DNA of 64,000 nt from an uncultured Pelagibacteraceae bacterium (lineage in GTDB: Bacteria; Pseudomonadota; Alphaproteobacteria; Pelagibacterales; Pelagibacteraceae). Of this stretch, positions 1 to 64,000 are shown piece after piece; position 1 is the stretch's first letter; every line of letters starts with the position of its first letter. The stretch lies in the NCBI GenBank assembly GCA_902597425.1, contig CACJXT010000001.1:1-64000 (forward strand), given 5' to 3'. A program made the position numbers and the translations under genes. Below the pieces are notes generated by a model. It made no database searches. It was not told the origin of the DNA and was given only the letters and a program-made list of their open reading frames with translations.

Positions 1-584
1 AGATCATCATCTTCGTAATTAACAAAAAGTTTATAAACTTTTAGTAAAATTTTAAGATCATTATTTTCAAGCATTGAATATATTTTATTATAAACTTCCT
101 TATTATTTTTAGAAAATTCTTCTGTGAACCATCTTCTTAAAGCGCTTTTTTTTGCAGCAGGTTTTCCCATTTTCATTAACTCAAACCTATTTTCAACAAC
201 TCTTTTTTGTTCGATTGATCTTTTATAAATTGACCCATGAAGAACTAAAGAACTTAATCTATCACTATGCTCAGATGCAAAATGTCTAGCAATAAGAGAT
301 CCTAAGGAAAAACCAACTAAATGAATTTTTTTGAACTCTAATTCATCAATTAAATTAATTAATTGTTTTATAAAATCTTCAAAATTTAACTGTGTTTTTT
401 TTAGAGGTGTTTTTCCATGACCAATCAAATCATATATGAGAATATTTTTGTCTTTAAAAAAATTAATTTGTGGATCCCACATTTCTTTCGTTAATCCAAC
501 ACCATGAATAAACACAATTGGAGTTGCTTGGTTTTCTTTTTTTAGATAATAGAAAGTTTCATATTTATCAAAAGTAGAAGGCAT
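1..584 (-). CDS. alpha/beta-fold hydrolase, 3' end truncated by window edge
   Basis: Reverse-strand reading from ATG at 584: MPSTFDKYETFYYLKKENQATPIVFIHGVGLTKEMWDP...HLVGFSLGS; HG oxyanion and GFSLGS nucleophile elbow. Confidence 0.8.
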   Translation of the reverse strand, partial: MPSTFDKYETFYYLKKENQATPIVFIHGVGLTKEMWDPQINFFKDKNILIYDLIGHGKTPLKKTQLNFEDFIKQLINLIDELEFKKIHLVGFSLGSLIARHFASEHSDRLSSLVLHGSIYKRSIEQKRVVENRFELMKMGKPAAKKSALRRWFTEEFSKNNKEVYNKIYSMLENNDLKILLKVYKLFVNYEDDD

Positions 585-595
585 AGAAATATTAT

Positions 596-1183
596 TTAGG
601 ATTTTTTTAATCCCATTTCTTTCATATCTTGATATCTGTCACCTGTTCTTGCATGAGCTCTACCGCTAGATGCCCCCCCGATTGCAATTACAATTTCATC
701 ATCACAAGGAGCGTCATGAATAGTAAACTCATGAGTTAAATAATATGGTCTTAATCCAGAGTCAGTTTTGTGCATCATAGGGATGGAAATTTTGCACCCT
801 GCAGGTCCTCTTGTATTTGTAAAACTTAAATAAGAAGTTCCTCCAACAGCATCTCTAAATTTATTTCCAAATCTTAATGTGTGAATAAAAGCTGAAGCAT
901 GTTCTATTTCTCCCGAAAGTCCAACAACTCCAGCTTTTCCATACGCTAAAATTTTTTCTGGAGTTTCCATTTCTTTAATTAGCTCTGGAACTAAAATATC
1001 ACCTAGCTTTGGCGCCAAATCTAAAATTTCTGGTTTTAAATCTTCAACAAATCCTTTTCCATGCCAAGGGTTTTTAAAAACAGCGGCTACCGAAACCATT
1101 AAAACTGGTTTTTTAGATTCTTTACCACCTTCTATAAAAGTTTTGTCTACAAATTTTGTAAATTTTCTAAGTTTTAAATTCAT
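596..1183 (-). CDS. amino acid synthesis family protein (DUF1185-like)
   Basis: 195-aa ORF; overall sequence resembles the AA_synth/DUF1185 family; directly abuts the next gene. Confidence 0.65.
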   Translation of the reverse strand: MNLKLRKFTKFVDKTFIEGGKESKKPVLMVSVAAVFKNPWHGKGFVEDLKPEILDLAPKLGDILVPELIKEMETPEKILAYGKAGVVGLSGEIEHASAFIHTLRFGNKFRDAVGGTSYLSFTNTRGPAGCKISIPMMHKTDSGLRPYYLTHEFTIHDAPCDDEIVIAIGGASSGRAHARTGDRYQDMKEMGLKKS

Positions 1184-2884
1184 TTATTTTATCCTATGCT
1201 TAAAACTGTCTCTTCTAAAACTGTACAGAGCTTTTGGATCGACATCAACATCAATGACTGCTGGTTTATTACATTTTAAGGCATCTTTCACTGCTTGATT
1301 TATTTCTGAAATTTTTTTTACTTTATATCCTTTTGCACCATAAAGTTGTGCGATTTTATCAAAAGGTGGACTACTTATGTCTGCTCCAATATAACGTTTT
1401 CCAAAAAAATCTTTTTGATAAGCTTTTTCTGCACCCCAACTTTTATTGTTCATTACAATAGTTATAGTATTTATTCCATAATCGACCGCAGTACTGAGTT
1501 CAGAAATAGTCATTCCAAAACCTCCATCACCCATTAGACTAACAACTGTTTTATTGGGACATGCAACTTTAACACCTAAGCCACAAGCAAAAGAAAAACC
1601 AACAAGACCAAAATCCAAAGGGGTAAACAAAGAAGGAGGATTATAATATTCTAGGGCATCAGTTGCCTGAAGACAAAGAGTACCCGCATCAAGAGTAATA
1701 GCTGAATTTTTTGGCAGAACCTTTCTTAATTCTTTAAATAATCCACCAGGTTGTATTGGAAATTTTTTTAAATATTTATTACTGTCTCTATTATTTAAAA
1801 AAACTTTTCTTTCTTTTAAATAATTATTAGTCCATGTTTTTATCTTTAGTTTAGTTTTTTGTTTTTTTATTTCTTGAAATAATTGATTTGCCGTAGTTGC
1901 AGCATCAGCACAAATACCTACGCTAATTGGAAAATATCTTCCTAACATTTTTTTTTCTAATTCTACTTGAATGATTTTTGCATTTTTATTTATATTTTCG
2001 TAAGAATAAAAAGTTGAATTAAAACCAAGACGAGTGCCTAGTGCAATTATTACATCAGCTTGTTTAACTAATTTTGAAGCAACTGGATTTCCTCTTGGAC
2101 CCATCTGTCCAGCATTCAATTTGTGGTTAAATGGTACAGCATCTCCATGACCTGCTGCTGTAACTATAGGTATATTTAGCAATTCAGCTAGTTTAATTAC
2201 CTCTTTATGTTTAGCTGTATATTTTATTCCTCCACCTGCAATAATTACAGGTTTTGTTGATTGAGTAATTATTTTTGCTGATTTTTTTATTACACTGTTT
2301 TTGGCCTTTAAAAAGCTTTCAGAACTGTAAGATTTTTTATTTTGATTAATGTTAAATTTTGAAGTTTCTGCTAAAATATTTCTTGGTATATTTATACAGA
2401 CAGGGCCTCTTCTTGAAGACATTGCTGTATTAAAAGCATTACTAAATACTTTTGGAATTTTTTTTACACTATTTATTGTCCACGTTTTTTTTGTAATAGG
2501 ATTAAATAATGATTGTTGATCAAGACCTTGGAAAGCGTCTTCCAGTTTATCTTTAGTTGAAAAAGATCCTGCTATTGCAACAACAGGAGAAAATGCTGCT
2601 TTAGCTTGAGCTATTCCAGTTACAAGATTTGTTGCACCAGGTCCATTTTGTCCAGCTAGAATTACACCAGGCTTGTTTGAAGCTCTGGCATAACCATCTG
2701 CCATATGTGTTCCAGTTCTTTCATCTCTAACACCTATAAATTTTATTTTTTTTTCATGATATAGCGCATCAAACATTTCCATAGTAGCAGAACCAATCAA
2801 ACCAAAAACATTTTCAACTTTTTCTTTTTGTAAAGACTGAACAGCTGCTTGGCCTCCAGTTAAGACCTTGGAAGATTTTTTCAC
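1184..2884 (-). CDS. thiamine-pyrophosphate enzyme, acetolactate synthase / sulfoacetaldehyde acetyltransferase-like
   Basis: 566 aa; VFGLIGSATMEMFDAL...RDERTGTHMADGYARA N-terminal TPP domain and GDGGFGMTISELSTAVDYGINTITIVMNN TPP/Mg motif. Confidence 0.8.
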   Translation of the reverse strand: MKKSSKVLTGGQAAVQSLQKEKVENVFGLIGSATMEMFDALYHEKKIKFIGVRDERTGTHMADGYARASNKPGVILAGQNGPGATNLVTGIAQAKAAFSPVVAIAGSFSTKDKLEDAFQGLDQQSLFNPITKKTWTINSVKKIPKVFSNAFNTAMSSRRGPVCINIPRNILAETSKFNINQNKKSYSSESFLKAKNSVIKKSAKIITQSTKPVIIAGGGIKYTAKHKEVIKLAELLNIPIVTAAGHGDAVPFNHKLNAGQMGPRGNPVASKLVKQADVIIALGTRLGFNSTFYSYENINKNAKIIQVELEKKMLGRYFPISVGICADAATTANQLFQEIKKQKTKLKIKTWTNNYLKERKVFLNNRDSNKYLKKFPIQPGGLFKELRKVLPKNSAITLDAGTLCLQATDALEYYNPPSLFTPLDFGLVGFSFACGLGVKVACPNKTVVSLMGDGGFGMTISELSTAVDYGINTITIVMNNKSWGAEKAYQKDFFGKRYIGADISSPPFDKIAQLYGAKGYKVKKISEINQAVKDALKCNKPAVIDVDVDPKALYSFRRDSFKHRIK

Positions 2885-4050
2885 GAAACTTTTTTGACTT
2901 TGGTGTCTATATCATCTTTGAAATGAGGCATTACTTTTTCTGTAAACATTTTAATGCTTTTCATGCAATCTTCATGTTTAACACCTGGAAAATTTGACCA
3001 GACTTGTAAGTTTTGTAGATTTAATTCTGATTTAAGCTCTTTTATTTTATCAATAACATATTCTGGAGTACCAAAGAGCATGTTACGTTTATGTAGAAAA
3101 TCATAACTTAACAAATCTAATTTACCTTTAGTCACTGGCAACTCTTCTCCTGGATCCATATGATTTCCTAAACCTCTCCAATGGCACACCCATTTCATAT
3201 AATTTACCATATGCTGACCAGCCTTTTCTTTAGCCTCTTCCATAGTTTCGGCTACAAACATATCTCTAACTAAAGAAATACCTTCACCCATTGGTACATT
3301 TCTTTTTTCAGTCTCAGACCTAGCATTTTTATAAACTTCAAACTTAACTTTTAGCGCCTTTACTGTTGGGATCCACATTATAATATTTATTCCTTGTTTA
3401 GCTGCCCATTCTATTGATCTAACTCCATCAACAACTTGATGAATAGGTGGGTAAGGTGTTTGATAAGGTTTTGGAAGAACACTAATTTTTTCTACAACAT
3501 TTGTCTCCATATTTAAAAATTCTTTACTTGGTGGACTCATATCATGTTGCCAAACATAATTAGGTGTTGGGTAAGTATAAAATTCACCTTTATGATTAAA
3601 AAATTTTTCTTTCCACGCTTTTTTTAGTATCGTTAGAGTTTCTTCAAATAGTCTAAAATTTTTTGCTTGGTCTTTCATATCGGCTTCTATATTTAAATTT
3701 ATGGCTTCTCTACCATAAATACCTCTACCGATACCTATTTCTACTCTTCCTTTTGATAATTGATCTAATAAAGCAATATCTTCAGCCATTTTAATAGGGT
3801 TGTGAAATGTAATAACATTGCATGCTTGACCAATTCTAATATTTTTTGTTCTTGCCGCAGCATCTACTCCCATCATTAATGGATTAGTGCAAGCTTCCAT
3901 ACCTTCGTGATTAAAATGATGTTCCGTATACCAGATTGAATTCCAATTCTTTTCATCGCAATATTCTGTGATTTCTTTAGCTTCATCTAAAATTTTATCA
4001 TATGGTTTATGAGTCCAATTAGTTGTATTACAAAAATATCCAAAATTCAT
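2881..4050 (-). CDS. LLM-class flavin-dependent oxidoreductase (luciferase-like)
   Basis: ORF 2881..4071; internal Met at 4050 preceded by AAAGGAGG is the likelier start; IGIGRGIYGREA and GTPEYVIDKIKEL motifs typical of the family. Confidence 0.8.
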   Translation of the reverse strand: MNFGYFCNTTNWTHKPYDKILDEAKEITEYCDEKNWNSIWYTEHHFNHEGMEACTNPLMMGVDAAARTKNIRIGQACNVITFHNPIKMAEDIALLDQLSKGRVEIGIGRGIYGREAINLNIEADMKDQAKNFRLFEETLTILKKAWKEKFFNHKGEFYTYPTPNYVWQHDMSPPSKEFLNMETNVVEKISVLPKPYQTPYPPIHQVVDGVRSIEWAAKQGINIIMWIPTVKALKVKFEVYKNARSETEKRNVPMGEGISLVRDMFVAETMEEAKEKAGQHMVNYMKWVCHWRGLGNHMDPGEELPVTKGKLDLLSYDFLHKRNMLFGTPEYVIDKIKELKSELNLQNLQVWSNFPGVKHEDCMKSIKMFTEKVMPHFKDDIDTKVKKVS

Positions 4051-4323
4051 ACGTCCTCCTTTAAATAACAAAATTTAAAAAAGTCGACCGATCCCACTTT
4101 CGTAATGAAATAACGACGAGTTATGTATCGCTTTATAGCCAAAATATATCATGGACTGTAAAAGTTGCAACAAAGTAACATATTTTAATAGCGATAACGA
4201 TTTTAAAGGTAAAATTAGAAAAGGAAGACAAAATAAAGTCTATTTATCTTTCCTTAATTAAGTTTTTATTTTAAATGTATGATCAATGAATAACAAAAAA
4301 AATTTTTTTGAAAAAATAAAAAT

Positions 4324-5037
4324 ATGAAAGTTGTTATATTGGCTGGAGGTTATGGAACAAGACTCGCAGAATACACTAGCACTATACCTAAGCCCTTAGT
4401 CAAAATTGGTAATGAGCCAATCTTAACTCATATAATGAGATTTTATTCTTCATTTGGTTTTAACAATTTTATAATAGCAGCGGGCTACAAACAAAAAGCT
4501 ATCTTTGATTACTATAAAGATTCAATTAGACTTCAAAAAGAATTTCCTAATTTAAAAATAGTGAACACGGGTAAAGACACAATGACAGGTGGAAGAATAT
4601 TGAAACTAAAGCATTATTTTAAAAAGAATGAAAATTTTTTTATGACTTACGGAGATGGTTTATCTGATGTAAATTTAAATAAATTAAAAAAATTTCATGA
4701 CAGTCATAGAAAAATAGCAACTGTTACTGCAGTTCATCCCCCTGTTAGATTTGGTGAATTAGAAATTACAAACGATAAAGTAACAAATTTTGAGGAAAAA
4801 CCTCAAGCTAAAGCTGGTTGGATTAACGGAGGTTTTTTTGTGCTTAATTACAAAGTTTTTAATTATATCAAAGATGACACTACGATGTTCGAAAGACAAC
4901 CAATGTCAAAGCTTGCAAATAGAGGAAAGCTAATGGCATTTAAGCACAATGGTTTTTGGAAATGCATGGATACTTTAAGAGATAAAATAATATTAGACAA
5001 AATGTGGAATGAAAAAAAAGCATTATGGAAAAAATAA
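4324..5037 (+). CDS. rfbF: glucose-1-phosphate cytidylyltransferase-like nucleotidyltransferase
   Basis: MKVVILAGGYGTRLAEYTSTIPKPLVKIGNEPILTHIMR; downstream gene is CDP-glucose dehydratase-like. Confidence 0.85.
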   Translation: MKVVILAGGYGTRLAEYTSTIPKPLVKIGNEPILTHIMRFYSSFGFNNFIIAAGYKQKAIFDYYKDSIRLQKEFPNLKIVNTGKDTMTGGRILKLKHYFKKNENFFMTYGDGLSDVNLNKLKKFHDSHRKIATVTAVHPPVRFGELEITNDKVTNFEEKPQAKAGWINGGFFVLNYKVFNYIKDDTTMFERQPMSKLANRGKLMAFKHNGFWKCMDTLRDKIILDKMWNEKKALWKK

Positions 5038-6098
5038 AAAGTTTTTATAAAAATAAGAAGGTGCTTGTTACAGGGGTTACAGGTTTCAAAGGTTCTTGGT
5101 TATGTAGTTGGTTGTTATTGTTAGGCGCAAAGGTATACGGCACAGGGTTTAATCCAAATCAAAATAAAAATTTATTTTATAAGTTAAATTTGAATAATAA
5201 GATTAAATTAAAAATTTTTGATATAAGAGATCTTAAAAAATTAAAAAAATTTATTTATTCTTCAAAGCCCAGCATAATTTTTCATTTAGCTGCACAACCT
5301 ATAATCTATGAATCATACAAAAATCCACATACAACTTTTGACATAAATTGTAGAGGCACACTGAATATTTTAGAGGCAGCAAAAGCTTATAAATTTATAA
5401 AATCTGTTGTCTGTATAACTTCTGATAAATGCTATGAAAACGTCGGCAAAATTAAAGCATACAAGGAAGGTGATTTGTTAGGAGGTGTAGATCCATATAG
5501 TGCCTCCAAAGCATCTGCAGAATTAATAATTAGAGCTTATAGAGAAAGTTTTTTTAAAAATAAAAGAAATTGCGGAATATCAAGTGCTAGAGCTGGCAAT
5601 GTTATTGGTGGAGGTGATTGGTCTAAAAAAAGATTGATACCAGATTGCATAAGATCTTTAATAAAAAATAAAGTTATCTTTCTAAGAAATCCGAAGTTTA
5701 ATAGACCATGGCAATTAGTACTGGAACCACTCAAAGGCTATTTAATTTTGGCAAAAAAACAGTTTGCAAATTCATTAAAATTTTCCGACGCTTGGAATTT
5801 TGGCACCGAGCCAAAATCAGTAACCGATGTACAACAGATTGTAAAGTATATGATTGAATTCTGGGGAAGAGGGAAAATGAAGACGATGAAAAAAAATAAA
5901 TTTTATGAACAAGAAAATTTACAGTTAGATATTACAAAAGCAAAAAAAAAACTTGGCTGGTTTCCTACTTACAATATAAAGAATAGTGTAAAAATTACAA
6001 CAGAATGGTATTTAAAAGTATTAAAAAAAAGAAAAAATCCGTTTGATGTTACTAATGAACAAATAAAAAATTATATGAATAAAAATAAATGGACTTAA
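5025..6098 (+). CDS. rfbG: CDP-glucose 4,6-dehydratase-like
   Basis: VTGVTGFKGSWLCSWLLLLGAKVYG Rossmann motif, YSASKASAELIIRAYR, RPWQLVLEPLKGYL; overlaps rfbF. Confidence 0.85.
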   Translation: MEKIKSFYKNKKVLVTGVTGFKGSWLCSWLLLLGAKVYGTGFNPNQNKNLFYKLNLNNKIKLKIFDIRDLKKLKKFIYSSKPSIIFHLAAQPIIYESYKNPHTTFDINCRGTLNILEAAKAYKFIKSVVCITSDKCYENVGKIKAYKEGDLLGGVDPYSASKASAELIIRAYRESFFKNKRNCGISSARAGNVIGGGDWSKKRLIPDCIRSLIKNKVIFLRNPKFNRPWQLVLEPLKGYLILAKKQFANSLKFSDAWNFGTEPKSVTDVQQIVKYMIEFWGRGKMKTMKKNKFYEQENLQLDITKAKKKLGWFPTYNIKNSVKITTEWYLKVLKKRKNPFDVTNEQIKNYMNKNKWT

Positions 6099-6206
6099 AA
6101 AGACTACCCAAATTGGAACCATATAATAATTAAATTTAGATTTATTTTTTAAATAAAATTATTAAATTATTCTCCTTCGTTAAAATATAGTCACTTAAAA
6201 GTATAG

Positions 6207-7217
6207 TTAATTTAATAATTCGCTAATATTTTTGTCTAATTTTTTTTCAAAATTTTTATCATTACCTGGGTTTGCGGCGCAATGTCCAAAAGGAGAATCT
6301 ACTGGTCTTAAAGAAGAACGAGAAATAAATCTACTTTCAAATTCATTATCTTTTGTTCTAAAATATAAATCCTGATTACATGGCATTAAAATTGTTTTTG
6401 ATCTTATTGATTTAAGAGCTTTAATATAATTGTTTTTGTATATAGGACCTTTGCTTATATCGTTTATTTGCCAAGTTTTAAGTTTTGATAAAAGATTATT
6501 TGCATCCCAATTTTTTGCATGATCATTTGCCCAATCTTTAAGTAATTCTTCTACATTTTTAAAACCAAATTTTTTATAAAGTTTTTCCCTATAAAAATCT
6601 TGTGAAAAGGCCCAGCCAGCATAAACTCTTCCAAATGCTTTTAAACCTTCAACTGGCTGTTTTTTATAATTTCCATTATTCCATTTTTTGTCTGCTATAA
6701 GTGCTGCTTTAACACCTTCTAAAAAAACATGATTATGAATTGAAGTTTTTGATGAAGCACAAAAAGGAAGAATTGCTTTTACCATTCCAGGATACTGTGC
6801 AGCCCACTGATAAGATTGGCAACCAGCCATTGACCAACCAGTAACTAATGCAATTTTTTTTATTTTCAGTTTTTCAGTAATAAGTTTATGCTGGCAATAA
6901 ATATTATCCCATAATGTTATAGTTGGAAATTTTGAACCAGATTGAGATCTTGTAGCGTTGCTTGGTGAGGAAGATAGACCATTTCCAAACATGTTAATTG
7001 ATACAATAAAATATTTATTCGGATTAATAGCTCTATTTTTTCCTATAAAACCTTCATTTCTAATATGACTTCCAGTATAAAATGTAGGAAGAATTATGAC
7101 ATTTGAACGAGCTTTATTTAACCTTCCATATGTTTTGTAAATTAACTTAGCTGATTTTAAAAATCTACCAGATAAAAGTTTAATATTTCCTAAGTTAAAC
7201 TTTTCATATTTTTTCAT
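6207..7217 (-). CDS. alpha/beta hydrolase, homoserine O-acetyltransferase (MetX)-like
   Basis: ALVTGWSMAGCQSYQWAAQYP nucleophile region, PVDSPFGHCAANPGND C-terminal His region. Confidence 0.75.
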   Translation of the reverse strand: MKKYEKFNLGNIKLLSGRFLKSAKLIYKTYGRLNKARSNVIILPTFYTGSHIRNEGFIGKNRAINPNKYFIVSINMFGNGLSSSPSNATRSQSGSKFPTITLWDNIYCQHKLITEKLKIKKIALVTGWSMAGCQSYQWAAQYPGMVKAILPFCASSKTSIHNHVFLEGVKAALIADKKWNNGNYKKQPVEGLKAFGRVYAGWAFSQDFYREKLYKKFGFKNVEELLKDWANDHAKNWDANNLLSKLKTWQINDISKGPIYKNNYIKALKSIRSKTILMPCNQDLYFRTKDNEFESRFISRSSLRPVDSPFGHCAANPGNDKNFEKKLDKNISELLN

Positions 7218-7220
7218 TAA

Positions 7221-8642
7221 TTAGTAAAGTCTAAGATATTCTTTTACTTCCCAATCCGTTACTGCTTGATGATAACGTTCCCATTCATCATTTTTATAAG
7301 ATAAAAAAGATTTTTTCATTACAGATCCCATAACTTCATCCGATAACTTATTTGTTTTTAATGCTTCTATTGCTTGCATTAAATTTTTAGGCAACCTTTT
7401 AATTCCTAATTTTTTAAATTCTCCATCTGTCATTTGATATAAATCTTGATCCGTTGGTTTGCCTGGGTCAATTTTATTTTTAATACCATCCATTGCCGAA
7501 GTTAATGTCATTGCTAAAGCTAAGTAAACATTCATTGTCATGTCTGCTGCTCTGTTTTCAATACAATATCTATTTTGAGGTAATCTAAATTGAGCAGATC
7601 TATTATTATGACCATAAGTAATATTAGTTGGAGCCCAAGTTACAGTTCCCCCTTCAAAACCTCCTACTCTTGGAACGAGTCCATTGTAAGAATTAACAGT
7701 TGAACATGTAATTGCTGTTAATGCTTCGGAATTTTTCATAAGCCCTCCAACTGCATATTTAGAATGTTTAGACCAGCCTTTACCGTCAGTAAAAATATTT
7801 TTTCCAGGTTTATTAACATCTTCCATAGAAAAATTAATATGTGCACCAGACCTCCAATCACCTATTGTTGGTTTTGGCATAAATGTAATGAACATGTTAT
7901 TTTTTTTGGCAACTTCTTTTAAAAGAATTCTTAAAAAAACTAATCTATCTGCCATTTCTAATAAATTTGTATAATGAAAATCTAATTCAAATTGTGAATA
8001 AGCTCCCTCAGCAACTACATCATGTAAATTCCAACCTAATTCTTCAAGAATATCAATTAACTCTTTTAAAAAATGCATAGAGTCTAATGAGTATTCAACA
8101 TCATACCCAAATGCTTGTCTTCTAGGTCTTATTCCATTAATTGGATCGCTATCAATAGCTTTAACTGGTTTTCCATCTTCTCCATATTTCATTGCAATAA
8201 ATTCAGGTTCAATACCGCACATTCCTTTGTAGCCTGCATCCTGTGCTTTTTGCATTGCGCGCTTCAGAGCTTGTCTTGGACAAACATTATAAGGTTTATC
8301 TTCCCAATAAAGATCCGCAAAAATTATAGCCATTGTTTTATCCCAAGGACAAATATAAACGCTATCTAAGTCTGGCAACATTATTTGATCAGAGTCAGCA
8401 GGAGTTAATTCAGGTACAAAAGATATTGAGTGTACTGCAAACTGAGGTCCTTTACCTAAACATAGTTGTTCAAAATCACTCATCGGCACAGGTTTAGTTT
8501 TTGGAATACCATGTAAATCTATCCAGCTTGACATTACATATTGTACGCCAGCAGCTTTAAGTTTTTTGTGAACTGCAGGAATTTTTTTTCTGTTTCTTTC
8601 TATAGCGTCTTTAAAATTTTCGTAATATATTTTATTTTTCAT
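7221..8642 (-). CDS. glutamine synthetase-family ligase (type III / GlnT-like; gamma-glutamyl-amine ligase possible)
   Basis: NNRSAQFRLPQNRYCIENRAADMTMNVYLALAMTLTSAMDGI GS catalytic signature; GAYSQFELDFHY. Confidence 0.8.
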   Translation of the reverse strand: MKNKIYYENFKDAIERNRKKIPAVHKKLKAAGVQYVMSSWIDLHGIPKTKPVPMSDFEQLCLGKGPQFAVHSISFVPELTPADSDQIMLPDLDSVYICPWDKTMAIIFADLYWEDKPYNVCPRQALKRAMQKAQDAGYKGMCGIEPEFIAMKYGEDGKPVKAIDSDPINGIRPRRQAFGYDVEYSLDSMHFLKELIDILEELGWNLHDVVAEGAYSQFELDFHYTNLLEMADRLVFLRILLKEVAKKNNMFITFMPKPTIGDWRSGAHINFSMEDVNKPGKNIFTDGKGWSKHSKYAVGGLMKNSEALTAITCSTVNSYNGLVPRVGGFEGGTVTWAPTNITYGHNNRSAQFRLPQNRYCIENRAADMTMNVYLALAMTLTSAMDGIKNKIDPGKPTDQDLYQMTDGEFKKLGIKRLPKNLMQAIEALKTNKLSDEVMGSVMKKSFLSYKNDEWERYHQAVTDWEVKEYLRLY

Positions 8643-8650
8643 TAGGCAAA

Positions 8651-9046
8651 TTATTTTGGCATATCTTCTGGGTCAATTCCAGGAACAAATGTTATTCCAG
8701 CTTTTTGCTTCCAATCGTGAGGGTATGCTGCATAAAATATTACACATTTTTCATCACATTCGTAAGCTATATGATTATCCTTTGGAATATAAAGTACATC
8801 CCCAGGGTTACAAATATAAGATTTACCATCACAAGTTAGTCTAAACGTTCCTTCCATGCAGTAAATAATTTCATCACAAGTTAAATCCCAGGGAACAGAA
8901 ACTTTATTTAAAAAATTTAATCCTCCACACATAGTGTTACTTACTTTACTTGTAACAAATGGTTTTATGTAAGATTTTCCTGGTTCTAATGTATGAAGTC
9001 TATTTTCAATATCTTTAAATTTATAGAGTTGTGGTTCTTTAGACAT
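8651..9046 (-). CDS. cupin-domain protein
   Basis: EIIYCMEGTFRLTCDGKSYICNPGDVLYIPKDNHIAYECDE cupin fold. Confidence 0.75.
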   Translation of the reverse strand: MSKEPQLYKFKDIENRLHTLEPGKSYIKPFVTSKVSNTMCGGLNFLNKVSVPWDLTCDEIIYCMEGTFRLTCDGKSYICNPGDVLYIPKDNHIAYECDEKCVIFYAAYPHDWKQKAGITFVPGIDPEDMPK

Positions 9047-9063
9047 TAATATTCCTTTCGATT

Positions 9064-9480
9064 TTATATTTTAATTGGTTCGTTTAATTCAACTTTGTAA
9101 CCATCTGGATCTTCGCAAAAAGCAATTACTCTTGTTCCATGTTTCATTGGACCTGGTTTACGAGTAATGTTAACTCCAAGCTTTGTAAGATCTTCACAAG
9201 CTTTATATACATCAGGAGTTTCTATGCAAATATGGCCCCATCCATTTCCTTTGTCGTATTCTTCTTTTTGATCCCAATTATGAGTTAATTCAAGACAGGG
9301 CGATTCATTTTCAAGTCCATAACCAATGAATGCATTAGTAAATTTTCCATCAGGATAATCAGTTTTTCTTAAAACTTTCATTCCCAAAGTTTTGCAATAA
9401 AAGTTAAAAGAAGTTTCTAAATCTTTTACTCTTATCATTGTGTGGGCCAATCTATACCCATCGTTTACATTTTTAGACAT
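9064..9480 (-). CDS. VOC-family protein, lactoylglutathione lyase-like
   Basis: LAHTMIRVKDLETSFNFYCKTLGMKVLRK...GWGHICIETPD...FCEDPDGYKVELNEP. Confidence 0.8.
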   Translation of the reverse strand: MSKNVNDGYRLAHTMIRVKDLETSFNFYCKTLGMKVLRKTDYPDGKFTNAFIGYGLENESPCLELTHNWDQKEEYDKGNGWGHICIETPDVYKACEDLTKLGVNITRKPGPMKHGTRVIAFCEDPDGYKVELNEPIKI

Positions 9481-10609
9481 TTTTTTTACCTTTCATTGTT
9501 TTTCTAGACTTCATAGTTGCTTGTATTATTAATTTTTGAAATTTTTGCACACCTTTTTCCCAGTGTGGAGACAATAACCCACCATCATTTGAGGCTGGTG
9601 ATGATCTTCCTTCTTGTAATCTTTCGCACATTTCATGATCTTCCTTATGTACACTCCACCATATCTTCTTTGTAATATCAATCTCTTCTTTAGACATAGA
9701 TTTTCCCTCTGTTGAGTATATTATTCTTTTTTGGCTTGTAATACTTGGTCCAATAGGAATATTTAAATATACACCTATTTGATTAGGATAATAAGTTCCA
9801 ATTATAAAGTTTGGAAACAAAGAAAGATATTTTGAAGATACCGATAAAGCATTACTATTTTTATTATCTTCTTTATCAACATTTACTCCACTTCCATAGC
9901 AAATGCCATCTACAATTGTATAATGATCTTTAAGAGGCTGATTGGTTGTTGTTTTGTGTACAAACTGAACATGGTAAGGTTCTATAAAATTTTCAATAAG
10001 AAATTTCCAATTAGTATTAATTTTTCCAAAATCTAAAGTTGCCGCATACTTTATTTTAGTTAAGTCTAAATCTTTAAATTTTGAAATTAAAGGCTTTGCA
10101 TATTCTTTAAATTTTTTTGCTTTTCCATTAATATTTACAAATATCCAATCATGCCAAATATGAATTCTTATTGGTTTTAGACCATGATTTTTAAAATTAA
10201 ATCCTTTGGGTTTATGTACATTTGTTCCTCCAATGTGTGGAGCGGCTTTTAAATTTCCTTGAAGATCATATGTCCAAGAATGATAAGGACATCGAATTAA
10301 CTTACCAATATTTTTTTTTTCATTTACTAATTTTAAACATCGATGACTACAAACATTATGAAAGGCCGTAATTTTATTGTCTTCGTTTTTAACAAGCAGG
10401 ATAGGTTTTCCAGCAATATAAACTGGAATAACATCTCCTACTTTTTTAAATTCGTGAGCAAAAGCTATAAATAGCCAACCATCGGCTAATGCAGTTTCAC
10501 ATTCTTTATCCCAAAATTCGTTATCAGTATATGATTTTGCTGGAAGTCCAAAAATTGTATTTGTATTTTTAGGGCTTTTAATTTTAACTGAAGTTTTAGT
10601 TTCAGACAT
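9473..10609 (-). CDS. aromatic ring-hydroxylating dioxygenase alpha-subunit-like Rieske oxygenase
   Basis: Rieske motif CSHRCLKLVNEKKNIGKLIRCPYHSWTYD; ENFIEPYHVQFVHK mononuclear iron region. Confidence 0.85.
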   Translation of the reverse strand: MSETKTSVKIKSPKNTNTIFGLPAKSYTDNEFWDKECETALADGWLFIAFAHEFKKVGDVIPVYIAGKPILLVKNEDNKITAFHNVCSHRCLKLVNEKKNIGKLIRCPYHSWTYDLQGNLKAAPHIGGTNVHKPKGFNFKNHGLKPIRIHIWHDWIFVNINGKAKKFKEYAKPLISKFKDLDLTKIKYAATLDFGKINTNWKFLIENFIEPYHVQFVHKTTTNQPLKDHYTIVDGICYGSGVNVDKEDNKNSNALSVSSKYLSLFPNFIIGTYYPNQIGVYLNIPIGPSITSQKRIIYSTEGKSMSKEEIDITKKIWWSVHKEDHEMCERLQEGRSSPASNDGGLLSPHWEKGVQKFQKLIIQATMKSRKTMKGKKNV

Positions 10610-10705
10610 TTATAGGTTCCTTCTTAATAAATGAAATCTATTTGCGATTTGTGAATATTACAATAAAATATATTATCGTTAATTATGGGATTTTAAGGAG
10701 GTCAA

Positions 10706-12052
10706 TTGGTTAGTTCAAACAACAATATCTATAAAGGCTATGGTCAAGCTAAACCAGTTGGTTATGATAAAGAAATTTCACACACAGATTATGGCACTCC
10801 CTGTGGTGAATATCTAAGAAGATATTGGCATCCAGTTGCTTTAACTTCAGAAGTAAGCACTACTCCTATGCAAATAAAAATTCTTGGTGAAGATTTGGTA
10901 ATTTTTAAAACCACTCAAAATAAAATAGGGCTAGTCCACAAAAACTGTCCTCACAGAAGAGCATCTTTAGTTTATGGAAAATGTGAGTCTAACGGTATTA
11001 GATGTTGTTATCATGGATGGCTTTTTTCTACAGACGGAGAAATTTTAGAAACTCCTGGTGAACATTCAAATTCAAAACAGGCAGAGCAAGTAAGAAAAAA
11101 ATTTAAATTAGGAGCATATCCAATAAAAGAATTTAATGGAATTGTATTTGCCTATATGGGCCCACCAGAAAAAACTCCTGAATTTCCTCATTACGATGCT
11201 TATGAGATTTCTGGAATTACAAGAAGACCATATAAAATTAATTATAATTGTAATTGGATACAGGTTCTTGATGCAATTATGGATCCAGTTCATACATCTT
11301 TTTTACATGGTCAAAGTTCTGGAATACAATTTTCAGAAGGTTTTGCAGAAGTAGGTGAGTTAGAGTTTTTTGAAAGAGGAATTCAATATCTTGGATGCAA
11401 TACTCGACGTGTAGATGACAATGTTTGGGTTAGAGTTAACGAATTAATATTGCCCAATTTTACTCAAGCAGGATCTGCTTTTGCTGCTGATGGAACTAAG
11501 TCTCGTTATTTTGGACGTAGTTCATTTACTCGATGGGTAGTTCCTGTAGATGATAATCACTGCATTGCATTAGCATGGGGTAATTTTGGTGAAAGAGGTG
11601 ATCCGATAGAACACAACACCAAAGAAGGATGTGAGAGAATTGAGGCTGGCGAAATTATGGATAGAACTTGGGAAGAAAAACAAAAAAGACCTGGTGATGC
11701 AGAAGCTGTAGAAGGAATGGGCTCTATTAGTGCGCATAAAGGAGAACATCTAATGCCAACTGATTATGGAGTTATGGTTTATAGACGTCGTATAAGAACA
11801 TTAGCAAAAAATTTAAAAAAAGGTAAAGAACCACCACAGCCTCAACAAAAAAAAGGAGATATAATAAGAACCAATGGACAAGACACAATATTAAGAGTAC
11901 CCAAACGAAATATTGATGATCGTAAATTTATCAAATCAATTGGATCAGCTGTTATGAAAATGCAATTTGGTGCAGAAAAAATGCCAATAAAAGATCGAGA
12001 CAATCATATTATAAATAAATTAACCAATATGGAAAAGAACGGAGCATTTTGA
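10706..12052 (+). CDS. Rieske 2Fe-2S oxygenase (phthalate 4,5-dioxygenase / vanillate demethylase type)
   Basis: TTG start preceded by AAGGAGG; CPHRRASLVYGKCESNGIRCCYHGWLF; DPVHTSFLHG iron site. Confidence 0.85.
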   Translation: MVSSNNNIYKGYGQAKPVGYDKEISHTDYGTPCGEYLRRYWHPVALTSEVSTTPMQIKILGEDLVIFKTTQNKIGLVHKNCPHRRASLVYGKCESNGIRCCYHGWLFSTDGEILETPGEHSNSKQAEQVRKKFKLGAYPIKEFNGIVFAYMGPPEKTPEFPHYDAYEISGITRRPYKINYNCNWIQVLDAIMDPVHTSFLHGQSSGIQFSEGFAEVGELEFFERGIQYLGCNTRRVDDNVWVRVNELILPNFTQAGSAFAADGTKSRYFGRSSFTRWVVPVDDNHCIALAWGNFGERGDPIEHNTKEGCERIEAGEIMDRTWEEKQKRPGDAEAVEGMGSISAHKGEHLMPTDYGVMVYRRRIRTLAKNLKKGKEPPQPQQKKGDIIRTNGQDTILRVPKRNIDDRKFIKSIGSAVMKMQFGAEKMPIKDRDNHIINKLTNMEKNGAF

Positions 12053-13077
12053 AAAATAATAAAAAAATTAAAATTCATGTTAAAAATAATCATTGGGCTC
12101 CTGGTTCTTTTCCAACTGATGCTGAAGGTGAAAAGAATTTTACAATAACCAAAGAACATTTTGATGAAGTTTTAAAAAATGAACAAGAAATAAAAGATAA
12201 AGTTGAGATTTTTATTGATTGGGATGAAGACAACTTTATTTCATCAATGTCAAACTCAGATGCCTTAATTGCTTGGAATTTTCCAAAATCAAATCTTAAA
12301 AAAATTGCTCCGGATTTAAAATGGATTCATTGTGTTTCTGCCGGGGTTGAACATTTGCTTCCTTTGGACTGGATGTATGATGGTTTGGTATTAACCAATA
12401 GTAGTGGTGTACATTCAAAAAAAGCAGGCGAATATGGCTTAATGAGTGTTTTAATGCTTCAAAATCACATGACAAAAATTATTACAAATCAAAAGAATAA
12501 AAAATTTATATCTTTATTCAGCAATCCAATAGCAGGAAAAACCATTGTTGTAGTTGGCACAGGTTCTCTTGGATCATCAATGATAAAACTTGTTGCTCCA
12601 CTTGGTGCAAACGTTATTGGAGTAAATAGAAAAGGAAAAATGGTTGAAGGATGTTCAAAGGTTGTCACAACAGATAAAATTGACAGTGTTTTACCTGAAG
12701 CAGATATTTTATATCTGGCTCTTCCTGAAACTTCGGAAACTAAAAACTTAATAAATCATAAGCGATTAAATTTACTTAAATCTTCCTGTGGAGTTGTTAA
12801 TATTGGTCGACAATCAGCAATGGATTATGAAGCATTATGTGAAAAATTAAATAAAGATGAATTGGCTGGAGCAATACTTGATGTATTTACACATGAGCCA
12901 ATTGAAACAAATTCAAAACTTTGGAATACGCCAAACCTTGTAATTACTCCACATGTGTCTTCTGATGATCATGGAAACTACGTAAAAATGACGCTTGATT
13001 TATTTTTAAAAAACTTAAAACTTTTTCTTTTAAATAAAGAGCTTGTTAATAAAATTGATAAAAATTTAGGTTACTGA
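12049..13077 (+). CDS. D-2-hydroxyacid dehydrogenase-like
   Basis: VVVGTGSLGSSMIKLVAPLGANVIGVNR; VNIGRQSAMDYEAL; DVFTHEPIETNSKLWNTPNLVITPHVSS; TTG start overlapping the upstream stop. Confidence 0.85.
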   Translation: MKNNKKIKIHVKNNHWAPGSFPTDAEGEKNFTITKEHFDEVLKNEQEIKDKVEIFIDWDEDNFISSMSNSDALIAWNFPKSNLKKIAPDLKWIHCVSAGVEHLLPLDWMYDGLVLTNSSGVHSKKAGEYGLMSVLMLQNHMTKIITNQKNKKFISLFSNPIAGKTIVVVGTGSLGSSMIKLVAPLGANVIGVNRKGKMVEGCSKVVTTDKIDSVLPEADILYLALPETSETKNLINHKRLNLLKSSCGVVNIGRQSAMDYEALCEKLNKDELAGAILDVFTHEPIETNSKLWNTPNLVITPHVSSDDHGNYVKMTLDLFLKNLKLFLLNKELVNKIDKNLGY

Positions 13078-13082
13078 AATTT

Positions 13083-14054
13083 TTAACGTTTGTATTCAAC
13101 GAATTTTTTCAAAGATTTATTTAAAAACTTTTCATAAACAAAGTCCTTATTTTTAAATTTTAAACATCCATTTAAAAAGGATTGGTTCATTTTAAAATCG
13201 TAAGAAGGTTCAAAGAAAAAAGGAATAGACATTCTTTTTGTTTTATTCCAAAGAACTCTGTGATTAGTTGCTTTAAATTTATTTTTACTTAAAAATTGAA
13301 GAGCTAAACCTGTGTTTACTATTAATGCATTTTTATTAGATGGTATGTCGTACCATTTTTTATTTTTTCTATTTTGAACTTGTAAACCACCTTTTTTATC
13401 TTGATATAAAATAGTAAAAATTCCACTATCTACATGAGTTTCACACCCTAAAGCAACGCCATCTTGTTTAGATATTTCCACAGGTTTTGATTGTTTAGGG
13501 TAATAATTAAATCTTAAAGTACTTAAAGTTTTAATTCTCGAAAAAGCAAGTTTAGAATTATTTATATCTTTGTCATAAAGTTTAATGATACTTTTAAACA
13601 AAGTTTCTCCCAAGGTAAAAATTTCATCAAAATATTTTGATAATATTTTAATTGATTTTCTATCAAAAGATTTGTTTAGATTTAAATATTCAATGTATTG
13701 TTTTTTTTTAGTAGCTGCATATTTTTTTGTTATTTTTAAATCACCAATATCTAAACCTTCTTTTCCATTAACATCATTTGGAAAATAGCCTCTGTAAATA
13801 TTTTTATTTTTATTGTTCCACTTTTTAGGAGATAATTTTTTTTTATTTCTTTCAGATGAATTAAAAAATTTATTACCAACATTACAAATATTTTTAATAT
13901 TTTTTTTATTAATTCCATGACCTATAACCTGAAAAAAGCCAATATTCATACAAGCTTCTTTAATTTTATTAATGGTCTCAATTGATTTATTTGAATTGAA
14001 ATCTTGATTAATTATTGAAGAAATATTGATAGTAGGGATTAAATTTTTGGCCAT
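13083..14054 (-). CDS. 2-oxoglutarate/Fe(II) oxygenase, isopenicillin N synthase-like family
   Basis: GFFQVIGHGI N-terminus; ALGCETHVDSGIFTILYQDKKGGLQVQ; TNHRVLWN. Confidence 0.8.
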   Translation of the reverse strand: MAKNLIPTINISSIINQDFNSNKSIETINKIKEACMNIGFFQVIGHGINKKNIKNICNVGNKFFNSSERNKKKLSPKKWNNKNKNIYRGYFPNDVNGKEGLDIGDLKITKKYAATKKKQYIEYLNLNKSFDRKSIKILSKYFDEIFTLGETLFKSIIKLYDKDINNSKLAFSRIKTLSTLRFNYYPKQSKPVEISKQDGVALGCETHVDSGIFTILYQDKKGGLQVQNRKNKKWYDIPSNKNALIVNTGLALQFLSKNKFKATNHRVLWNKTKRMSIPFFFEPSYDFKMNQSFLNGCLKFKNKDFVYEKFLNKSLKKFVEYKR

Positions 14055-15005
14055 CTATCTTAAAGGTTTGTCTGTAACAATAGATTGATCTTGAGCTTTT
14101 TCACGCACAAAAATGTAAATACCACTAGATACAATTATTAATATTCCAATAACTGTATTTAATTTTGGTATTTCATTAAAATATATCCAACCTATCAATG
14201 GTGCCCATAATAAAATTGAATATTCAAAAGGTGAAACTACAGCAGGAGACGCTATGCTATAAGCTTTAAACAAAAGAATAAAAGCAATACTAGCTGTCAT
14301 TCCGGTTGCAAACATAAATAAAATACTAGATTTTAAATCTACAAACCACTCTCTAAAGATAAATTGGTAAGCAGGATGGTCTATGGTATTGTATTGGCCA
14401 TCTCCAATTATAAAGTAAAAAATAGTACTAAAAATTATTGCTCCTGAATAAAAAGTAAATGTTTGAGTATAAACACTATCTTTGTCAGAGGTTTTTTTAA
14501 TAATTATCATTGATAGCGAATAACAGAATGCACATAAAATAGGCAACAAACTTAAATAGTTAAAATTACTAAAATCAGGGTTTAATGTTATATATACTCC
14601 GATAAAGCCTACAACTATTGCAGACCATCTTCTTAGTCCTATTTCTTCATCTAAAAAAAAATGTGCAAATATTGTAATTAAAAAAGGAGTAACAAAGAAT
14701 AATGTTGTAGCAAATCCTAAAGGTAATACAGTTAATGAAATATAAAAAGAGCTAAATCCAAAAAAGAAAAGAATTACACGACAAAAAGTTAAGAGCGGAT
14801 ATTGAGTTTTAAACACTATTGGTCTTTTTGTAAGTTTTAAAAATGTTAAAAGAAGTAAAAAACTTACTATGGTTCTTATTAAATAAACTTCATAAAGCGA
14901 CACAAAACTAAAGATGTATTTCATAATCCCGTCCTGCACAGAAAAAACCATCATTGCCAGTAATATGAGAATTATTCCTTTTGGATTATTATTTTTTCTA
15001 GACAT
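14055..15005 (-). CDS. DMT/EamA-family transporter
   Basis: About 10 hydrophobic segments in two EamA-like halves; SPFEYSILLWAPLIGWIYFNEIP. Confidence 0.8.
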   Translation of the reverse strand: MSRKNNNPKGIILILLAMMVFSVQDGIMKYIFSFVSLYEVYLIRTIVSFLLLLTFLKLTKRPIVFKTQYPLLTFCRVILFFFGFSSFYISLTVLPLGFATTLFFVTPFLITIFAHFFLDEEIGLRRWSAIVVGFIGVYITLNPDFSNFNYLSLLPILCAFCYSLSMIIIKKTSDKDSVYTQTFTFYSGAIIFSTIFYFIIGDGQYNTIDHPAYQFIFREWFVDLKSSILFMFATGMTASIAFILLFKAYSIASPAVVSPFEYSILLWAPLIGWIYFNEIPKLNTVIGILIIVSSGIYIFVREKAQDQSIVTDKPLR

Positions 15006-15067
15006 TCGCCCCTATATCATAGATTTTTTCTTCTTTATATTTTTATTAATTATGTAATATTAAATTC

Positions 15068-16057
15068 ATGATTTCAGATGAAGATAAAATAATGATGGAA
15101 ACTCTATATTGGTGGGGAATCCCAACTTTATTTAGATGCAAGAATGATCCTGATCCTAAAAACTGTGATATTGCTTTAGTAGGAGTACCTCACAGTACCG
15201 GAAATGGAACAACAGAAAGAGATCAGCATTTAGGACCAAGAGCTGTTAGAAATATTTCAGCAATGTTAAGAAGGTCTCATTTTGATTATAAAATTGACCC
15301 ATGGAAACAAAACAAAATTCATGATTTAGGCGACGTTCCTTTTCCCGAAGCAAATGACAATGAAAAATGTATTGAAAGAATTTCAAGTTTTTATGATCAT
15401 ATTGAAAAAGCTGAAAAGCCAGTTGTGTCTATTGGAGGAGATCATTCAATAACTGGAGGGATTATTCAAAGTTTGGCAAAAAAAAATTCAAAATTAACTA
15501 AAGGGAAAAAGATAACTCTTGTACATTTTGATGCACACACAGATTGTTATGAAAAACTAGATCATTTTTTAGGTGCAAAAAAATCAGCGGCACATTGGGC
15601 TTCATACTTAGTAAAACAAGGGAATGTTGATCCAACAACTAGCACACAAATAGGAATAAGAGGGAATCCTAGAACTTTAGATTGGTTGCAGGCAAGTTAT
15701 GATATCGGCTATCAAGTAATAACTATGGATGAGTATAAAGAACTTGGGCATGAAAAGTGTTCTAAAATGATTTTGGACAGATTAGGAGATAACCCGATTT
15801 ATGTTACCTTTGATCTTGATTGTTTAGATACAACTGTTGCACCAGGAACAGCAAATTTAGAACCAGCTTTTAGAGGTTTTAATATCGATGAAGCTAGAAA
15901 ACTTATACAAAGTTTAAAAGGTAAAAATGTAATAGGAGGAGATGTAGCGTGCTTAATGCCTACAAAAGATAATCCAAATCAAATTACATCAATGGTTGCA
16001 GCATCTATAATGTTTGAAGTTATTTGTTTAATTAGTCTTAATTTAAATAATAAATGA
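15068..16057 (+). CDS. ureohydrolase (agmatinase/arginase family)
   Basis: SIGGDHSITGG, VHFDAHTD, TFDLDCLDTTVAPGT metal-binding motifs. Confidence 0.85.
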   Translation: MISDEDKIMMETLYWWGIPTLFRCKNDPDPKNCDIALVGVPHSTGNGTTERDQHLGPRAVRNISAMLRRSHFDYKIDPWKQNKIHDLGDVPFPEANDNEKCIERISSFYDHIEKAEKPVVSIGGDHSITGGIIQSLAKKNSKLTKGKKITLVHFDAHTDCYEKLDHFLGAKKSAAHWASYLVKQGNVDPTTSTQIGIRGNPRTLDWLQASYDIGYQVITMDEYKELGHEKCSKMILDRLGDNPIYVTFDLDCLDTTVAPGTANLEPAFRGFNIDEARKLIQSLKGKNVIGGDVACLMPTKDNPNQITSMVAASIMFEVICLISLNLNNK

Positions 16058-16824
16058 AACTTAATGAAGACCAGCTTAAAGCAGTACATGACCAAGGATA
16101 TGTTATTCTATCAGATTGGTTTTCAAATGAAGAAGTAAATAATCTTCGTAAAGAAATGACAACGGTCTTTAATGAAAAGACCGAAGCTAATGTTGTTGAA
16201 AAATCTTCTGGTGAGGTTCGCACTGCGATGGGCTTACATCTTAGAAGCAAGGTTTTTGATGAATTAACACGGCATCCTAAATTTTTTGAACCTGCTAGTC
16301 AGATACGTGGCAATAATCTTTATATTCAACAGACAAAAATTAATGTCAAAGCAGCCTTTACAGGTGAAGTTTGGCAATGGCATTATGATTTTGCAACCCA
16401 TTCTGGAGAAGATGGAGTGCCTAAACCGTTAGCTTTAAATTTACATGTTTTTCTTGATGATGTGACCGAATTCAATGGTCCTCTTTTTTTTATTCCTAAA
16501 TCTCATAAATATGGTTCTGTGCCATCAAAACTCGATATAGTCACTACGAGTTATCCATTATGGACTGTTGATCAACAGACTGTAAAAAAACTTGTAAAAG
16601 AAAATGGAATTGTGTCAGCACGTGGTAAAGCTGGCACGGCAGTTATTTTTGTAGATAACTTAGTTCATGGTTCTGCACAGAATATGTCTCCCATGGATAG
16701 AGCAATTTTTTCAGCTATTCTTAATCCGTGTGAAAATGCTCAAACCAAATTTGCTCGACCAGAATACAAACATGGAAGAAATTTTAAACCTATTGTTTCT
16801 TCATCTAATGTTAGTTTAAAATAA
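16054..16824 (+). CDS. phytanoyl-CoA dioxygenase (PhyH)/ectoine hydroxylase-like 2OG oxygenase
   Basis: GYVILSDWFSNEEVNNLRKE; VWQWHYDFATHSGEDGVP (HxD); NGPLFFIPKSHK. Confidence 0.8.
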   Translation: MKLNEDQLKAVHDQGYVILSDWFSNEEVNNLRKEMTTVFNEKTEANVVEKSSGEVRTAMGLHLRSKVFDELTRHPKFFEPASQIRGNNLYIQQTKINVKAAFTGEVWQWHYDFATHSGEDGVPKPLALNLHVFLDDVTEFNGPLFFIPKSHKYGSVPSKLDIVTTSYPLWTVDQQTVKKLVKENGIVSARGKAGTAVIFVDNLVHGSAQNMSPMDRAIFSAILNPCENAQTKFARPEYKHGRNFKPIVSSSNVSLK

Positions 16825-18391
16825 GATCAGAGGCTTTTTCTGCAATCATTAGGGTAGGGGCGTTTAAATTTGCACTGGGAATTTCAGGCATAACTGATGC
16901 ATCCACTACTCTTAAATTTTGTATTCCTTTTACTTTTAAATTTTCATCAACTACAGCCATATCATCTATACCCATTTTACAAGTTCCGCATGGATGATAA
17001 GCAGTTTCTGCATTAGATCTAATGTAGTCATTTAATTCATCATCACTTTGTTTGTCTGATCCTGGACCAACTTCTTTTCCCGCATGTTTTGCTAAAGAAG
17101 GTTGTGATAATATTTTTCTTGCAAGATGAATACATTCTCTTGTTTGTTTTAAATCATCTTCGTCTTCTAGATAATTAAATAATATTTTAGGATAATCGTA
17201 AGGATCTGATGAATTAAGAGTGATAGTTCCTCTACTTCTTGGATGGTTAGGACTTGCATGTAATTGATAACCGTGAGAACTCGGATTGACCAAACCGTGA
17301 TTAATTACAAATGATGGAAAAAAATGAAACTGTATATTTGGCATTTCTCTTTCAGGTGAAGATTTTGCAAATCCTCCAGCTTCTAAATATGATTGTGAGC
17401 AAGGACCAGATTTAGATAAAAACCATTGAATTCCAGCTAGTACTTTTGGAACTAACTTAGTATATGTATAAAGAGTATCTGGAGTTTTGCATTCCTGCAT
17501 AATATATGTTTCCAAATGATCTTGAAGGTTTTTTCCAACACCTTTTAAATCATGAACAACATTAATTCCTTTTTCCTTTAAATGATTTGCATTTCCAACT
17601 CCTGAAATCATTAACAACTGAGGTGAATTAATTGAGCCGCCACTTAATATTAATTCTTTATCCGCGTAAATTTTTTCAACTTTATTTTTAATTTTTACTT
17701 CAATACCGATAGCTTTTTTCCCATCAAAAATAATTTTTTCTACAAATGAATTCGAAAAAATACTTAAATTTTTTCTATTTTTTACAGGATTTAAATAATA
17801 TCTGGATACGCTTGCTCTTTCACCATTATGAATAGTAGTATCAAACATTCCAAACCCCTCTTGATGTTCTCCATTCATATCTGGATTAATTTTATGCCCT
17901 GCTTCTGAGGCTGCTCCTATAAAAGCATTAAATAATGGATTATCATTTTTTGATTGATTAACAGGAAGCAATCCAAAAGAACCTCTATATTGATTTTCAC
18001 CACCTGACCAACTCTCGATTTTTTTAAAATAAGGAAGAATTTTTTCATATGACCAAGATTTTAATCCAAAATTTTCCCATCTTTCGTAATCATTTCTATT
18101 TCCTCTAACAAAAACCATTCCGTTATGTGCTGAGCATCCTCCGATCATTTTTCCTCTTGGACAAAATAATCTCCTATTATTTAAATAGGGCTCAGGTTCA
18201 GAATAATATTTCCAGTTATATTTTGGATCATGCATTGTATACAGTAAGGCCAATGGCATTTTAACTTTCCAAATATCGCTCGGGTTGCCAGCTTCAATTA
18301 CTGCAATTTTATTATTTTGATTTTCTGATAGTCTGTTTGCTAAGACACATCCAGCAGATCCAGCTCCAATAACTATATAATCAAATTTCAT
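16811..18391 (-). CDS. GMC-family oxidoreductase, choline dehydrogenase-like
   Basis: DYIVIGAGSAGCVLANRLSE; GGSINSPQLLMISGVG; AYHPCGTCKMG. Confidence 0.85.
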   Translation of the reverse strand: MKFDYIVIGAGSAGCVLANRLSENQNNKIAVIEAGNPSDIWKVKMPLALLYTMHDPKYNWKYYSEPEPYLNNRRLFCPRGKMIGGCSAHNGMVFVRGNRNDYERWENFGLKSWSYEKILPYFKKIESWSGGENQYRGSFGLLPVNQSKNDNPLFNAFIGAASEAGHKINPDMNGEHQEGFGMFDTTIHNGERASVSRYYLNPVKNRKNLSIFSNSFVEKIIFDGKKAIGIEVKIKNKVEKIYADKELILSGGSINSPQLLMISGVGNANHLKEKGINVVHDLKGVGKNLQDHLETYIMQECKTPDTLYTYTKLVPKVLAGIQWFLSKSGPCSQSYLEAGGFAKSSPEREMPNIQFHFFPSFVINHGLVNPSSHGYQLHASPNHPRSRGTITLNSSDPYDYPKILFNYLEDEDDLKQTRECIHLARKILSQPSLAKHAGKEVGPGSDKQSDDELNDYIRSNAETAYHPCGTCKMGIDDMAVVDENLKVKGIQNLRVVDASVMPEIPSANLNAPTLMIAEKASDLILN

Positions 18392-18927
18392 ATTAATTGA
18401 GAGTTTAACAACTCTTTATAATCAACAATTGATTTAATTTTGATATTAGTTTTTTTTGCAACTTCATCGAATTTTCTAAGTTTTATAGAGTGTTTAAAAA
18501 AATCTTTTTTTTTAAATTCTTTACTTTCTTTCTCATTAAGCACACCGCCTTGCAACTTTAAACTTGTTTTTGATGCTTCAGACAATGAATTAAAATATTT
18601 TTTATCTCTAGCAAGATATCTTTTAGCTAAAACATGATACTTAATTGGTTCAACTACATCTTTATTAAAAAATTTTTTTAAATATTCATATCCAATATAT
18701 TCATGTTTTCCATCAACTTTTTTTATCACTAGCTCATCTGGATTTTCCAAAATGAAATGTCCATAATCATGAAGCAAACATGAACATATTAAGCTGTTTG
18801 GAGATTTAGCCTTTTCAGCAATCATTGCAGATTGTATCATGTGTTCCGAAATTGTTACTTTTTCACCAATATATAAAGATTTGTTATTTATAAAATTAGA
18901 AATAATTTTATCAATTATTTTCATCAA
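18388..18927 (-). CDS. HD-domain protein resembling PhnZ-type mixed-valent diiron phosphonate oxygenases
   Basis: YIGEKVTISEHMIQSA, CLLHDYGHF, HVLAKRYLARDKKYFNSLSEASKTSLKLQGG, matching the recalled PhnZ pattern (YIGE...EH..Q.A, LLHDxGHF, HVxAKRYL, LS.AS...L..QGG). Confidence 0.7.
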   Translation of the reverse strand: MMKIIDKIISNFINNKSLYIGEKVTISEHMIQSAMIAEKAKSPNSLICSCLLHDYGHFILENPDELVIKKVDGKHEYIGYEYLKKFFNKDVVEPIKYHVLAKRYLARDKKYFNSLSEASKTSLKLQGGVLNEKESKEFKKKDFFKHSIKLRKFDEVAKKTNIKIKSIVDYKELLNSQLI

Positions 18928-18929
18928 GA

Positions 18930-19763
18930 TTAATGCGGCTGATCACCTTCAATTGCAATCCTATCCATTATTCTTTCATGCCCTAATCCTCTTCCAGGAT
19001 AAAAATCACCAATTGCGAAATGAATAACACTTCTATTATCCCAAATGCACACAGTATTTTCTGTCCAGGTAAATCTACAAGTTAATTCAAGTCTAGCTTG
19101 ATGATCAAATATTTTATTAAGAATTTCATCACTCTCTTCTTTATCTAATCCAATAATACTTTTTGTATAAGTCCAATTAACAAACAATATTTTTTTTCCT
19201 GTTTCTGGGTGGGTTCGAACAATGGGATGTTCATTAGAATATTCGTCATAGTTTTTTTTTCCATTACCCTCCATTTTTTTATAATTATCTATAAAAAATT
19301 CAGCTCCTAAAGAACTATGAATAGCTTTTTTATCTTTTATTTTTTCTTTAATTCTTTCATCTAAAGTTTCCCAAGCAAGTTCCATGTTTGCAAAACATGT
19401 GTCACCACCAACAGGAGGAATTTTTATTGATTTTATTATAACAGCTTTTGTTGGTTTAGCATTATAACTAACATCACTATGCCAATTTTCTCCCCATTGA
19501 TTTTTTTCATCTTCTGCTTTAATAATTCTTACAATTTCTGGAAATTTATCCAATCCTTTAACATAAGCGTGAGTTTCTAAGGGACCAAACTTTTCAGCCA
19601 AAGCTTTATGTTCTTCTTCGGTGATTTTTTGATTTCTAAAAAAAATAACTTTATGCTCTAAGAGTAAATCATTGATTTTTTTAAAATTTTGATCGGACGA
19701 ATCTTTAAGATTTATGCCTTTAATTTCTGCCCCAAGTGCTCCAGATAAAAGTTTTACTTCCAT
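18930..19763 (-). CDS. TauD/TfdA-family 2OG/Fe(II) dioxygenase
   Basis: VIFFRNQKITEEEHKALAEKFGPL; WHSDVSY (HxD); DNRSVIHFAIGDF. Confidence 0.85.
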   Translation of the reverse strand: MEVKLLSGALGAEIKGINLKDSSDQNFKKINDLLLEHKVIFFRNQKITEEEHKALAEKFGPLETHAYVKGLDKFPEIVRIIKAEDEKNQWGENWHSDVSYNAKPTKAVIIKSIKIPPVGGDTCFANMELAWETLDERIKEKIKDKKAIHSSLGAEFFIDNYKKMEGNGKKNYDEYSNEHPIVRTHPETGKKILFVNWTYTKSIIGLDKEESDEILNKIFDHQARLELTCRFTWTENTVCIWDNRSVIHFAIGDFYPGRGLGHERIMDRIAIEGDQPH

Positions 19764-19815
19764 GACAATAATTTATATCTAGAAATTAATTTTGTCACTA
19801 TATATAAGGGTGTAA

Positions 19816-20157
19816 ATGAATCTTACACACGCATATATATTTTTAGTTATAGCAATTATTTTTGAGCTAATTAGTACTAGTTCATTAAAGGATACTTATG
19901 GTTTTACTAAACTTTATCCTTCAATGATAGTCATAGTTGCTTTGTGTATTTGCCTATATCTTATGTCACATTCAATGAAGTTTATTCCAGTAGGAATAGT
20001 TTATGCCAGTTGGGCAGGACTAGGCATTGTAGGTATAACAATTATTGCGGCCATAAAATATAAACAAATTCCTAATATACCAACTATTTTAGGACTTTCT
20101 CTTATAGTTATTGGCGTAATTATTGTTCACTTGATGAATGATATAAAAGTAGATTAG
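19816..20157 (+). CDS. small multidrug resistance (SMR/EmrE-like) transporter
   Basis: 113 aa, 4 TM; HAYIFLVIAIIFELISTSSLKDTYGFTKLYPS; GIVYASWAGLGIVGI. Confidence 0.85.
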   Translation: MNLTHAYIFLVIAIIFELISTSSLKDTYGFTKLYPSMIVIVALCICLYLMSHSMKFIPVGIVYASWAGLGIVGITIIAAIKYKQIPNIPTILGLSLIVIGVIIVHLMNDIKVD

Positions 20158-20161
20158 TTAA

Positions 20162-20629
20162 TTATTTTTTTAGTTTACTTGAAAAGTGTAAATTTTCAGA
20201 CTTAAACTTCTCTTTGTGTTCGTTAATAAATTCATCCATAATTATTATTTTTTCTTTCTCAAACTCATCAACTTTTCTTAAATTTAGATCTATATATAGA
20301 GACAATACCTCTGTTGTTGCAGACAATATATTTTTATTTTTATCATACATTTCTAATTTATAATGTAGTCTTTTTTTGTCATGATCAAAATGAGAAAGAA
20401 AAACATTAACCTCATCATTATGTTTTACTTCATTATTATAAGTAGTGTGTGTTTCAACAACCATTGTACTTTTTTTTGTAGTTTTAGCAGAATGTTCACC
20501 CATTTTGAATTTTGACAAGATTATTTCTGCCCCCATATCAAATACTAAAATATAGTAAGATAAATTCATGTGGTTATTGTAGTCAGTCCATTCTTTAATT
20601 ATTTTTTTATTAGTAAGCAGAACTGACAT
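20162..20629 (-). CDS. thioesterase (hotdog fold, acyl-CoA thioester hydrolase-like)
   Basis: EWTDYNNHMNLSYYILVFDMG; THTTYNNEVKHNDEVNV. Confidence 0.7.
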   Translation of the reverse strand: MSVLLTNKKIIKEWTDYNNHMNLSYYILVFDMGAEIILSKFKMGEHSAKTTKKSTMVVETHTTYNNEVKHNDEVNVFLSHFDHDKKRLHYKLEMYDKNKNILSATTEVLSLYIDLNLRKVDEFEKEKIIIMDEFINEHKEKFKSENLHFSSKLKK

Positions 20630-20631
20630 TA

Positions 20632-21270
20632 TTATTTTACTTCTGATAAAATTTGTTCTGAGAGTTGTTTAATTTCTTCTACAGCTTGACTTTTTTTTTG
20701 TTTTTCAACAGCTGTTTTACCTTCACCCATAGAAGCCGCATAAATTTGGCGATTACCAATTATTGTTTTAGTTGCTAAAAGATTTAAGCTTTTGATAAAA
20801 TCATTTGTTTTACTAATAAGTTTAGATCTTTGATTGGCTCTGTTAATTTGTATTAAAATTTTTTTATTTGCTTTTTTTGCTATTTCCACAATTGCGCCTG
20901 TTGCCCAAAAATCAACATGAGAAGCTGACATAGGAATCAAAACTAAGTCTGCAGATTCAATAGATGGACGAGCATCTGATTCTATTTTTGGAGGAGTATC
21001 AATAATTACTATATCATGGTCTTTTTTTAATGCTTTTGACTCATACTGTGCTCCCCACAAACTAGCAGTTTTAAATGTTAAATTCTCGTTTGGAAGTTTT
21101 TTTTCTGCTCTTATCATAAACCATTTCCCCAAACTTCCTTGTGGATCAGTATCTATAATAGCAACTTTTAAGTTATGATATTTTATAAAAGCGAGAGCTA
21201 AATGAACAGCTAACGTTGTTTTTCCAGTACCACCTTTTTGTTGCGAGATTGTTATAACTTTCGATAGCAT
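20632..21270 (-). CDS. ParA-family ATPase
   Basis: ISQQKGGTGKTTLAVHLALAF deviant Walker A; AIIDTDPQGS; DIVIIDTPP. Confidence 0.85.
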   Translation of the reverse strand: MLSKVITISQQKGGTGKTTLAVHLALAFIKYHNLKVAIIDTDPQGSLGKWFMIRAEKKLPNENLTFKTASLWGAQYESKALKKDHDIVIIDTPPKIESDARPSIESADLVLIPMSASHVDFWATGAIVEIAKKANKKILIQINRANQRSKLISKTNDFIKSLNLLATKTIIGNRQIYAASMGEGKTAVEKQKKSQAVEEIKQLSEQILSEVK

Positions 21271-21373
21271 TTATACATATTATAATTAATAAATGTTCAA
21301 CGAAATAAAATTATAAACGTTCTTATTATTCTTTATTTTGAAAGATAAATTAAAAAAAATTATTAAAACAAGT

Positions 21374-21426
21374 TCTAGTTTTGATTGAATTTTAAAAAAT
21401 CTAGCAAGGATTGAATTTTTAAAAAA
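21374..21426. repeat. tandem direct repeat, two abutting imperfect 26/27-bp copies upstream of the rhodopsin gene
   Basis: TCTAGTTTTGATTGAATTTTAAAAAA immediately followed by TCTAGCAAGGATTGAATTTTTAAAAAA. Confidence 0.8.
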
Positions 21427-21588
21427 AATTAATTTTTTTACTTAATTTAAAATAATTTTCCCGTTAATCTACTTCTAAAATATATATATAAAAAAAATTA
21501 TCTTATTTTAGATTGATTTGTGAGAAAATCTAAACTTAAATACTAAAAAATTTAAAATAATTTTAAAATAGGGAGTGAGAAGCAGTTC

Positions 21589-22287
21589 ATGAACAAATTA
21601 TTGCTGCCACAGGACATTGTTGGAGGATCTTTTTGGCTAATTTCTGTTGCGATGATTGGTGCAGCGATATTTTTCTTCCTTGAAAGGGCTCGCCTGTCGA
21701 ACAGATGGGGTACAGTCATGAATCTTGTGGGCGTGATAGCCCTTATGTCTTCGATACACTACTTCTATGCAAAAAATTTATGGATTTTAAATGGTCAGGC
21801 ACCTACTTCGTTGAGGTATATAGACTGGATCTTGACCTTCCCACTTACAATTTTGACTTTTTATGTAATGCTTAAGTCGGTTACCGACGTTAAAAGGGGA
21901 ATGTTTTGGCGTTTACTTGTCGGAACACTCGTTTGGGTGATAGCGCAACTCCTAGGAGCTTATGGATATATGAGCGTTACTCTTGGATTCCTGGTGGGTA
22001 TTGTTGGATGGCTTTACATTGTAGGTGAACTTTATATGGGAGATACAGGAAGAAAAAATGCTGCTTGTGGTAATGAAAGTGTTCAAATGGCATTTTTTGC
22101 GAATAGATTAATTATTACCATAGGTTTTTCAATCTATCATATTGGATATTTTATAGAGCACTTAGCTGGAGGAGCAAACATAAACAGCTTAAACATAATT
22201 TACAACTTAGCCGACGTATTGAATAAAATTATTTTTGGTATGATAATTTATAGTGCGGCTTTAGAAGATACAAAGAAAGGAGCTTGA
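21589..22287 (+). CDS. proteorhodopsin-family protein, flotillin-associated (FArhodopsin) type, DTT motif
   Basis: LRYIDWILTFPLTILTFYVML helix C; NLADVLNKIIFGMIIYSAALE helix G with retinal Lys; His in SSIHYFYAKNLW; SD AGGGAGTGAG; followed by a flotillin gene. Confidence 0.95.
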   Translation: MNKLLLPQDIVGGSFWLISVAMIGAAIFFFLERARLSNRWGTVMNLVGVIALMSSIHYFYAKNLWILNGQAPTSLRYIDWILTFPLTILTFYVMLKSVTDVKRGMFWRLLVGTLVWVIAQLLGAYGYMSVTLGFLVGIVGWLYIVGELYMGDTGRKNAACGNESVQMAFFANRLIITIGFSIYHIGYFIEHLAGGANINSLNIIYNLADVLNKIIFGMIIYSAALEDTKKGA

Positions 22288-22305
22288 ATTAAGGAGGAAT
22301 AATTT

Positions 22306-24276
22306 ATGACAAAAGGAGCAGATATAATAGCAGCAATAATTTTATTAGCACTAGCAATAGCGATTATAGTTTATCTATTGCATTGGCTGTACAGAAGATC
22401 TTCAAAGGAGGTATCTTTTGTAAGAACGGGAATGCTTGGTGAGAAAGTTGTTATCTCAGGTGGAGCCTTCGTCTTACCTATAGTTCACAACATTACCCAA
22501 GTAGGAATGCGTACTCTAAGCTTAAACATAAAAAGAGCTGGTGATAAATCACTTATTACAAAAGATCGAATGAGGGCAGAATTAGTAACAGAATTTTTTA
22601 CAAAAGTACCACCAGAACAAAGAGCTGTTGCGACTGCAGCACAAACCTTAGGTAATAGAACTCTTGATCCCGAACATTTAAGAGAAGTAGTTGCAGGCCG
22701 TTTTGCAGATGCACTTGGAGAAGTTGCAGCAAAAATGACATTAGATGAAATTCAAGAAAACAGAGGACAATTTGTAAAAGAAGTTACAAAAATTGCTAAT
22801 GAATCAATAGGTCATACAGGTTTAGCATTAGAAACTGTTTCTATTATATCATTAGATCAAACGCCAATTGAACAATTTAATCCTGCAAACACTTTTGACT
22901 CTCAAGGCTTAACACAATTAACAGAGCAGATTGAATCTAGAAAGAAAAAAAGAAATGATATTACGCAAGATACAAAAATTTCAATTGAAAATAAAAATTT
23001 AGAAACAGTTCAAAAAGAGTTAGAGATTAAAAAGAACGAAGAATTTTCTAGATATCAGCAAGAAAGAGAAGTGGCTATTCAAAAAGCAAAAGAAAGAACA
23101 GAAACTGTAAAACAAAGAGCAGAAAAAGAACGAGAAGCCGAAGAAGCTGAAATAAGAAGTCAAGAACAAATAGAAGTAGCAAAAATCTCTCAAAACCAAG
23201 TTATTGAAGTTGAAAGAAAATTAACTGAAACAAGGCTGGTCGAAGAAATTGAAAAAAGAAGAAAAGAACAAAATGAGCTGGAGAAAAATTCAGCTTATGA
23301 AATAAGACAAAAAGATCTTGATACAGAAGTTAAGATTTTGAATCTAGACAAAGAAAGTGAGTATGCACGCTTAGAAAAGCAAAGACTTGTTGATATGAAA
23401 CGTGCTCAAGAAAAAGCTACTATAATTAAAGAACAATCTGAAAGACAAAAAGATGCTGAAGAAGCGCAAATAATTTCTGAACAAGAAATTAAGAATGCCA
23501 AAATTGCTCAACAAAGAAATTTAGATGCCCATAGAATTGAGTCAGAAAGAGAAACAAGACTTCTTGATATAGAAAAAGCAAAAAGATTAAGTATAGAGGA
23601 ACATCAAAAAAATCTTGAAATTATAAATAAATCAAAGCAGGTTTTAAGATCTAAAGCTGAAGAACAATCTACCAAAGCTAAAGCAATAGAGGCTGAAGAA
23701 AAAGCTAACTCAGCTAGATACGTTGAAAAAGCGCAAGGAATTAAAAAAGTTGATGTCATCACTGCAGCTTCTAAAGCAGAGCAAGATAGATTTGCAACTA
23801 TGGCAGCAAAACTGAGATATGAGATAGATGCTGCTGGTAAAGAAGCATTAAATGCAGCTGAAAATTTAAGAAGTGATGCAAGTAGAAGAAGCGCTTTAAG
23901 ACTAAAACTTGCTGAAAAAATTGAAGGCATTATTAGAGAAAGCGTTAAACCAATGGCAAATATTGGAGATATTAAAATTGTTGATGTTAATGGTTTACCT
24001 GGTTTTAGTGGAACTTCTGGTTCAGGAGGCAGTGGTGAAGCAGTAACCGCAGGAGGATCTGGAAGAAGTGGCAATCTAGCAGATAACGTAGTTAGTTCTG
24101 CATTACGTTATAGAGCACACCAACCATTTCTAGATAGTTTGCTTAAAGAAATTGGAATGAATCCTGGAGAAATAAGCAATATCAGAAATATTCTTGGTGA
24201 CTATGAAAATCCTAAAAAAGATTATCATATGAACTTTGATAAAGATCCAACTAAAGGAACCAAGGGTTCTAAGTAA
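22306..24276 (+). CDS. flotillin / band-7 (SPFH) family protein
   Basis: N-terminal TM then SPFH domain (RMRAELVTEFFTKVPPE...LREVVAGRFADALGEVAAKMTLDEIQENR) and long E/K/R/Q coiled coil. Confidence 0.9.
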   Translation: MTKGADIIAAIILLALAIAIIVYLLHWLYRRSSKEVSFVRTGMLGEKVVISGGAFVLPIVHNITQVGMRTLSLNIKRAGDKSLITKDRMRAELVTEFFTKVPPEQRAVATAAQTLGNRTLDPEHLREVVAGRFADALGEVAAKMTLDEIQENRGQFVKEVTKIANESIGHTGLALETVSIISLDQTPIEQFNPANTFDSQGLTQLTEQIESRKKKRNDITQDTKISIENKNLETVQKELEIKKNEEFSRYQQEREVAIQKAKERTETVKQRAEKEREAEEAEIRSQEQIEVAKISQNQVIEVERKLTETRLVEEIEKRRKEQNELEKNSAYEIRQKDLDTEVKILNLDKESEYARLEKQRLVDMKRAQEKATIIKEQSERQKDAEEAQIISEQEIKNAKIAQQRNLDAHRIESERETRLLDIEKAKRLSIEEHQKNLEIINKSKQVLRSKAEEQSTKAKAIEAEEKANSARYVEKAQGIKKVDVITAASKAEQDRFATMAAKLRYEIDAAGKEALNAAENLRSDASRRSALRLKLAEKIEGIIRESVKPMANIGDIKIVDVNGLPGFSGTSGSGGSGEAVTAGGSGRSGNLADNVVSSALRYRAHQPFLDSLLKEIGMNPGEISNIRNILGDYENPKKDYHMNFDKDPTKGTKGSK

Positions 24277-24291
24277 CGAAAGTAAAATATT

Positions 24292-24681
24292 ATGAGTAGT
24301 GAGTTAGATAATTGGGCAAAGAAATATGAGGAGGCTACTAATAGTGACGAAACTATTGGAGCAATGGCGAAGTATTATACTTGCTCCTTTATGTTTGATA
24401 TGGAAAAAGCAAAAGTAATTATTGAAATGCATGATGGTAAAGTAAAAAACATTAATACAAATCCTTCACCTTTAGATCCATATGACTTTGCTTTAAGAGC
24501 ATCAGCAAAAACTTGGAGAGAATTTGGCCAACAAATGCCAAAACCAATGTATCACGGTATATGGTCAGCAAGTTTTTTAAAAGATTTAAAAATTGAAGGC
24601 AATCATTTAATTTTAATGAAAAATCTTAGAAATTTTACAGTTCAGTTTGAAATATTAAGAAAAACAGGAGTACCAGTTTAA
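24292..24681 (+). CDS. conserved hypothetical, 129 aa (possibly SCP2-like fold)
   Basis: ORF in tight co-directional series; no motif recognised with certainty. Confidence 0.65.
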   Translation: MSSELDNWAKKYEEATNSDETIGAMAKYYTCSFMFDMEKAKVIIEMHDGKVKNINTNPSPLDPYDFALRASAKTWREFGQQMPKPMYHGIWSASFLKDLKIEGNHLILMKNLRNFTVQFEILRKTGVPV

Positions 24682-24712
24682 TGAAAAATTTTAAATTACA
24701 AGGAGTATTAAA

Positions 24713-25567
24713 ATGGTAAAACATCATGATGTAGTAGGTCGTTATGTTACTATTGAGGTTGACGATTGTGAATACAAAGTTTTTTATCTTCAAAATGGAA
24801 AAGGTATACCTTTAATTTGCCAACATACTGCTGGATGTCATAATCATCAATGGAGAGGTTTACTTGAGGACCCAGAAATTACTAAAGATTATAATGTTAT
24901 AGCTTATGATCTTCCAAGACATGGTAAATCAGACCCTCCACATAATAAAGAATGGTGGAAAGAAGAATATAAATTAAAAGCTGAACACTACTGTAATTTT
25001 ATTGTAAAATTGTGTGATGCTTTAGGTTTACAAAAACCTATTTTTATGGGTTCATCTTTTGGTGGAAATGTTGCCTTACAATTAGCATTACGTCATCCAA
25101 ATAAATTTAGAGCTGTAATACCTGTGGAAGCAGCAGATTATGCACCAGGTTTTTATTTAGATTGGTGGAGACATCCTCACGCAAATGCTGCTCAAGTTTG
25201 TGCCAGTGGAACATGGGATCTAATGGCGCCACAATCTCCTGAAAAAGATAGATGGTTAACTTGGCATTACTATACTCAAGGCTCAGAAGCATTTAAAGGA
25301 GATTTATATTTTTACTCTGTTGATCATGATTTGAGAAAAGAATTAAAAAATATTGATGGACATAAATGCCCTGTCGTAATGCTGACAGGAACATATGATT
25401 ATTTAACACCACCAGAGGCAACGGAGAATACTGCAAGACAAATAAAAGGAGGAGTTTATATAGAAATGACTGATATAGGACACTTTCCAATGAGTGAAAA
25501 TCATGAAGTATTTAGAGTTTATTTAATGGAAGCTTTAAAAATTATTAAAGAAAGGACCAACAAATAA
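24713..25567 (+). CDS. alpha/beta-fold hydrolase
   Basis: GSSFGGNVALQLALRHPNKFRAV nucleophile elbow; MTDIGHFPMSEN catalytic His; SD AAGGAG. Confidence 0.85.
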   Translation: MVKHHDVVGRYVTIEVDDCEYKVFYLQNGKGIPLICQHTAGCHNHQWRGLLEDPEITKDYNVIAYDLPRHGKSDPPHNKEWWKEEYKLKAEHYCNFIVKLCDALGLQKPIFMGSSFGGNVALQLALRHPNKFRAVIPVEAADYAPGFYLDWWRHPHANAAQVCASGTWDLMAPQSPEKDRWLTWHYYTQGSEAFKGDLYFYSVDHDLRKELKNIDGHKCPVVMLTGTYDYLTPPEATENTARQIKGGVYIEMTDIGHFPMSENHEVFRVYLMEALKIIKERTNK

Positions 25568-25570
25568 TTT

Positions 25571-25990
25571 ATGACTAAAGACAAAACTGGGGTACAGCTA
25601 AATCAAGGTCACACAAGCACAGACGATTATATAACTCGTACTTACGTTCTTCCTTTATTAAAAGATGAAAAAATGAGAAATAAATTAATTGCAGAACACA
25701 GAGCATGTCCTGTTGGCAAAGCTGCTCAACCTCACAAAGGCCAACCAATGGTAGAGCATAGTAAAGAACTTCAAATTGTTTTAGATAAACTTAGACGACA
25801 GCCAATGCATATAAAAAAATATGTAACAGTTTGCAAAAAAGATTTTGTAGATTATAGAATAGGTATTGTAACTGGAGTAAGAGGTCAGCCGGTTAAAATT
25901 TTAGAAGAGTCTTTTTCTTCAGAAGAAGCCTGTGAGCATGCTATTTTTTTAAAGAGAGTTGTAGATTTATTAGAAAGATATGCAGAATGA
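25571..25990 (+). CDS. N,N-dimethylformamidase small-subunit-like protein
   Basis: 139 aa directly upstream of the large-subunit-like gene; C-terminus DYRIG...FSSEEACEHAIFLKRVVDLLERYAE resembles the recalled DMFase small subunit ending (YRIA...FKTEEEAMHAVFLRRIEDV). Confidence 0.55.
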   Translation: MTKDKTGVQLNQGHTSTDDYITRTYVLPLLKDEKMRNKLIAEHRACPVGKAAQPHKGQPMVEHSKELQIVLDKLRRQPMHIKKYVTVCKKDFVDYRIGIVTGVRGQPVKILEESFSSEEACEHAIFLKRVVDLLERYAE

Positions 25991-26012
25991 TTAATCATTT
26001 TAAAAGGTTAAA

Positions 26013-28370
26013 ATGTTAAGAATTACTGGCTATAGCGATAAATATTCTGCTTTTCCTGGAGAAAAAGTTAAGTTTTATGTGAATGCAGAAAAAAAAGAAA
26101 ATTATGATGTTCAAATTGTTAGATTAATTCATGGAGATACAAATCCAGAAGGTCCTGGCTATAAAGAAGAAGAAATAGGAGCACAATGTAATAAAACGTA
26201 TCAAGGAAGAAACCAAAGAATACATGGTGGTTCTTACGTTGTTATTCCTCAAGATCAAAGATTAAATACATCTAGCTTTACTTTGCAAGCATATATATTT
26301 CCAACAACTTCAGAGAAAGGAAGACAAGGTATTTTAACAAAATGGAATGATAAAGCTAAAAGTGGATATGGACTTTTCATTGATGAAAATGCATGTCTTT
26401 CAGTGATGATAGGAGATGGTGCTGGTCAAATCATGAATCTTTCTAGTGAAAAAAAATTAATGAATAAAATTTGGTATCTTGTAGCCGCAAGTTATGATGC
26501 TGAGACTGGAAAAGTTAAATTATATCAAGAACCATGTGTAACACCAACAAATGGTGGACTGGGTATGTCATTACTTCATCCTGCCGATGAAACAACATCA
26601 TTTGTCGAAGCAACAAATAATTTAAAACCAAGGGCAAACGATGCACCTTTTTTAATGGCAGCATGTACATTAAATGATCGTTCAGGAAGACATATTCAAG
26701 GAGCTCACTATAAAGAAGCAATAGAGCCAGTTGAATTACCAGAACAAACTTTAACTTATAATGGTAAAATCGATAGACCAAGATTAAGTAAAAAAGCTTT
26801 ATCTAAAGCAGAAATTGAATCTTTAGCAAGAGGCTACGGCGGCTGTCCATCAGACTTAAGATCAGAGGTAATCGGAGCTTGGGATTTTCATGCAAATATA
26901 ACTACAAATATTGCTTCAACCTATATTTTAGATACGACTTCAAACCATCTAAATGGTTTTATAATCAATTTACCATGTAGAGGAATGACTGGTTATAATT
27001 GGACAGCAGATGAGATGGTTTTTCACCATAAACCTGAAGAGTATGGAGCGATACACTTTCATGATGATGATATTGATGACGCAAGATGGGAAGTTGATTT
27101 TACTTATGATGTTCCTGATTTAATAAAAAGTGGAGTTTATGCTGCAAGATTAAGAATTAATGGAGAAGACTCTCCTGAGACAGAAGATTTTATTCCATTT
27201 GTAATAAAACCTCCAAAAGGCAAAACAACTTCAAAACTTTTATTTGTATTGCCTTCAAACAGCTATATGGCTTATTCAAATGATAACTTAGGAACAAATT
27301 CAGTAGTTGCTCAATTATTAGCTGGCAAAGTTCCAGTTCTATCTGCGTCAGATTTATATTTAAACGAACATAGAGAATATGGATTATCAACTTATTCTAA
27401 ACATTCAGATGGGAGTGGTGTTGCTATTTCATCAAGATTAAGACCTATACTTAATATGAGACCAAAATATAGACACTGGTTGTCACCTTCTTTATGGCAA
27501 TTAAATGCAGATCTTCATTTAACAGATTGGCTTGAAGAAAAAAATTTAGATTTTGATGTTGTTACAGATGAAGATTTACATATTGAAGGTGTTGATATGT
27601 TAAATCGTTATAGATGTGTTTTAACTGGATCGCACCCAGAATATAGCTCAGAAAAAATGCTTGCTGCATATGAATCGTATCAATTAAATGGTGGGAGATG
27701 GATATATTTAGGTTCTGATGGTTTTTATTGGATTAGTGAATATCATCCAGATAACCCAAATATTATAGAAGTTAGAAAAGGAGAGGCAGGGACAAGAGCT
27801 TGGACAGCAAATCCAGGAGAATATAATAATGCTTTTGATGGAAAATATGGTGGAATGTGGAGAGCAAGAGGAAGAATTCCATCTAAAGTTTGTGGTCTAA
27901 CTTTTACAGCTTATGGATTTGATGTTTCTTCATATTATAAACGAGAACCTGATAGTAAAAGACCAGAATGTTCATGGATTTTTGAAGGTGTTGGAGACGA
28001 TGAGGTTATTGGAGATTTTGGTTTAGTTGGAGGAGGTGCTGCTGGACTTGAGCTTGACAGATATGATCTAGATTTTGGAACACCTCATAACGCTTATTTA
28101 TTAGCAAGATCAGAAAATCATACAAACTTGATGATGCAAGTTAATGAAGAAATCCATTTTACAGTGAGAGGTTTTTATGGTGGAGGAACAGAAAACCCTA
28201 TGGTTAGAGCTGATATGATATATTATAAAACTCCAAATGATGGAGCATTGTTTGCACCTGGTTCTCTCTCTTGGTGTGGAAGTTTGTCTTACAACAATTA
28301 TAATAATAATGTTTCTAAAATTCTTGAGAATGCAATAAGAGGATTTTTAAAGGAGGGGCCATTACCTTAA
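26013..28370 (+). CDS. N,N-dimethylformamidase large-subunit-like protein (LamG-like plus glutamine-amidotransferase-like domains)
   Basis: 785 aa; FTLQAYIFPTTSEKGRQGILTKWN...GYGLFIDENACLSVMIGDG LamG-like region; LLFVLPSNSYMAYSNDN; TGSHPEYSSEKMLAAYESYQLNGGRWIYLGSDGFYW. Confidence 0.8.
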   Translation: MLRITGYSDKYSAFPGEKVKFYVNAEKKENYDVQIVRLIHGDTNPEGPGYKEEEIGAQCNKTYQGRNQRIHGGSYVVIPQDQRLNTSSFTLQAYIFPTTSEKGRQGILTKWNDKAKSGYGLFIDENACLSVMIGDGAGQIMNLSSEKKLMNKIWYLVAASYDAETGKVKLYQEPCVTPTNGGLGMSLLHPADETTSFVEATNNLKPRANDAPFLMAACTLNDRSGRHIQGAHYKEAIEPVELPEQTLTYNGKIDRPRLSKKALSKAEIESLARGYGGCPSDLRSEVIGAWDFHANITTNIASTYILDTTSNHLNGFIINLPCRGMTGYNWTADEMVFHHKPEEYGAIHFHDDDIDDARWEVDFTYDVPDLIKSGVYAARLRINGEDSPETEDFIPFVIKPPKGKTTSKLLFVLPSNSYMAYSNDNLGTNSVVAQLLAGKVPVLSASDLYLNEHREYGLSTYSKHSDGSGVAISSRLRPILNMRPKYRHWLSPSLWQLNADLHLTDWLEEKNLDFDVVTDEDLHIEGVDMLNRYRCVLTGSHPEYSSEKMLAAYESYQLNGGRWIYLGSDGFYWISEYHPDNPNIIEVRKGEAGTRAWTANPGEYNNAFDGKYGGMWRARGRIPSKVCGLTFTAYGFDVSSYYKREPDSKRPECSWIFEGVGDDEVIGDFGLVGGGAAGLELDRYDLDFGTPHNAYLLARSENHTNLMMQVNEEIHFTVRGFYGGGTENPMVRADMIYYKTPNDGALFAPGSLSWCGSLSYNNYNNNVSKILENAIRGFLKEGPLP

Positions 28371-28738
28371 TGAGCAAACCTCAATTTACAAGACCAGAAG
28401 GAACAGGTGGTAAAAGCATATTAGGATCTGATAATGTTACACCTTTTAATGAATTAGAAAAAAATGCTTTAGGAAACTTAGATGAAGACAAACTAAATGA
28501 ACTAGCTAAAAGTCTTTTTACTTTAAATAATAGAAAATACGGACCTATACCAGGAGCTTATATGGTAATGTGTACTAAGCCTGGTAAAGAATGGTGTGTT
28601 GCTCAGCTTAATGCAGATAGAGCAAAACCTTTTATTATATTTGAAGATAAAGTTTTCACTTCAATTGAATCAGCACAGAAAGAAGCAGAAAGAATTAAAA
28701 AAGAGCGAGGTGAAACAGCACCAAGGCGTTGTACCTAA
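28370..28738 (+). CDS. hypothetical protein, 122 aa
   Basis: ATG overlaps the stop region of the upstream gene; NRKYGPIPGAYMVMCTKPGKEWCVAQLNADRAKPFIIFEDKVFTSIESAQKEAERIK; family unknown to me. Confidence 0.7.
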   Translation: MSKPQFTRPEGTGGKSILGSDNVTPFNELEKNALGNLDEDKLNELAKSLFTLNNRKYGPIPGAYMVMCTKPGKEWCVAQLNADRAKPFIIFEDKVFTSIESAQKEAERIKKERGETAPRRCT

Positions 28739-28754
28739 ATTTAAAAAGGATTAA

Positions 28755-30821
28755 ATGTCCGAAAAATCACTTTGGTTGTTTATTTTTATATTGTTGTATG
28801 CCGCTTATTGTTTTTTCTGGGGAGTAAGGGGTTCAAGATATAATTCTGATAATCCAGAAAAGTATTATTTAGCAAACAGAGATGTTTCTTCGTGGGTTTT
28901 TTTCTTCGCTGCTACAGCAGCAACTTTTGCTGGACTAACAGTAATTTCTCAAACAGGTTTGATTTTTCATGACGGCTTTCAATATGTTGGCACAGCATTT
29001 ATTGCTATTACCGTTCCCCTAGGAAGTATATTTTTTTTTAAGAGACAGTGGATGTTAAGTAGAAAGTTTGGATATATTACCCCAGGCGAAATGTATTTCG
29101 ATTATTACAAGAGCGATACAATTCGTGTTATTTCAGTTTTAGTCACATTTTTTGTAGCGATACCTATTATAGCAGTTTTATTTGGAGCAACAGGCTTTTT
29201 AGTGAATACAATGACAGAAGGATATGTGCAAAGAGAACTAGCCATGTGGGTGGTTGCTACTATTGTTTTGTTTTATGTAACAAGAGGTGGATTTAAATCT
29301 ACCGTAAGCATAGGAGTGGTCCAGTCTTGGCTTTATTTTTTAAGCATATTTCTTTTAGGAATAATTGTTTATTTCTTTGTAGGAGATATTGAATCTTTTG
29401 GTAAATCATTATCAAAAATAGCAAACACATCAGTTAGCACTTGGGGAAACACCAATGGTTATGGAGGCGGAGATTATAACGGATATTTTGCTTTACCTGG
29501 TGTTATTCAATGGGTAGCAGGATTAGGAAAGAATGAAGCAGTGGGGGGTCCTTGGACAGCTATGATGATTTTTACTTTTACTATTTCCTTTATGGGAATT
29601 GTTCTTTCACCTTCATTTTCTATGTGGAGTTATTCTGTAAAACATCCAAAAGCTTTTTCTTATTATCAGATTTGGGGATCTGCCGTTATTGTAGGTTTGT
29701 TATTATTTGTATTTGCCACATACCAAGGAATTGGTGCAAGCTTATTAGGAGCAAATGCAGATATCAATAACAATAATCTTTCAATCAATAATGTATTGCC
29801 AGAGGTTTCTAAAAAAGATCATTCATTAATAATTTACCATATTATAAGCTTAATGGATAAACACGCTCTTTGGTTAACTGGTTTATTAGCTGTAGGGTTG
29901 ATTGCAGCACTTCAATCAACAGCTGCAGCTCTTTTAATGACATCCGGAAGTATTATTACAAGAGATTTATATAAAGCTTATGTAAATAAAAACATAAGTT
30001 GGGAAAAAGAACGTTCGGCTGCACGAATAATAATTTTACTAATATTTCTGGCTTCGCTCTATGTAGCAACATTCGCTAAGCCAGCAATGGTAATTTTTAG
30101 CGGCATATCAATTTCTATTGCATTTCAGCTCTTAATCGTTTTACTAGGCATGGTTTGGTTTCCTTGGATCACAAGAGGAGCAGCAATTTCTGGATTGGTT
30201 ATTGGAATAATTATTGTTGTTTTAACAGAAACTTTAGGACAACAAATTACAGGTAATAGATTACCTTGGGGAAGGTGGCCGTTGACTATTCACTCAGGAG
30301 TTTGGGGATTATTATTTAATGTGTTTGTTTGTTTTTCTATTTCTGCATTTTCTTCAATCACAAAAATTGACACCTATAGACCACACAGACAGAAGTTTCA
30401 TAATTTTTTAAATGATCATATGGGTCTCCATCCAAGCAGAACAAAGTTAAGATCTTTTGCATATGTAATTGCATTAATTTGGCTTTTTTTTGGAGTTGGA
30501 CCTGGACAGGTATTAGGTAATAATTTTTTTGGAGAACCTGGTGGTGGTTACGAAGCTTGGATACTTAAAATACCATCTATTTGGGGGTACCAACTTATTT
30601 GGTGGCTTTTTGGTATAGGGTTAATTTGGTTTTTAGCTAGCAAAATGGATTTATCTACTTTACCAAATAAACCTATTCAACCAAATGATATTTATAAAGA
30701 GCCAGATGATGTTCAAGGAGAAATTAATTATATTGATAAAGTCGGAACAGGGTATGGTTGGATACTAATCTTAGTAGGAATGGCGATTTTTTCAATAATA
30801 TTTTATATTTATTTTGTATAA
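28755..30821 (+). CDS. sodium:solute symporter (SSS) family transporter
   Basis: 688 aa, more than 12 TM; NPEKYYLANRDVSSWVFFFAATAATFAGLTVISQTGLIF; GLIAALQSTAAALLMTSGSIITRDLY. Confidence 0.85.
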   Translation: MSEKSLWLFIFILLYAAYCFFWGVRGSRYNSDNPEKYYLANRDVSSWVFFFAATAATFAGLTVISQTGLIFHDGFQYVGTAFIAITVPLGSIFFFKRQWMLSRKFGYITPGEMYFDYYKSDTIRVISVLVTFFVAIPIIAVLFGATGFLVNTMTEGYVQRELAMWVVATIVLFYVTRGGFKSTVSIGVVQSWLYFLSIFLLGIIVYFFVGDIESFGKSLSKIANTSVSTWGNTNGYGGGDYNGYFALPGVIQWVAGLGKNEAVGGPWTAMMIFTFTISFMGIVLSPSFSMWSYSVKHPKAFSYYQIWGSAVIVGLLLFVFATYQGIGASLLGANADINNNNLSINNVLPEVSKKDHSLIIYHIISLMDKHALWLTGLLAVGLIAALQSTAAALLMTSGSIITRDLYKAYVNKNISWEKERSAARIIILLIFLASLYVATFAKPAMVIFSGISISIAFQLLIVLLGMVWFPWITRGAAISGLVIGIIIVVLTETLGQQITGNRLPWGRWPLTIHSGVWGLLFNVFVCFSISAFSSITKIDTYRPHRQKFHNFLNDHMGLHPSRTKLRSFAYVIALIWLFFGVGPGQVLGNNFFGEPGGGYEAWILKIPSIWGYQLIWWLFGIGLIWFLASKMDLSTLPNKPIQPNDIYKEPDDVQGEINYIDKVGTGYGWILILVGMAIFSIIFYIYFV

Positions 30822-30827
30822 TTAATT

Positions 30828-31997
30828 ATGACTTTAAACACATTTAATTTTTACACGACACACGGAATTCGATTTGGAAATGGCCAAGCAAAAGATTCAT
30901 GTAAAGAAATTTTTAAGCAACTTGGTACTCGTATTCTTTTTATTACTGATAAAGGACTAATATCACTAGGCTTAACAAAGCCAACCATAGAAGAATTAAA
31001 AAAAATGGGTTCAGTTGAGGTGTTTGATGATGTAGAAGCTGATCCCTCTAAAAAAACACTTTTAAAAGCAATTGATGCTGGAAAAAAGTTTAAAGCAACA
31101 GGAGTTATTGGTTTTGGCGGAGGATCATCAATGGATGTAGCCAAATTAGCAGCATTAATACTTGGATCAAATGAAGATTTAGAAAAAGCATGGGGAGTTG
31201 CAAATGCAAAAGGGCCGCGTCTACCTTTAGCTTTAGTTCCAACTACCGCTGGTACTGGTTCAGAGGTTACACCTGTATCAATAATTACGGTTGGAGCTGA
31301 AGAAAAAAAAGGAGTATCTTCAGCAATAATTTTACCTGATTTAGCAATTTTAGATCCAGAACTTACACTTGGTCTTCCTGCAGCAACTACTGCATCAACA
31401 GGTATTGACGCCATGGTTCATGCAATTGAAGGATATTCTTCTTCAAATAAAAATAATAATGTTATTTCAAAAATGCTAGCAATCGAAGCACTCAAATTAC
31501 TCGGAGGTTCAATTGAAAAAGCTGTTGTAGATGGATCAAATGTTGAAGCTAGAGGAAATATGCTTATAGGAGCCATGTTAGCTGGAAAAGCTTTTGCAAA
31601 TTCTCCGGTAGCTGCTGTTCATGCTTTAGCTTACCCAATAGGAGGAACTTTTCACATTTCTCATGGTCTTTCGAATTCGTTGGTTTTACCTTATGTGCTG
31701 AGGTTTAATAGCGTTGATTTAAAAGCAGCAAAAGATTATGCTGAACTTGCTCCATATGTTTTTCCAAAATTAGATATTAACAAAGGTACCCAAGCAGTAT
31801 GTGCAGAATTTATTGATAAGATGGAAGATTTATCGAAAAGACTTGGTTTACCCCAGAAGTTAAGAGAAGTTGATATTCCAAAGAATGCTTGTGAAAAAAT
31901 GGCAAGTGACGCAATGAAACAAACTAGATTATTAGTTAACAATCCTAGAGAAGTAACTGAAAAAGATGCGTTTAACATTTATCAATCAGCTTGGTAA
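30828..31997 (+). CDS. iron-containing alcohol dehydrogenase
   Basis: GFGGGSSMDVAKLAAL; VPTTAGTGSEVTPVSII; GIDAMVHAIEGY; HALAYPIGGTFHISHGLSNSL. Confidence 0.9.
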   Translation: MTLNTFNFYTTHGIRFGNGQAKDSCKEIFKQLGTRILFITDKGLISLGLTKPTIEELKKMGSVEVFDDVEADPSKKTLLKAIDAGKKFKATGVIGFGGGSSMDVAKLAALILGSNEDLEKAWGVANAKGPRLPLALVPTTAGTGSEVTPVSIITVGAEEKKGVSSAIILPDLAILDPELTLGLPAATTASTGIDAMVHAIEGYSSSNKNNNVISKMLAIEALKLLGGSIEKAVVDGSNVEARGNMLIGAMLAGKAFANSPVAAVHALAYPIGGTFHISHGLSNSLVLPYVLRFNSVDLKAAKDYAELAPYVFPKLDINKGTQAVCAEFIDKMEDLSKRLGLPQKLREVDIPKNACEKMASDAMKQTRLLVNNPREVTEKDAFNIYQSAW

Positions 31998-32008
31998 GAT
32001 AGGTTTAT

Positions 32009-32845
32009 ATGAAAGAAAAAGATAAAGATATTTTTGAACAAACGACAAAATTTAACACAGGTATTAAGCTATATATGTTTCAAACAGGGTCAATTAAAAC
32101 AAAATTAAAATTTATAAAAATGAATCAGGGTGAAGAACCTTATGAAATACCTGTGCCATGGTTTTTGATAAAACATCCAGAAGGAGATGTAATTATTGAC
32201 GGCGGTATGCCAATAGAAGCAGCTCTTGATAAACATAAACATTGGGGTTCTGTGGTCGAAGCTTATGATCCAGTAATGAAAACATCAGAATGGTGTAAAG
32301 ACATGATTAAAACTGTAAATACAAAACCTGAAGACGTTAAGTATGTTATACAAACTCACCTTCACTTAGATCACTCAGGTGCTATAGGACATTTTCCGAA
32401 TGCTACCCACATCACTCAAAGACTAGAATATGACTATGCATTTAATCCTGATTGGTTTTCACAACCAGCTTACATAAGAGCAGATTTTGATAAACCAAAC
32501 ATTCGTTGGAAATTTTTACAAGGTAGAAAAACTGATTTTTATGATGTTTATGGTGACGGTGTTATAAAAGTAATATTTACTCCGGGTCATACTCCAGGAC
32601 ATCAATCGGTATTAGTTAATCTTCCAAAAACCGGTTACATGTTATTTACTGGAGATGCTTGTTATACGGGAGATCATTGGTGTGATAAATGTTTACCAGG
32701 ACTTGTATCTTCATCTTCTGATGCCGCAGAGTCTGTTAAAAAATTAAGAAGAGTTGCAAAAGAAAATAATGCAAAAGTCGTGTGGGGTCATGACCCAGTT
32801 TCTTGGCAAGATTGGAAAAAAGCACCTATGTTTTACTATGATTAA
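32009..32845 (+). CDS. metallo-beta-lactamase-fold hydrolase (N-acyl homoserine lactonase-like)
   Basis: QTHLHLDHSGAIGHFPNA (HxHxDH); FTPGHTPGHQSVLV; FTGDACYT. Confidence 0.85.
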   Translation: MKEKDKDIFEQTTKFNTGIKLYMFQTGSIKTKLKFIKMNQGEEPYEIPVPWFLIKHPEGDVIIDGGMPIEAALDKHKHWGSVVEAYDPVMKTSEWCKDMIKTVNTKPEDVKYVIQTHLHLDHSGAIGHFPNATHITQRLEYDYAFNPDWFSQPAYIRADFDKPNIRWKFLQGRKTDFYDVYGDGVIKVIFTPGHTPGHQSVLVNLPKTGYMLFTGDACYTGDHWCDKCLPGLVSSSSDAAESVKKLRRVAKENNAKVVWGHDPVSWQDWKKAPMFYYD

Positions 32846-32891
32846 AATATGTTTTATTTTTTTAAAAACTATGTTTTACTATAAGTAGGTT

Positions 32892-33458
32892 ATGAAAAAT
32901 AATACAACTTTAATCAATTCGTTTCTTTCGACATACAATATAAATACTTATATTAAAAATATTTCTTTAGTATTATTTGGCACTTTACTTCTAACACTAT
33001 CTTCAAAAGTTCAAGTTCCATTTTGGCCAGTACCTATGACAATGCAAACTTTTATAGTTTTTATTATTGGAATGGCTTATGGATGGAAATTAGCTTTTTT
33101 TACATTAGTTGCTTATCTTCTTGAAGGAGCTTTGGGTTTACCAGTATTTGCTAAAGGTGGAGGCTTACTTTATTTAACAGGTCCTACAGCAGGTTATCTT
33201 TATGGCATGACAATAGCAGCTGGTGTTATAGGTGCTTTTGCAGAACTTGGTTATAACAATTCTTATTTTAAAAGTTTGATATCTCTCCTAATTGGAACTT
33301 TTATCATCTTTTTATTTGGAGTTGGATATCTTGGTTCGGTAATAGGATACGATAAAGCATTAGCAGGAGGATTATATCCTTTTATTCCAAGCGAATTCTT
33401 TAAAATTGGCCTTGCAGTAGTTCTTATTCCATCTATCACTAGGTATATTAGAAGATAA
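32892..33458 (+). CDS. bioY: BioY-family biotin transporter S component
   Basis: SKVQVPFWPVPMTMQTFIVFIIGMAYGWKLAFFTLVAYLLEGALGLPVFAKGGG; TGPTAGYLYGM. Confidence 0.9.
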   Translation: MKNNTTLINSFLSTYNINTYIKNISLVLFGTLLLTLSSKVQVPFWPVPMTMQTFIVFIIGMAYGWKLAFFTLVAYLLEGALGLPVFAKGGGLLYLTGPTAGYLYGMTIAAGVIGAFAELGYNNSYFKSLISLLIGTFIIFLFGVGYLGSVIGYDKALAGGLYPFIPSEFFKIGLAVVLIPSITRYIRR

Positions 33459-33463
33459 ACTTA

Positions 33464-34441
33464 TTAAGACAAAAATATTTTTTTATTTATTTTCGAGGAT
33501 TTGACAATTGCTTCCATAACTTTAACGTTATGAGCTGCTTCAGAATTCTTAATTTTGTATTTTTTTTTATTTTTGCAATTTTCAGCAAATTCCTGCAATT
33601 CTAAAAACAAAGTATTTTTGTTTTTTAAATTTATTTTTTTTACTTTTCCATTTTTATTGACTATTTTAATTTTATTTTTATCTACATCAGAAAAAATATT
33701 CATATTAGTTCCAAATAAATTAAATGTTGTAGTGTAAGGACAAGCAAAAATAGTTGTTAAGTTTCCAGTACAGTTTTTACTAAATTCAAATAACGCAGAA
33801 GTAGTATCATCCATATTGACTTTAACTGCGTATTTTTTTACTAAAGATTGCACAGACTTAACTTGTCCACCAAAAAAACACATTAGATCTATCATATGAA
33901 TTCCCAATCCAGCTATTGCTCCTCCAGGGCTTTCTTTTCTGTTTGCACGCCAAAATTTTTTTTTATAGTTTAAAGCACCAGAAGCAGAAAAATTTGAATC
34001 GATATGTAATATTTTTCCAATTTTTTTTTGACGATTTAAATTATTTATATAATCAGAAATGCTCGAGTATCTTCTGTTATGACCAACAGACAAAATTTTT
34101 TTATATTTTTTTGCAATTAAATACATTTTTTTTGCATCCAAATACTTAGTTGCCATTGGCTTTTCCACGAATACATGTTTTTTGTTGCGCAATGCCATAA
34201 TAGCATGTTTTGCATGAAGTGAGTGAGGTGTAGTTAAGATTACTGCATCAATTTTAGGATCTCTAAGTATAGCTTTGAAAGAGTCGTGGTAAATAGTTTT
34301 ATATTTTTTTGAAAAATCAATTCGTTTTTTTTTACTTCTAGAATAGCAACTTACAATTTTAATTTCTTTACTTTTTCCTTGGATTGATTTTGCTAGTTCA
34401 TCTGACCACCAACCTAAACCTACTGAAGCAGCTTTAATCAT
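33464..34441 (-). CDS. Gfo/Idh/MocA-family oxidoreductase
   Basis: DAVILTTPHSLHAKHAIMALRNKKHVFVEKPMATKYLDAKKM (EKP motif); GGAIAGLGIHMIDLM. Confidence 0.85.
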   Translation of the reverse strand: MIKAASVGLGWWSDELAKSIQGKSKEIKIVSCYSRSKKKRIDFSKKYKTIYHDSFKAILRDPKIDAVILTTPHSLHAKHAIMALRNKKHVFVEKPMATKYLDAKKMYLIAKKYKKILSVGHNRRYSSISDYINNLNRQKKIGKILHIDSNFSASGALNYKKKFWRANRKESPGGAIAGLGIHMIDLMCFFGGQVKSVQSLVKKYAVKVNMDDTTSALFEFSKNCTGNLTTIFACPYTTTFNLFGTNMNIFSDVDKNKIKIVNKNGKVKKINLKNKNTLFLELQEFAENCKNKKKYKIKNSEAAHNVKVMEAIVKSSKINKKIFLS

Positions 34442-34443
34442 GT

Positions 34444-35043
34444 TTATTTTTCACGTGGCAATGTAGATTTCATAAAATCTTTTTCTACAAAATTACTAAA
34501 CCACTTGTTAAGTTTTAGATTTTCTGTTCTCCACTTATCATTAAATCTAAACATAGTGTAATCTAAGGCACATGCAATCGCAATTTGATCCATAGTTAAA
34601 TAACTATCATTATAATTATTCCAATTATTTTCTAACCATTTGATAGTTCTTATAATTCTTATTTCTTGTTTGTTGATAAAATTTTTACTTTTTTCATTAT
34701 TAGACCTGATTGATTCCATGCGTCTTTCCAAGACGGATTCCATTAATCCATTAGCAATTGAAGTCATCGACATTATTTCCCAATAATTTTTTTTAGGAAA
34801 TAAAGTATTTTTTTTTGAAATTGAATCAAGATATAAGCAAATATTGTCACTATCCATAATAGCCAATCCATTAATCACTAAGGTTGGGATTTTCCTTATA
34901 GGATTGTGTTTGTCTAAAAAATTAGCTTCGTAAACATTAATAATTTTCTCTTCCAAGTTAATTTCTTGCACTAAAGAAGTAACTTTAGTTTTCCTTCCAA
35001 AAGGAGAATTTGGACCATTGTATAATATTATTTGGTCTTGCAT
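34444..35043 (-). CDS. glutathione S-transferase-family protein
   Basis: LYNGPNSPFGRKTKVTSLVQEINLEEKI; NPIRKIPTLVINGLAIMDSDNICLYLD. Confidence 0.8.
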   Translation of the reverse strand: MQDQIILYNGPNSPFGRKTKVTSLVQEINLEEKIINVYEANFLDKHNPIRKIPTLVINGLAIMDSDNICLYLDSISKKNTLFPKKNYWEIMSMTSIANGLMESVLERRMESIRSNNEKSKNFINKQEIRIIRTIKWLENNWNNYNDSYLTMDQIAIACALDYTMFRFNDKWRTENLKLNKWFSNFVEKDFMKSTLPREK

Positions 35044-35048
35044 AAAAA

Positions 35049-35258
35049 TTACAATTTACAGATAAGAAAAAAAATATTGATAACGAGAAATGTTGTAATC
35101 TCTTGTTTTAGTTGTTCGTAATTTACATCTCTGGGATCGGTAGAAGATAAAGCCACATTAACCAAATTTTTTGTTTCTTCTGTTGATATTCCTATGTCTT
35201 CAGAGAGATCATTTATTATTGCTAAATATGAAGATTCTTTTGTTTGTTTTCTTTTCAT
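35049..35258 (-). CDS. small hypothetical protein (69 aa)
   Basis: ATG-stop overlap with the upstream biotin carrier gene (35255-35258); no recognised family. Confidence 0.5.
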   Translation of the reverse strand: MKRKQTKESSYLAIINDLSEDIGISTEETKNLVNVALSSTDPRDVNYEQLKQEITTFLVINIFFLICKL

Positions 35259-35473
35259 TCAATGATTACCGCTACTGTTCCTGGGTCAATGCCTTCTTGA
35301 TCATTTACAACATTAACTTTAATCACTTTTCCATCAACAGGAGCGTCATGATGAACTTCTGTTTTCATAACCTCCATAATAAATAAAGAATCTCCTTTTT
35401 TTACCATATCTCCTTCTTTTACTAAAACTTTCCACATATTTCCTGGGACAGTTGTTTTTACTTCAGTTGCCAT
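35255..35473 (-). CDS. biotin carboxyl carrier protein (stand-alone biotinyl domain)
   Basis: 72 aa; EGDMVKKGDSLFIMEVMKTEVHHDAPVDGKVIKVNV biotinyl-Lys motif (EVMKTE). Confidence 0.85.
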   Translation of the reverse strand: MATEVKTTVPGNMWKVLVKEGDMVKKGDSLFIMEVMKTEVHHDAPVDGKVIKVNVVNDQEGIDPGTVAVIIE

Positions 35474-35494
35474 AAAACTCTTTAATATTAATTT

Positions 35495-36622
35495 TTAATT
35501 AAAAAAACGAACTTTTATATTTTTCATTCCCTTTTTTTCCATCATTTTATTTCTAATTTTTTCATCTAGTTTTTCTTTATCAAAATCTACTACTTTAATA
35601 TGATCAATTTTATTGATTTGTTTTTTTCTAATTAATATATCTTGTTTGCTAGAAGAAACTAAACTTGCTTCACTGCAAATAATTGTCTGTTCAGACCTTA
35701 ATGTTTGAGCTTTTTCAACTGAGATTTCAACAAAATTAAAACTATCTCCCGGTTTTGCTTGTCCGAGTTTCCAAAAAGAAGCTGATGGAACAGTATAAGG
35801 AACAATAAATCCACCCATGCTCGGACCATCATTGACTAGTATAATTGGAGTTTGTCCAGCTAAATTAATTGCTCCAACCGGATATCCTTGATCAATAATA
35901 TTTGAAGGAAAAGTTCCATGTTCTAAACCTTTGTTAGTTGCTTTTTCTGTAAAAGACCACTTTGGTCCTTCTAATCTGTAACCAGTTCTGTCACTTTTGG
36001 ACTGAAGTTTCCAATTAGAATTTAAAAACATTTTATGTCCCTTTTCATCAACCCAATCATCATTAGGACCTTTAACAACTTCTACAGACCATTTTTTATT
36101 TATGGACATAACTGGTATAGAGCTTTTATTAATTTTTCTTCCAGAGATGGACTTAGATTTATTTAAAGGAATAATCTGACCATCTTGAATTGCTTTTCCA
36201 TCGATACCACCAACTCCTGCTTTATGAAAAGTTGATCGTGAACCTAGCCATGGAGTGGTATTTATTCCTCCTGAAAAAGCAATGTAAGACCTAGCCCCTA
36301 TTATTGCAAAAGCCATTTCTAATATCTGATCTTTTTTAACTTCCAAACTTTCCCATAAAGGAACTGGTGTTCCATCTATTTTTGGAGACATGTCAGCTCC
36401 AGTGATAGCAATAATTCTATCACTATTAAATTTAAGAGTAGGCCCCATAAACTGACATTCTAAAGCTGCAGTTCCAGGTTCATTCCCAACTAGAACATTG
36501 GCAAGTCTAAAAGACCAACTATCCATTGGACCTGAAGGCGGAAAGCCTAGATTTAGAGTCCCAATTCTTCCAGGATAATCTTGAACAGATGTTTCTAGAC
36601 CTTTTTTAATTACTTTTACCAT
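35495..36622 (-). CDS. pxpC: PxpC/KipA-like (AHS2) biotin-dependent carboxyltransferase-family subunit with lysine-rich C-terminal tail
   Basis: VQDYPGRIGTLNLGFPPSGPMDSWSFRLANVLVGNEPGTAALECQFMGPTLKF; DGPSMGGFIVPYTVPSASFWKLGQAKPGDSF; tail HIKVVDFDKEKLDEKIRNKMMEKKGMKNIKVRFFN. Confidence 0.85.
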   Translation of the reverse strand: MVKVIKKGLETSVQDYPGRIGTLNLGFPPSGPMDSWSFRLANVLVGNEPGTAALECQFMGPTLKFNSDRIIAITGADMSPKIDGTPVPLWESLEVKKDQILEMAFAIIGARSYIAFSGGINTTPWLGSRSTFHKAGVGGIDGKAIQDGQIIPLNKSKSISGRKINKSSIPVMSINKKWSVEVVKGPNDDWVDEKGHKMFLNSNWKLQSKSDRTGYRLEGPKWSFTEKATNKGLEHGTFPSNIIDQGYPVGAINLAGQTPIILVNDGPSMGGFIVPYTVPSASFWKLGQAKPGDSFNFVEISVEKAQTLRSEQTIICSEASLVSSSKQDILIRKKQINKIDHIKVVDFDKEKLDEKIRNKMMEKKGMKNIKVRFFN

Positions 36623-36627
36623 AAATA

Positions 36628-39084
36628 TTAAAACCTTTTTGTTTGATCAATTGTAGTTAACCATTTTTTGTAATTTTTTACCGAGAATTTCTGATACTCA
36701 ATAATATTGTAATCATAAGTTCCTTCTTCTACTTTTTTTGATACATGATCAAATTCTTCATAAGTCGTAGGAACAAATTTTACTCTATCTCCTGGTTGGA
36801 AAAGACAAATGTTGTTTTCAAATACTGGAAAACTTTTTTTTGTATCCCATATTGGAACAGGAATGATACCAAAAATTTGGTATCCACCTGGCAATCTGTC
36901 AGGGTATATTGATGTAGAAGCGCCTCCCATTCCAACAGTTCCTTTTGGCGTCCATGTTCGTGGAGGGTTATATTTTGGAACTGTAAGTTTACACCTTGGA
37001 TCAAGAGCCATCATAAATGGAAGACCAGGCCAAAAACCTATAGCAGAAACCCAATATTCTGTACCAGAATGTACTCTTACAAACTGTTCAGTACTTTCAA
37101 GATTATTTAACTCTGTAATAAGTTCAGGATCAGGTTTCTTTTTTGCAATTTTGCTTGAATAATCCTCAACACATTCTTTCGTCCATTTATCAAGATAAAC
37201 AGTAGGAAAAGAAAAGATTCTACTATTAATTTCAATATCGTCAGAAGGACCTAAAGAACTTACAAGAGACTTTAGTTCGTTTTTTAAATCATTAAATTTT
37301 ATTTCTTCTGGTTCGTAATGCACTAACATTGAAGCAAAACATGGAGATGTTTCGTACACTCCTTTAACTTTATTATCTTTGATTGCTTTAGCTAAGTTTT
37401 GAGCAGTAAAATTTAATTCTAAATTCATAATATTACCGAATTCAATAAGCATATATTTATCACCTGCAGGCAAAAATTTAGGCGTATCATAAATTTTACC
37501 TTGAATATTTTTAACTTCTGTTTTTACTTCAGCCTCTGACACTCTATTCTTTGAAGAAACAATGTTATCGAAAGCTTTTAAATCTTTTTCAGTATAGCCT
37601 TGACCATTTTTACTTTTCGGAGTTTTAGCAATAATTTTTTCAAAAGCTTTTACATCTTTATCACTGTACTCTTGTTTACTTTTAGCCACATCTTGTTTTT
37701 TGATTGGCAAAATATCTTCTTTTTTCTCAATAAATAAGTTCAAATTATTTTCAATAAATTTAGTATTAAAATTTGATTCTTCAAAAGTTTTATTTTGTAG
37801 TACAGATATCAAAAAAGATTTATTAGTATTAATTCCCTCAATTTCAAATTCTTTTAAATATTTTACCATGTTATTAATACTTTCAGTTCTATTAGAACCT
37901 TTAGAAATAATTTTTGCTATCATTGGATCATAATAAAAAGATATTTCATCTCCTTCATCAACACCAATGTCTAATCTAATATTTGACAAACCGATATTTG
38001 GAATTTTAAGTTTTGAAATTTTTCCAGGCGAGGGAAGAAAATTTTTTGAAGGATCTTCTGCATATAATCTACACTCAATGGCATGTCCAGTTCTACTAAT
38101 TTTATTTTGTTCTGTTAAATCAAGATCAATACCTAATGCAAACTTTATTTGCATCTCAACTAAGTCAGAATTAGTTATAGATTCTGTTACAGGATGTTCT
38201 ACTTGAATTCGTGTATTCATTTCTAAAAAGTAGAATTTTTTTTCGTCTACATCGTAAATAAATTCTATTGTTCCAGCACCTTCATATTTTTGATTGGTAG
38301 CAAAATTAACTGCACTTTCTGCTATTTTATTTATAATTTCTGGTTCTACTTTTGGTGCTGGACTTTCTTCTATAATTTTTTGAAATCTTCTTTGTATTGA
38401 ACAATCTCTTTCATAAAAATGAACAGCCTTTTTTTCACCAAAACCAAATATTTGTATTTCTATGTGTCTTGCATTTTTTATAAATTTTTCTAAAAAAACA
38501 TCGCTATTACCAAAAGCTTTCTTTGCTAAATTTTTTGTTTTTTCTACAGATTTAAGTAATTCGCTGTAGTTATTTACAATTTGCATTCCTATTCCGCCGC
38601 CACCAGCGCTTGCTTTAATTAAAATTGGAAATCCAATCTCATTACATTTTTTTTCTAAATCACTTTTTTCTAAATCTTTATTGTTTAAACCTGGGCAAAT
38701 TGGTAGATTGCTTTTTAAAGCCAAATCTCTAGCTATGTCTTTGTTGCCCATTGATACAATAGTATTAGGCTTAGGCCCTATCCAAACGATACCAGCATCG
38801 ATTACTTTTTTTGCAAATTGATCATTTTCAGCTAGAAAACCGTAGCCAGGATGAATAGCATCAGCTTTTACTTTTTGAGCAGCTTCAATTATTTTATCTA
38901 AGGATAAATAGCTTTCCTGAGCTTTTGAAGCACCTATATGTATTGATTCATCTGCTTTTCTTACATGTTTGCTATTTTTATCTACATCAGAATAAACCGC
39001 AACTGAATGAAACTTTAATTTTTTACAGCTGTCAATAATTCTGCAAGCTATTTCCCCACGATTAGCAACTAATATTTTTTTCAT
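36628..39084 (-). CDS. biotin carboxylase fused to PxpB/KipI-like (AHS1) domain through a repeat-bearing linker
   Basis: N-term MKKILVANRGEIACRIIDSCKKL, KASAGGGGIGMQIV, FLEMNTRIQVEHPVTE; C-term GFWPGLPFMMALDPRCKLTVPKYNPPRTWTPKGTVGMGGASTSIYP; 818 aa. Confidence 0.9.
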   Translation of the reverse strand: MKKILVANRGEIACRIIDSCKKLKFHSVAVYSDVDKNSKHVRKADESIHIGASKAQESYLSLDKIIEAAQKVKADAIHPGYGFLAENDQFAKKVIDAGIVWIGPKPNTIVSMGNKDIARDLALKSNLPICPGLNNKDLEKSDLEKKCNEIGFPILIKASAGGGGIGMQIVNNYSELLKSVEKTKNLAKKAFGNSDVFLEKFIKNARHIEIQIFGFGEKKAVHFYERDCSIQRRFQKIIEESPAPKVEPEIINKIAESAVNFATNQKYEGAGTIEFIYDVDEKKFYFLEMNTRIQVEHPVTESITNSDLVEMQIKFALGIDLDLTEQNKISRTGHAIECRLYAEDPSKNFLPSPGKISKLKIPNIGLSNIRLDIGVDEGDEISFYYDPMIAKIISKGSNRTESINNMVKYLKEFEIEGINTNKSFLISVLQNKTFEESNFNTKFIENNLNLFIEKKEDILPIKKQDVAKSKQEYSDKDVKAFEKIIAKTPKSKNGQGYTEKDLKAFDNIVSSKNRVSEAEVKTEVKNIQGKIYDTPKFLPAGDKYMLIEFGNIMNLELNFTAQNLAKAIKDNKVKGVYETSPCFASMLVHYEPEEIKFNDLKNELKSLVSSLGPSDDIEINSRIFSFPTVYLDKWTKECVEDYSSKIAKKKPDPELITELNNLESTEQFVRVHSGTEYWVSAIGFWPGLPFMMALDPRCKLTVPKYNPPRTWTPKGTVGMGGASTSIYPDRLPGGYQIFGIIPVPIWDTKKSFPVFENNICLFQPGDRVKFVPTTYEEFDHVSKKVEEGTYDYNIIEYQKFSVKNYKKWLTTIDQTKRF

Positions 39085-39088
39085 TTAC

Positions 39089-39826
39089 TTATTTTTTTGA
39101 CAGAGCGTTCTTTAGGTTTGTAATAATTTCAACAGCATTAGGTGTATCAGAATGTACACAAATCGTGTCACATCCTACATCTATGTCTGTGCCACTTGTA
39201 GTTTTAACTTTTTTTTTTGAAATTGCTCTTAAAGCACGCTCCACAGCTAAATTACTGTCATAAATAGCATTTTTACCTTTTGCTATAACTAACTTACCAT
39301 TTTTATCATAATCTAAATCTGCATAAAACTCTGCAACAAAATCAAGTTTCCTTTCTTTTTTATAAATTTTTTCATGGGCAGTATTTGCCATTCCAAAAAT
39401 ACTAACATTAAAAGGCGCAACAGCATCTGCTATAGCTCTACACATATCTTCGTCTTTTGAAGCCATAACATATAATGATCCATGAGGCTTGATGTGATTT
39501 AAAGGCATATTTAATTCATCTAAAAAAGCTTTAAGTGCACCAACTTGATACATAATCATGTTTTTTAAATCTAATTTTGGCATTTTCATTTCTCTTCTTC
39601 CAAAACCTTGCAGATCTGGAAAAGATGGGTGAGCACCAACTTTTACTTTATGTTTTTTTGCTAACTCAACAGTTTTTCTCATATGGTTAGGATCTGAAGC
39701 ATGAAAACCACAAGCAACATTGGCAATGTCAATTAGAGGCATTATTTCTTCATCATTTCCGGCAGAATATATTCCAAAGCTTTCACCCATATCACAATTA
39801 ATTTTTGTCATTTTATTTTTTTTCAT
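39089..39826 (-). CDS. pxpA: PxpA / LamB-YcsF-family 5-oxoprolinase subunit
   Basis: INCDMGESFGIYSAGNDEEIMPLIDIANVACGFHASDPNHMRKTVELAKKHKVKVGAHPSFPD; ORF extends to 39871 but Met at 39826 (or 39811) is the likelier start, overlapping the permease stop. Confidence 0.9.
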   Translation of the reverse strand: MKKNKMTKINCDMGESFGIYSAGNDEEIMPLIDIANVACGFHASDPNHMRKTVELAKKHKVKVGAHPSFPDLQGFGRREMKMPKLDLKNMIMYQVGALKAFLDELNMPLNHIKPHGSLYVMASKDEDMCRAIADAVAPFNVSIFGMANTAHEKIYKKERKLDFVAEFYADLDYDKNGKLVIAKGKNAIYDSNLAVERALRAISKKKVKTTSGTDIDVGCDTICVHSDTPNAVEIITNLKNALSKK

Positions 39827-39827
39827 T

Positions 39828-41243
39828 TTAAATTTGTGATCTAATATGTGGTGATCTAGCGTATAGAGCAACCATTGGTATAATTAATAAACCTAATATA
39901 AACTGTTGTGCTTCCCATTTTAACCCCCAACCAATTAGTACCGTTGTAATTACTTGTAAAATCAAAACTCCAATTACACTTAATCCGTATCCACCAACAC
40001 CTCCTAATAAAGAAGTTCCTCCAACAACAACTGCAGCAATCGTTAAAAATAAATATGTATCACCAACTCCTATGAAACCACCTCCACTCCAACCAAGAAG
40101 CAATGCACCAGTTAGAGATGCAAAAAAACCACTAATTACATAAGCACCTACCCAATACCCTCTTTCTGAAATAGATAATCTTGCTGATGATAAACGACTT
40201 CCTCCAAGAGCATAAAGATTTCTTCCCCATTTAGTTAAGCGAAGTGCAACAATTATAATTATAGAAGCAACAATCCAAACCAAAATAATAGGAGGAATAG
40301 GCAATCCCACAGTTTCACCATTCATTGAGGCAATATTTCTCATCCACTCTGGCACAACACCAAAAACTGTACCTGCAGAAAAAGTACCCATTGCTACAAG
40401 AATTTGAACACCTCCCTTAACAAAAAAACCAACACCTAAAGTTAATATTAATGCCTGACCTTGTAGCCTAAAACTTAAGATACCATTTATTAATCCTATT
40501 ATTAAACCTAATATTAACACAGCAGCCAAAGCCAACCATGGAGGCACACCTTTTGATATTAACGACATTAGAGCAACATTCGATGCTCCTATCAAAAATG
40601 GAATTGACAAATCAAGACCGCCTAATAATGCAACAAAGGTTTGACCCACTGTAGCTAAACCTAAAAATGCTGCAAACACCAACATTGCTTTCATGTTCAG
40701 AAGAGAGAGAAAGCCACCTATGGTAAGTGATCCTAATATAAACAATGCAATTAATACACAAATACCAATAAAAACACTTTTTTGGGCAGTTATATATCGA
40801 CCAACAACTCCCATTAATATTATAAAACCTAAGAATATTAAAAAAGATACTAACGTACGGCCAGAAAAGAAACCTTCAGCAATAAATGAAACAAAAATAA
40901 AAATAAGTATTAATAATATAAAAGCTAATGTTTTCCATTTATGTTCACGAATATTTTTGAAAAAGAAATTTTCTTCGTCCTCATCTTCAGATAAAGTTTT
41001 TCCTTCAACCTTTTCTTTTTCCGGGAATTTAGCAAATATATTTTTCTTTAAATCACTATCAATCCATCTAACAGAAAAGTGATACCAGCCCCATAAAATT
41101 AATCCGGTCACTGCTATTGAATATGTTACAATATTCATCCAGTCAGCCCCGTCATACCAACCTAATACAGCGGTACCTATTCCGCACAAGATTGCAAACA
41201 ACAATCCTAAACCTTTAAAGAAAAGAAAAGCTGATCTTTTCAT
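39828..41243 (-). CDS. ABC transporter permease (sugar/branched-chain BPD_transp_2 type) with N-terminal membrane extension
   Basis: GLDLSIPFLIGASNVALMSL; TLGVGFFVKGGVQILVA; VVGGTSLLGGVGGYGLSVIGVLIL. Confidence 0.85.
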   Translation of the reverse strand: MKRSAFLFFKGLGLLFAILCGIGTAVLGWYDGADWMNIVTYSIAVTGLILWGWYHFSVRWIDSDLKKNIFAKFPEKEKVEGKTLSEDEDEENFFFKNIREHKWKTLAFILLILIFIFVSFIAEGFFSGRTLVSFLIFLGFIILMGVVGRYITAQKSVFIGICVLIALFILGSLTIGGFLSLLNMKAMLVFAAFLGLATVGQTFVALLGGLDLSIPFLIGASNVALMSLISKGVPPWLALAAVLILGLIIGLINGILSFRLQGQALILTLGVGFFVKGGVQILVAMGTFSAGTVFGVVPEWMRNIASMNGETVGLPIPPIILVWIVASIIIIVALRLTKWGRNLYALGGSRLSSARLSISERGYWVGAYVISGFFASLTGALLLGWSGGGFIGVGDTYLFLTIAAVVVGGTSLLGGVGGYGLSVIGVLILQVITTVLIGWGLKWEAQQFILGLLIIPMVALYARSPHIRSQI

Positions 41244-41244
41244 T

Positions 41245-43566
41245 TTATTTTACCTCTTCCCATTGACTTAATTGACTATCTCGAGCAATTTTTTCTCTAT
41301 AGATTCTCATGAACTGCCATACTAAAGGAGTAAGGGGTATTCCTATTATAAATACAGCAACAATTTTATAAAATGAATATCCAACAGAATAAAATATTGC
41401 AGACCATAAAAGACCTGAAAATATTACTATGTACATATATGGTGCAAATCTTTTGTAACTACCTTTATACCCCATATTTAAAAACAAAAAATACTGTACT
41501 AAAAAAACAGCTAGTATGCTAAATGCAAATTGTGCATATTCAGTCCTTATAGTTTCATAAAAAAATCTTTTTGGTTCTTCATATTTTACTTGGGATATGT
41601 CTCCAATATTTAATTCACTTATTATCTGAGGTTGATAAAGCGAAGGATCATCGGGTATAAATGTATTTCCCCCAATAAAATAAGTTGCAAGAATAGCTAA
41701 AACACCAAATCCAAAAATATAAACATTTGTGAGATTTTTTATTTTAGAATGAACAAATGGGGCCGTAATAACAAAAAGCAATAAAATTACTAATATAACA
41801 CCATAACCCTGGATACCAAAAAAACTTTTATTAGCACTTTCAATTAAATTATTATAGGAGACACCCTTTAAAACAATCATTGTTAAGGCGGCCAAAAAGA
41901 AAAGCATGGCGGCAGATTTTGTACGATTACTAAATTGAGGTAACATTGCTATAACAATTAAAGAAGCAAGCAGAACAACCCCAGCAATATAAATTATACT
42001 ATAAGTTGTTCCTGAAATAGATAAATTTGAAAAATAATCAATCTTTTCAAGACTAAAGTATTCAGGTTTTGAAGTTTCAATACTACTAGTTTGTCCTGAT
42101 TGTATGTTTATCTTTTCAGTATCTTTTAATAAATCTTTCTCTTTATCTTCGGGATCAAAAATTAAACCTGCTACTATTATAGCTACAACAATTGCAAATG
42201 TTGTAGAAGCCGGGCTCCTATGAACTGTAAGCAAGTAAAGGAGAAGAGCAAGACCTGCAATTCCAATAATAATATAAAGCACTATTGTTCCTGGTGTTTC
42301 TGTTAATCGGACAACTGAATGACCAGCTAAAGATCCACCTTGTTTAGTTCCTGTTCCTGTAGTTGTTCCTGCTTCACCTTCTTCAACAATAATATTTCCT
42401 GTAGCATCTATTTTACGTACTTTTTGACCTCGTTGATAAGCTTTAGAAGCTTCATCTATGTCTTCTTTTACTTCAGATTCAACTACGATGGGCTGATCAT
42501 AAACTTGATGCATTACAACAAATGTACCGGCAAAAGACATAAGAATGAAAAAAACCATAACAGACAATCCTTTAGTTACTCTTTGTACATAAGGAAGAAT
42601 AAGGCTTACAAGTAAAGCAATAACTAGTACAGCTCCATAAGATAAATCAGAGACAAAGCTTTGTAGTCTTTCAAATCTAAAAGTAACTAAAATATAATTA
42701 ATTAAATAAAGGTTTCCAGCACCTAAAATAGCTCCAAATGCACCACCTCGACCACCTACAAGACTTGCTCCACCAAGAACCAGTGCAGTCACTCCTAAAA
42801 GTGTATACTTAGTTCCTTGTATAGGATCTCCAGAACCAACTAGAGCAGTAAAACATATTGCAGATAAAGCAGCAAAAACTCCAGCTATTAAATGTGCAAC
42901 TATTCTTACCCAGTTAATTTTTACACCACTTGTAAAAGCGGCACGCTCATCTGAACCCATTAATTTTAAATGACCCCAAAAAGCTGTGTGGGTGATGATA
43001 TAAAATAAAATTGTAGCTAAAATCATCAGAAGAAATATTTCATTAAATATTGTAAAGCCTTCTCCCCAAGGTATTAACCAATCAGGAGCAATACCGCCTG
43101 GACGAGATAGAATAACAAGATTAATTCCCGTGAATGCTAAATAACCTGCCAATGCAACTATGATTGGTGAAACTCTTACAAACACTACAATTAAAGCATA
43201 AAACAACTGCCAAAGTAAACCTATGACAATGGCGTAAATGAACCAACCAATAGGTGTTTCTAAATATCCATGAGCATATAATTGGATACTACTGACATTT
43301 ATAAAACCCATAAAAGGACCAATAGATAAGTCGACACCACCTCGGCCAGCCATAACAATAAATGTTAATGCATAAGTTGTTAATATAAGTGGTGCGCTAA
43401 GAATTATTGCACTACCAATACCTGATTGCGAAATTATAATTGGACTTCTAATCATCGCAAAAATTAATAGTGAAAAAAATATAAAAATTGGCACCATAAG
43501 ATACTTATTTGAAGAAGTATCTACACTCGATCTATAAGTTTTTGTTATTTTATCTACTATCTCCAT
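41245..43566 (-). CDS. ABC transporter permease with about 430-aa C-terminal multi-TM/soluble extension
   Basis: GRGGVDLSIGPFMGFINVSSIQLYAHG and VLGGASLVGGRGGAFGAILGAGNLYLI canonical permease core in the N-terminal 340 aa; 773 aa total. Confidence 0.85.
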   Translation of the reverse strand: MEIVDKITKTYRSSVDTSSNKYLMVPIFIFFSLLIFAMIRSPIIISQSGIGSAIILSAPLILTTYALTFIVMAGRGGVDLSIGPFMGFINVSSIQLYAHGYLETPIGWFIYAIVIGLLWQLFYALIVVFVRVSPIIVALAGYLAFTGINLVILSRPGGIAPDWLIPWGEGFTIFNEIFLLMILATILFYIITHTAFWGHLKLMGSDERAAFTSGVKINWVRIVAHLIAGVFAALSAICFTALVGSGDPIQGTKYTLLGVTALVLGGASLVGGRGGAFGAILGAGNLYLINYILVTFRFERLQSFVSDLSYGAVLVIALLVSLILPYVQRVTKGLSVMVFFILMSFAGTFVVMHQVYDQPIVVESEVKEDIDEASKAYQRGQKVRKIDATGNIIVEEGEAGTTTGTGTKQGGSLAGHSVVRLTETPGTIVLYIIIGIAGLALLLYLLTVHRSPASTTFAIVVAIIVAGLIFDPEDKEKDLLKDTEKINIQSGQTSSIETSKPEYFSLEKIDYFSNLSISGTTYSIIYIAGVVLLASLIVIAMLPQFSNRTKSAAMLFFLAALTMIVLKGVSYNNLIESANKSFFGIQGYGVILVILLLFVITAPFVHSKIKNLTNVYIFGFGVLAILATYFIGGNTFIPDDPSLYQPQIISELNIGDISQVKYEEPKRFFYETIRTEYAQFAFSILAVFLVQYFLFLNMGYKGSYKRFAPYMYIVIFSGLLWSAIFYSVGYSFYKIVAVFIIGIPLTPLVWQFMRIYREKIARDSQLSQWEEVK

Positions 43567-43569
43567 AAA

Positions 43570-44097
43570 TTAATCAAAATAAACAACTTTAATTTTTTCA
43601 ATACCCAATTTGTTTTTAAAATTTTTTTCTCTTTCATTTAACTTATTATAATCAATTATTTTAATTTTTTTGTTATCAATCTTTGCATTATTTTTATTTT
43701 CATTTTTTGCATTATTTTTAGACTTAATGATTTCTTCAAAAGCACTCATATCTTTATCTGTATACTCAGTGATAGTTTTTTCAGGTTTAGTTTTATTATT
43801 TAAATATTTTCCATCATTAAAATTTGTGAATTGTTTTAGTTTTTTAAAATTCTGAAAATCTGAAGGTGAATAGTTTTCTGATTTATTAAATTCTTTAGAC
43901 GGAGGAGATTTTTCATTGGTAGAAACATTCATAATTTTATTAAAGTTTTTATTGTCAGAAACTGCATATTTAATAGAATGATTTTTATCTTGATTATTAT
44001 TTAATTTATTAACTTTAAATTCTTTGAAATTTTTTAACTTTTCAAAGTTAATTAAATCTTCATCAGTATAATAATTATTTATATTTTCTTTTTTCAT
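43570..44097 (-). CDS. hypothetical Lys/Asn-rich 175-aa protein built from Y-x3-D-x3-F repeats
   Basis: Sits between ATPase and permease genes; repeats at residues 10, 44, 76, 112; C-terminal IKIIDYNK...IKVVYFD tail. Confidence 0.8.
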   Translation of the reverse strand: MKKENINNYYTDEDLINFEKLKNFKEFKVNKLNNNQDKNHSIKYAVSDNKNFNKIMNVSTNEKSPPSKEFNKSENYSPSDFQNFKKLKQFTNFNDGKYLNNKTKPEKTITEYTDKDMSAFEEIIKSKNNAKNENKNNAKIDNKKIKIIDYNKLNEREKNFKNKLGIEKIKVVYFD

Positions 44098-45863
44098 TAA
44101 AATGTTTTTATTTTTATTTTTTTGTCTAAATTTTTATCTTTAGATTTCTTTTCTTTTTCAAAATCTACAACTTTTATAATTTTTTTACTTTGGGTATCTA
44201 AATTTTTTATATAAACATCATCACTTGTTTTTTTTGAAATATTTTCGTTATTTGATCTACTAATACTAGTAGATCCTATGCCTGCAGTTTGGCCAAACAT
44301 TCCTTCAAGCAAAGTATCTGCATTAACTTTTTCATTTTCAAAAATATCAAATATTGTTCCATGCCTAAATACAATTACTTTTGGACAAAGCCCGATAAAC
44401 TCTTCAAGCTCACTAGATAAAAAAATAACAGTATTTCCTTCTTCAACAAACTTTCTAAGGTGAGTATATAAATCTCTTTTTGTACTTACATCTATGCCTC
44501 TAGCAGGATCATTCAAGACAAGGATTTTTGGATGTGTTGCTAAAGATCTGGCAATCATAACCTTTTGTTGATTTCCTCCACTTAGCGAACCAATAAGGTT
44601 ATCTCTTTGTCCGGTTTTGATACTAAGTCTTTCAACTTCGTATTCATATATACCATTTAACTCAAGCCAATTAACAAATCCCAGCCATCCAGCTTTACTA
44701 GTTGTTCGATAAAGTGGAACTACTAAATTTTCATATATACTTAAATTAGGAAGTATTCCTTCTTTTTTTCTATCTCCTGAAACAAAAGAAATTCCGTTTT
44801 TTTTTGCATCCATTAAAGAACTATATTTTGTGAATTTGTTATGAATATCTAAAACTTCAGTAGTACCTCCATTAGATTCTTGTACACCTGCTAAAATTTT
44901 TACAAAATCATCTTGTCCGTTACCATCTAATCCTGTAACGCCAACTATTTCACCTCTACGCACTTCAAAATTAACTGGTGTACTTTCAGGCCAAACAACT
45001 AGATTTTCCGCTCTCATTACAACTTTATCCGTTTTTGTTTGTACGGCAACTGATGTAGATTTTTCTCCAGTTTCAGCTCTTCCTGTCATCAAACCTAATA
45101 AATTTTTTTCGTTAAGATCTTTTTTCTCTAAAACTCCAACATCTTTACCATCTCTCATAACGGTTGCTTTATCACTTATACGTATTAATTCTGCAATTCT
45201 GTGGGTAACAATAAAAACCGCAACACCATTATCTCTTAACTCTCTCATTTTTTTGAACAATCTTTCAGTTGAATCAAAATCGAGTGCAGCAGACGATTCA
45301 TCAAGAATTAATACTTTTGTGTTTTCACGCAAAAAAGCTCTTCCAATAGTGATCCAAGCTTTAATGGGTAATGGTAGATTGAATACTTGAGTATATGGAT
45401 CTATATATTCACCAGCAAGATCTTCCATAAGTTCTTGCGCTTTTATAACTTTTTCTCTTTGTGTTAAATTTTTGTACCAAAAGCTATCTGAACCAACAAA
45501 CAAGTTGTCTACAACAGATGCTTCTTCGGCTATCATTACTTCTTGAAAAACAGTAGCTATACCCATTTCTCTAGCCATAACAGGTGAAGTAGGGACGTGC
45601 CCCAAAACAGAAACTTTACCTTTATCAATAGGCAAAACACCCGACATTACTTTTGCTAACGTACTTTTTCCACAACCGTTACCACCAACAATGGCATGAA
45701 TCTCACCAAAATTTGCACTAAAATTAACTCCGTTAAGAGCTTTAGTTACACCAAAATATTTATGTACATCTTGCACATAAACATCGCCTGTAATATTTTT
45801 TGATTTGTCAGACAACACCTCTTTATCAGAGGTGTTGTCTTTAATGTTTTGTTCCGCACTCAT
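44097..45863 (-). CDS. sugar-type ABC transporter ATP-binding protein (tandem ATPase domains) with C-terminal tail
   Basis: AIVGGNGCGKSTLAKVMSG Walker A; ILDESSAALD; LSGGNQQKVMIARSLA; tail KKIIKVVDFEKEKKSKDKNLDKKIKIKTF. Confidence 0.9.
   Translation of the reverse strand: MSAEQNIKDNTSDKEVLSDKSKNITGDVYVQDVHKYFGVTKALNGVNFSANFGEIHAIVGGNGCGKSTLAKVMSGVLPIDKGKVSVLGHVPTSPVMAREMGIATVFQEVMIAEEASVVDNLFVGSDSFWYKNLTQREKVIKAQELMEDLAGEYIDPYTQVFNLPLPIKAWITIGRAFLRENTKVLILDESSAALDFDSTERLFKKMRELRDNGVAVFIVTHRIAELIRISDKATVMRDGKDVGVLEKKDLNEKNLLGLMTGRAETGEKSTSVAVQTKTDKVVMRAENLVVWPESTPVNFEVRRGEIVGVTGLDGNGQDDFVKILAGVQESNGGTTEVLDIHNKFTKYSSLMDAKKNGISFVSGDRKKEGILPNLSIYENLVVPLYRTTSKAGWLGFVNWLELNGIYEYEVERLSIKTGQRDNLIGSLSGGNQQKVMIARSLATHPKILVLNDPARGIDVSTKRDLYTHLRKFVEEGNTVIFLSSELEEFIGLCPKVIVFRHGTIFDIFENEKVNADTLLEGMFGQTAGIGSTSISRSNNENISKKTSDDVYIKNLDTQSKKIIKVVDFEKEKKSKDKNLDKKIKIKTF
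45810..45840 (-). promoter_or_regulatory. perfect 13-bp inverted repeat (5-nt loop) within the 5' coding part of the ATPase gene
   Basis: AGACAACACCTCT-TTATC-AGAGGTGTTGTCT on the + strand. Confidence 0.85.
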
Positions 45864-45879
45864 ACTTTAACTTAAAGTA

Positions 45880-47082
45880 TTAGTGTGATTTTGGATCGTA
45901 TTTCTCCGGATCAGAAGGATTATCAAAGAATGTTTCCACATAAGCTCTTGGAGCCCAGTTTTCTATTCCTGGATTATCCCATCCCGTAGAGTTTCTATCA
46001 CAATCTTCACCTAAGACTGCTGCGATGTCGTCAAAACTTTTAGTCGCAGGACCAACCAATATAGATTGAATTCTTGGACCTTGACCTTGTAAAGTTCTGA
46101 TCATCACTTCCATACCTAACTCTATTTCATCTCCTGGAGGCCATGCATATATTGCTTCATCAATATAACTTGGATTTTGTCTCCAATAGCATAGAGCACC
46201 TAGCTCTCCACCTAATGCGATTGGTGGAATTGGATCACGCCCAGACTGAAGTAATGCTTGTAAAGTTCCTGTCTCTCCTGAAGACTGAACCGCAATACCA
46301 TGTATCTCAACAGGGTTACTTGATAACCATTGAGATAATTCTTTCTGTGCAACTTGTGATGTCCAGTTGTGTGCTAACTGTGCTACAACTTTTATACCCG
46401 GATATTGTCCTAAGCCTTCTAGCATTCCATCACTTTGTTGGTCAGATGCAGAATAACCAGGAATTCCATCCATAACTATTACATTTCCTTTTTCCCCAAT
46501 TAATTCAGCCATCCATGCACCAATATAAAAACCAACTAGTCGGTAATTAACTGATGTATTGATTGAATATGGAGATGTAGTAAATCCAGTAAAAGAAAGT
46601 GTTGGAATACCTTTTTCCCATCCATATTTGATTGTTTGATTAAGAGCCGTTAAGTTTGAGCAGCAGATAATAATAGCATCAACTTCTCCACCATCGATCA
46701 TCTGTCTCATTTGTTGAATTTGAAGAGTATCATCCAAATTTGATTGAGTGATTACAATTTCATCAACCATACCTAAAGCTTTCCACTTAGGATAAACAAC
46801 TTCCATTAAACGTTCCATAGCACCTTTACGCCAAGTGTTACCTGCATATGTGCTAGCATAACCTATAGTCCAAGGTGGTTTTCTAGGGCTTTTCCACCCT
46901 TTCATAACAGTTGGTCCTAAAGGTTGATCTTTGTCCATAAAGTCCATGTTGTATACGTAATCTCTCATGTCTTTAGGCACTTTACTCAAGCACTCTGTGC
47001 ACAATTCACCTGCAGAAGCACTACTAAAAATTCCTAAAACCCAAGAGAATAGAACAACATAAATTAACTTTTTTATTTTCAT
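45880..47082 (-). CDS. ABC transporter periplasmic substrate-binding protein (sugar-binding type)
   Basis: Signal peptide MKIKKLIYVVLFSWVLGIFSSASAGE; GYASTYAGNTWRKGAMERLMEV...GGEVDAIIICCSNLTALNQTIKYGWEKGIPTLSF; SD AAGGAGG. Confidence 0.85.
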   Translation of the reverse strand: MKIKKLIYVVLFSWVLGIFSSASAGELCTECLSKVPKDMRDYVYNMDFMDKDQPLGPTVMKGWKSPRKPPWTIGYASTYAGNTWRKGAMERLMEVVYPKWKALGMVDEIVITQSNLDDTLQIQQMRQMIDGGEVDAIIICCSNLTALNQTIKYGWEKGIPTLSFTGFTTSPYSINTSVNYRLVGFYIGAWMAELIGEKGNVIVMDGIPGYSASDQQSDGMLEGLGQYPGIKVVAQLAHNWTSQVAQKELSQWLSSNPVEIHGIAVQSSGETGTLQALLQSGRDPIPPIALGGELGALCYWRQNPSYIDEAIYAWPPGDEIELGMEVMIRTLQGQGPRIQSILVGPATKSFDDIAAVLGEDCDRNSTGWDNPGIENWAPRAYVETFFDNPSDPEKYDPKSH

Positions 47083-47277
47083 AGTTCGTTCCTCCTTATT
47101 TTTAATTATACTCTCATGTATAGATTTGTTTTTCCAGCGTTTAAAAATTTATTTTTTATATATATACTTTTTATAGGTTAAATTTTTGTTTGTTTTTAGT
47201 GTTAAAAATATAATAAGTTTAAGTAAATAATAGTTGATAATTTATTCTAATAAGAGTTGAATCTATTAATTTTTTTT

Positions 47278-47586
47278 ATGAAAAGATTTTTTATAGTGTT
47301 GATATTTTTTTTATTCTCTTCAACAAACTTGTTTGCAGAGTATCGATTAGAACCTGTAAATTGTACTTTAAAAAAAAAAGATAATTGTGGAGCTTATCTT
47401 TATAATAGCATTACCGGAGCAACATATTTTTGTGACTCAACAAAATGTACAGAGATAATGCCAGCACTAGAAGAGTCAAGCGATGGAAATGAAGAAATTA
47501 AAGGCACAAAAAAATCTAAAATTCCAAAGAAAAAGAAAAAAAAGAAATCAAAAATACCTAAGTTTAAAAAGAAAAAATCAGAATAA
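47278..47586 (+). CDS. small exported Cys-containing protein with Lys-rich C-terminus
   Basis: MKRFFIVLIFFLFSSTNLFA signal-like; ends KSKIPKKKKKKKSKIPKFKKKKSE; ORF track start at 47257. Confidence 0.6.
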   Translation: MKRFFIVLIFFLFSSTNLFAEYRLEPVNCTLKKKDNCGAYLYNSITGATYFCDSTKCTEIMPALEESSDGNEEIKGTKKSKIPKKKKKKKSKIPKFKKKKSE

Positions 47587-47587
47587 T

Positions 47588-48049
47588 TTATTCTAGCTTT
47601 TTTGATTCCGAGATAGATATTTCTATTGCTGATCTAATTTCGTTACAAAAATTCAGGTCATCACCTAAAAAAGTTCCTTCAATAAAACTTTTTGTATTTT
47701 CACCATTTTTTATCATAAAATCCATGTAATCATTTGTAAGACTATCTACATTTGATAAAAACTCTTTTTCAGCTTCTTTATTATTTATATTATTTATTTT
47801 TTTCAAAATAAGAATGCCAAATGGATATAAATAATTTGCAGTTTTAAAAAATTCATTTGCTAAATCTGGATGCTCTTCTTTAATTAGCTCAGTTATTGCA
47901 GAATTTAAAGAAACACAGTTTTTGATTATTTTGTATGTTAATTTATCGTCCTCGAGAAGTTCTTGTAAATTATACCAGCTAAACTGTTCTATTTTTTCAG
48001 CTTGTAAGGGGCTAGCAATAAATAATAAAATAATTAATATTTTTTTCAT
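47588..48049 (-). CDS. hypothetical exported protein
   Basis: MKKILIILLFIASPLQAEK signal-like N-terminus; 153 aa. Confidence 0.6.
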   Translation of the reverse strand: MKKILIILLFIASPLQAEKIEQFSWYNLQELLEDDKLTYKIIKNCVSLNSAITELIKEEHPDLANEFFKTANYLYPFGILILKKINNINNKEAEKEFLSNVDSLTNDYMDFMIKNGENTKSFIEGTFLGDDLNFCNEIRSAIEISISESKKLE

Positions 48050-48068
48050 AAAATATTTTTTTTATTTA

Positions 48069-48794
48069 TTATTGTTTATAACTAGGATCTTCTTTATCAA
48101 GAATTGATCTTAAAGCTTTTAAATGAAGTTTTCCCATATCAATACTATAATTTTCCGTTTCTTGAGCAGTTTTTTCAGCAACTTCAGGACTCGCTATGTT
48201 TAATTTTTTTCCAGTTGATAAGGCAGTAATGTATGTTTCACATGCTTTTTCAAAATAATATAAATCGTCAAAAGCTTGTGCGACTGTTGGGCCTGCTGTT
48301 AAAATTCCATGATTAGCCAATAACAATATATTATGGTTGCCAATACTGTTAGCCATTTTTTTAGATTCCTCTTCAAATCCTAAACCTCCAAATTCATTGT
48401 AAAGTGCAAAACGATTATAAAAACGCATGGTATTTTGATCTATAGGAGGAAGAACTGGGTCTTTTAGACAAGATAACGCTAATGCATACTTTGAGTGAAC
48501 ATGAAGTATACATTTTGCATTTGGAACTTTTTTATGAATAGCACCATGAATGTTAATTGCTGTAGGATCAACAATTTCAGGTTTTTTTTTCATTTCTTCA
48601 AATTCTTTATCTTTAATCAAAATTAAATCACTTGCTTTGATATTACTAAAATGCATACCAGTTCCATTAATATAAAAGTCATTAGTGTCTGGCATGCATG
48701 CACTAAAATGATTAGCTATCCCTTCGTGCATATTTAATTTTGCTGTCCATCTAAAAGCAGCTGCTAAATCATTCAATATTTCTGATCTTTCCAT
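48069..48794 (-). CDS. class II aldolase/adducin-family protein
   Basis: HEGIANHFSACMPD; CILHVHSKYALALSCL; LLANHGILTAGPTVAQAFDDLYYFEKACET. Confidence 0.85.
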   Translation of the reverse strand: MERSEILNDLAAAFRWTAKLNMHEGIANHFSACMPDTNDFYINGTGMHFSNIKASDLILIKDKEFEEMKKKPEIVDPTAINIHGAIHKKVPNAKCILHVHSKYALALSCLKDPVLPPIDQNTMRFYNRFALYNEFGGLGFEEESKKMANSIGNHNILLLANHGILTAGPTVAQAFDDLYYFEKACETYITALSTGKKLNIASPEVAEKTAQETENYSIDMGKLHLKALRSILDKEDPSYKQ

Positions 48795-48829
48795 AATATG
48801 TATGATAGTATATTTTTGTAAAAAAAAAA

Positions 48830-49714
48830 ATGAACAAAGTATTTATATCCTGTGCGGTTACTGGATCTGGTGACACAGCAAGCAAACATCCTGATTTGCC
48901 AAAAACACCTGAGCAAATTGCAAATGCAGCAATTGAAGCCGCAAAAGCAGGTGCAGCAATTGCACACATTCATGTTAGAGAAAATGATGGAAAACCTAGC
49001 AGAAGATTGGAGCTCTATAAAGAAGTAGTAGATCGTATTCGCTCAAGCGATACTGACGTAATTTTAAATCTTACCACTGGAATGGGAGGAGATTTAGATA
49101 TTGGACAAGGAAAAAACCCACTTGATTTTGGACCTATGACCGACATGGCAAATGTATTTGAGAGGATTGCAAATGCCGAACAGTTTCTACCAGAAATTTG
49201 TACCTTAGATTGTGGAACTTTAAATTTTGGTGATAGTTCAGTAATCACTGTCAACACTCCTAATGATTTAAGAAAAGCTGCCAAAAAATTACAGGAAATT
49301 AAAGTTAAACCTGAAATAGAAGCTTTTGATTTAGGCAATATGTGGTTTGGAGCCCAGTTATACAAAGAAGGATTATTAGACGATCCACCAATGTTTCAAA
49401 TGTGTCTTGGTATACCTTGGGGTGCACCAGCAACACCTTTAGCTATGCAAGCAATGAAAGATGTAATGCCAAAAGAAGGTGTTTGGTCTGGATTTGCAAT
49501 TTCTAGAAATGAAATGCCATTTGTTGCTCAAACTGTAATTATGGGAGGGAACCCAAGAGTAGGACTTGAAGACAATTTATATTTATCTAAAGGAAAATTA
49601 GCTACCAATGCTCAATTAGTTGAAAAAGCGATAAGAATTGTAAACGATCTTGGTGTAACAACAATGACTCCTTCAGAAACTAGAGAAAAACTAAAATTAA
49701 AAAATTATAAATAA
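48830..49714 (+). CDS. 3-keto-5-aminohexanoate cleavage protein (BKACE family)
   Basis: VFISCAVTGSGDTASKHPDLPKTPEQIANAAIEAAKAGAAIAHIHVRENDGKPSRRLELYKEVVDRIR. Confidence 0.9.
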   Translation: MNKVFISCAVTGSGDTASKHPDLPKTPEQIANAAIEAAKAGAAIAHIHVRENDGKPSRRLELYKEVVDRIRSSDTDVILNLTTGMGGDLDIGQGKNPLDFGPMTDMANVFERIANAEQFLPEICTLDCGTLNFGDSSVITVNTPNDLRKAAKKLQEIKVKPEIEAFDLGNMWFGAQLYKEGLLDDPPMFQMCLGIPWGAPATPLAMQAMKDVMPKEGVWSGFAISRNEMPFVAQTVIMGGNPRVGLEDNLYLSKGKLATNAQLVEKAIRIVNDLGVTTMTPSETREKLKLKNYK

Positions 49715-49724
49715 TACTGAAATA

Positions 49725-51149
49725 TTACCAAATTTGATCAAAAGATTTTGGTTTAATGTTATTTGTAAATTCCTTTGATTTTCTTATCTGCTTATCTATG
49801 TTTTTAGACAGTGTTTGCACTAGGTTTAAACCATTTTTAAGTTCTGATGTACTAAAATTATTTAAAATTTTTTCACATAAGTTTTTCTCTTTTTGTTTAA
49901 AAAGAATTTTTACTATTTTAAGAATTTGAATTGTTTTATCGATTAATTTTTTTTCTCTATCTTTAAAGATTTCTGTTGTTGTAGAAAGAAAATATTTTTC
50001 GTTTTGTAAAATTAAATATAATAATCGTTTACACTCATATACAGCCGAAACTGTTGACTCAATACTTTGATTTACAATAGATAAAGTATCTTTTTCATTT
50101 AATTTCCTTTCATCTAAAAATCTATGAGACTCACCCACAGTAAGATATCTATGCATCATAAATTCTTCGGGAATTATAGTTTGTCCAATAAAAACTGGAG
50201 AAAATGGTGAAGCTACCGCACCAATAGGTGAATGCCAGATCATTCTCAAACCATCGTAACTTGGATTAAATAGTGGAACGATCTGCCCATATCCTGCAGT
50301 ATCACCAGTTAATTTTGGAGTACGAATAGCCCACATAACATCTTGTAATCCAATTTTTTCTGGCCTTTGTGATAATTTTTTAATTTCTCCTTCAATCCAT
50401 TTGACACCTTCCCAACGACCTTTTCCATCTCCAAGAATCTTGTTTAAATTGAAAGGACCATTTGAATACCATCCCTTTTTTTTACAAAATTGAACAAGAT
50501 TATCTGAGTAAAGAAAATTAGGATTTTTTTTTTCTTTTATTGGAATATTTTCGATATAGCCTGGACGTGAAGCACGAATGCTATTTGGTCCAAGACGTTC
50601 AGCAGCCCATAAACCAGCTCCGCCAGCAAACTGTATCATTACCCAAGCTTCATTAGAATCTGCAAATATATGTGAGTTTCCTCCATATGTACTTTCGCCA
50701 TATTTTTTAATTAAGTTGCTCACTATTGTAACCGCGTGTCGTGCAGACTTAGCACGTTCTAAAACTATGCGAGCTAAATCACTATAATTTGGTCCTGTTT
50801 GATTTTTAGGAGTTATATCAATTAATTCCTTACGTGATTTTGACCATATGTCTCGAACAGCAACTCCATGCTCATTTAACCCACCGTTTGTAAGTGGAGC
50901 TGGTGCACCAAGATAATATGAGTAACTTACACGAATATGTTTATATGTTTCAGAAACTTGAGGAATTTTTATTAATTTACCCGGAATGTCAGCATTTTCT
51001 GTTACACCAACTAATATTTTTTCGTTCGTTTTATATTTTTTTTTAGGAATAATTTCAAGCCAATGACTTGAAGGTTCGTCTCCATATCCAGCCAACCAAG
51101 CATGTCCATCAGATGTTAAATTTTTGCCGATATAAAGACCATAACTCAT
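49725..51149 (-). CDS. C69-family dipeptidase-like protein with Ser at the expected nucleophile position
   Basis: MSYGLYIGKNLTSDGHAWLAGYGDEPSSHWLEIIPKK; GGLNEHGVAVRD; AWVMIQFAGGAGLWAAERLGPNSI. Confidence 0.75.
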   Translation of the reverse strand: MSYGLYIGKNLTSDGHAWLAGYGDEPSSHWLEIIPKKKYKTNEKILVGVTENADIPGKLIKIPQVSETYKHIRVSYSYYLGAPAPLTNGGLNEHGVAVRDIWSKSRKELIDITPKNQTGPNYSDLARIVLERAKSARHAVTIVSNLIKKYGESTYGGNSHIFADSNEAWVMIQFAGGAGLWAAERLGPNSIRASRPGYIENIPIKEKKNPNFLYSDNLVQFCKKKGWYSNGPFNLNKILGDGKGRWEGVKWIEGEIKKLSQRPEKIGLQDVMWAIRTPKLTGDTAGYGQIVPLFNPSYDGLRMIWHSPIGAVASPFSPVFIGQTIIPEEFMMHRYLTVGESHRFLDERKLNEKDTLSIVNQSIESTVSAVYECKRLLYLILQNEKYFLSTTTEIFKDREKKLIDKTIQILKIVKILFKQKEKNLCEKILNNFSTSELKNGLNLVQTLSKNIDKQIRKSKEFTNNIKPKSFDQIW

Positions 51150-51164
51150 AAAAAAAAGATTTTT

Positions 51165-51614
51165 CTAACCAGTTTTAATAGGATTTCCTTTTAACCAAAC
51201 ACTTTCTTCATTTGTATAATGTTCTTTTTTCCAGATTGGTGTTCGTTTCTTTATTTCTTCAATTATATATCTTGAAAATTCATACGCTTGAGCTCTGTGT
51301 TTGCAACCCACAGCAATGATAATGCTGGTATCGCCAAGAGCGGCATAACCTTTAATATGCTCAATAAATACAGCAATACTTTCAAGTTTAAATTTTGTTT
51401 CTGCTTCTTTATATATTTCTTCAAAACTTTTAATTACTAAAGCATCATGACTGTCATAAGTAATTCCTGTAACTTTCTTATTATTGTTTTGATCTCTAAC
51501 AGTTCCTACAAAATATATAGAAGCTCCATATTTACTTGAGATTATAAATTTTTTTGCTTTAGCAATGTCGATTTTTTCTTTTGATATATCTATAATCTTA
51601 GCATGAAGCATCAA
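51165..51614 (-). CDS. moaE: molybdopterin synthase catalytic subunit
   Basis: GASIYFVGTVRDQNNNKKVTGITYDSHD; VGCKHRAQAYEFSRYIIEEIKKRTPIWKKEHY. Confidence 0.9.
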   Translation of the reverse strand: MMLHAKIIDISKEKIDIAKAKKFIISSKYGASIYFVGTVRDQNNNKKVTGITYDSHDALVIKSFEEIYKEAETKFKLESIAVFIEHIKGYAALGDTSIIIAVGCKHRAQAYEFSRYIIEEIKKRTPIWKKEHYTNEESVWLKGNPIKTG

Positions 51615-51880
51615 CCACCTCCTATAGGAGGTATAATCCCAATATTTTGTTCTTTTGTAATTTTATAATCATCACTCACTATACTATTTTCTTGAGAACA
51701 AAATGTTGATGATTGAACTAATTTTTTATAATTATCATTACCTTTGAAATTGTTATCAACAAAATTTAATATTTCTTGTCGTAAATCTTTTATAGAACTT
51801 TTTTCCTTTAAATTGAATTCTAGATAATTTTTTTTGCTAAAATCACGACTAGCTCCAAAAAGCTCTAATTTGATTTTCAT
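51611..51880 (-). CDS. moaD: molybdopterin synthase sulfur-carrier subunit
   Basis: 89 aa, C-terminus IGIIPPIGGG; overlaps moaE. Confidence 0.85.
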   Translation of the reverse strand: MKIKLELFGASRDFSKKNYLEFNLKEKSSIKDLRQEILNFVDNNFKGNDNYKKLVQSSTFCSQENSIVSDDYKITKEQNIGIIPPIGGG

Positions 51881-51898
51881 AAATAATTTTTATTAAAA

Positions 51899-52444
51899 TT
51901 AAAATATATTGTCTAGAAATTTTGGTAAACCATCAGGATTAGTCCAAAGCCCACTTTTTCCACCTTCTTTGACCAACAGTTTAACATTATCAATTTTTAA
52001 ATGTGGATTTACAATTTTACTCAAATCATAAATAGTAATTAAAGCAGCATTAACACCCATGATTGCTTCCATCTCTACACCTGTTTTTGCTACAGCAGAC
52101 ACAACACAAAAAACTTCTAATGAATAGTCTGCATGATGCATTACAATTTTAGTTGCTGTATGATCTATTGTTAGCGGATGGCACAAAGGAATTAATTCAC
52201 TAGTTTTTTTAACTCCTAATATTGCAGAAACTTCAGCAAGGCTAACAGGATCTCCTTTTGGCATTTTGTTATTTTTGATCATACTAAATACTTTTTTACC
52301 AACATAAATTTTTCCTGAAGCTAGCGCTCTTCTAAAGGTTTCTTTTTTTGCAGAAACATCAACCATATTGAAAGAATTCTTTTTAAATAAGTCTTCAGCC
52401 CAGTCTTTTAGCTGATCTTGATTAACTATTTTTAAATTTTTCAT
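51899..52444 (-). CDS. moaC: cyclic pyranopterin monophosphate synthase
   Basis: MVDVSAKKETFRRALASGKI; LIPLCHPLTIDH; VEMEAIMGVNAALITIYDLSK. Confidence 0.92.
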   Translation of the reverse strand: MKNLKIVNQDQLKDWAEDLFKKNSFNMVDVSAKKETFRRALASGKIYVGKKVFSMIKNNKMPKGDPVSLAEVSAILGVKKTSELIPLCHPLTIDHTATKIVMHHADYSLEVFCVVSAVAKTGVEMEAIMGVNAALITIYDLSKIVNPHLKIDNVKLLVKEGGKSGLWTNPDGLPKFLDNIF

Positions 52445-53436
52445 TATCCTCCAGTAGTCGATAAATTTTTCATCAAACCAGTTTCACCCAATTCTAAATA
52501 ATGAGACTCTTTTTTAAAGTTTAATTGCTTAGAAATTAAGTCTTTTAATTCTTCTAACTGATTATCTCTTTGTAAAAGATGTCTTATGCTTATTCCAGTA
52601 TTGCCAAATAAACATAACCTTAAATCACCTCTTGCAGTTATTCTTAATCTGTTACAGCTTTTACAAAAATCTTTAGAGTAGGGAGCAATAACTCCAAACT
52701 TTCCTTTAAAAGAAGGATTTATATAATTTTTTGATGGACCAGCATCTCTGCCGAGAGTTTGAAAAATCCAGCCATTTTTATTTATATAATCAGTAAATAC
52801 TTTTGCTTGCACATGATATTTTTTAAAATAGTCAAAACCATCTCCTGTTTGCATTAATTCTATATATCTAAAATCAATTTCGTTATTTTTAACAAAATTG
52901 CTCCACTCATTAAAATCTTTTTCGCTATCATTGATACCTTTTAATAAAACAGCATTAATCTTTATATTTTTAAAGTTAAGTTGTTGTAATTTTTCAATTC
53001 CTTTAAGAATTTCAGGTAGCCGGTCATGGCTTGTAACATTTTTAAATGTTTCTCTATTTAAACTATCAATACTTATGTTTATTCCATCTAAACCACTTTC
53101 AACAATTTGATTAGCAATTTTATCTAAACGATATCCGTTTGTAGTAATTACAGTTTTTTTTATTCCTGAATTACTTTTTAGAATTTTAACAATATCAAAA
53201 AAGTCTTTTCTAACCGTTGGTTCCCCTCCAGTTAATCTTATTTTACACACTCCAAGTTCAGACAACCCTTTAGCCAATCTTCCAATTTCTTCAGTAGCAA
53301 GAAAGGTTCTATTATCACTTTTGTCTTTTTGATAACCATTGGGCAAGCAATAACCACATTTAAAATTACATACATCTGTAATTGATAATCTTATATATGG
53401 GAAAGTTCTCCCGAAACTATCTTTAAGCATTTTCAT
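52444..53436 (-). CDS. moaA: GTP 3',8-cyclase
   Basis: RLSITDVCNFKCGYCLP radical-SAM CxxxCxxC; IRLTGGEPTVRKD; FCKSCNRLRITARGDLRLCLFG. Confidence 0.93.
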   Translation of the reverse strand: MKMLKDSFGRTFPYIRLSITDVCNFKCGYCLPNGYQKDKSDNRTFLATEEIGRLAKGLSELGVCKIRLTGGEPTVRKDFFDIVKILKSNSGIKKTVITTNGYRLDKIANQIVESGLDGINISIDSLNRETFKNVTSHDRLPEILKGIEKLQQLNFKNIKINAVLLKGINDSEKDFNEWSNFVKNNEIDFRYIELMQTGDGFDYFKKYHVQAKVFTDYINKNGWIFQTLGRDAGPSKNYINPSFKGKFGVIAPYSKDFCKSCNRLRITARGDLRLCLFGNTGISIRHLLQRDNQLEELKDLISKQLNFKKESHYLELGETGLMKNLSTTGG

Positions 53437-53480
53437 TTAAATATTTATAAAATAAGCTATCATATTAAATACATTTTATC

Positions 53481-54314
53481 ATGAATGAATTTTTGACCAA
53501 TAACGAAATAAATCAGTTTAAACAAGACGGTGCTATCTTTATTAAAGGAAAATTTAACCTTAACTGGATAGAAAAATTAAAAAAAGGAATTGAAAGGGAC
53601 ATAAAAAACCCTAGCCCTAGATTTAAATCTCATACATTAACAAAAGGTGTTCCTGCGTATTTAGAAGATTATTGGACCTGGGACTTAGTGCCCGAGTTTA
53701 AAGATTTTGTATTTAACTCACCTTACGCAAAAATAGCTTCTGAATTAATGTCAGCTAAAAAAATAAATCTTGTAATGGACAATTGGTTTCTGAGAGAAGG
53801 TGGATCAAAATCCTCAACACCTTTTCATCACGATGTAAGCTATTTTGATATGAATGGAACTATGTGTGTTCTTTGGTTGCCATTACAGCCAACAGGTAAA
53901 AATGAAGGTGTTTCTTGGGTTAAGGGTTCTCATTTATGGAATAAACTTTTTTTAAGAGTTCTTTTTAAAGATGGACATAAAGTTGAAGGTGCTGAATGTA
54001 TTATTGATGGAAAAAAATACGAACTACCTCCTAATATTTTAGGAAATAAAGATAAATATGAATTTTTACAATGGGACTGTGAATTAGGAGATGCTGTTAT
54101 ATTTGATATGAGAACACTTCATGGAACACTTAGTTCGTCAATACCGCAAAAAACATTGAGTCGTTATACTTTAAGAGTAGCCAAAGAAGATGCAAAGATT
54201 AGCTATGTTGGTGATTGGACAAGTTACAATTATAGAAAATCTATGCAGGATGCAGGATATAAAGACGGAGACCCCTTAGGTGGAAAAATGTTTCCAGTCT
54301 TATATGAAGCTTGA
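53481..54314 (+). CDS. phytanoyl-CoA dioxygenase-family protein
   Basis: DGAIFIKGKFNLNWIEKLKKGIE; TPFHHDVSYFDMNG (HxD); GVSWVKGSHLW; RYTLRVAKED. Confidence 0.8.
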   Translation: MNEFLTNNEINQFKQDGAIFIKGKFNLNWIEKLKKGIERDIKNPSPRFKSHTLTKGVPAYLEDYWTWDLVPEFKDFVFNSPYAKIASELMSAKKINLVMDNWFLREGGSKSSTPFHHDVSYFDMNGTMCVLWLPLQPTGKNEGVSWVKGSHLWNKLFLRVLFKDGHKVEGAECIIDGKKYELPPNILGNKDKYEFLQWDCELGDAVIFDMRTLHGTLSSSIPQKTLSRYTLRVAKEDAKISYVGDWTSYNYRKSMQDAGYKDGDPLGGKMFPVLYEA

Positions 54315-54357
54315 TAACTTCTAGCCTTTGAGACTAGAAGTTAAATTATTTATTTTT
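54315..54357 (+). terminator. intrinsic-terminator-like hairpin between convergent genes
   Basis: TAACTTCTAG-CCTTTGAGA-CTAGAAGTTA followed by a T-rich run. Confidence 0.6.
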
Positions 54358-54363
54358 TAAAAC

Positions 54364-54687
54364 CTAGTTTCCAGGACCTTTATATGCCTTTGCTATTTTT
54401 GCAGCGTTTTCCGCAACTTCATTAATGTTAATTGCTTCACAAACTGCAATATCACAAAGAGCACCACTAGCTTCTGTTGCCATTTTAACGCCAGCGCCTT
54501 GTGCAAAAGTTCCTTCGAATACTGCTAAAAAATCATAAGGTCCTCTTAAACCAGTATATGAAACTAATTTAGCTCCGACAGCTTCAGCTGCGGTTCGAGC
54601 TGCTTGTGATCTATCTGACTTTGGATCCTTGCAAAAACCTTGAAATCCTTGAGCAGTATATTTACCTAATGCATAAAATGTTGCCAT
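54364..54687 (-). CDS. GYD-domain-like small protein
   Basis: 107 aa; MATFYALGKYTAQGFQGFCKDPKSDRSQAARTAAEAVGAKLVSYTGLRGPYDFLAVFEG. Confidence 0.65.
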   Translation of the reverse strand: MATFYALGKYTAQGFQGFCKDPKSDRSQAARTAAEAVGAKLVSYTGLRGPYDFLAVFEGTFAQGAGVKMATEASGALCDIAVCEAININEVAENAAKIAKAYKGPGN

Positions 54688-54782
54688 ATTTACTCCTTTC
54701 TTAAAAAAGATTATAACATTCTAAATTTTAATTTATTATTAAATTAGTTATTAAAATCACAACTAAGAATAGAAAAGATTAT

Positions 54783-56225
54783 ATGTACGAAAAGTTTGGT
54801 CAATTTATTGATGGTAAATGGCAACATTCAGAAAAAAAAGAAACCTATGAAGTAATAAACCCTGCAACTGAAGAAGTTCTTGGTCATGCATCAAAAGCTA
54901 CACCTGCTGACGTTGATAGAGCTCTTAAATCTGCTGCAAAAGGTTTAGAAGTTTGGAAAAAAACGGCTCCTTGGAAAAGATCTTCAATCATTAGAAAAAT
55001 TGCAGATCTAATTAGAAAAAAACAAGATGTTTTAGCCAAATGGATGGCATTGGAAGTTGGAAAACCATTAGCAGAAGGAAAAGGTGAAGCAGGAGGATCA
55101 GCTGATATTTTTGAGTGGAATTCAGAAGAAACAAAAAGAATTTATGGGCAAACTGTTGAAAGTAGATTTGAAGATACAAGAGTACATGTTTATTACCAAC
55201 CGGTTGGAGTTGTTGCAGCATTAGTGCCATGGAATTTTCCTTTAGTTTTAGCTTCAAGAAAAATATCAACCGCATTAGCAGCAGGATGTTCGGTAATTTG
55301 TAAACCAGATGTTATTACTCCAGGAACCGTAATGGAGTTGGTAGATATTTGCCGTGAAGCGGGAGTTCCTCCAGGAGTGGTGAATTTATTATCTGGTGAT
55401 CCACCAAGTATAGCTTCTCAATTAATTTCATCTGATATAGTTAAAAAAATTTCAATCACTGGTTCAACAAGAGTTGGAAAATTAATATTAAAACAAGCAG
55501 CCGATAAAGTTCAAAGAGTTACAATGGAATTAAGCGGTCATTCCCCATTTATTGTTTTTGATGATGCTAATCTTCAAAAAGCAACAGATATGGCAATATC
55601 GTCCAAGTATAGAAATAATGGACAAGTTTGTATTTCACCCAATCGATTTTATATCCAAGAAAATAAGAAAAAAGAATTTGTAAATCTATTTATAGAAAAA
55701 ACTAAAAAACTAAAAATAGGAAATGGTATGGACCCTGATGTTCAATTAGGACCATTGACAACACAAAAGCGACTTAATGAAGTGGAAGCACTGGTTGAAA
55801 AAACAAAACAAGAAGGTGCAACAGTTCTTTTAGGTGGAAAAAGACCAGCAGGATTTAATAAAGGTTTTTATTATGAACCAACAGTTTTTGATAACGTTCA
55901 AGATGATTTTACAATAATGAAACAAGAACCTTTTGGTCCTTTAGTTCCCATGCTTTCTTTTAAAACATTTGATGAAGTAATAGAAAGAGCAAATAACAAT
56001 GATCTTGGACTTTGTAGTTATATTTGTACTAATTCAATGGAACAAGCTCATCGAGCTTCAGAGTTAATGGAAACAGGAACAGTAGCGGTCAATACTCCAT
56101 TAGTAGCAATCGCAGAAGCACCGTTTGGTGGAATTAAACAAACTGGATATGGAAGAGAGGGTGGCTCAATGGCAATTAAAGATTATTTAAATGTTAAGTA
56201 TACTCACCTAGGTATTAAAGGCTGA
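54783..56225 (+). CDS. NAD(P)-dependent aldehyde dehydrogenase
   Basis: [67 protein letters not shown] (catalytic Cys). Confidence 0.92.
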
Positions 56226-56236
56226 TAACAATAAGT

Positions 56237-56656
56237 ATGAAATATTTACACACAATGATCCGAATTTCTAATATAGAAAAATCATTAAATTTTTATTGTA
56301 AAGGTTTAGGTTTAAAAGAAACTAGACGTAAAGAAAATGAAAAAGGTAGATATACATTAATATTTTTGGCAGCACCCAATGATGAATCTGCCGAAATTGA
56401 ACTTACTTATAATTGGGATGGTGACAATCTTGGAACAGGATCTAGAAACTTTGGCCATTTAGCTTATAGAGTTGAAAATATATATGAAACTTGCCAAAGA
56501 TTAAAAGATATGGGAGTTACAATTAATCGCCCACCAAGAGATGGACATATGGCATTTGTAAGATCACCAGACAATATATCAATCGAAATACTCCAAGAAG
56601 GACATTTAGAGCCTAAAGAACCTTGGGCTTCTATGCAAAATATTGGAGAGTGGTAA
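56237..56656 (+). CDS. VOC-family, lactoylglutathione lyase-like protein
   Basis: [57 protein letters not shown]. Confidence 0.85.
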
Positions 56657-56671
56657 ACAATATTTTTATAA

Positions 56672-57847
56672 TTATTCTAGAATTTTAAAATCTGACTTAT
56701 ATTTTTCATTAATAGAGATTCCTAGTCCAGGAATATTATCATTTAAATCTATAAATCCATTTTTTGGTTCAGGCTCTCCTTTAAATAAATAATAAAATAA
56801 TTCATTTCCTATTTCGACTTGATGTACAGGAAAATATTCAGAAAATGGACAATTTTTACTTGCCATTGTTAAGTGATAGTTGTGCATTTGACCAGCGTGC
56901 GGCACAACAGGAACATTATATTTTTCTGCTAGAGAATTAATTTTATGACCAGCGGTGATGCCGCCAACACGATTAGCATCGTATTGAATAAAACTTACTG
57001 CTTTTAATTCTAATAAATGTTTAAAACCTAGAAAGCTAAATTCATGTTCACCACCTGCTATTGGAATATCTCCTAAAGCATTTAATTCAACGTAGCCCGG
57101 TATATCATCCGGTATTACTGGTTCTTCAAGCCATTTTGGTTTAAATTTTTTTAATTCTGGAATTATTTTTTTTGAATACTCCAAATTCCACCCCATATAT
57201 GCTTCAAGCATTAAATCATTATCATAACCTACAACTTCTCTAACAGCATTAACAAGTTTGATGTTATTTTTAATTCCTTCAGATCCATCTTTTGGTCCCC
57301 AACCAAAACGCATCTTAAACATTTTAAAACCTTCTTTTAAATATTTTTCAGCTTCAATTTGAAGATCTTTGATTGGCTGGCTATATAGTTTTGACGCATA
57401 AACAGGAATTTTTTCTTTTGTTCTTCCTCCAAGAAGTTCAAATACTGGTTTTTTTTTTATTTTACCCATTAAGTCCCAGATACCAAGGTCAATTGCAGAA
57501 ATTCCAACCATCCCAATTCCTTTTCGACCCCATGCCATTGTGCTTCTATACATTTTTTCCCAAAGATATTCGTAATCAAAAGGATCTTCACCAATGACCA
57601 AATCTTTTAAATAAGAATCTATAGCTTTTTTAGTTACTTCTGGTGCCAAAGCGGCATTACCAAGTCCTATTGTTCCATCATCTGCTACAACTTCACAAAC
57701 TAACCATTCATGGAATCTAAATGATTTCATTTTGTCTCCTTTTTCTTTTAAAAGATCTGTTGGATTGGTGCAAAAATTTTGAGATGGTGGAACAATTTCA
57801 CCGGTCCATTTATAGATTGTGGTTTTTATATCTTTTATTTTAGTCAT
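56672..57847 (-). CDS. mandelate racemase/muconate lactonizing-family dehydratase (enolase superfamily)
   Basis: [61 protein letters not shown]. Confidence 0.88.
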
Positions 57848-58839
57848 GATAATAAATTTTCACTTAATTTTAGTGCTATTTTAAATGATTCAATAGTTGG
57901 CTTTATATTTGCAATATTTTTACCGGCAATATCAAAGGCTGTACCATGAGCAGGAGTTGTTACTGGTATTGGCAAACCTCCTTGAACAGTGACTCCACGA
58001 TCAAAACCAAAAGCTTTAAGACCAGATTGTAATGCATCATGATACATTCCAACTATACAATCATGATTTTTATTCTTGAAAGCAGTAATGAAAGAAGTAT
58101 CACAGGGCAATGGTCCATCGGCATTTATGCCATTTTTTTTTGCCTCTTCAATTGCAGGTATGATTTCATCTTTTTCTTCTGTGCCAAATTCAGCATGTGG
58201 ATTTAAAGCTTGTACAGCTATTCTTGGATTTTTAATTCCGTTTAATTTCATAGTTTTATTAATTAATTTTATTGGTTTTAGAATATTTTCTTTTTTAATA
58301 TGATTTGGAACATTTTTCAGTGGCATATGTGATGTTACTCTTGCAGTCCAAAAATTATCAACAACATTAAACTCACAAAAATAATCTTTTACTTCAAGTC
58401 TATCTGCCATTAAATGTAGTTCATCTTCATATTTACTTCCCGCCAACTTCATACTTGTTTTATTATATGGTGCAAAATTTATTGCATGAATTTTATTTGA
58501 TTTTGTTAAATCTAAAGCGCAATTCAAAGCATTTAATACTGTTTGTCCTGACTCTGCTGTGGACTCTGATAATTTATAATTTATGTTTTTGCCTTTAGAA
58601 ATATCTAGGAAAAATTTATTTCCTTTTTCAAAATTTATTTCTTCAAATTTTTCTACAAAATTAAGATTATGAGAATTACCTGTAATTTTGTTTCCATTTT
58701 CTAAAATATTTTTTTCCCCTATTACAATTATATTTGCTTGATTTAATTCATTCTGTGAGAGTAATTTTGATACTAATTCAGGCCCGATTCCAGAAGGATC
58801 TCCTAAAAGGATGGCAATATTTCTTTTTTTATTAGTCAT
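57844..58839 (-). CDS. PdxA-family dehydrogenase (4-hydroxythreonine-4-phosphate dehydrogenase / PdxA2-like)
   Basis: [93 protein letters not shown]. Confidence 0.88.
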
Positions 58840-58906
58840 TTTTATCTTAAGGTTTCTAACAGATTATGTTTAAATATTTAAATATAAATTAACAAAGAGG
58901 GAAATA

Positions 58907-59878
58907 ATGAAAAAAACATTTAAAGTTTTATTAGCAGCTGCATTCTTAGTAACTGAATTTTTTGTTGTAGCATTGCCATTATTGGCTACATCTGCAAAAG
59001 CAGATGGAGCTATCCAGGCAATTACTCATGCAGGCTTCGGTGGTGGTACTGATGTAACTACGAGAATGATGCTTTTAAGAGCTAGAAGAGTTCTTAAACA
59101 AGATATGCAATTGGTAAATAAAAAAGGTGGTGGTGGAGCCGTTTCCATGGACTACATGATGTCATTACCAGCTGATGGACAACATACTTTAACTTGGACT
59201 ACTGGGCATGCTGTTTCAATGGCCTTAGGTAAAACAAAAGTTAAATTAAGTGATATGCAACCTTTAGCAAGAGGAACTGATGATCCTCAATTGTTTGTTG
59301 TAAATTGTAAAGCAGATATTAAAGATGCCAAAACATTTATCAGCACTTCAAAATCAAAATCACTTAAATATGGAACTACTCATACAGGTGGAATTGATGA
59401 TGTAAGCGCAATTGCTTTTACAAAAAAAGGTGGATTAAAAGATCCTACAATTGTTGCTTATAAAGGTGTTGCTCCAATTAAAACTAATCTTATCAAAGGA
59501 GATATTGATGTAGGTGTTTTAAACTTAGGAGAAGCATTAACTGAAATTAATGAAGGAACACTTTGCGTTTCAATAGTTCTTGCAAACAATAGAATGGCAA
59601 AAATAGGAGACAGCCCAACAGCTACAGAGTTAGGAATACCTGTTTCTTTATCTACTGTCAGAGGATTTGTAACTAAAAAAGGTGCTCCAGCTGAAAGAGT
59701 AAAAGAGTTAGAAGCTGGAATGCTAAAAGCAATGAGTCACAATTACTATAAAAATTTCCTAACAGAAATTGGCCTTGATGAATCAAGTGTAGTAGGTGCT
59801 GAAGAGTGGGGAAAGCAAATGGAAGTAATGCTTGCTGAAATGACTGCTCAACTTAAAGCTTTGGGTTATACTAATTAA
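58907..59878 (+). CDS. tctC: tripartite tricarboxylate transporter substrate-binding protein (TctC-like)
   Basis: Signal peptide; GGGTDVTTRMML; LVNKKGGGGAVSMDYMMSLPADGQHTL; KGDIDVGVLNLGEAL. Confidence 0.85.
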   Translation: MKKTFKVLLAAAFLVTEFFVVALPLLATSAKADGAIQAITHAGFGGGTDVTTRMMLLRARRVLKQDMQLVNKKGGGGAVSMDYMMSLPADGQHTLTWTTGHAVSMALGKTKVKLSDMQPLARGTDDPQLFVVNCKADIKDAKTFISTSKSKSLKYGTTHTGGIDDVSAIAFTKKGGLKDPTIVAYKGVAPIKTNLIKGDIDVGVLNLGEALTEINEGTLCVSIVLANNRMAKIGDSPTATELGIPVSLSTVRGFVTKKGAPAERVKELEAGMLKAMSHNYYKNFLTEIGLDESSVVGAEEWGKQMEVMLAEMTAQLKALGYTN

Positions 59879-59885
59879 CTATTCG

Positions 59886-59955
59886 TTGTACATTTTTTCA
59901 AATGAACAATGTACAAAATAAAAAAAGGGCAAACAAAAGTAGTTTGCCCTTTTTT
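59886..59955 (+). promoter_or_regulatory. tandem hairpins after tctC: 9-bp stem with tctB ATG in its loop, then 14-bp terminator-like stem with oligo-T
   Basis: TTGTACATT-ttttcaaatgaac-AATGTACAA, then AAAAAAGGGCAAAC-aaaagta-GTTTGCCCTTTTTT. Confidence 0.85.
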
Positions 59956-60411
59956 TTTACTAATTCTTTTGTAGTTTCATCTATCATAATTATAATTTCT
60001 TTTGTTTTATTAATTGTTGCATTTACATTTGACATAGTTCCTCCAATTTTAAATCGAGGAATACAACCAGCTACATTTCCTAAAGCATTACTAGTTTTAA
60101 TAATATTTCTAACCTTAATTGTTTATTTTTTATCTCTAAAGATTCCATGGAAAAAAGAAAAAAAGTTACCAAAACAATTTTTTATAACTTTATATAATTT
60201 TATTTTATTTGTTATTATTGCAAAGACTTTAGATTTTCTTCTAGCTATTTCAGTTTTATCATTTTTGATTTCTTATTTTTGGGGTGAGCGAAGAATTATA
60301 TACTTACTATTAGTAAGCATATTGTTTCCTATCATTGTATTTATATTTTTTGAAACAATTTTGGGTTTAAGATTTCCACCAGGAATAATTACTAATATTT
60401 ATTATAACTAG
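59902..60411 (+). CDS. tctB: tripartite tricarboxylate transporter small membrane subunit (TctB-like)
   Basis: 169 aa, 4 TM; IVPPILNRGIQPATFPKALLVLI; start codon uncertain because of the overlapping hairpins. Confidence 0.75.
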   Translation: MNNVQNKKRANKSSLPFFFTNSFVVSSIIIIISFVLLIVAFTFDIVPPILNRGIQPATFPKALLVLIIFLTLIVYFLSLKIPWKKEKKLPKQFFITLYNFILFVIIAKTLDFLLAISVLSFLISYFWGERRIIYLLLVSILFPIIVFIFFETILGLRFPPGIITNIYYN

Positions 60412-60412
60412 T

Positions 60413-61888
60413 ATGGAAAATTTATATTTAATGATGGCACCTTTATTTAGCTCGAAATTATTAATAGTGTTATTTTTTGGAACTTTATTTGGTTTAATCC
60501 TCGGTGTTTTGCCAGGACTAGGACCTACTACTGGTGGGGCATTAATTTTACCTTTTACAATGACGTTGGATCCACTTTCTGCAATTGTGCTTTTAACATC
60601 AATTTATTGTGCAGGTACTTATGGAGGGGCAATTACAGCAGTACTAATTAATACACCTGGAACACCAGCGGCAGCAGCAACTTGTTTAGATGGTTATCCT
60701 TTAGCTCAAAAAGGTGAAGCAGGTAGAGCATTAGGAATGGCAACAGTATCAAGCGCTATTGGAGGTATTTTTAGTGTAGTAGTTCTTGTTTTTTTCGCTC
60801 CATTATTAGCTCAACTTGCTTATGAATTTGGCCAACCAGAATATTTTGCATTAGCTATATTTGGTTTGACTATGCTTGCATCTATAGGCGATGGAAGTCC
60901 TATAAAAAATTTAATTGCAGGTGCTTTTGGAATTTTAATTTCAACAATTGGAAAAGATTTTATGACTTCAATTGATAGATTTACTTTTGGAATTAATGAA
61001 TTATCAGAAGGAATTGGTTTTATACCCGTAGTTGTTGGATTATTTGCAATTAGCGAAATGTTAACTCAATCTACTTTATTAGATCAAGTTTTTAAAAGAA
61101 TTACTTTAAAAGCAGTTAAATTACCATCAATTGATGATTATAAAAAAACATGGAAAACAATTTTAAGATCGTCTGGTATCGGATCTTTTATTGGTGTTTT
61201 ACCAGCAGAAGGCGGAACAGTTGCATCTTTAATTGGTTATTCTGAAGCAAAAAGATGGTCCAAAAAACCAAAGGAGTTCGGCAAAGGTTCAATTGAAGGA
61301 ATAGCAGGTGCTGAAGCTGCAAATAACGCTGCAACAGGCGGTGCAATGGTTCCAACTTTAGCTTTGGGAATTCCAGGTAGTGCAACTACAGCAGTAATAT
61401 TAACAGGTTTGATAATTCATGGTGTTAGACCAGGACCAGATTTATTTAGAGAGCAACCAGAATTTCTTTATGGAATTTTTGGCTCAATGTTAATTGCAAA
61501 CATCTTGTTTTTTGTATTTGGATTTTTTGGAGCTAAAATTTTTGCAAGAATAACTTTGGTTTCTAATAAATTGTTGTGGCCAATGATATTTGCTGTTTCA
61601 GTTTGTGGAACATACTCATTAAATCAATCATTGATTGATGTTTGGATTATGCTTTTGTTTGGTGTAATTGGTTTTTTTATGAGACGTTATGGTTTCTCAT
61701 TGGTTCCAGTTATAATTGGATTAATTTTGGGAGAACTGGTTGAAGGTACACTAAGACAGTCTTTAGTTATATTTGAAGGTAATTGGTTGATGTTTTTTAC
61801 TCGCCCAATAGCATTAACTTTTTTTATTTTATCTTTTATTGCTTTAATTTTTCCGTTAATAAAAAGAAAAAAAATTAAAAATGATTAA
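60413..61888 (+). CDS. tctA: tripartite tricarboxylate transporter large permease (TctA-like)
   Basis: LFGLILGVLPGLGPTTGGALILPFTMTLDPLSAIVLLTSIYCAGTYGGAITAVLINTPGTPAAAATCLDGYPLAQKGEAGRALG. Confidence 0.95.
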   Translation: MENLYLMMAPLFSSKLLIVLFFGTLFGLILGVLPGLGPTTGGALILPFTMTLDPLSAIVLLTSIYCAGTYGGAITAVLINTPGTPAAAATCLDGYPLAQKGEAGRALGMATVSSAIGGIFSVVVLVFFAPLLAQLAYEFGQPEYFALAIFGLTMLASIGDGSPIKNLIAGAFGILISTIGKDFMTSIDRFTFGINELSEGIGFIPVVVGLFAISEMLTQSTLLDQVFKRITLKAVKLPSIDDYKKTWKTILRSSGIGSFIGVLPAEGGTVASLIGYSEAKRWSKKPKEFGKGSIEGIAGAEAANNAATGGAMVPTLALGIPGSATTAVILTGLIIHGVRPGPDLFREQPEFLYGIFGSMLIANILFFVFGFFGAKIFARITLVSNKLLWPMIFAVSVCGTYSLNQSLIDVWIMLLFGVIGFFMRRYGFSLVPVIIGLILGELVEGTLRQSLVIFEGNWLMFFTRPIALTFFILSFIALIFPLIKRKKIKND

Positions 61889-62630
61889 TTTTAATTTATC
61901 AAATCGAGTTGCAATTGTTACAGGTGGCGCACAAGGTTTTGGTCTTTCTATAACTGAAAGATTTATCCAATCAGGTGCAAAAGTTATAATATGGGATGTT
62001 GATAAAGAAGCAGCAGAAACTGCATTAAAAAAAATAAATTCAAAAAACTGCATTTATCAAATTGTTGATGTAACAAATTTTGAGAAAATAAAAAAAAATT
62101 TAATCGATATTGAAAGTAGTCACAGCAAAATAGATATCTTTATAAATAATGCTGGTATAGCAGGAATGAATACAACGGTTGCTGAATATCCATTAGAAGA
62201 ATGGAATAAAGTAATAGATTTAAATTTAAATGCTGTTTTTTATTGTTGTAAAGCTGTAGTTCCTTTTATGTTAAAAAATAATTACGGAAGAATAGTAAAT
62301 ATTGCATCAATAGCTGGTAAAGAAGGAAATCCTAATGCTAGTGCTTACAGTTCATCAAAAGCAGGAGTTGTAGGATTAACTAAATCATTAGGTAAAGAAC
62401 TTGCTTTAAAAAATATTGCTGTAAATTGTGTTACTCCCGCTGCAGCTAAAACTAGAATATTTGATCAAATGACTCAAGAACATATTGATTATATGCTTTC
62501 AAAAATACCAAGAAACAGATTTGCTAAAGTAAATGAGTTAGCATCTTTAGTAACTTGGTTAGCAAGTGAAGAAAATTCTTTTTCAACTTCAGCTGTTTTT
62601 GACCTAAGTGGAGGAAGAGCAACTTATTAG
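61881..62630 (+). CDS. SDR-family oxidoreductase
   Basis: VAIVTGGAQGFGLSITERFIQSGAKVIIWDVD; NNAGIAG; YSSSKAGVVGLTKSLGKELA. Confidence 0.9.
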   Translation: MINFNLSNRVAIVTGGAQGFGLSITERFIQSGAKVIIWDVDKEAAETALKKINSKNCIYQIVDVTNFEKIKKNLIDIESSHSKIDIFINNAGIAGMNTTVAEYPLEEWNKVIDLNLNAVFYCCKAVVPFMLKNNYGRIVNIASIAGKEGNPNASAYSSSKAGVVGLTKSLGKELALKNIAVNCVTPAAAKTRIFDQMTQEHIDYMLSKIPRNRFAKVNELASLVTWLASEENSFSTSAVFDLSGGRATY

Positions 62631-62632
62631 TT

Positions 62633-63535
62633 ATGCAAATAGGATTTGATGTTGGAGCAACTAAAATAGAGAGTGTTGTTTTAGAAGAAACTGGTCAAGA
62701 AAGTTTTAGAGAAAGAACGAGTTGTCCTAAAGATTATAATTCTATAATCAATAATATTGTTGAAATTACTAAAAACTTAGAAAAAAAATTAAACAAATCA
62801 CTTCCTGTTGGAGTTTGTCATCCTGGAGTTCATTCACCTCAAACAGGATTAATTAAAAATGCACCCAATTGTTACTGGATTGAAAAAAAACCTTTTCAAA
62901 AAGATTTAAGAGAAGCTTTAGGCAAAGAAATATTTTGTGAAAATGATGCAAACTGTTTTGCACTGTCTGAGTCAATAGATGGTGCCGGAAAACATTATAA
63001 AATAGTATATGGTATTATTTTAGGTTCAGGCGCAGGTGGAGGGTTGGTAATAGACAAAAAAATAGTTACTGGGCCTAACGGGCTATCCGGAGAATGGGGA
63101 CATAATCAATTACCTTATATGGCAGCAAAAAGAGAAAAACTTGATACAAATAGTTTAAGAGAGAGCGAAATTGAAAGTTTTATTTCGGGACATGGTTTGG
63201 CAAAAAAATTTAACAAAAAATATGGAAAAAATTTAAAATCTCATGAGATTTTTAATCTTTATCGACAACATGATCTTGATGCTGAAAAAATGATAGATGA
63301 ATTTAAAATCAATCTTGCGATGTCATTATCCACAATAATTAATATTCTTGATCCAGATGCTTTTATTTTTGGTGGAGGAGTTTCAAAGGAAATTGATTTT
63401 TTAAGTGAAATTGAATCAATGGTTAAAAAATTTGTTATTGGAAAAGAATACGAAGGCGTCTTCCTTAAACCAAAATACGGAGATGCAAGTGGTGTGAGGG
63501 GTGCTGCCAGATTAGGAAGAGAAGCAATTTATTAA
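62633..63535 (+). CDS. ROK-family sugar kinase-like protein lacking the Zn-binding Cys motif
   Basis: IGFDVGATKIESVVLEE; ENDANCFALSESIDGAG; GIILGSGAGGGLVID; GEWGHNQLP. Confidence 0.85.
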   Translation: MQIGFDVGATKIESVVLEETGQESFRERTSCPKDYNSIINNIVEITKNLEKKLNKSLPVGVCHPGVHSPQTGLIKNAPNCYWIEKKPFQKDLREALGKEIFCENDANCFALSESIDGAGKHYKIVYGIILGSGAGGGLVIDKKIVTGPNGLSGEWGHNQLPYMAAKREKLDTNSLRESEIESFISGHGLAKKFNKKYGKNLKSHEIFNLYRQHDLDAEKMIDEFKINLAMSLSTIINILDPDAFIFGGGVSKEIDFLSEIESMVKKFVIGKEYEGVFLKPKYGDASGVRGAARLGREAIY

Positions 63536-63726
63536 ATATTCCCCAAAAAAGTGAATTTATATATTTTTATTTTTTTTTTTCTCTCAAGAATAGTAGACAA
63601 TTTAGTCAAAAGTTAACATCAACTTATGGTTGAATTAAAAATTACTATTATTAATTTATAGATATTATTTCTATAATTCTTTTTTTTTAATTTAGTTAAT
63701 TAACAATAATAAAAAAAGAGGGAAAT

Positions 63727-64000
63727 ATGAAAAAAATATTAATTGCTCTAATTGTATTTGCGTTAGCTCCTAATTTTTCATTAGCAGGACCGAAAATTGA
63801 GGTTTTGCACTGGTGGACATCAGGAGGTGAAGCAGCTGCACTTAAAGTATTAAAAGATGACTTTGCTGCAAATGGTGGCGAATGGATGGATATGCCTGTA
63901 ACAGGTGGTGGCGGTGACGCTGCTAACGTTGCGTTAAAAGCAAGAATAGTAGCTGGCGATCCTCCTTCTGCATCACAAATCAAAGGTCCTACAATTCAAG
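63727..64000 (+). CDS. carbohydrate ABC transporter substrate-binding protein, truncated by window end
   Basis: MKKILIALIVFALAPNFSLAGPKIEVLHWWTSGGEAAALKVLKDDFAANGGEWMDMPVTGGGGDAANVALKARIVAGDPPSASQIKGPTIQ; SD AGAGGG. Confidence 0.85.
   Translation, partial: MKKILIALIVFALAPNFSLAGPKIEVLHWWTSGGEAAALKVLKDDFAANGGEWMDMPVTGGGGDAANVALKARIVAGDPPSASQIKGPTIQ

Follow-up and report, generated by a model that had tools for sequence, protein, structure and literature searches.

A flotillin-associated rhodopsin of SAR11 as a probably retinal-free member of a conserved transport and catabolism operon

Flotillin-associated rhodopsins (FArhodopsins) are found in bacteria that rank among the most abundant of the ocean. 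The stretch of 64,000 nucleotides analyzed here (the window), from an uncultured Pelagibacteraceae bacterium, carries an opsin gene at 21589-22287 on the forward strand. What does an opsin do next to a flotillin gene and a set of genes for transport and catabolism? Our main reading, to which as a whole we give a probability of about 0.5, is that this protein is a retinal-free SAR11 FArhodopsin that serves as a light-independent partner of flotillin.

The open reading frame, with exact coordinates, encodes 232 amino acids and matches the Pfam family Bac_rhodopsin (E 7.6e-26), indicating a type-1 rhodopsin of the proteorhodopsin family. In the alignment with 4jq6 and SAR11 proteorhodopsins, RYIDWILTFPLTILTFYVML forms helix C. 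Relative to 4jq6, residues D79, T83, T87, and T90 correspond to D97, T101, position 105, and E108 in proteorhodopsin numbering, the helix-B His is H57, and the retinal-binding lysine position is retained as K213 (codon 22225-22227, forward strand). Two features of a proton pump, the retinal Lys and the Asp counterion (K213 and D79), are present, but the carboxylate donor at position 108 is missing (T90). The N-terminal extension of proteorhodopsins is absent as well, leaving a short N terminus without signal peptide. Rfam and tRNA scans across the window gave no matches.

That the product is a SAR11 FArhodopsin is hardly in doubt. FArhodopsins carry DTT, DTL, or DNI; the SAR11 form, also seen in this protein, is DTT plus a tuning-site Thr. 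The 2023 description of the SAR11 members (Haro-Moreno et al., 2023; PMC10308929) gives them DTT, the tuning-site Thr, a cluster of about 26 kb, and a flotillin gene that a spacer of 16 nt separates from the opsin gene, and DTT-T rhodopsins had already been seen before (Olson et al., 2018; PMC5864233). The kind is already known (described 2018-2023), and the window protein is one more member. It shares DTT-T, the short N terminus, the flotillin gene directly downstream, and the cluster of about 26 kb with these SAR11 proteins (PMC10308929, PMC5864233), from which it does not differ in any essential respect; the protein of AG-390-L03 (L072), the SAG that served the 2023 study (PMC10308929) as reference, is 94% identical to it. 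A search of PDB chains returned FArhodopsin 9r21 as best match (E 3.6e-87), with 9r23 also among the closest solved chains (57-59% identity to both). These two also ranked first when the folded model was searched (TM 0.88), and their titles name PsFAR and its double mutant H84V/E120G. FArhodopsins and proteorhodopsins are set apart in a 36-opsin tree with support of 100/100, which becomes 91/84 once lysine-less forms are added. No relatives of the FArhodopsin were found in viral contigs. The first-pass annotation had read a rhodopsin at this place with D97 and T101 kept, Thr at 105, Thr in place of E108, the helix-B His and helix-G Lys, and a flotillin gene directly downstream, and all of this is confirmed, the flotillin gene lying on the same strand 18 nt past the stop codon. 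Its assignment to the FArhodopsin group, for which it had proposed a phylogeny as a check, is likewise borne out by the motif, the tuning-site Thr, the flotillin gene, the cluster of about 26 kb, and the placement outside the proton-pump clade.

The main departure from proteorhodopsins seems to lie in the retinal pocket. Position 84 is Phe (codon 21838-21840, forward strand, as are the following codons); functional proteorhodopsins have Val here, and all FArhodopsins have Phe or His. Position 120 is Gln (21946-21948), where proteorhodopsins have Gly, FArhodopsins have Glu, Gln, or Gly, and lysine-less relatives have Arg; in the alignment, Gly occurs among FArhodopsins in one HIMB59-type group, the others having Gln or Glu. 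In helix F, F180 (22126-22128) replaces the Trp of the retinal pocket and H184 (22138-22140) replaces a Pro, both of which are retained in proteorhodopsins and non-SAR11 FArhodopsins, so that W180F and P184H are in the alignment peculiar to SAR11 FArhodopsins. The small residues at 84 and 120 and the helix-F Trp and Pro of an open pocket are lacking, and the residues are those of a reduced pocket. These statements rest on the alignment and not on the AlphaFold model, which was built from 19 close sequences and is of moderate quality only (pLDDT 61).

Structures of a FArhodopsin relative, PsFAR of Pseudothioglobus (9r21), and of its mutant (9r23) have been solved by others, and our use of them is limited to PDB titles and sequences. 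The two mutations, H84V and E120G, fall on the first two of the four pocket positions. PsFAR shares its fold, its clade, and bulky or polar residues at 84 and 120 with the window protein, but has H84 and E120, keeps W180 and P184, and reads D-T-M, whereas the window protein has F84, Q120, F180, and H184 and reads D-T-T. The study behind 9r21 reportedly deals with FArhodopsins not binding retinal. Blue and green proteorhodopsins (4jq6, 7b03, 9r22) have the fold, D97, T101, the helix-B His, and the retinal Lys in common with the window protein, which differs from them by the lack of the donor Glu, the Thr at the tuning site, the filled pocket, the missing signal peptide, and its separate clade. 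When a DTT-T protein was produced in E. coli with added retinal, no pigment formed and light caused no change in pH (PMC5864233), although the membrane of E. coli may not be the right one for it. Because the pocket residues are bulky or polar and this relative formed no pigment, retinal binding is unlikely, and the window FArhodopsin very probably carries no retinal in the cell. Judged by the residues, the Thr at 108 appears to be the lesser change and the filling of the pocket at 84, 120, 180, and 184 the stronger signal. The first-pass annotation had laid stress on the donor Thr, which is real, but had missed the pocket; its view that the protein is "probably not an ordinary fast proton pump" was correct but too weak in the light of the filled pocket, the DTT-T relative without pigment, and the lysine-less relatives in the same operon described below.

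The FArhodopsin gene opens a cluster of about 26 kb (21589-47082), which is syntenic with AG-390-L03 over the part compared. On the forward strand it is followed by the gene for a flotillin of 656 amino acids (22306-24276; Flot 1.5e-29, Band_7 3.9e-08), and co-transcription of the two genes has been shown by others. Next comes a 129-aa protein (24292-24681), without Pfam match here but probably the sterol-carrier (SCP) protein reported for the cluster (PMC10308929). An alpha/beta hydrolase (24713-25567), whose identity among most operons is 79-98% even between classes, precedes genes resembling the small (25571-25990; 6lvb_B, E 1e-4) and large (26013-28370; 6lvb_A, E 3e-190) subunits of dimethylformamidase. 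By alignment, the large-subunit-like protein retains the counterparts of 6lvb Y399, Y440, and E521, which we take to be the region of the iron site. Further downstream are a 122-aa protein whose family was not recognized (28370-28738), a sodium:solute symporter family protein (28755-30821), an iron-containing alcohol dehydrogenase (30828-31997), a metallo-beta-lactamase-fold hydrolase (32009-32845), and a BioY biotin transporter (32892-33458). The reverse strand carries biotin-dependent carboxylase/carboxyltransferase genes with a PxpA (LamB/YcsF) protein (35495-39871) and a sugar-type ABC transporter (39828-47082) consisting of two BPD_transp_2 permeases, a 175-aa unknown, an ATPase, and a Peripla_BP_4 binding protein.

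This arrangement is conserved. We collected 80 FArhodopsin loci from species genomes, mostly SAR11 and HIMB59-type (the latter with DNI); flotillin is present in 78, and the other two stop at or near the contig end shortly past the opsin gene. All 63 long operons, i.e., loci with at least 7.5 kb of downstream sequence, contain both flotillin and the dimethylformamidase-like large subunit; the SCP-like, alpha/beta hydrolase, small-subunit, and symporter genes occur in 61 of them and the 122-aa protein in 32. In HIMB59-type, some SAR11-like, and several larger-genome genomes, the gene for the second ABC permease immediately precedes the opsin gene. The FArhodopsin gene is always found within a transport and catabolism operon. 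The dimethylformamidase-like enzymes are 74-96% identical among FArhodopsin operons versus 37-47% to relatives elsewhere, and flotillin was absent from all three dimethylformamidase regions without FArhodopsin in which it was sought.

Several smaller features of the region were also recorded. A ParA/MipZ-like ATPase gene (20632-21270, reverse strand) lies divergently upstream of the opsin gene. Of the 66 loci whose upstream flanks are long, 33 share this arrangement (SAR11 type). The carboxyltransferase, the 175-aa unknown, and the ABC ATPase of the cluster are unrelated to one another but have similar short C-terminal tails, IKVVDFxKEK...KIKVxxF (35495-35599, 43570-43665, and 44097-44177, reverse strand). 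This tail, possibly a tag for assembly, occurs nowhere else in the window among open reading frames of at least 100 amino acids and is kept in two of the three proteins in L086. Two copies each of a repeat, Y(T/S)(D/E)(K/E)D(L/V/M)xxF(E/D)xI, are present in the biotin carboxylase fusion, within its linker (37596-37668), and in the 175-aa unknown (43764-44070), both on the reverse strand.

The operon is not limited to streamlined ocean bacteria. Lysine-bearing FArhodopsins were found in metagenome-assembled genomes (MAGs) of the gammaproteobacterium CSMAG_266, which comes from a cold-seep sediment catalog (PMC10491686), of Hyphomicrobiales OFTM302, of Chromatiales Ww634, and of another gammaproteobacterium (L124-L127). 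Neither a second opsin nor blh was detected in these bins (G297, G298, G299, and G300; 1.6-5.4 Mb), whose completeness is not given. Misbinning is not evident in the larger-genome MAGs, since the G+C content of the FArhodopsin contigs agrees with that of contigs in the same bins (46.8% vs. 45.5-48.2%, 59.3% vs. 58.4-59.9%, and 61.4% vs. 57.4-66.3%); one MAG with two FArhodopsin types (L080 and L091) is probably a mixed bin.

A search with flotillin led further, to a complete alphaproteobacterial genome (G807; 100% complete, 3.8 Mb) with an orthologous operon, in which the hydrolase is 79%, the SCP-like protein 66%, the ABC protein 56%, the permeases 51-55%, and flotillin 52% identical to the window. 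Its opsin shows only 31% identity, and K213 is replaced by Arg, D79 by Gly, and R76 by Pro. Orthologous operons with lysine-less opsins are also present in three genomes of the same family (G1099, G1181, and G1135; 96-99% complete) and, on shorter pieces, in G1157 and G1123 (95-98% complete). Across these six genomes position 213 is Arg or Leu and position 79 is Gly or Thr, and no proteorhodopsin was found in any of them with a query that does find them in sister genomes. The loci L213, L232, L233, L234, L235, and L238 come from Alphaproteobacteria that do not belong to the SAR11 order, with genomes of 2.3-7.5 Mb that are 95-100% complete; they have the orthologous flotillin/ABC operon with lysine-less opsins, other opsins not being found. 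FArhodopsins without the lysine had been described next to flotillin from freshwater, on short contigs (2023; PMC10308929); new here is their placement in whole genomes with the transporter operon. Like the FArhodopsin, the lysine-less forms (PMC10308929; L213, L232-L235) lie between an ABC permease and flotillin and have the stretch WLYILGE and Gly at 146, where proteorhodopsins have Tyr or Trp. They differ by K213 to Arg or Leu, D79 to Gly or Thr, and an identity of about 30-35%, which means that their function may differ from that of FArhodopsins. In the tree, which has long branches, both groups fall on one side of a branch (93/89), and this is not decisive. Dimethylformamidase was not found in the stretches examined of the L213 and L232-L235 operons.

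The genome of the window (64.7% complete) contains a second rhodopsin (G000:C6:7276-8040; L001:1405-2169) in the neighborhood typical of SAR11 proteorhodopsins, with ferredoxin and reductase genes. It reads E97, T101, Q105, and M108, with Asn in place of the helix-B His, and is thus ETM-Q rather than DTE, the motif in all of the eleven nearest genus relatives checked. AG-464-B04 (L137), another FArhodopsin carrier, has a paralogue at the proteorhodopsin locus with K94, E97, T101, L105, and Q108. The two group together with support of 97/88 on long branches in the tree of 36 opsins, as a small clade of non-DTE proteorhodopsins in FArhodopsin-bearing SAR11. Pairwise dN/dS is 0.16-0.22 for the second rhodopsin of the window's genome versus about 0.10-0.14 between ordinary proteorhodopsins. 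The gene blh is present in all seven other genus genomes searched; it was not found in the window's own genome, which at 64.7% completeness carries little weight.

Between FArhodopsins dN/dS is 0.018-0.045, with dS near saturation, and this strong purifying selection indicates that the FArhodopsin is retained for some function. If the protein is retinal-free, a light-independent partnership within the operon is somewhat favored over other roles. It would be a seven-helix opsin whose ligand pocket is filled by F84, Q120, F180, and H184 while the lysine and the counterion Asp remain, and would, independently of light, partner flotillin, its co-transcribed neighbor, in the membrane. In this way it may help to build or hold a membrane patch containing the ABC transporter and symporter of the operon, close to the enzymes (a dimethylformamidase-like amide hydrolase, the alpha/beta hydrolase, and a dehydrogenase) that would consume the imported compound. 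We infer contact with flotillin and the transporters as well as a structural role. A salt bridge between lysine and Asp may stabilize the fold of the marine forms, in which both are retained; still, the conservation of K213 in all lysine-type loci and of D79 in nearly all counts against a purely structural role, which does not account for it. A reported preference of the FArhodopsin genes for the lower photic zone, and the proteorhodopsin in every host genome reported earlier, also count against this reading (PMC10308929).

The alternative that survives best, though unlikely, is that the protein serves the operon's substrate as a small-molecule or lipid sensor or carrier, with the former retinal pocket now binding another ligand. 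It would suit an operon made of uptake and hydrolysis genes with an SCP-like gene reported next door (PMC10308929), and a solved retinal-free proteo-opsin holds decanoate (title of 8cnk), but the operon has no transducer gene (window annotation; PMC10308929), and the pocket looks filled rather than reshaped, with residues that vary between lineages having the same operon. Less likely still is that the protein is light-driven after all, a slow pump or a sensor, slowed by the missing donor and able to bind retinal or another carotenoid only within its native flotillin-organized membrane. K213, D79, and the helix-C Thr, kept in most lysine-type members, would be expected of such a protein; expression around the deep chlorophyll maximum and the co-occurrence of proteorhodopsin have been reported (PMC10308929), and blh is at hand in genus relatives. 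Against it stand the bulky residues at 84 and 120, with W180F and P184H in SAR11, the lack of pigment in E. coli (PMC5864233), the lysine-less orthologues in the same operon, and hosts without other opsin or blh, one of them from cold-seep sediment. The proposal of the 2023 authors that FArhodopsin forms a mixed oligomer with ordinary proteorhodopsin and tunes dim-light pumping (PMC10308929) agrees with the proteorhodopsins in many SAR11 and HIMB59-type hosts, but is improbable given the single opsin in G807, G1099, G1181, and G1135 (96-100% complete), the FArhodopsin as only opsin seen in G297-G300, and a partner in the window's own genome that is not a DTE pump. A role that requires light and a general role as proteorhodopsin helper are thus disfavored by the pocket, the lone-opsin hosts, and the lysine-less operon relatives, and we prefer the light-independent partnership with flotillin.

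What is added here is the conservation of the operon, larger-genome hosts without a detected second opsin, and Arg/Leu-213 opsins in Alphaproteobacteria that are 95-100% complete. The four residues at 84, 120, 180, and 184 can be named for a gain-of-pigment test, and among the larger-genome Proteobacteria with the same operon some are perhaps cultivable; there, deleting the gene may be less difficult than in SAR11. The comparison shifts the question from which weak pump this is to whether a rhodopsin fold can serve transport and flotillin patches without light. Tentatively, and at slightly less than even odds, FArhodopsins may be opsins that gave up light and became retinal-independent parts of a flotillin-organized operon for transport and catabolism, an operon more widely distributed than the streamlined bacteria of the ocean from which the group was named; in larger-genome Alphaproteobacteria the lysine and the counterion would be lost too.
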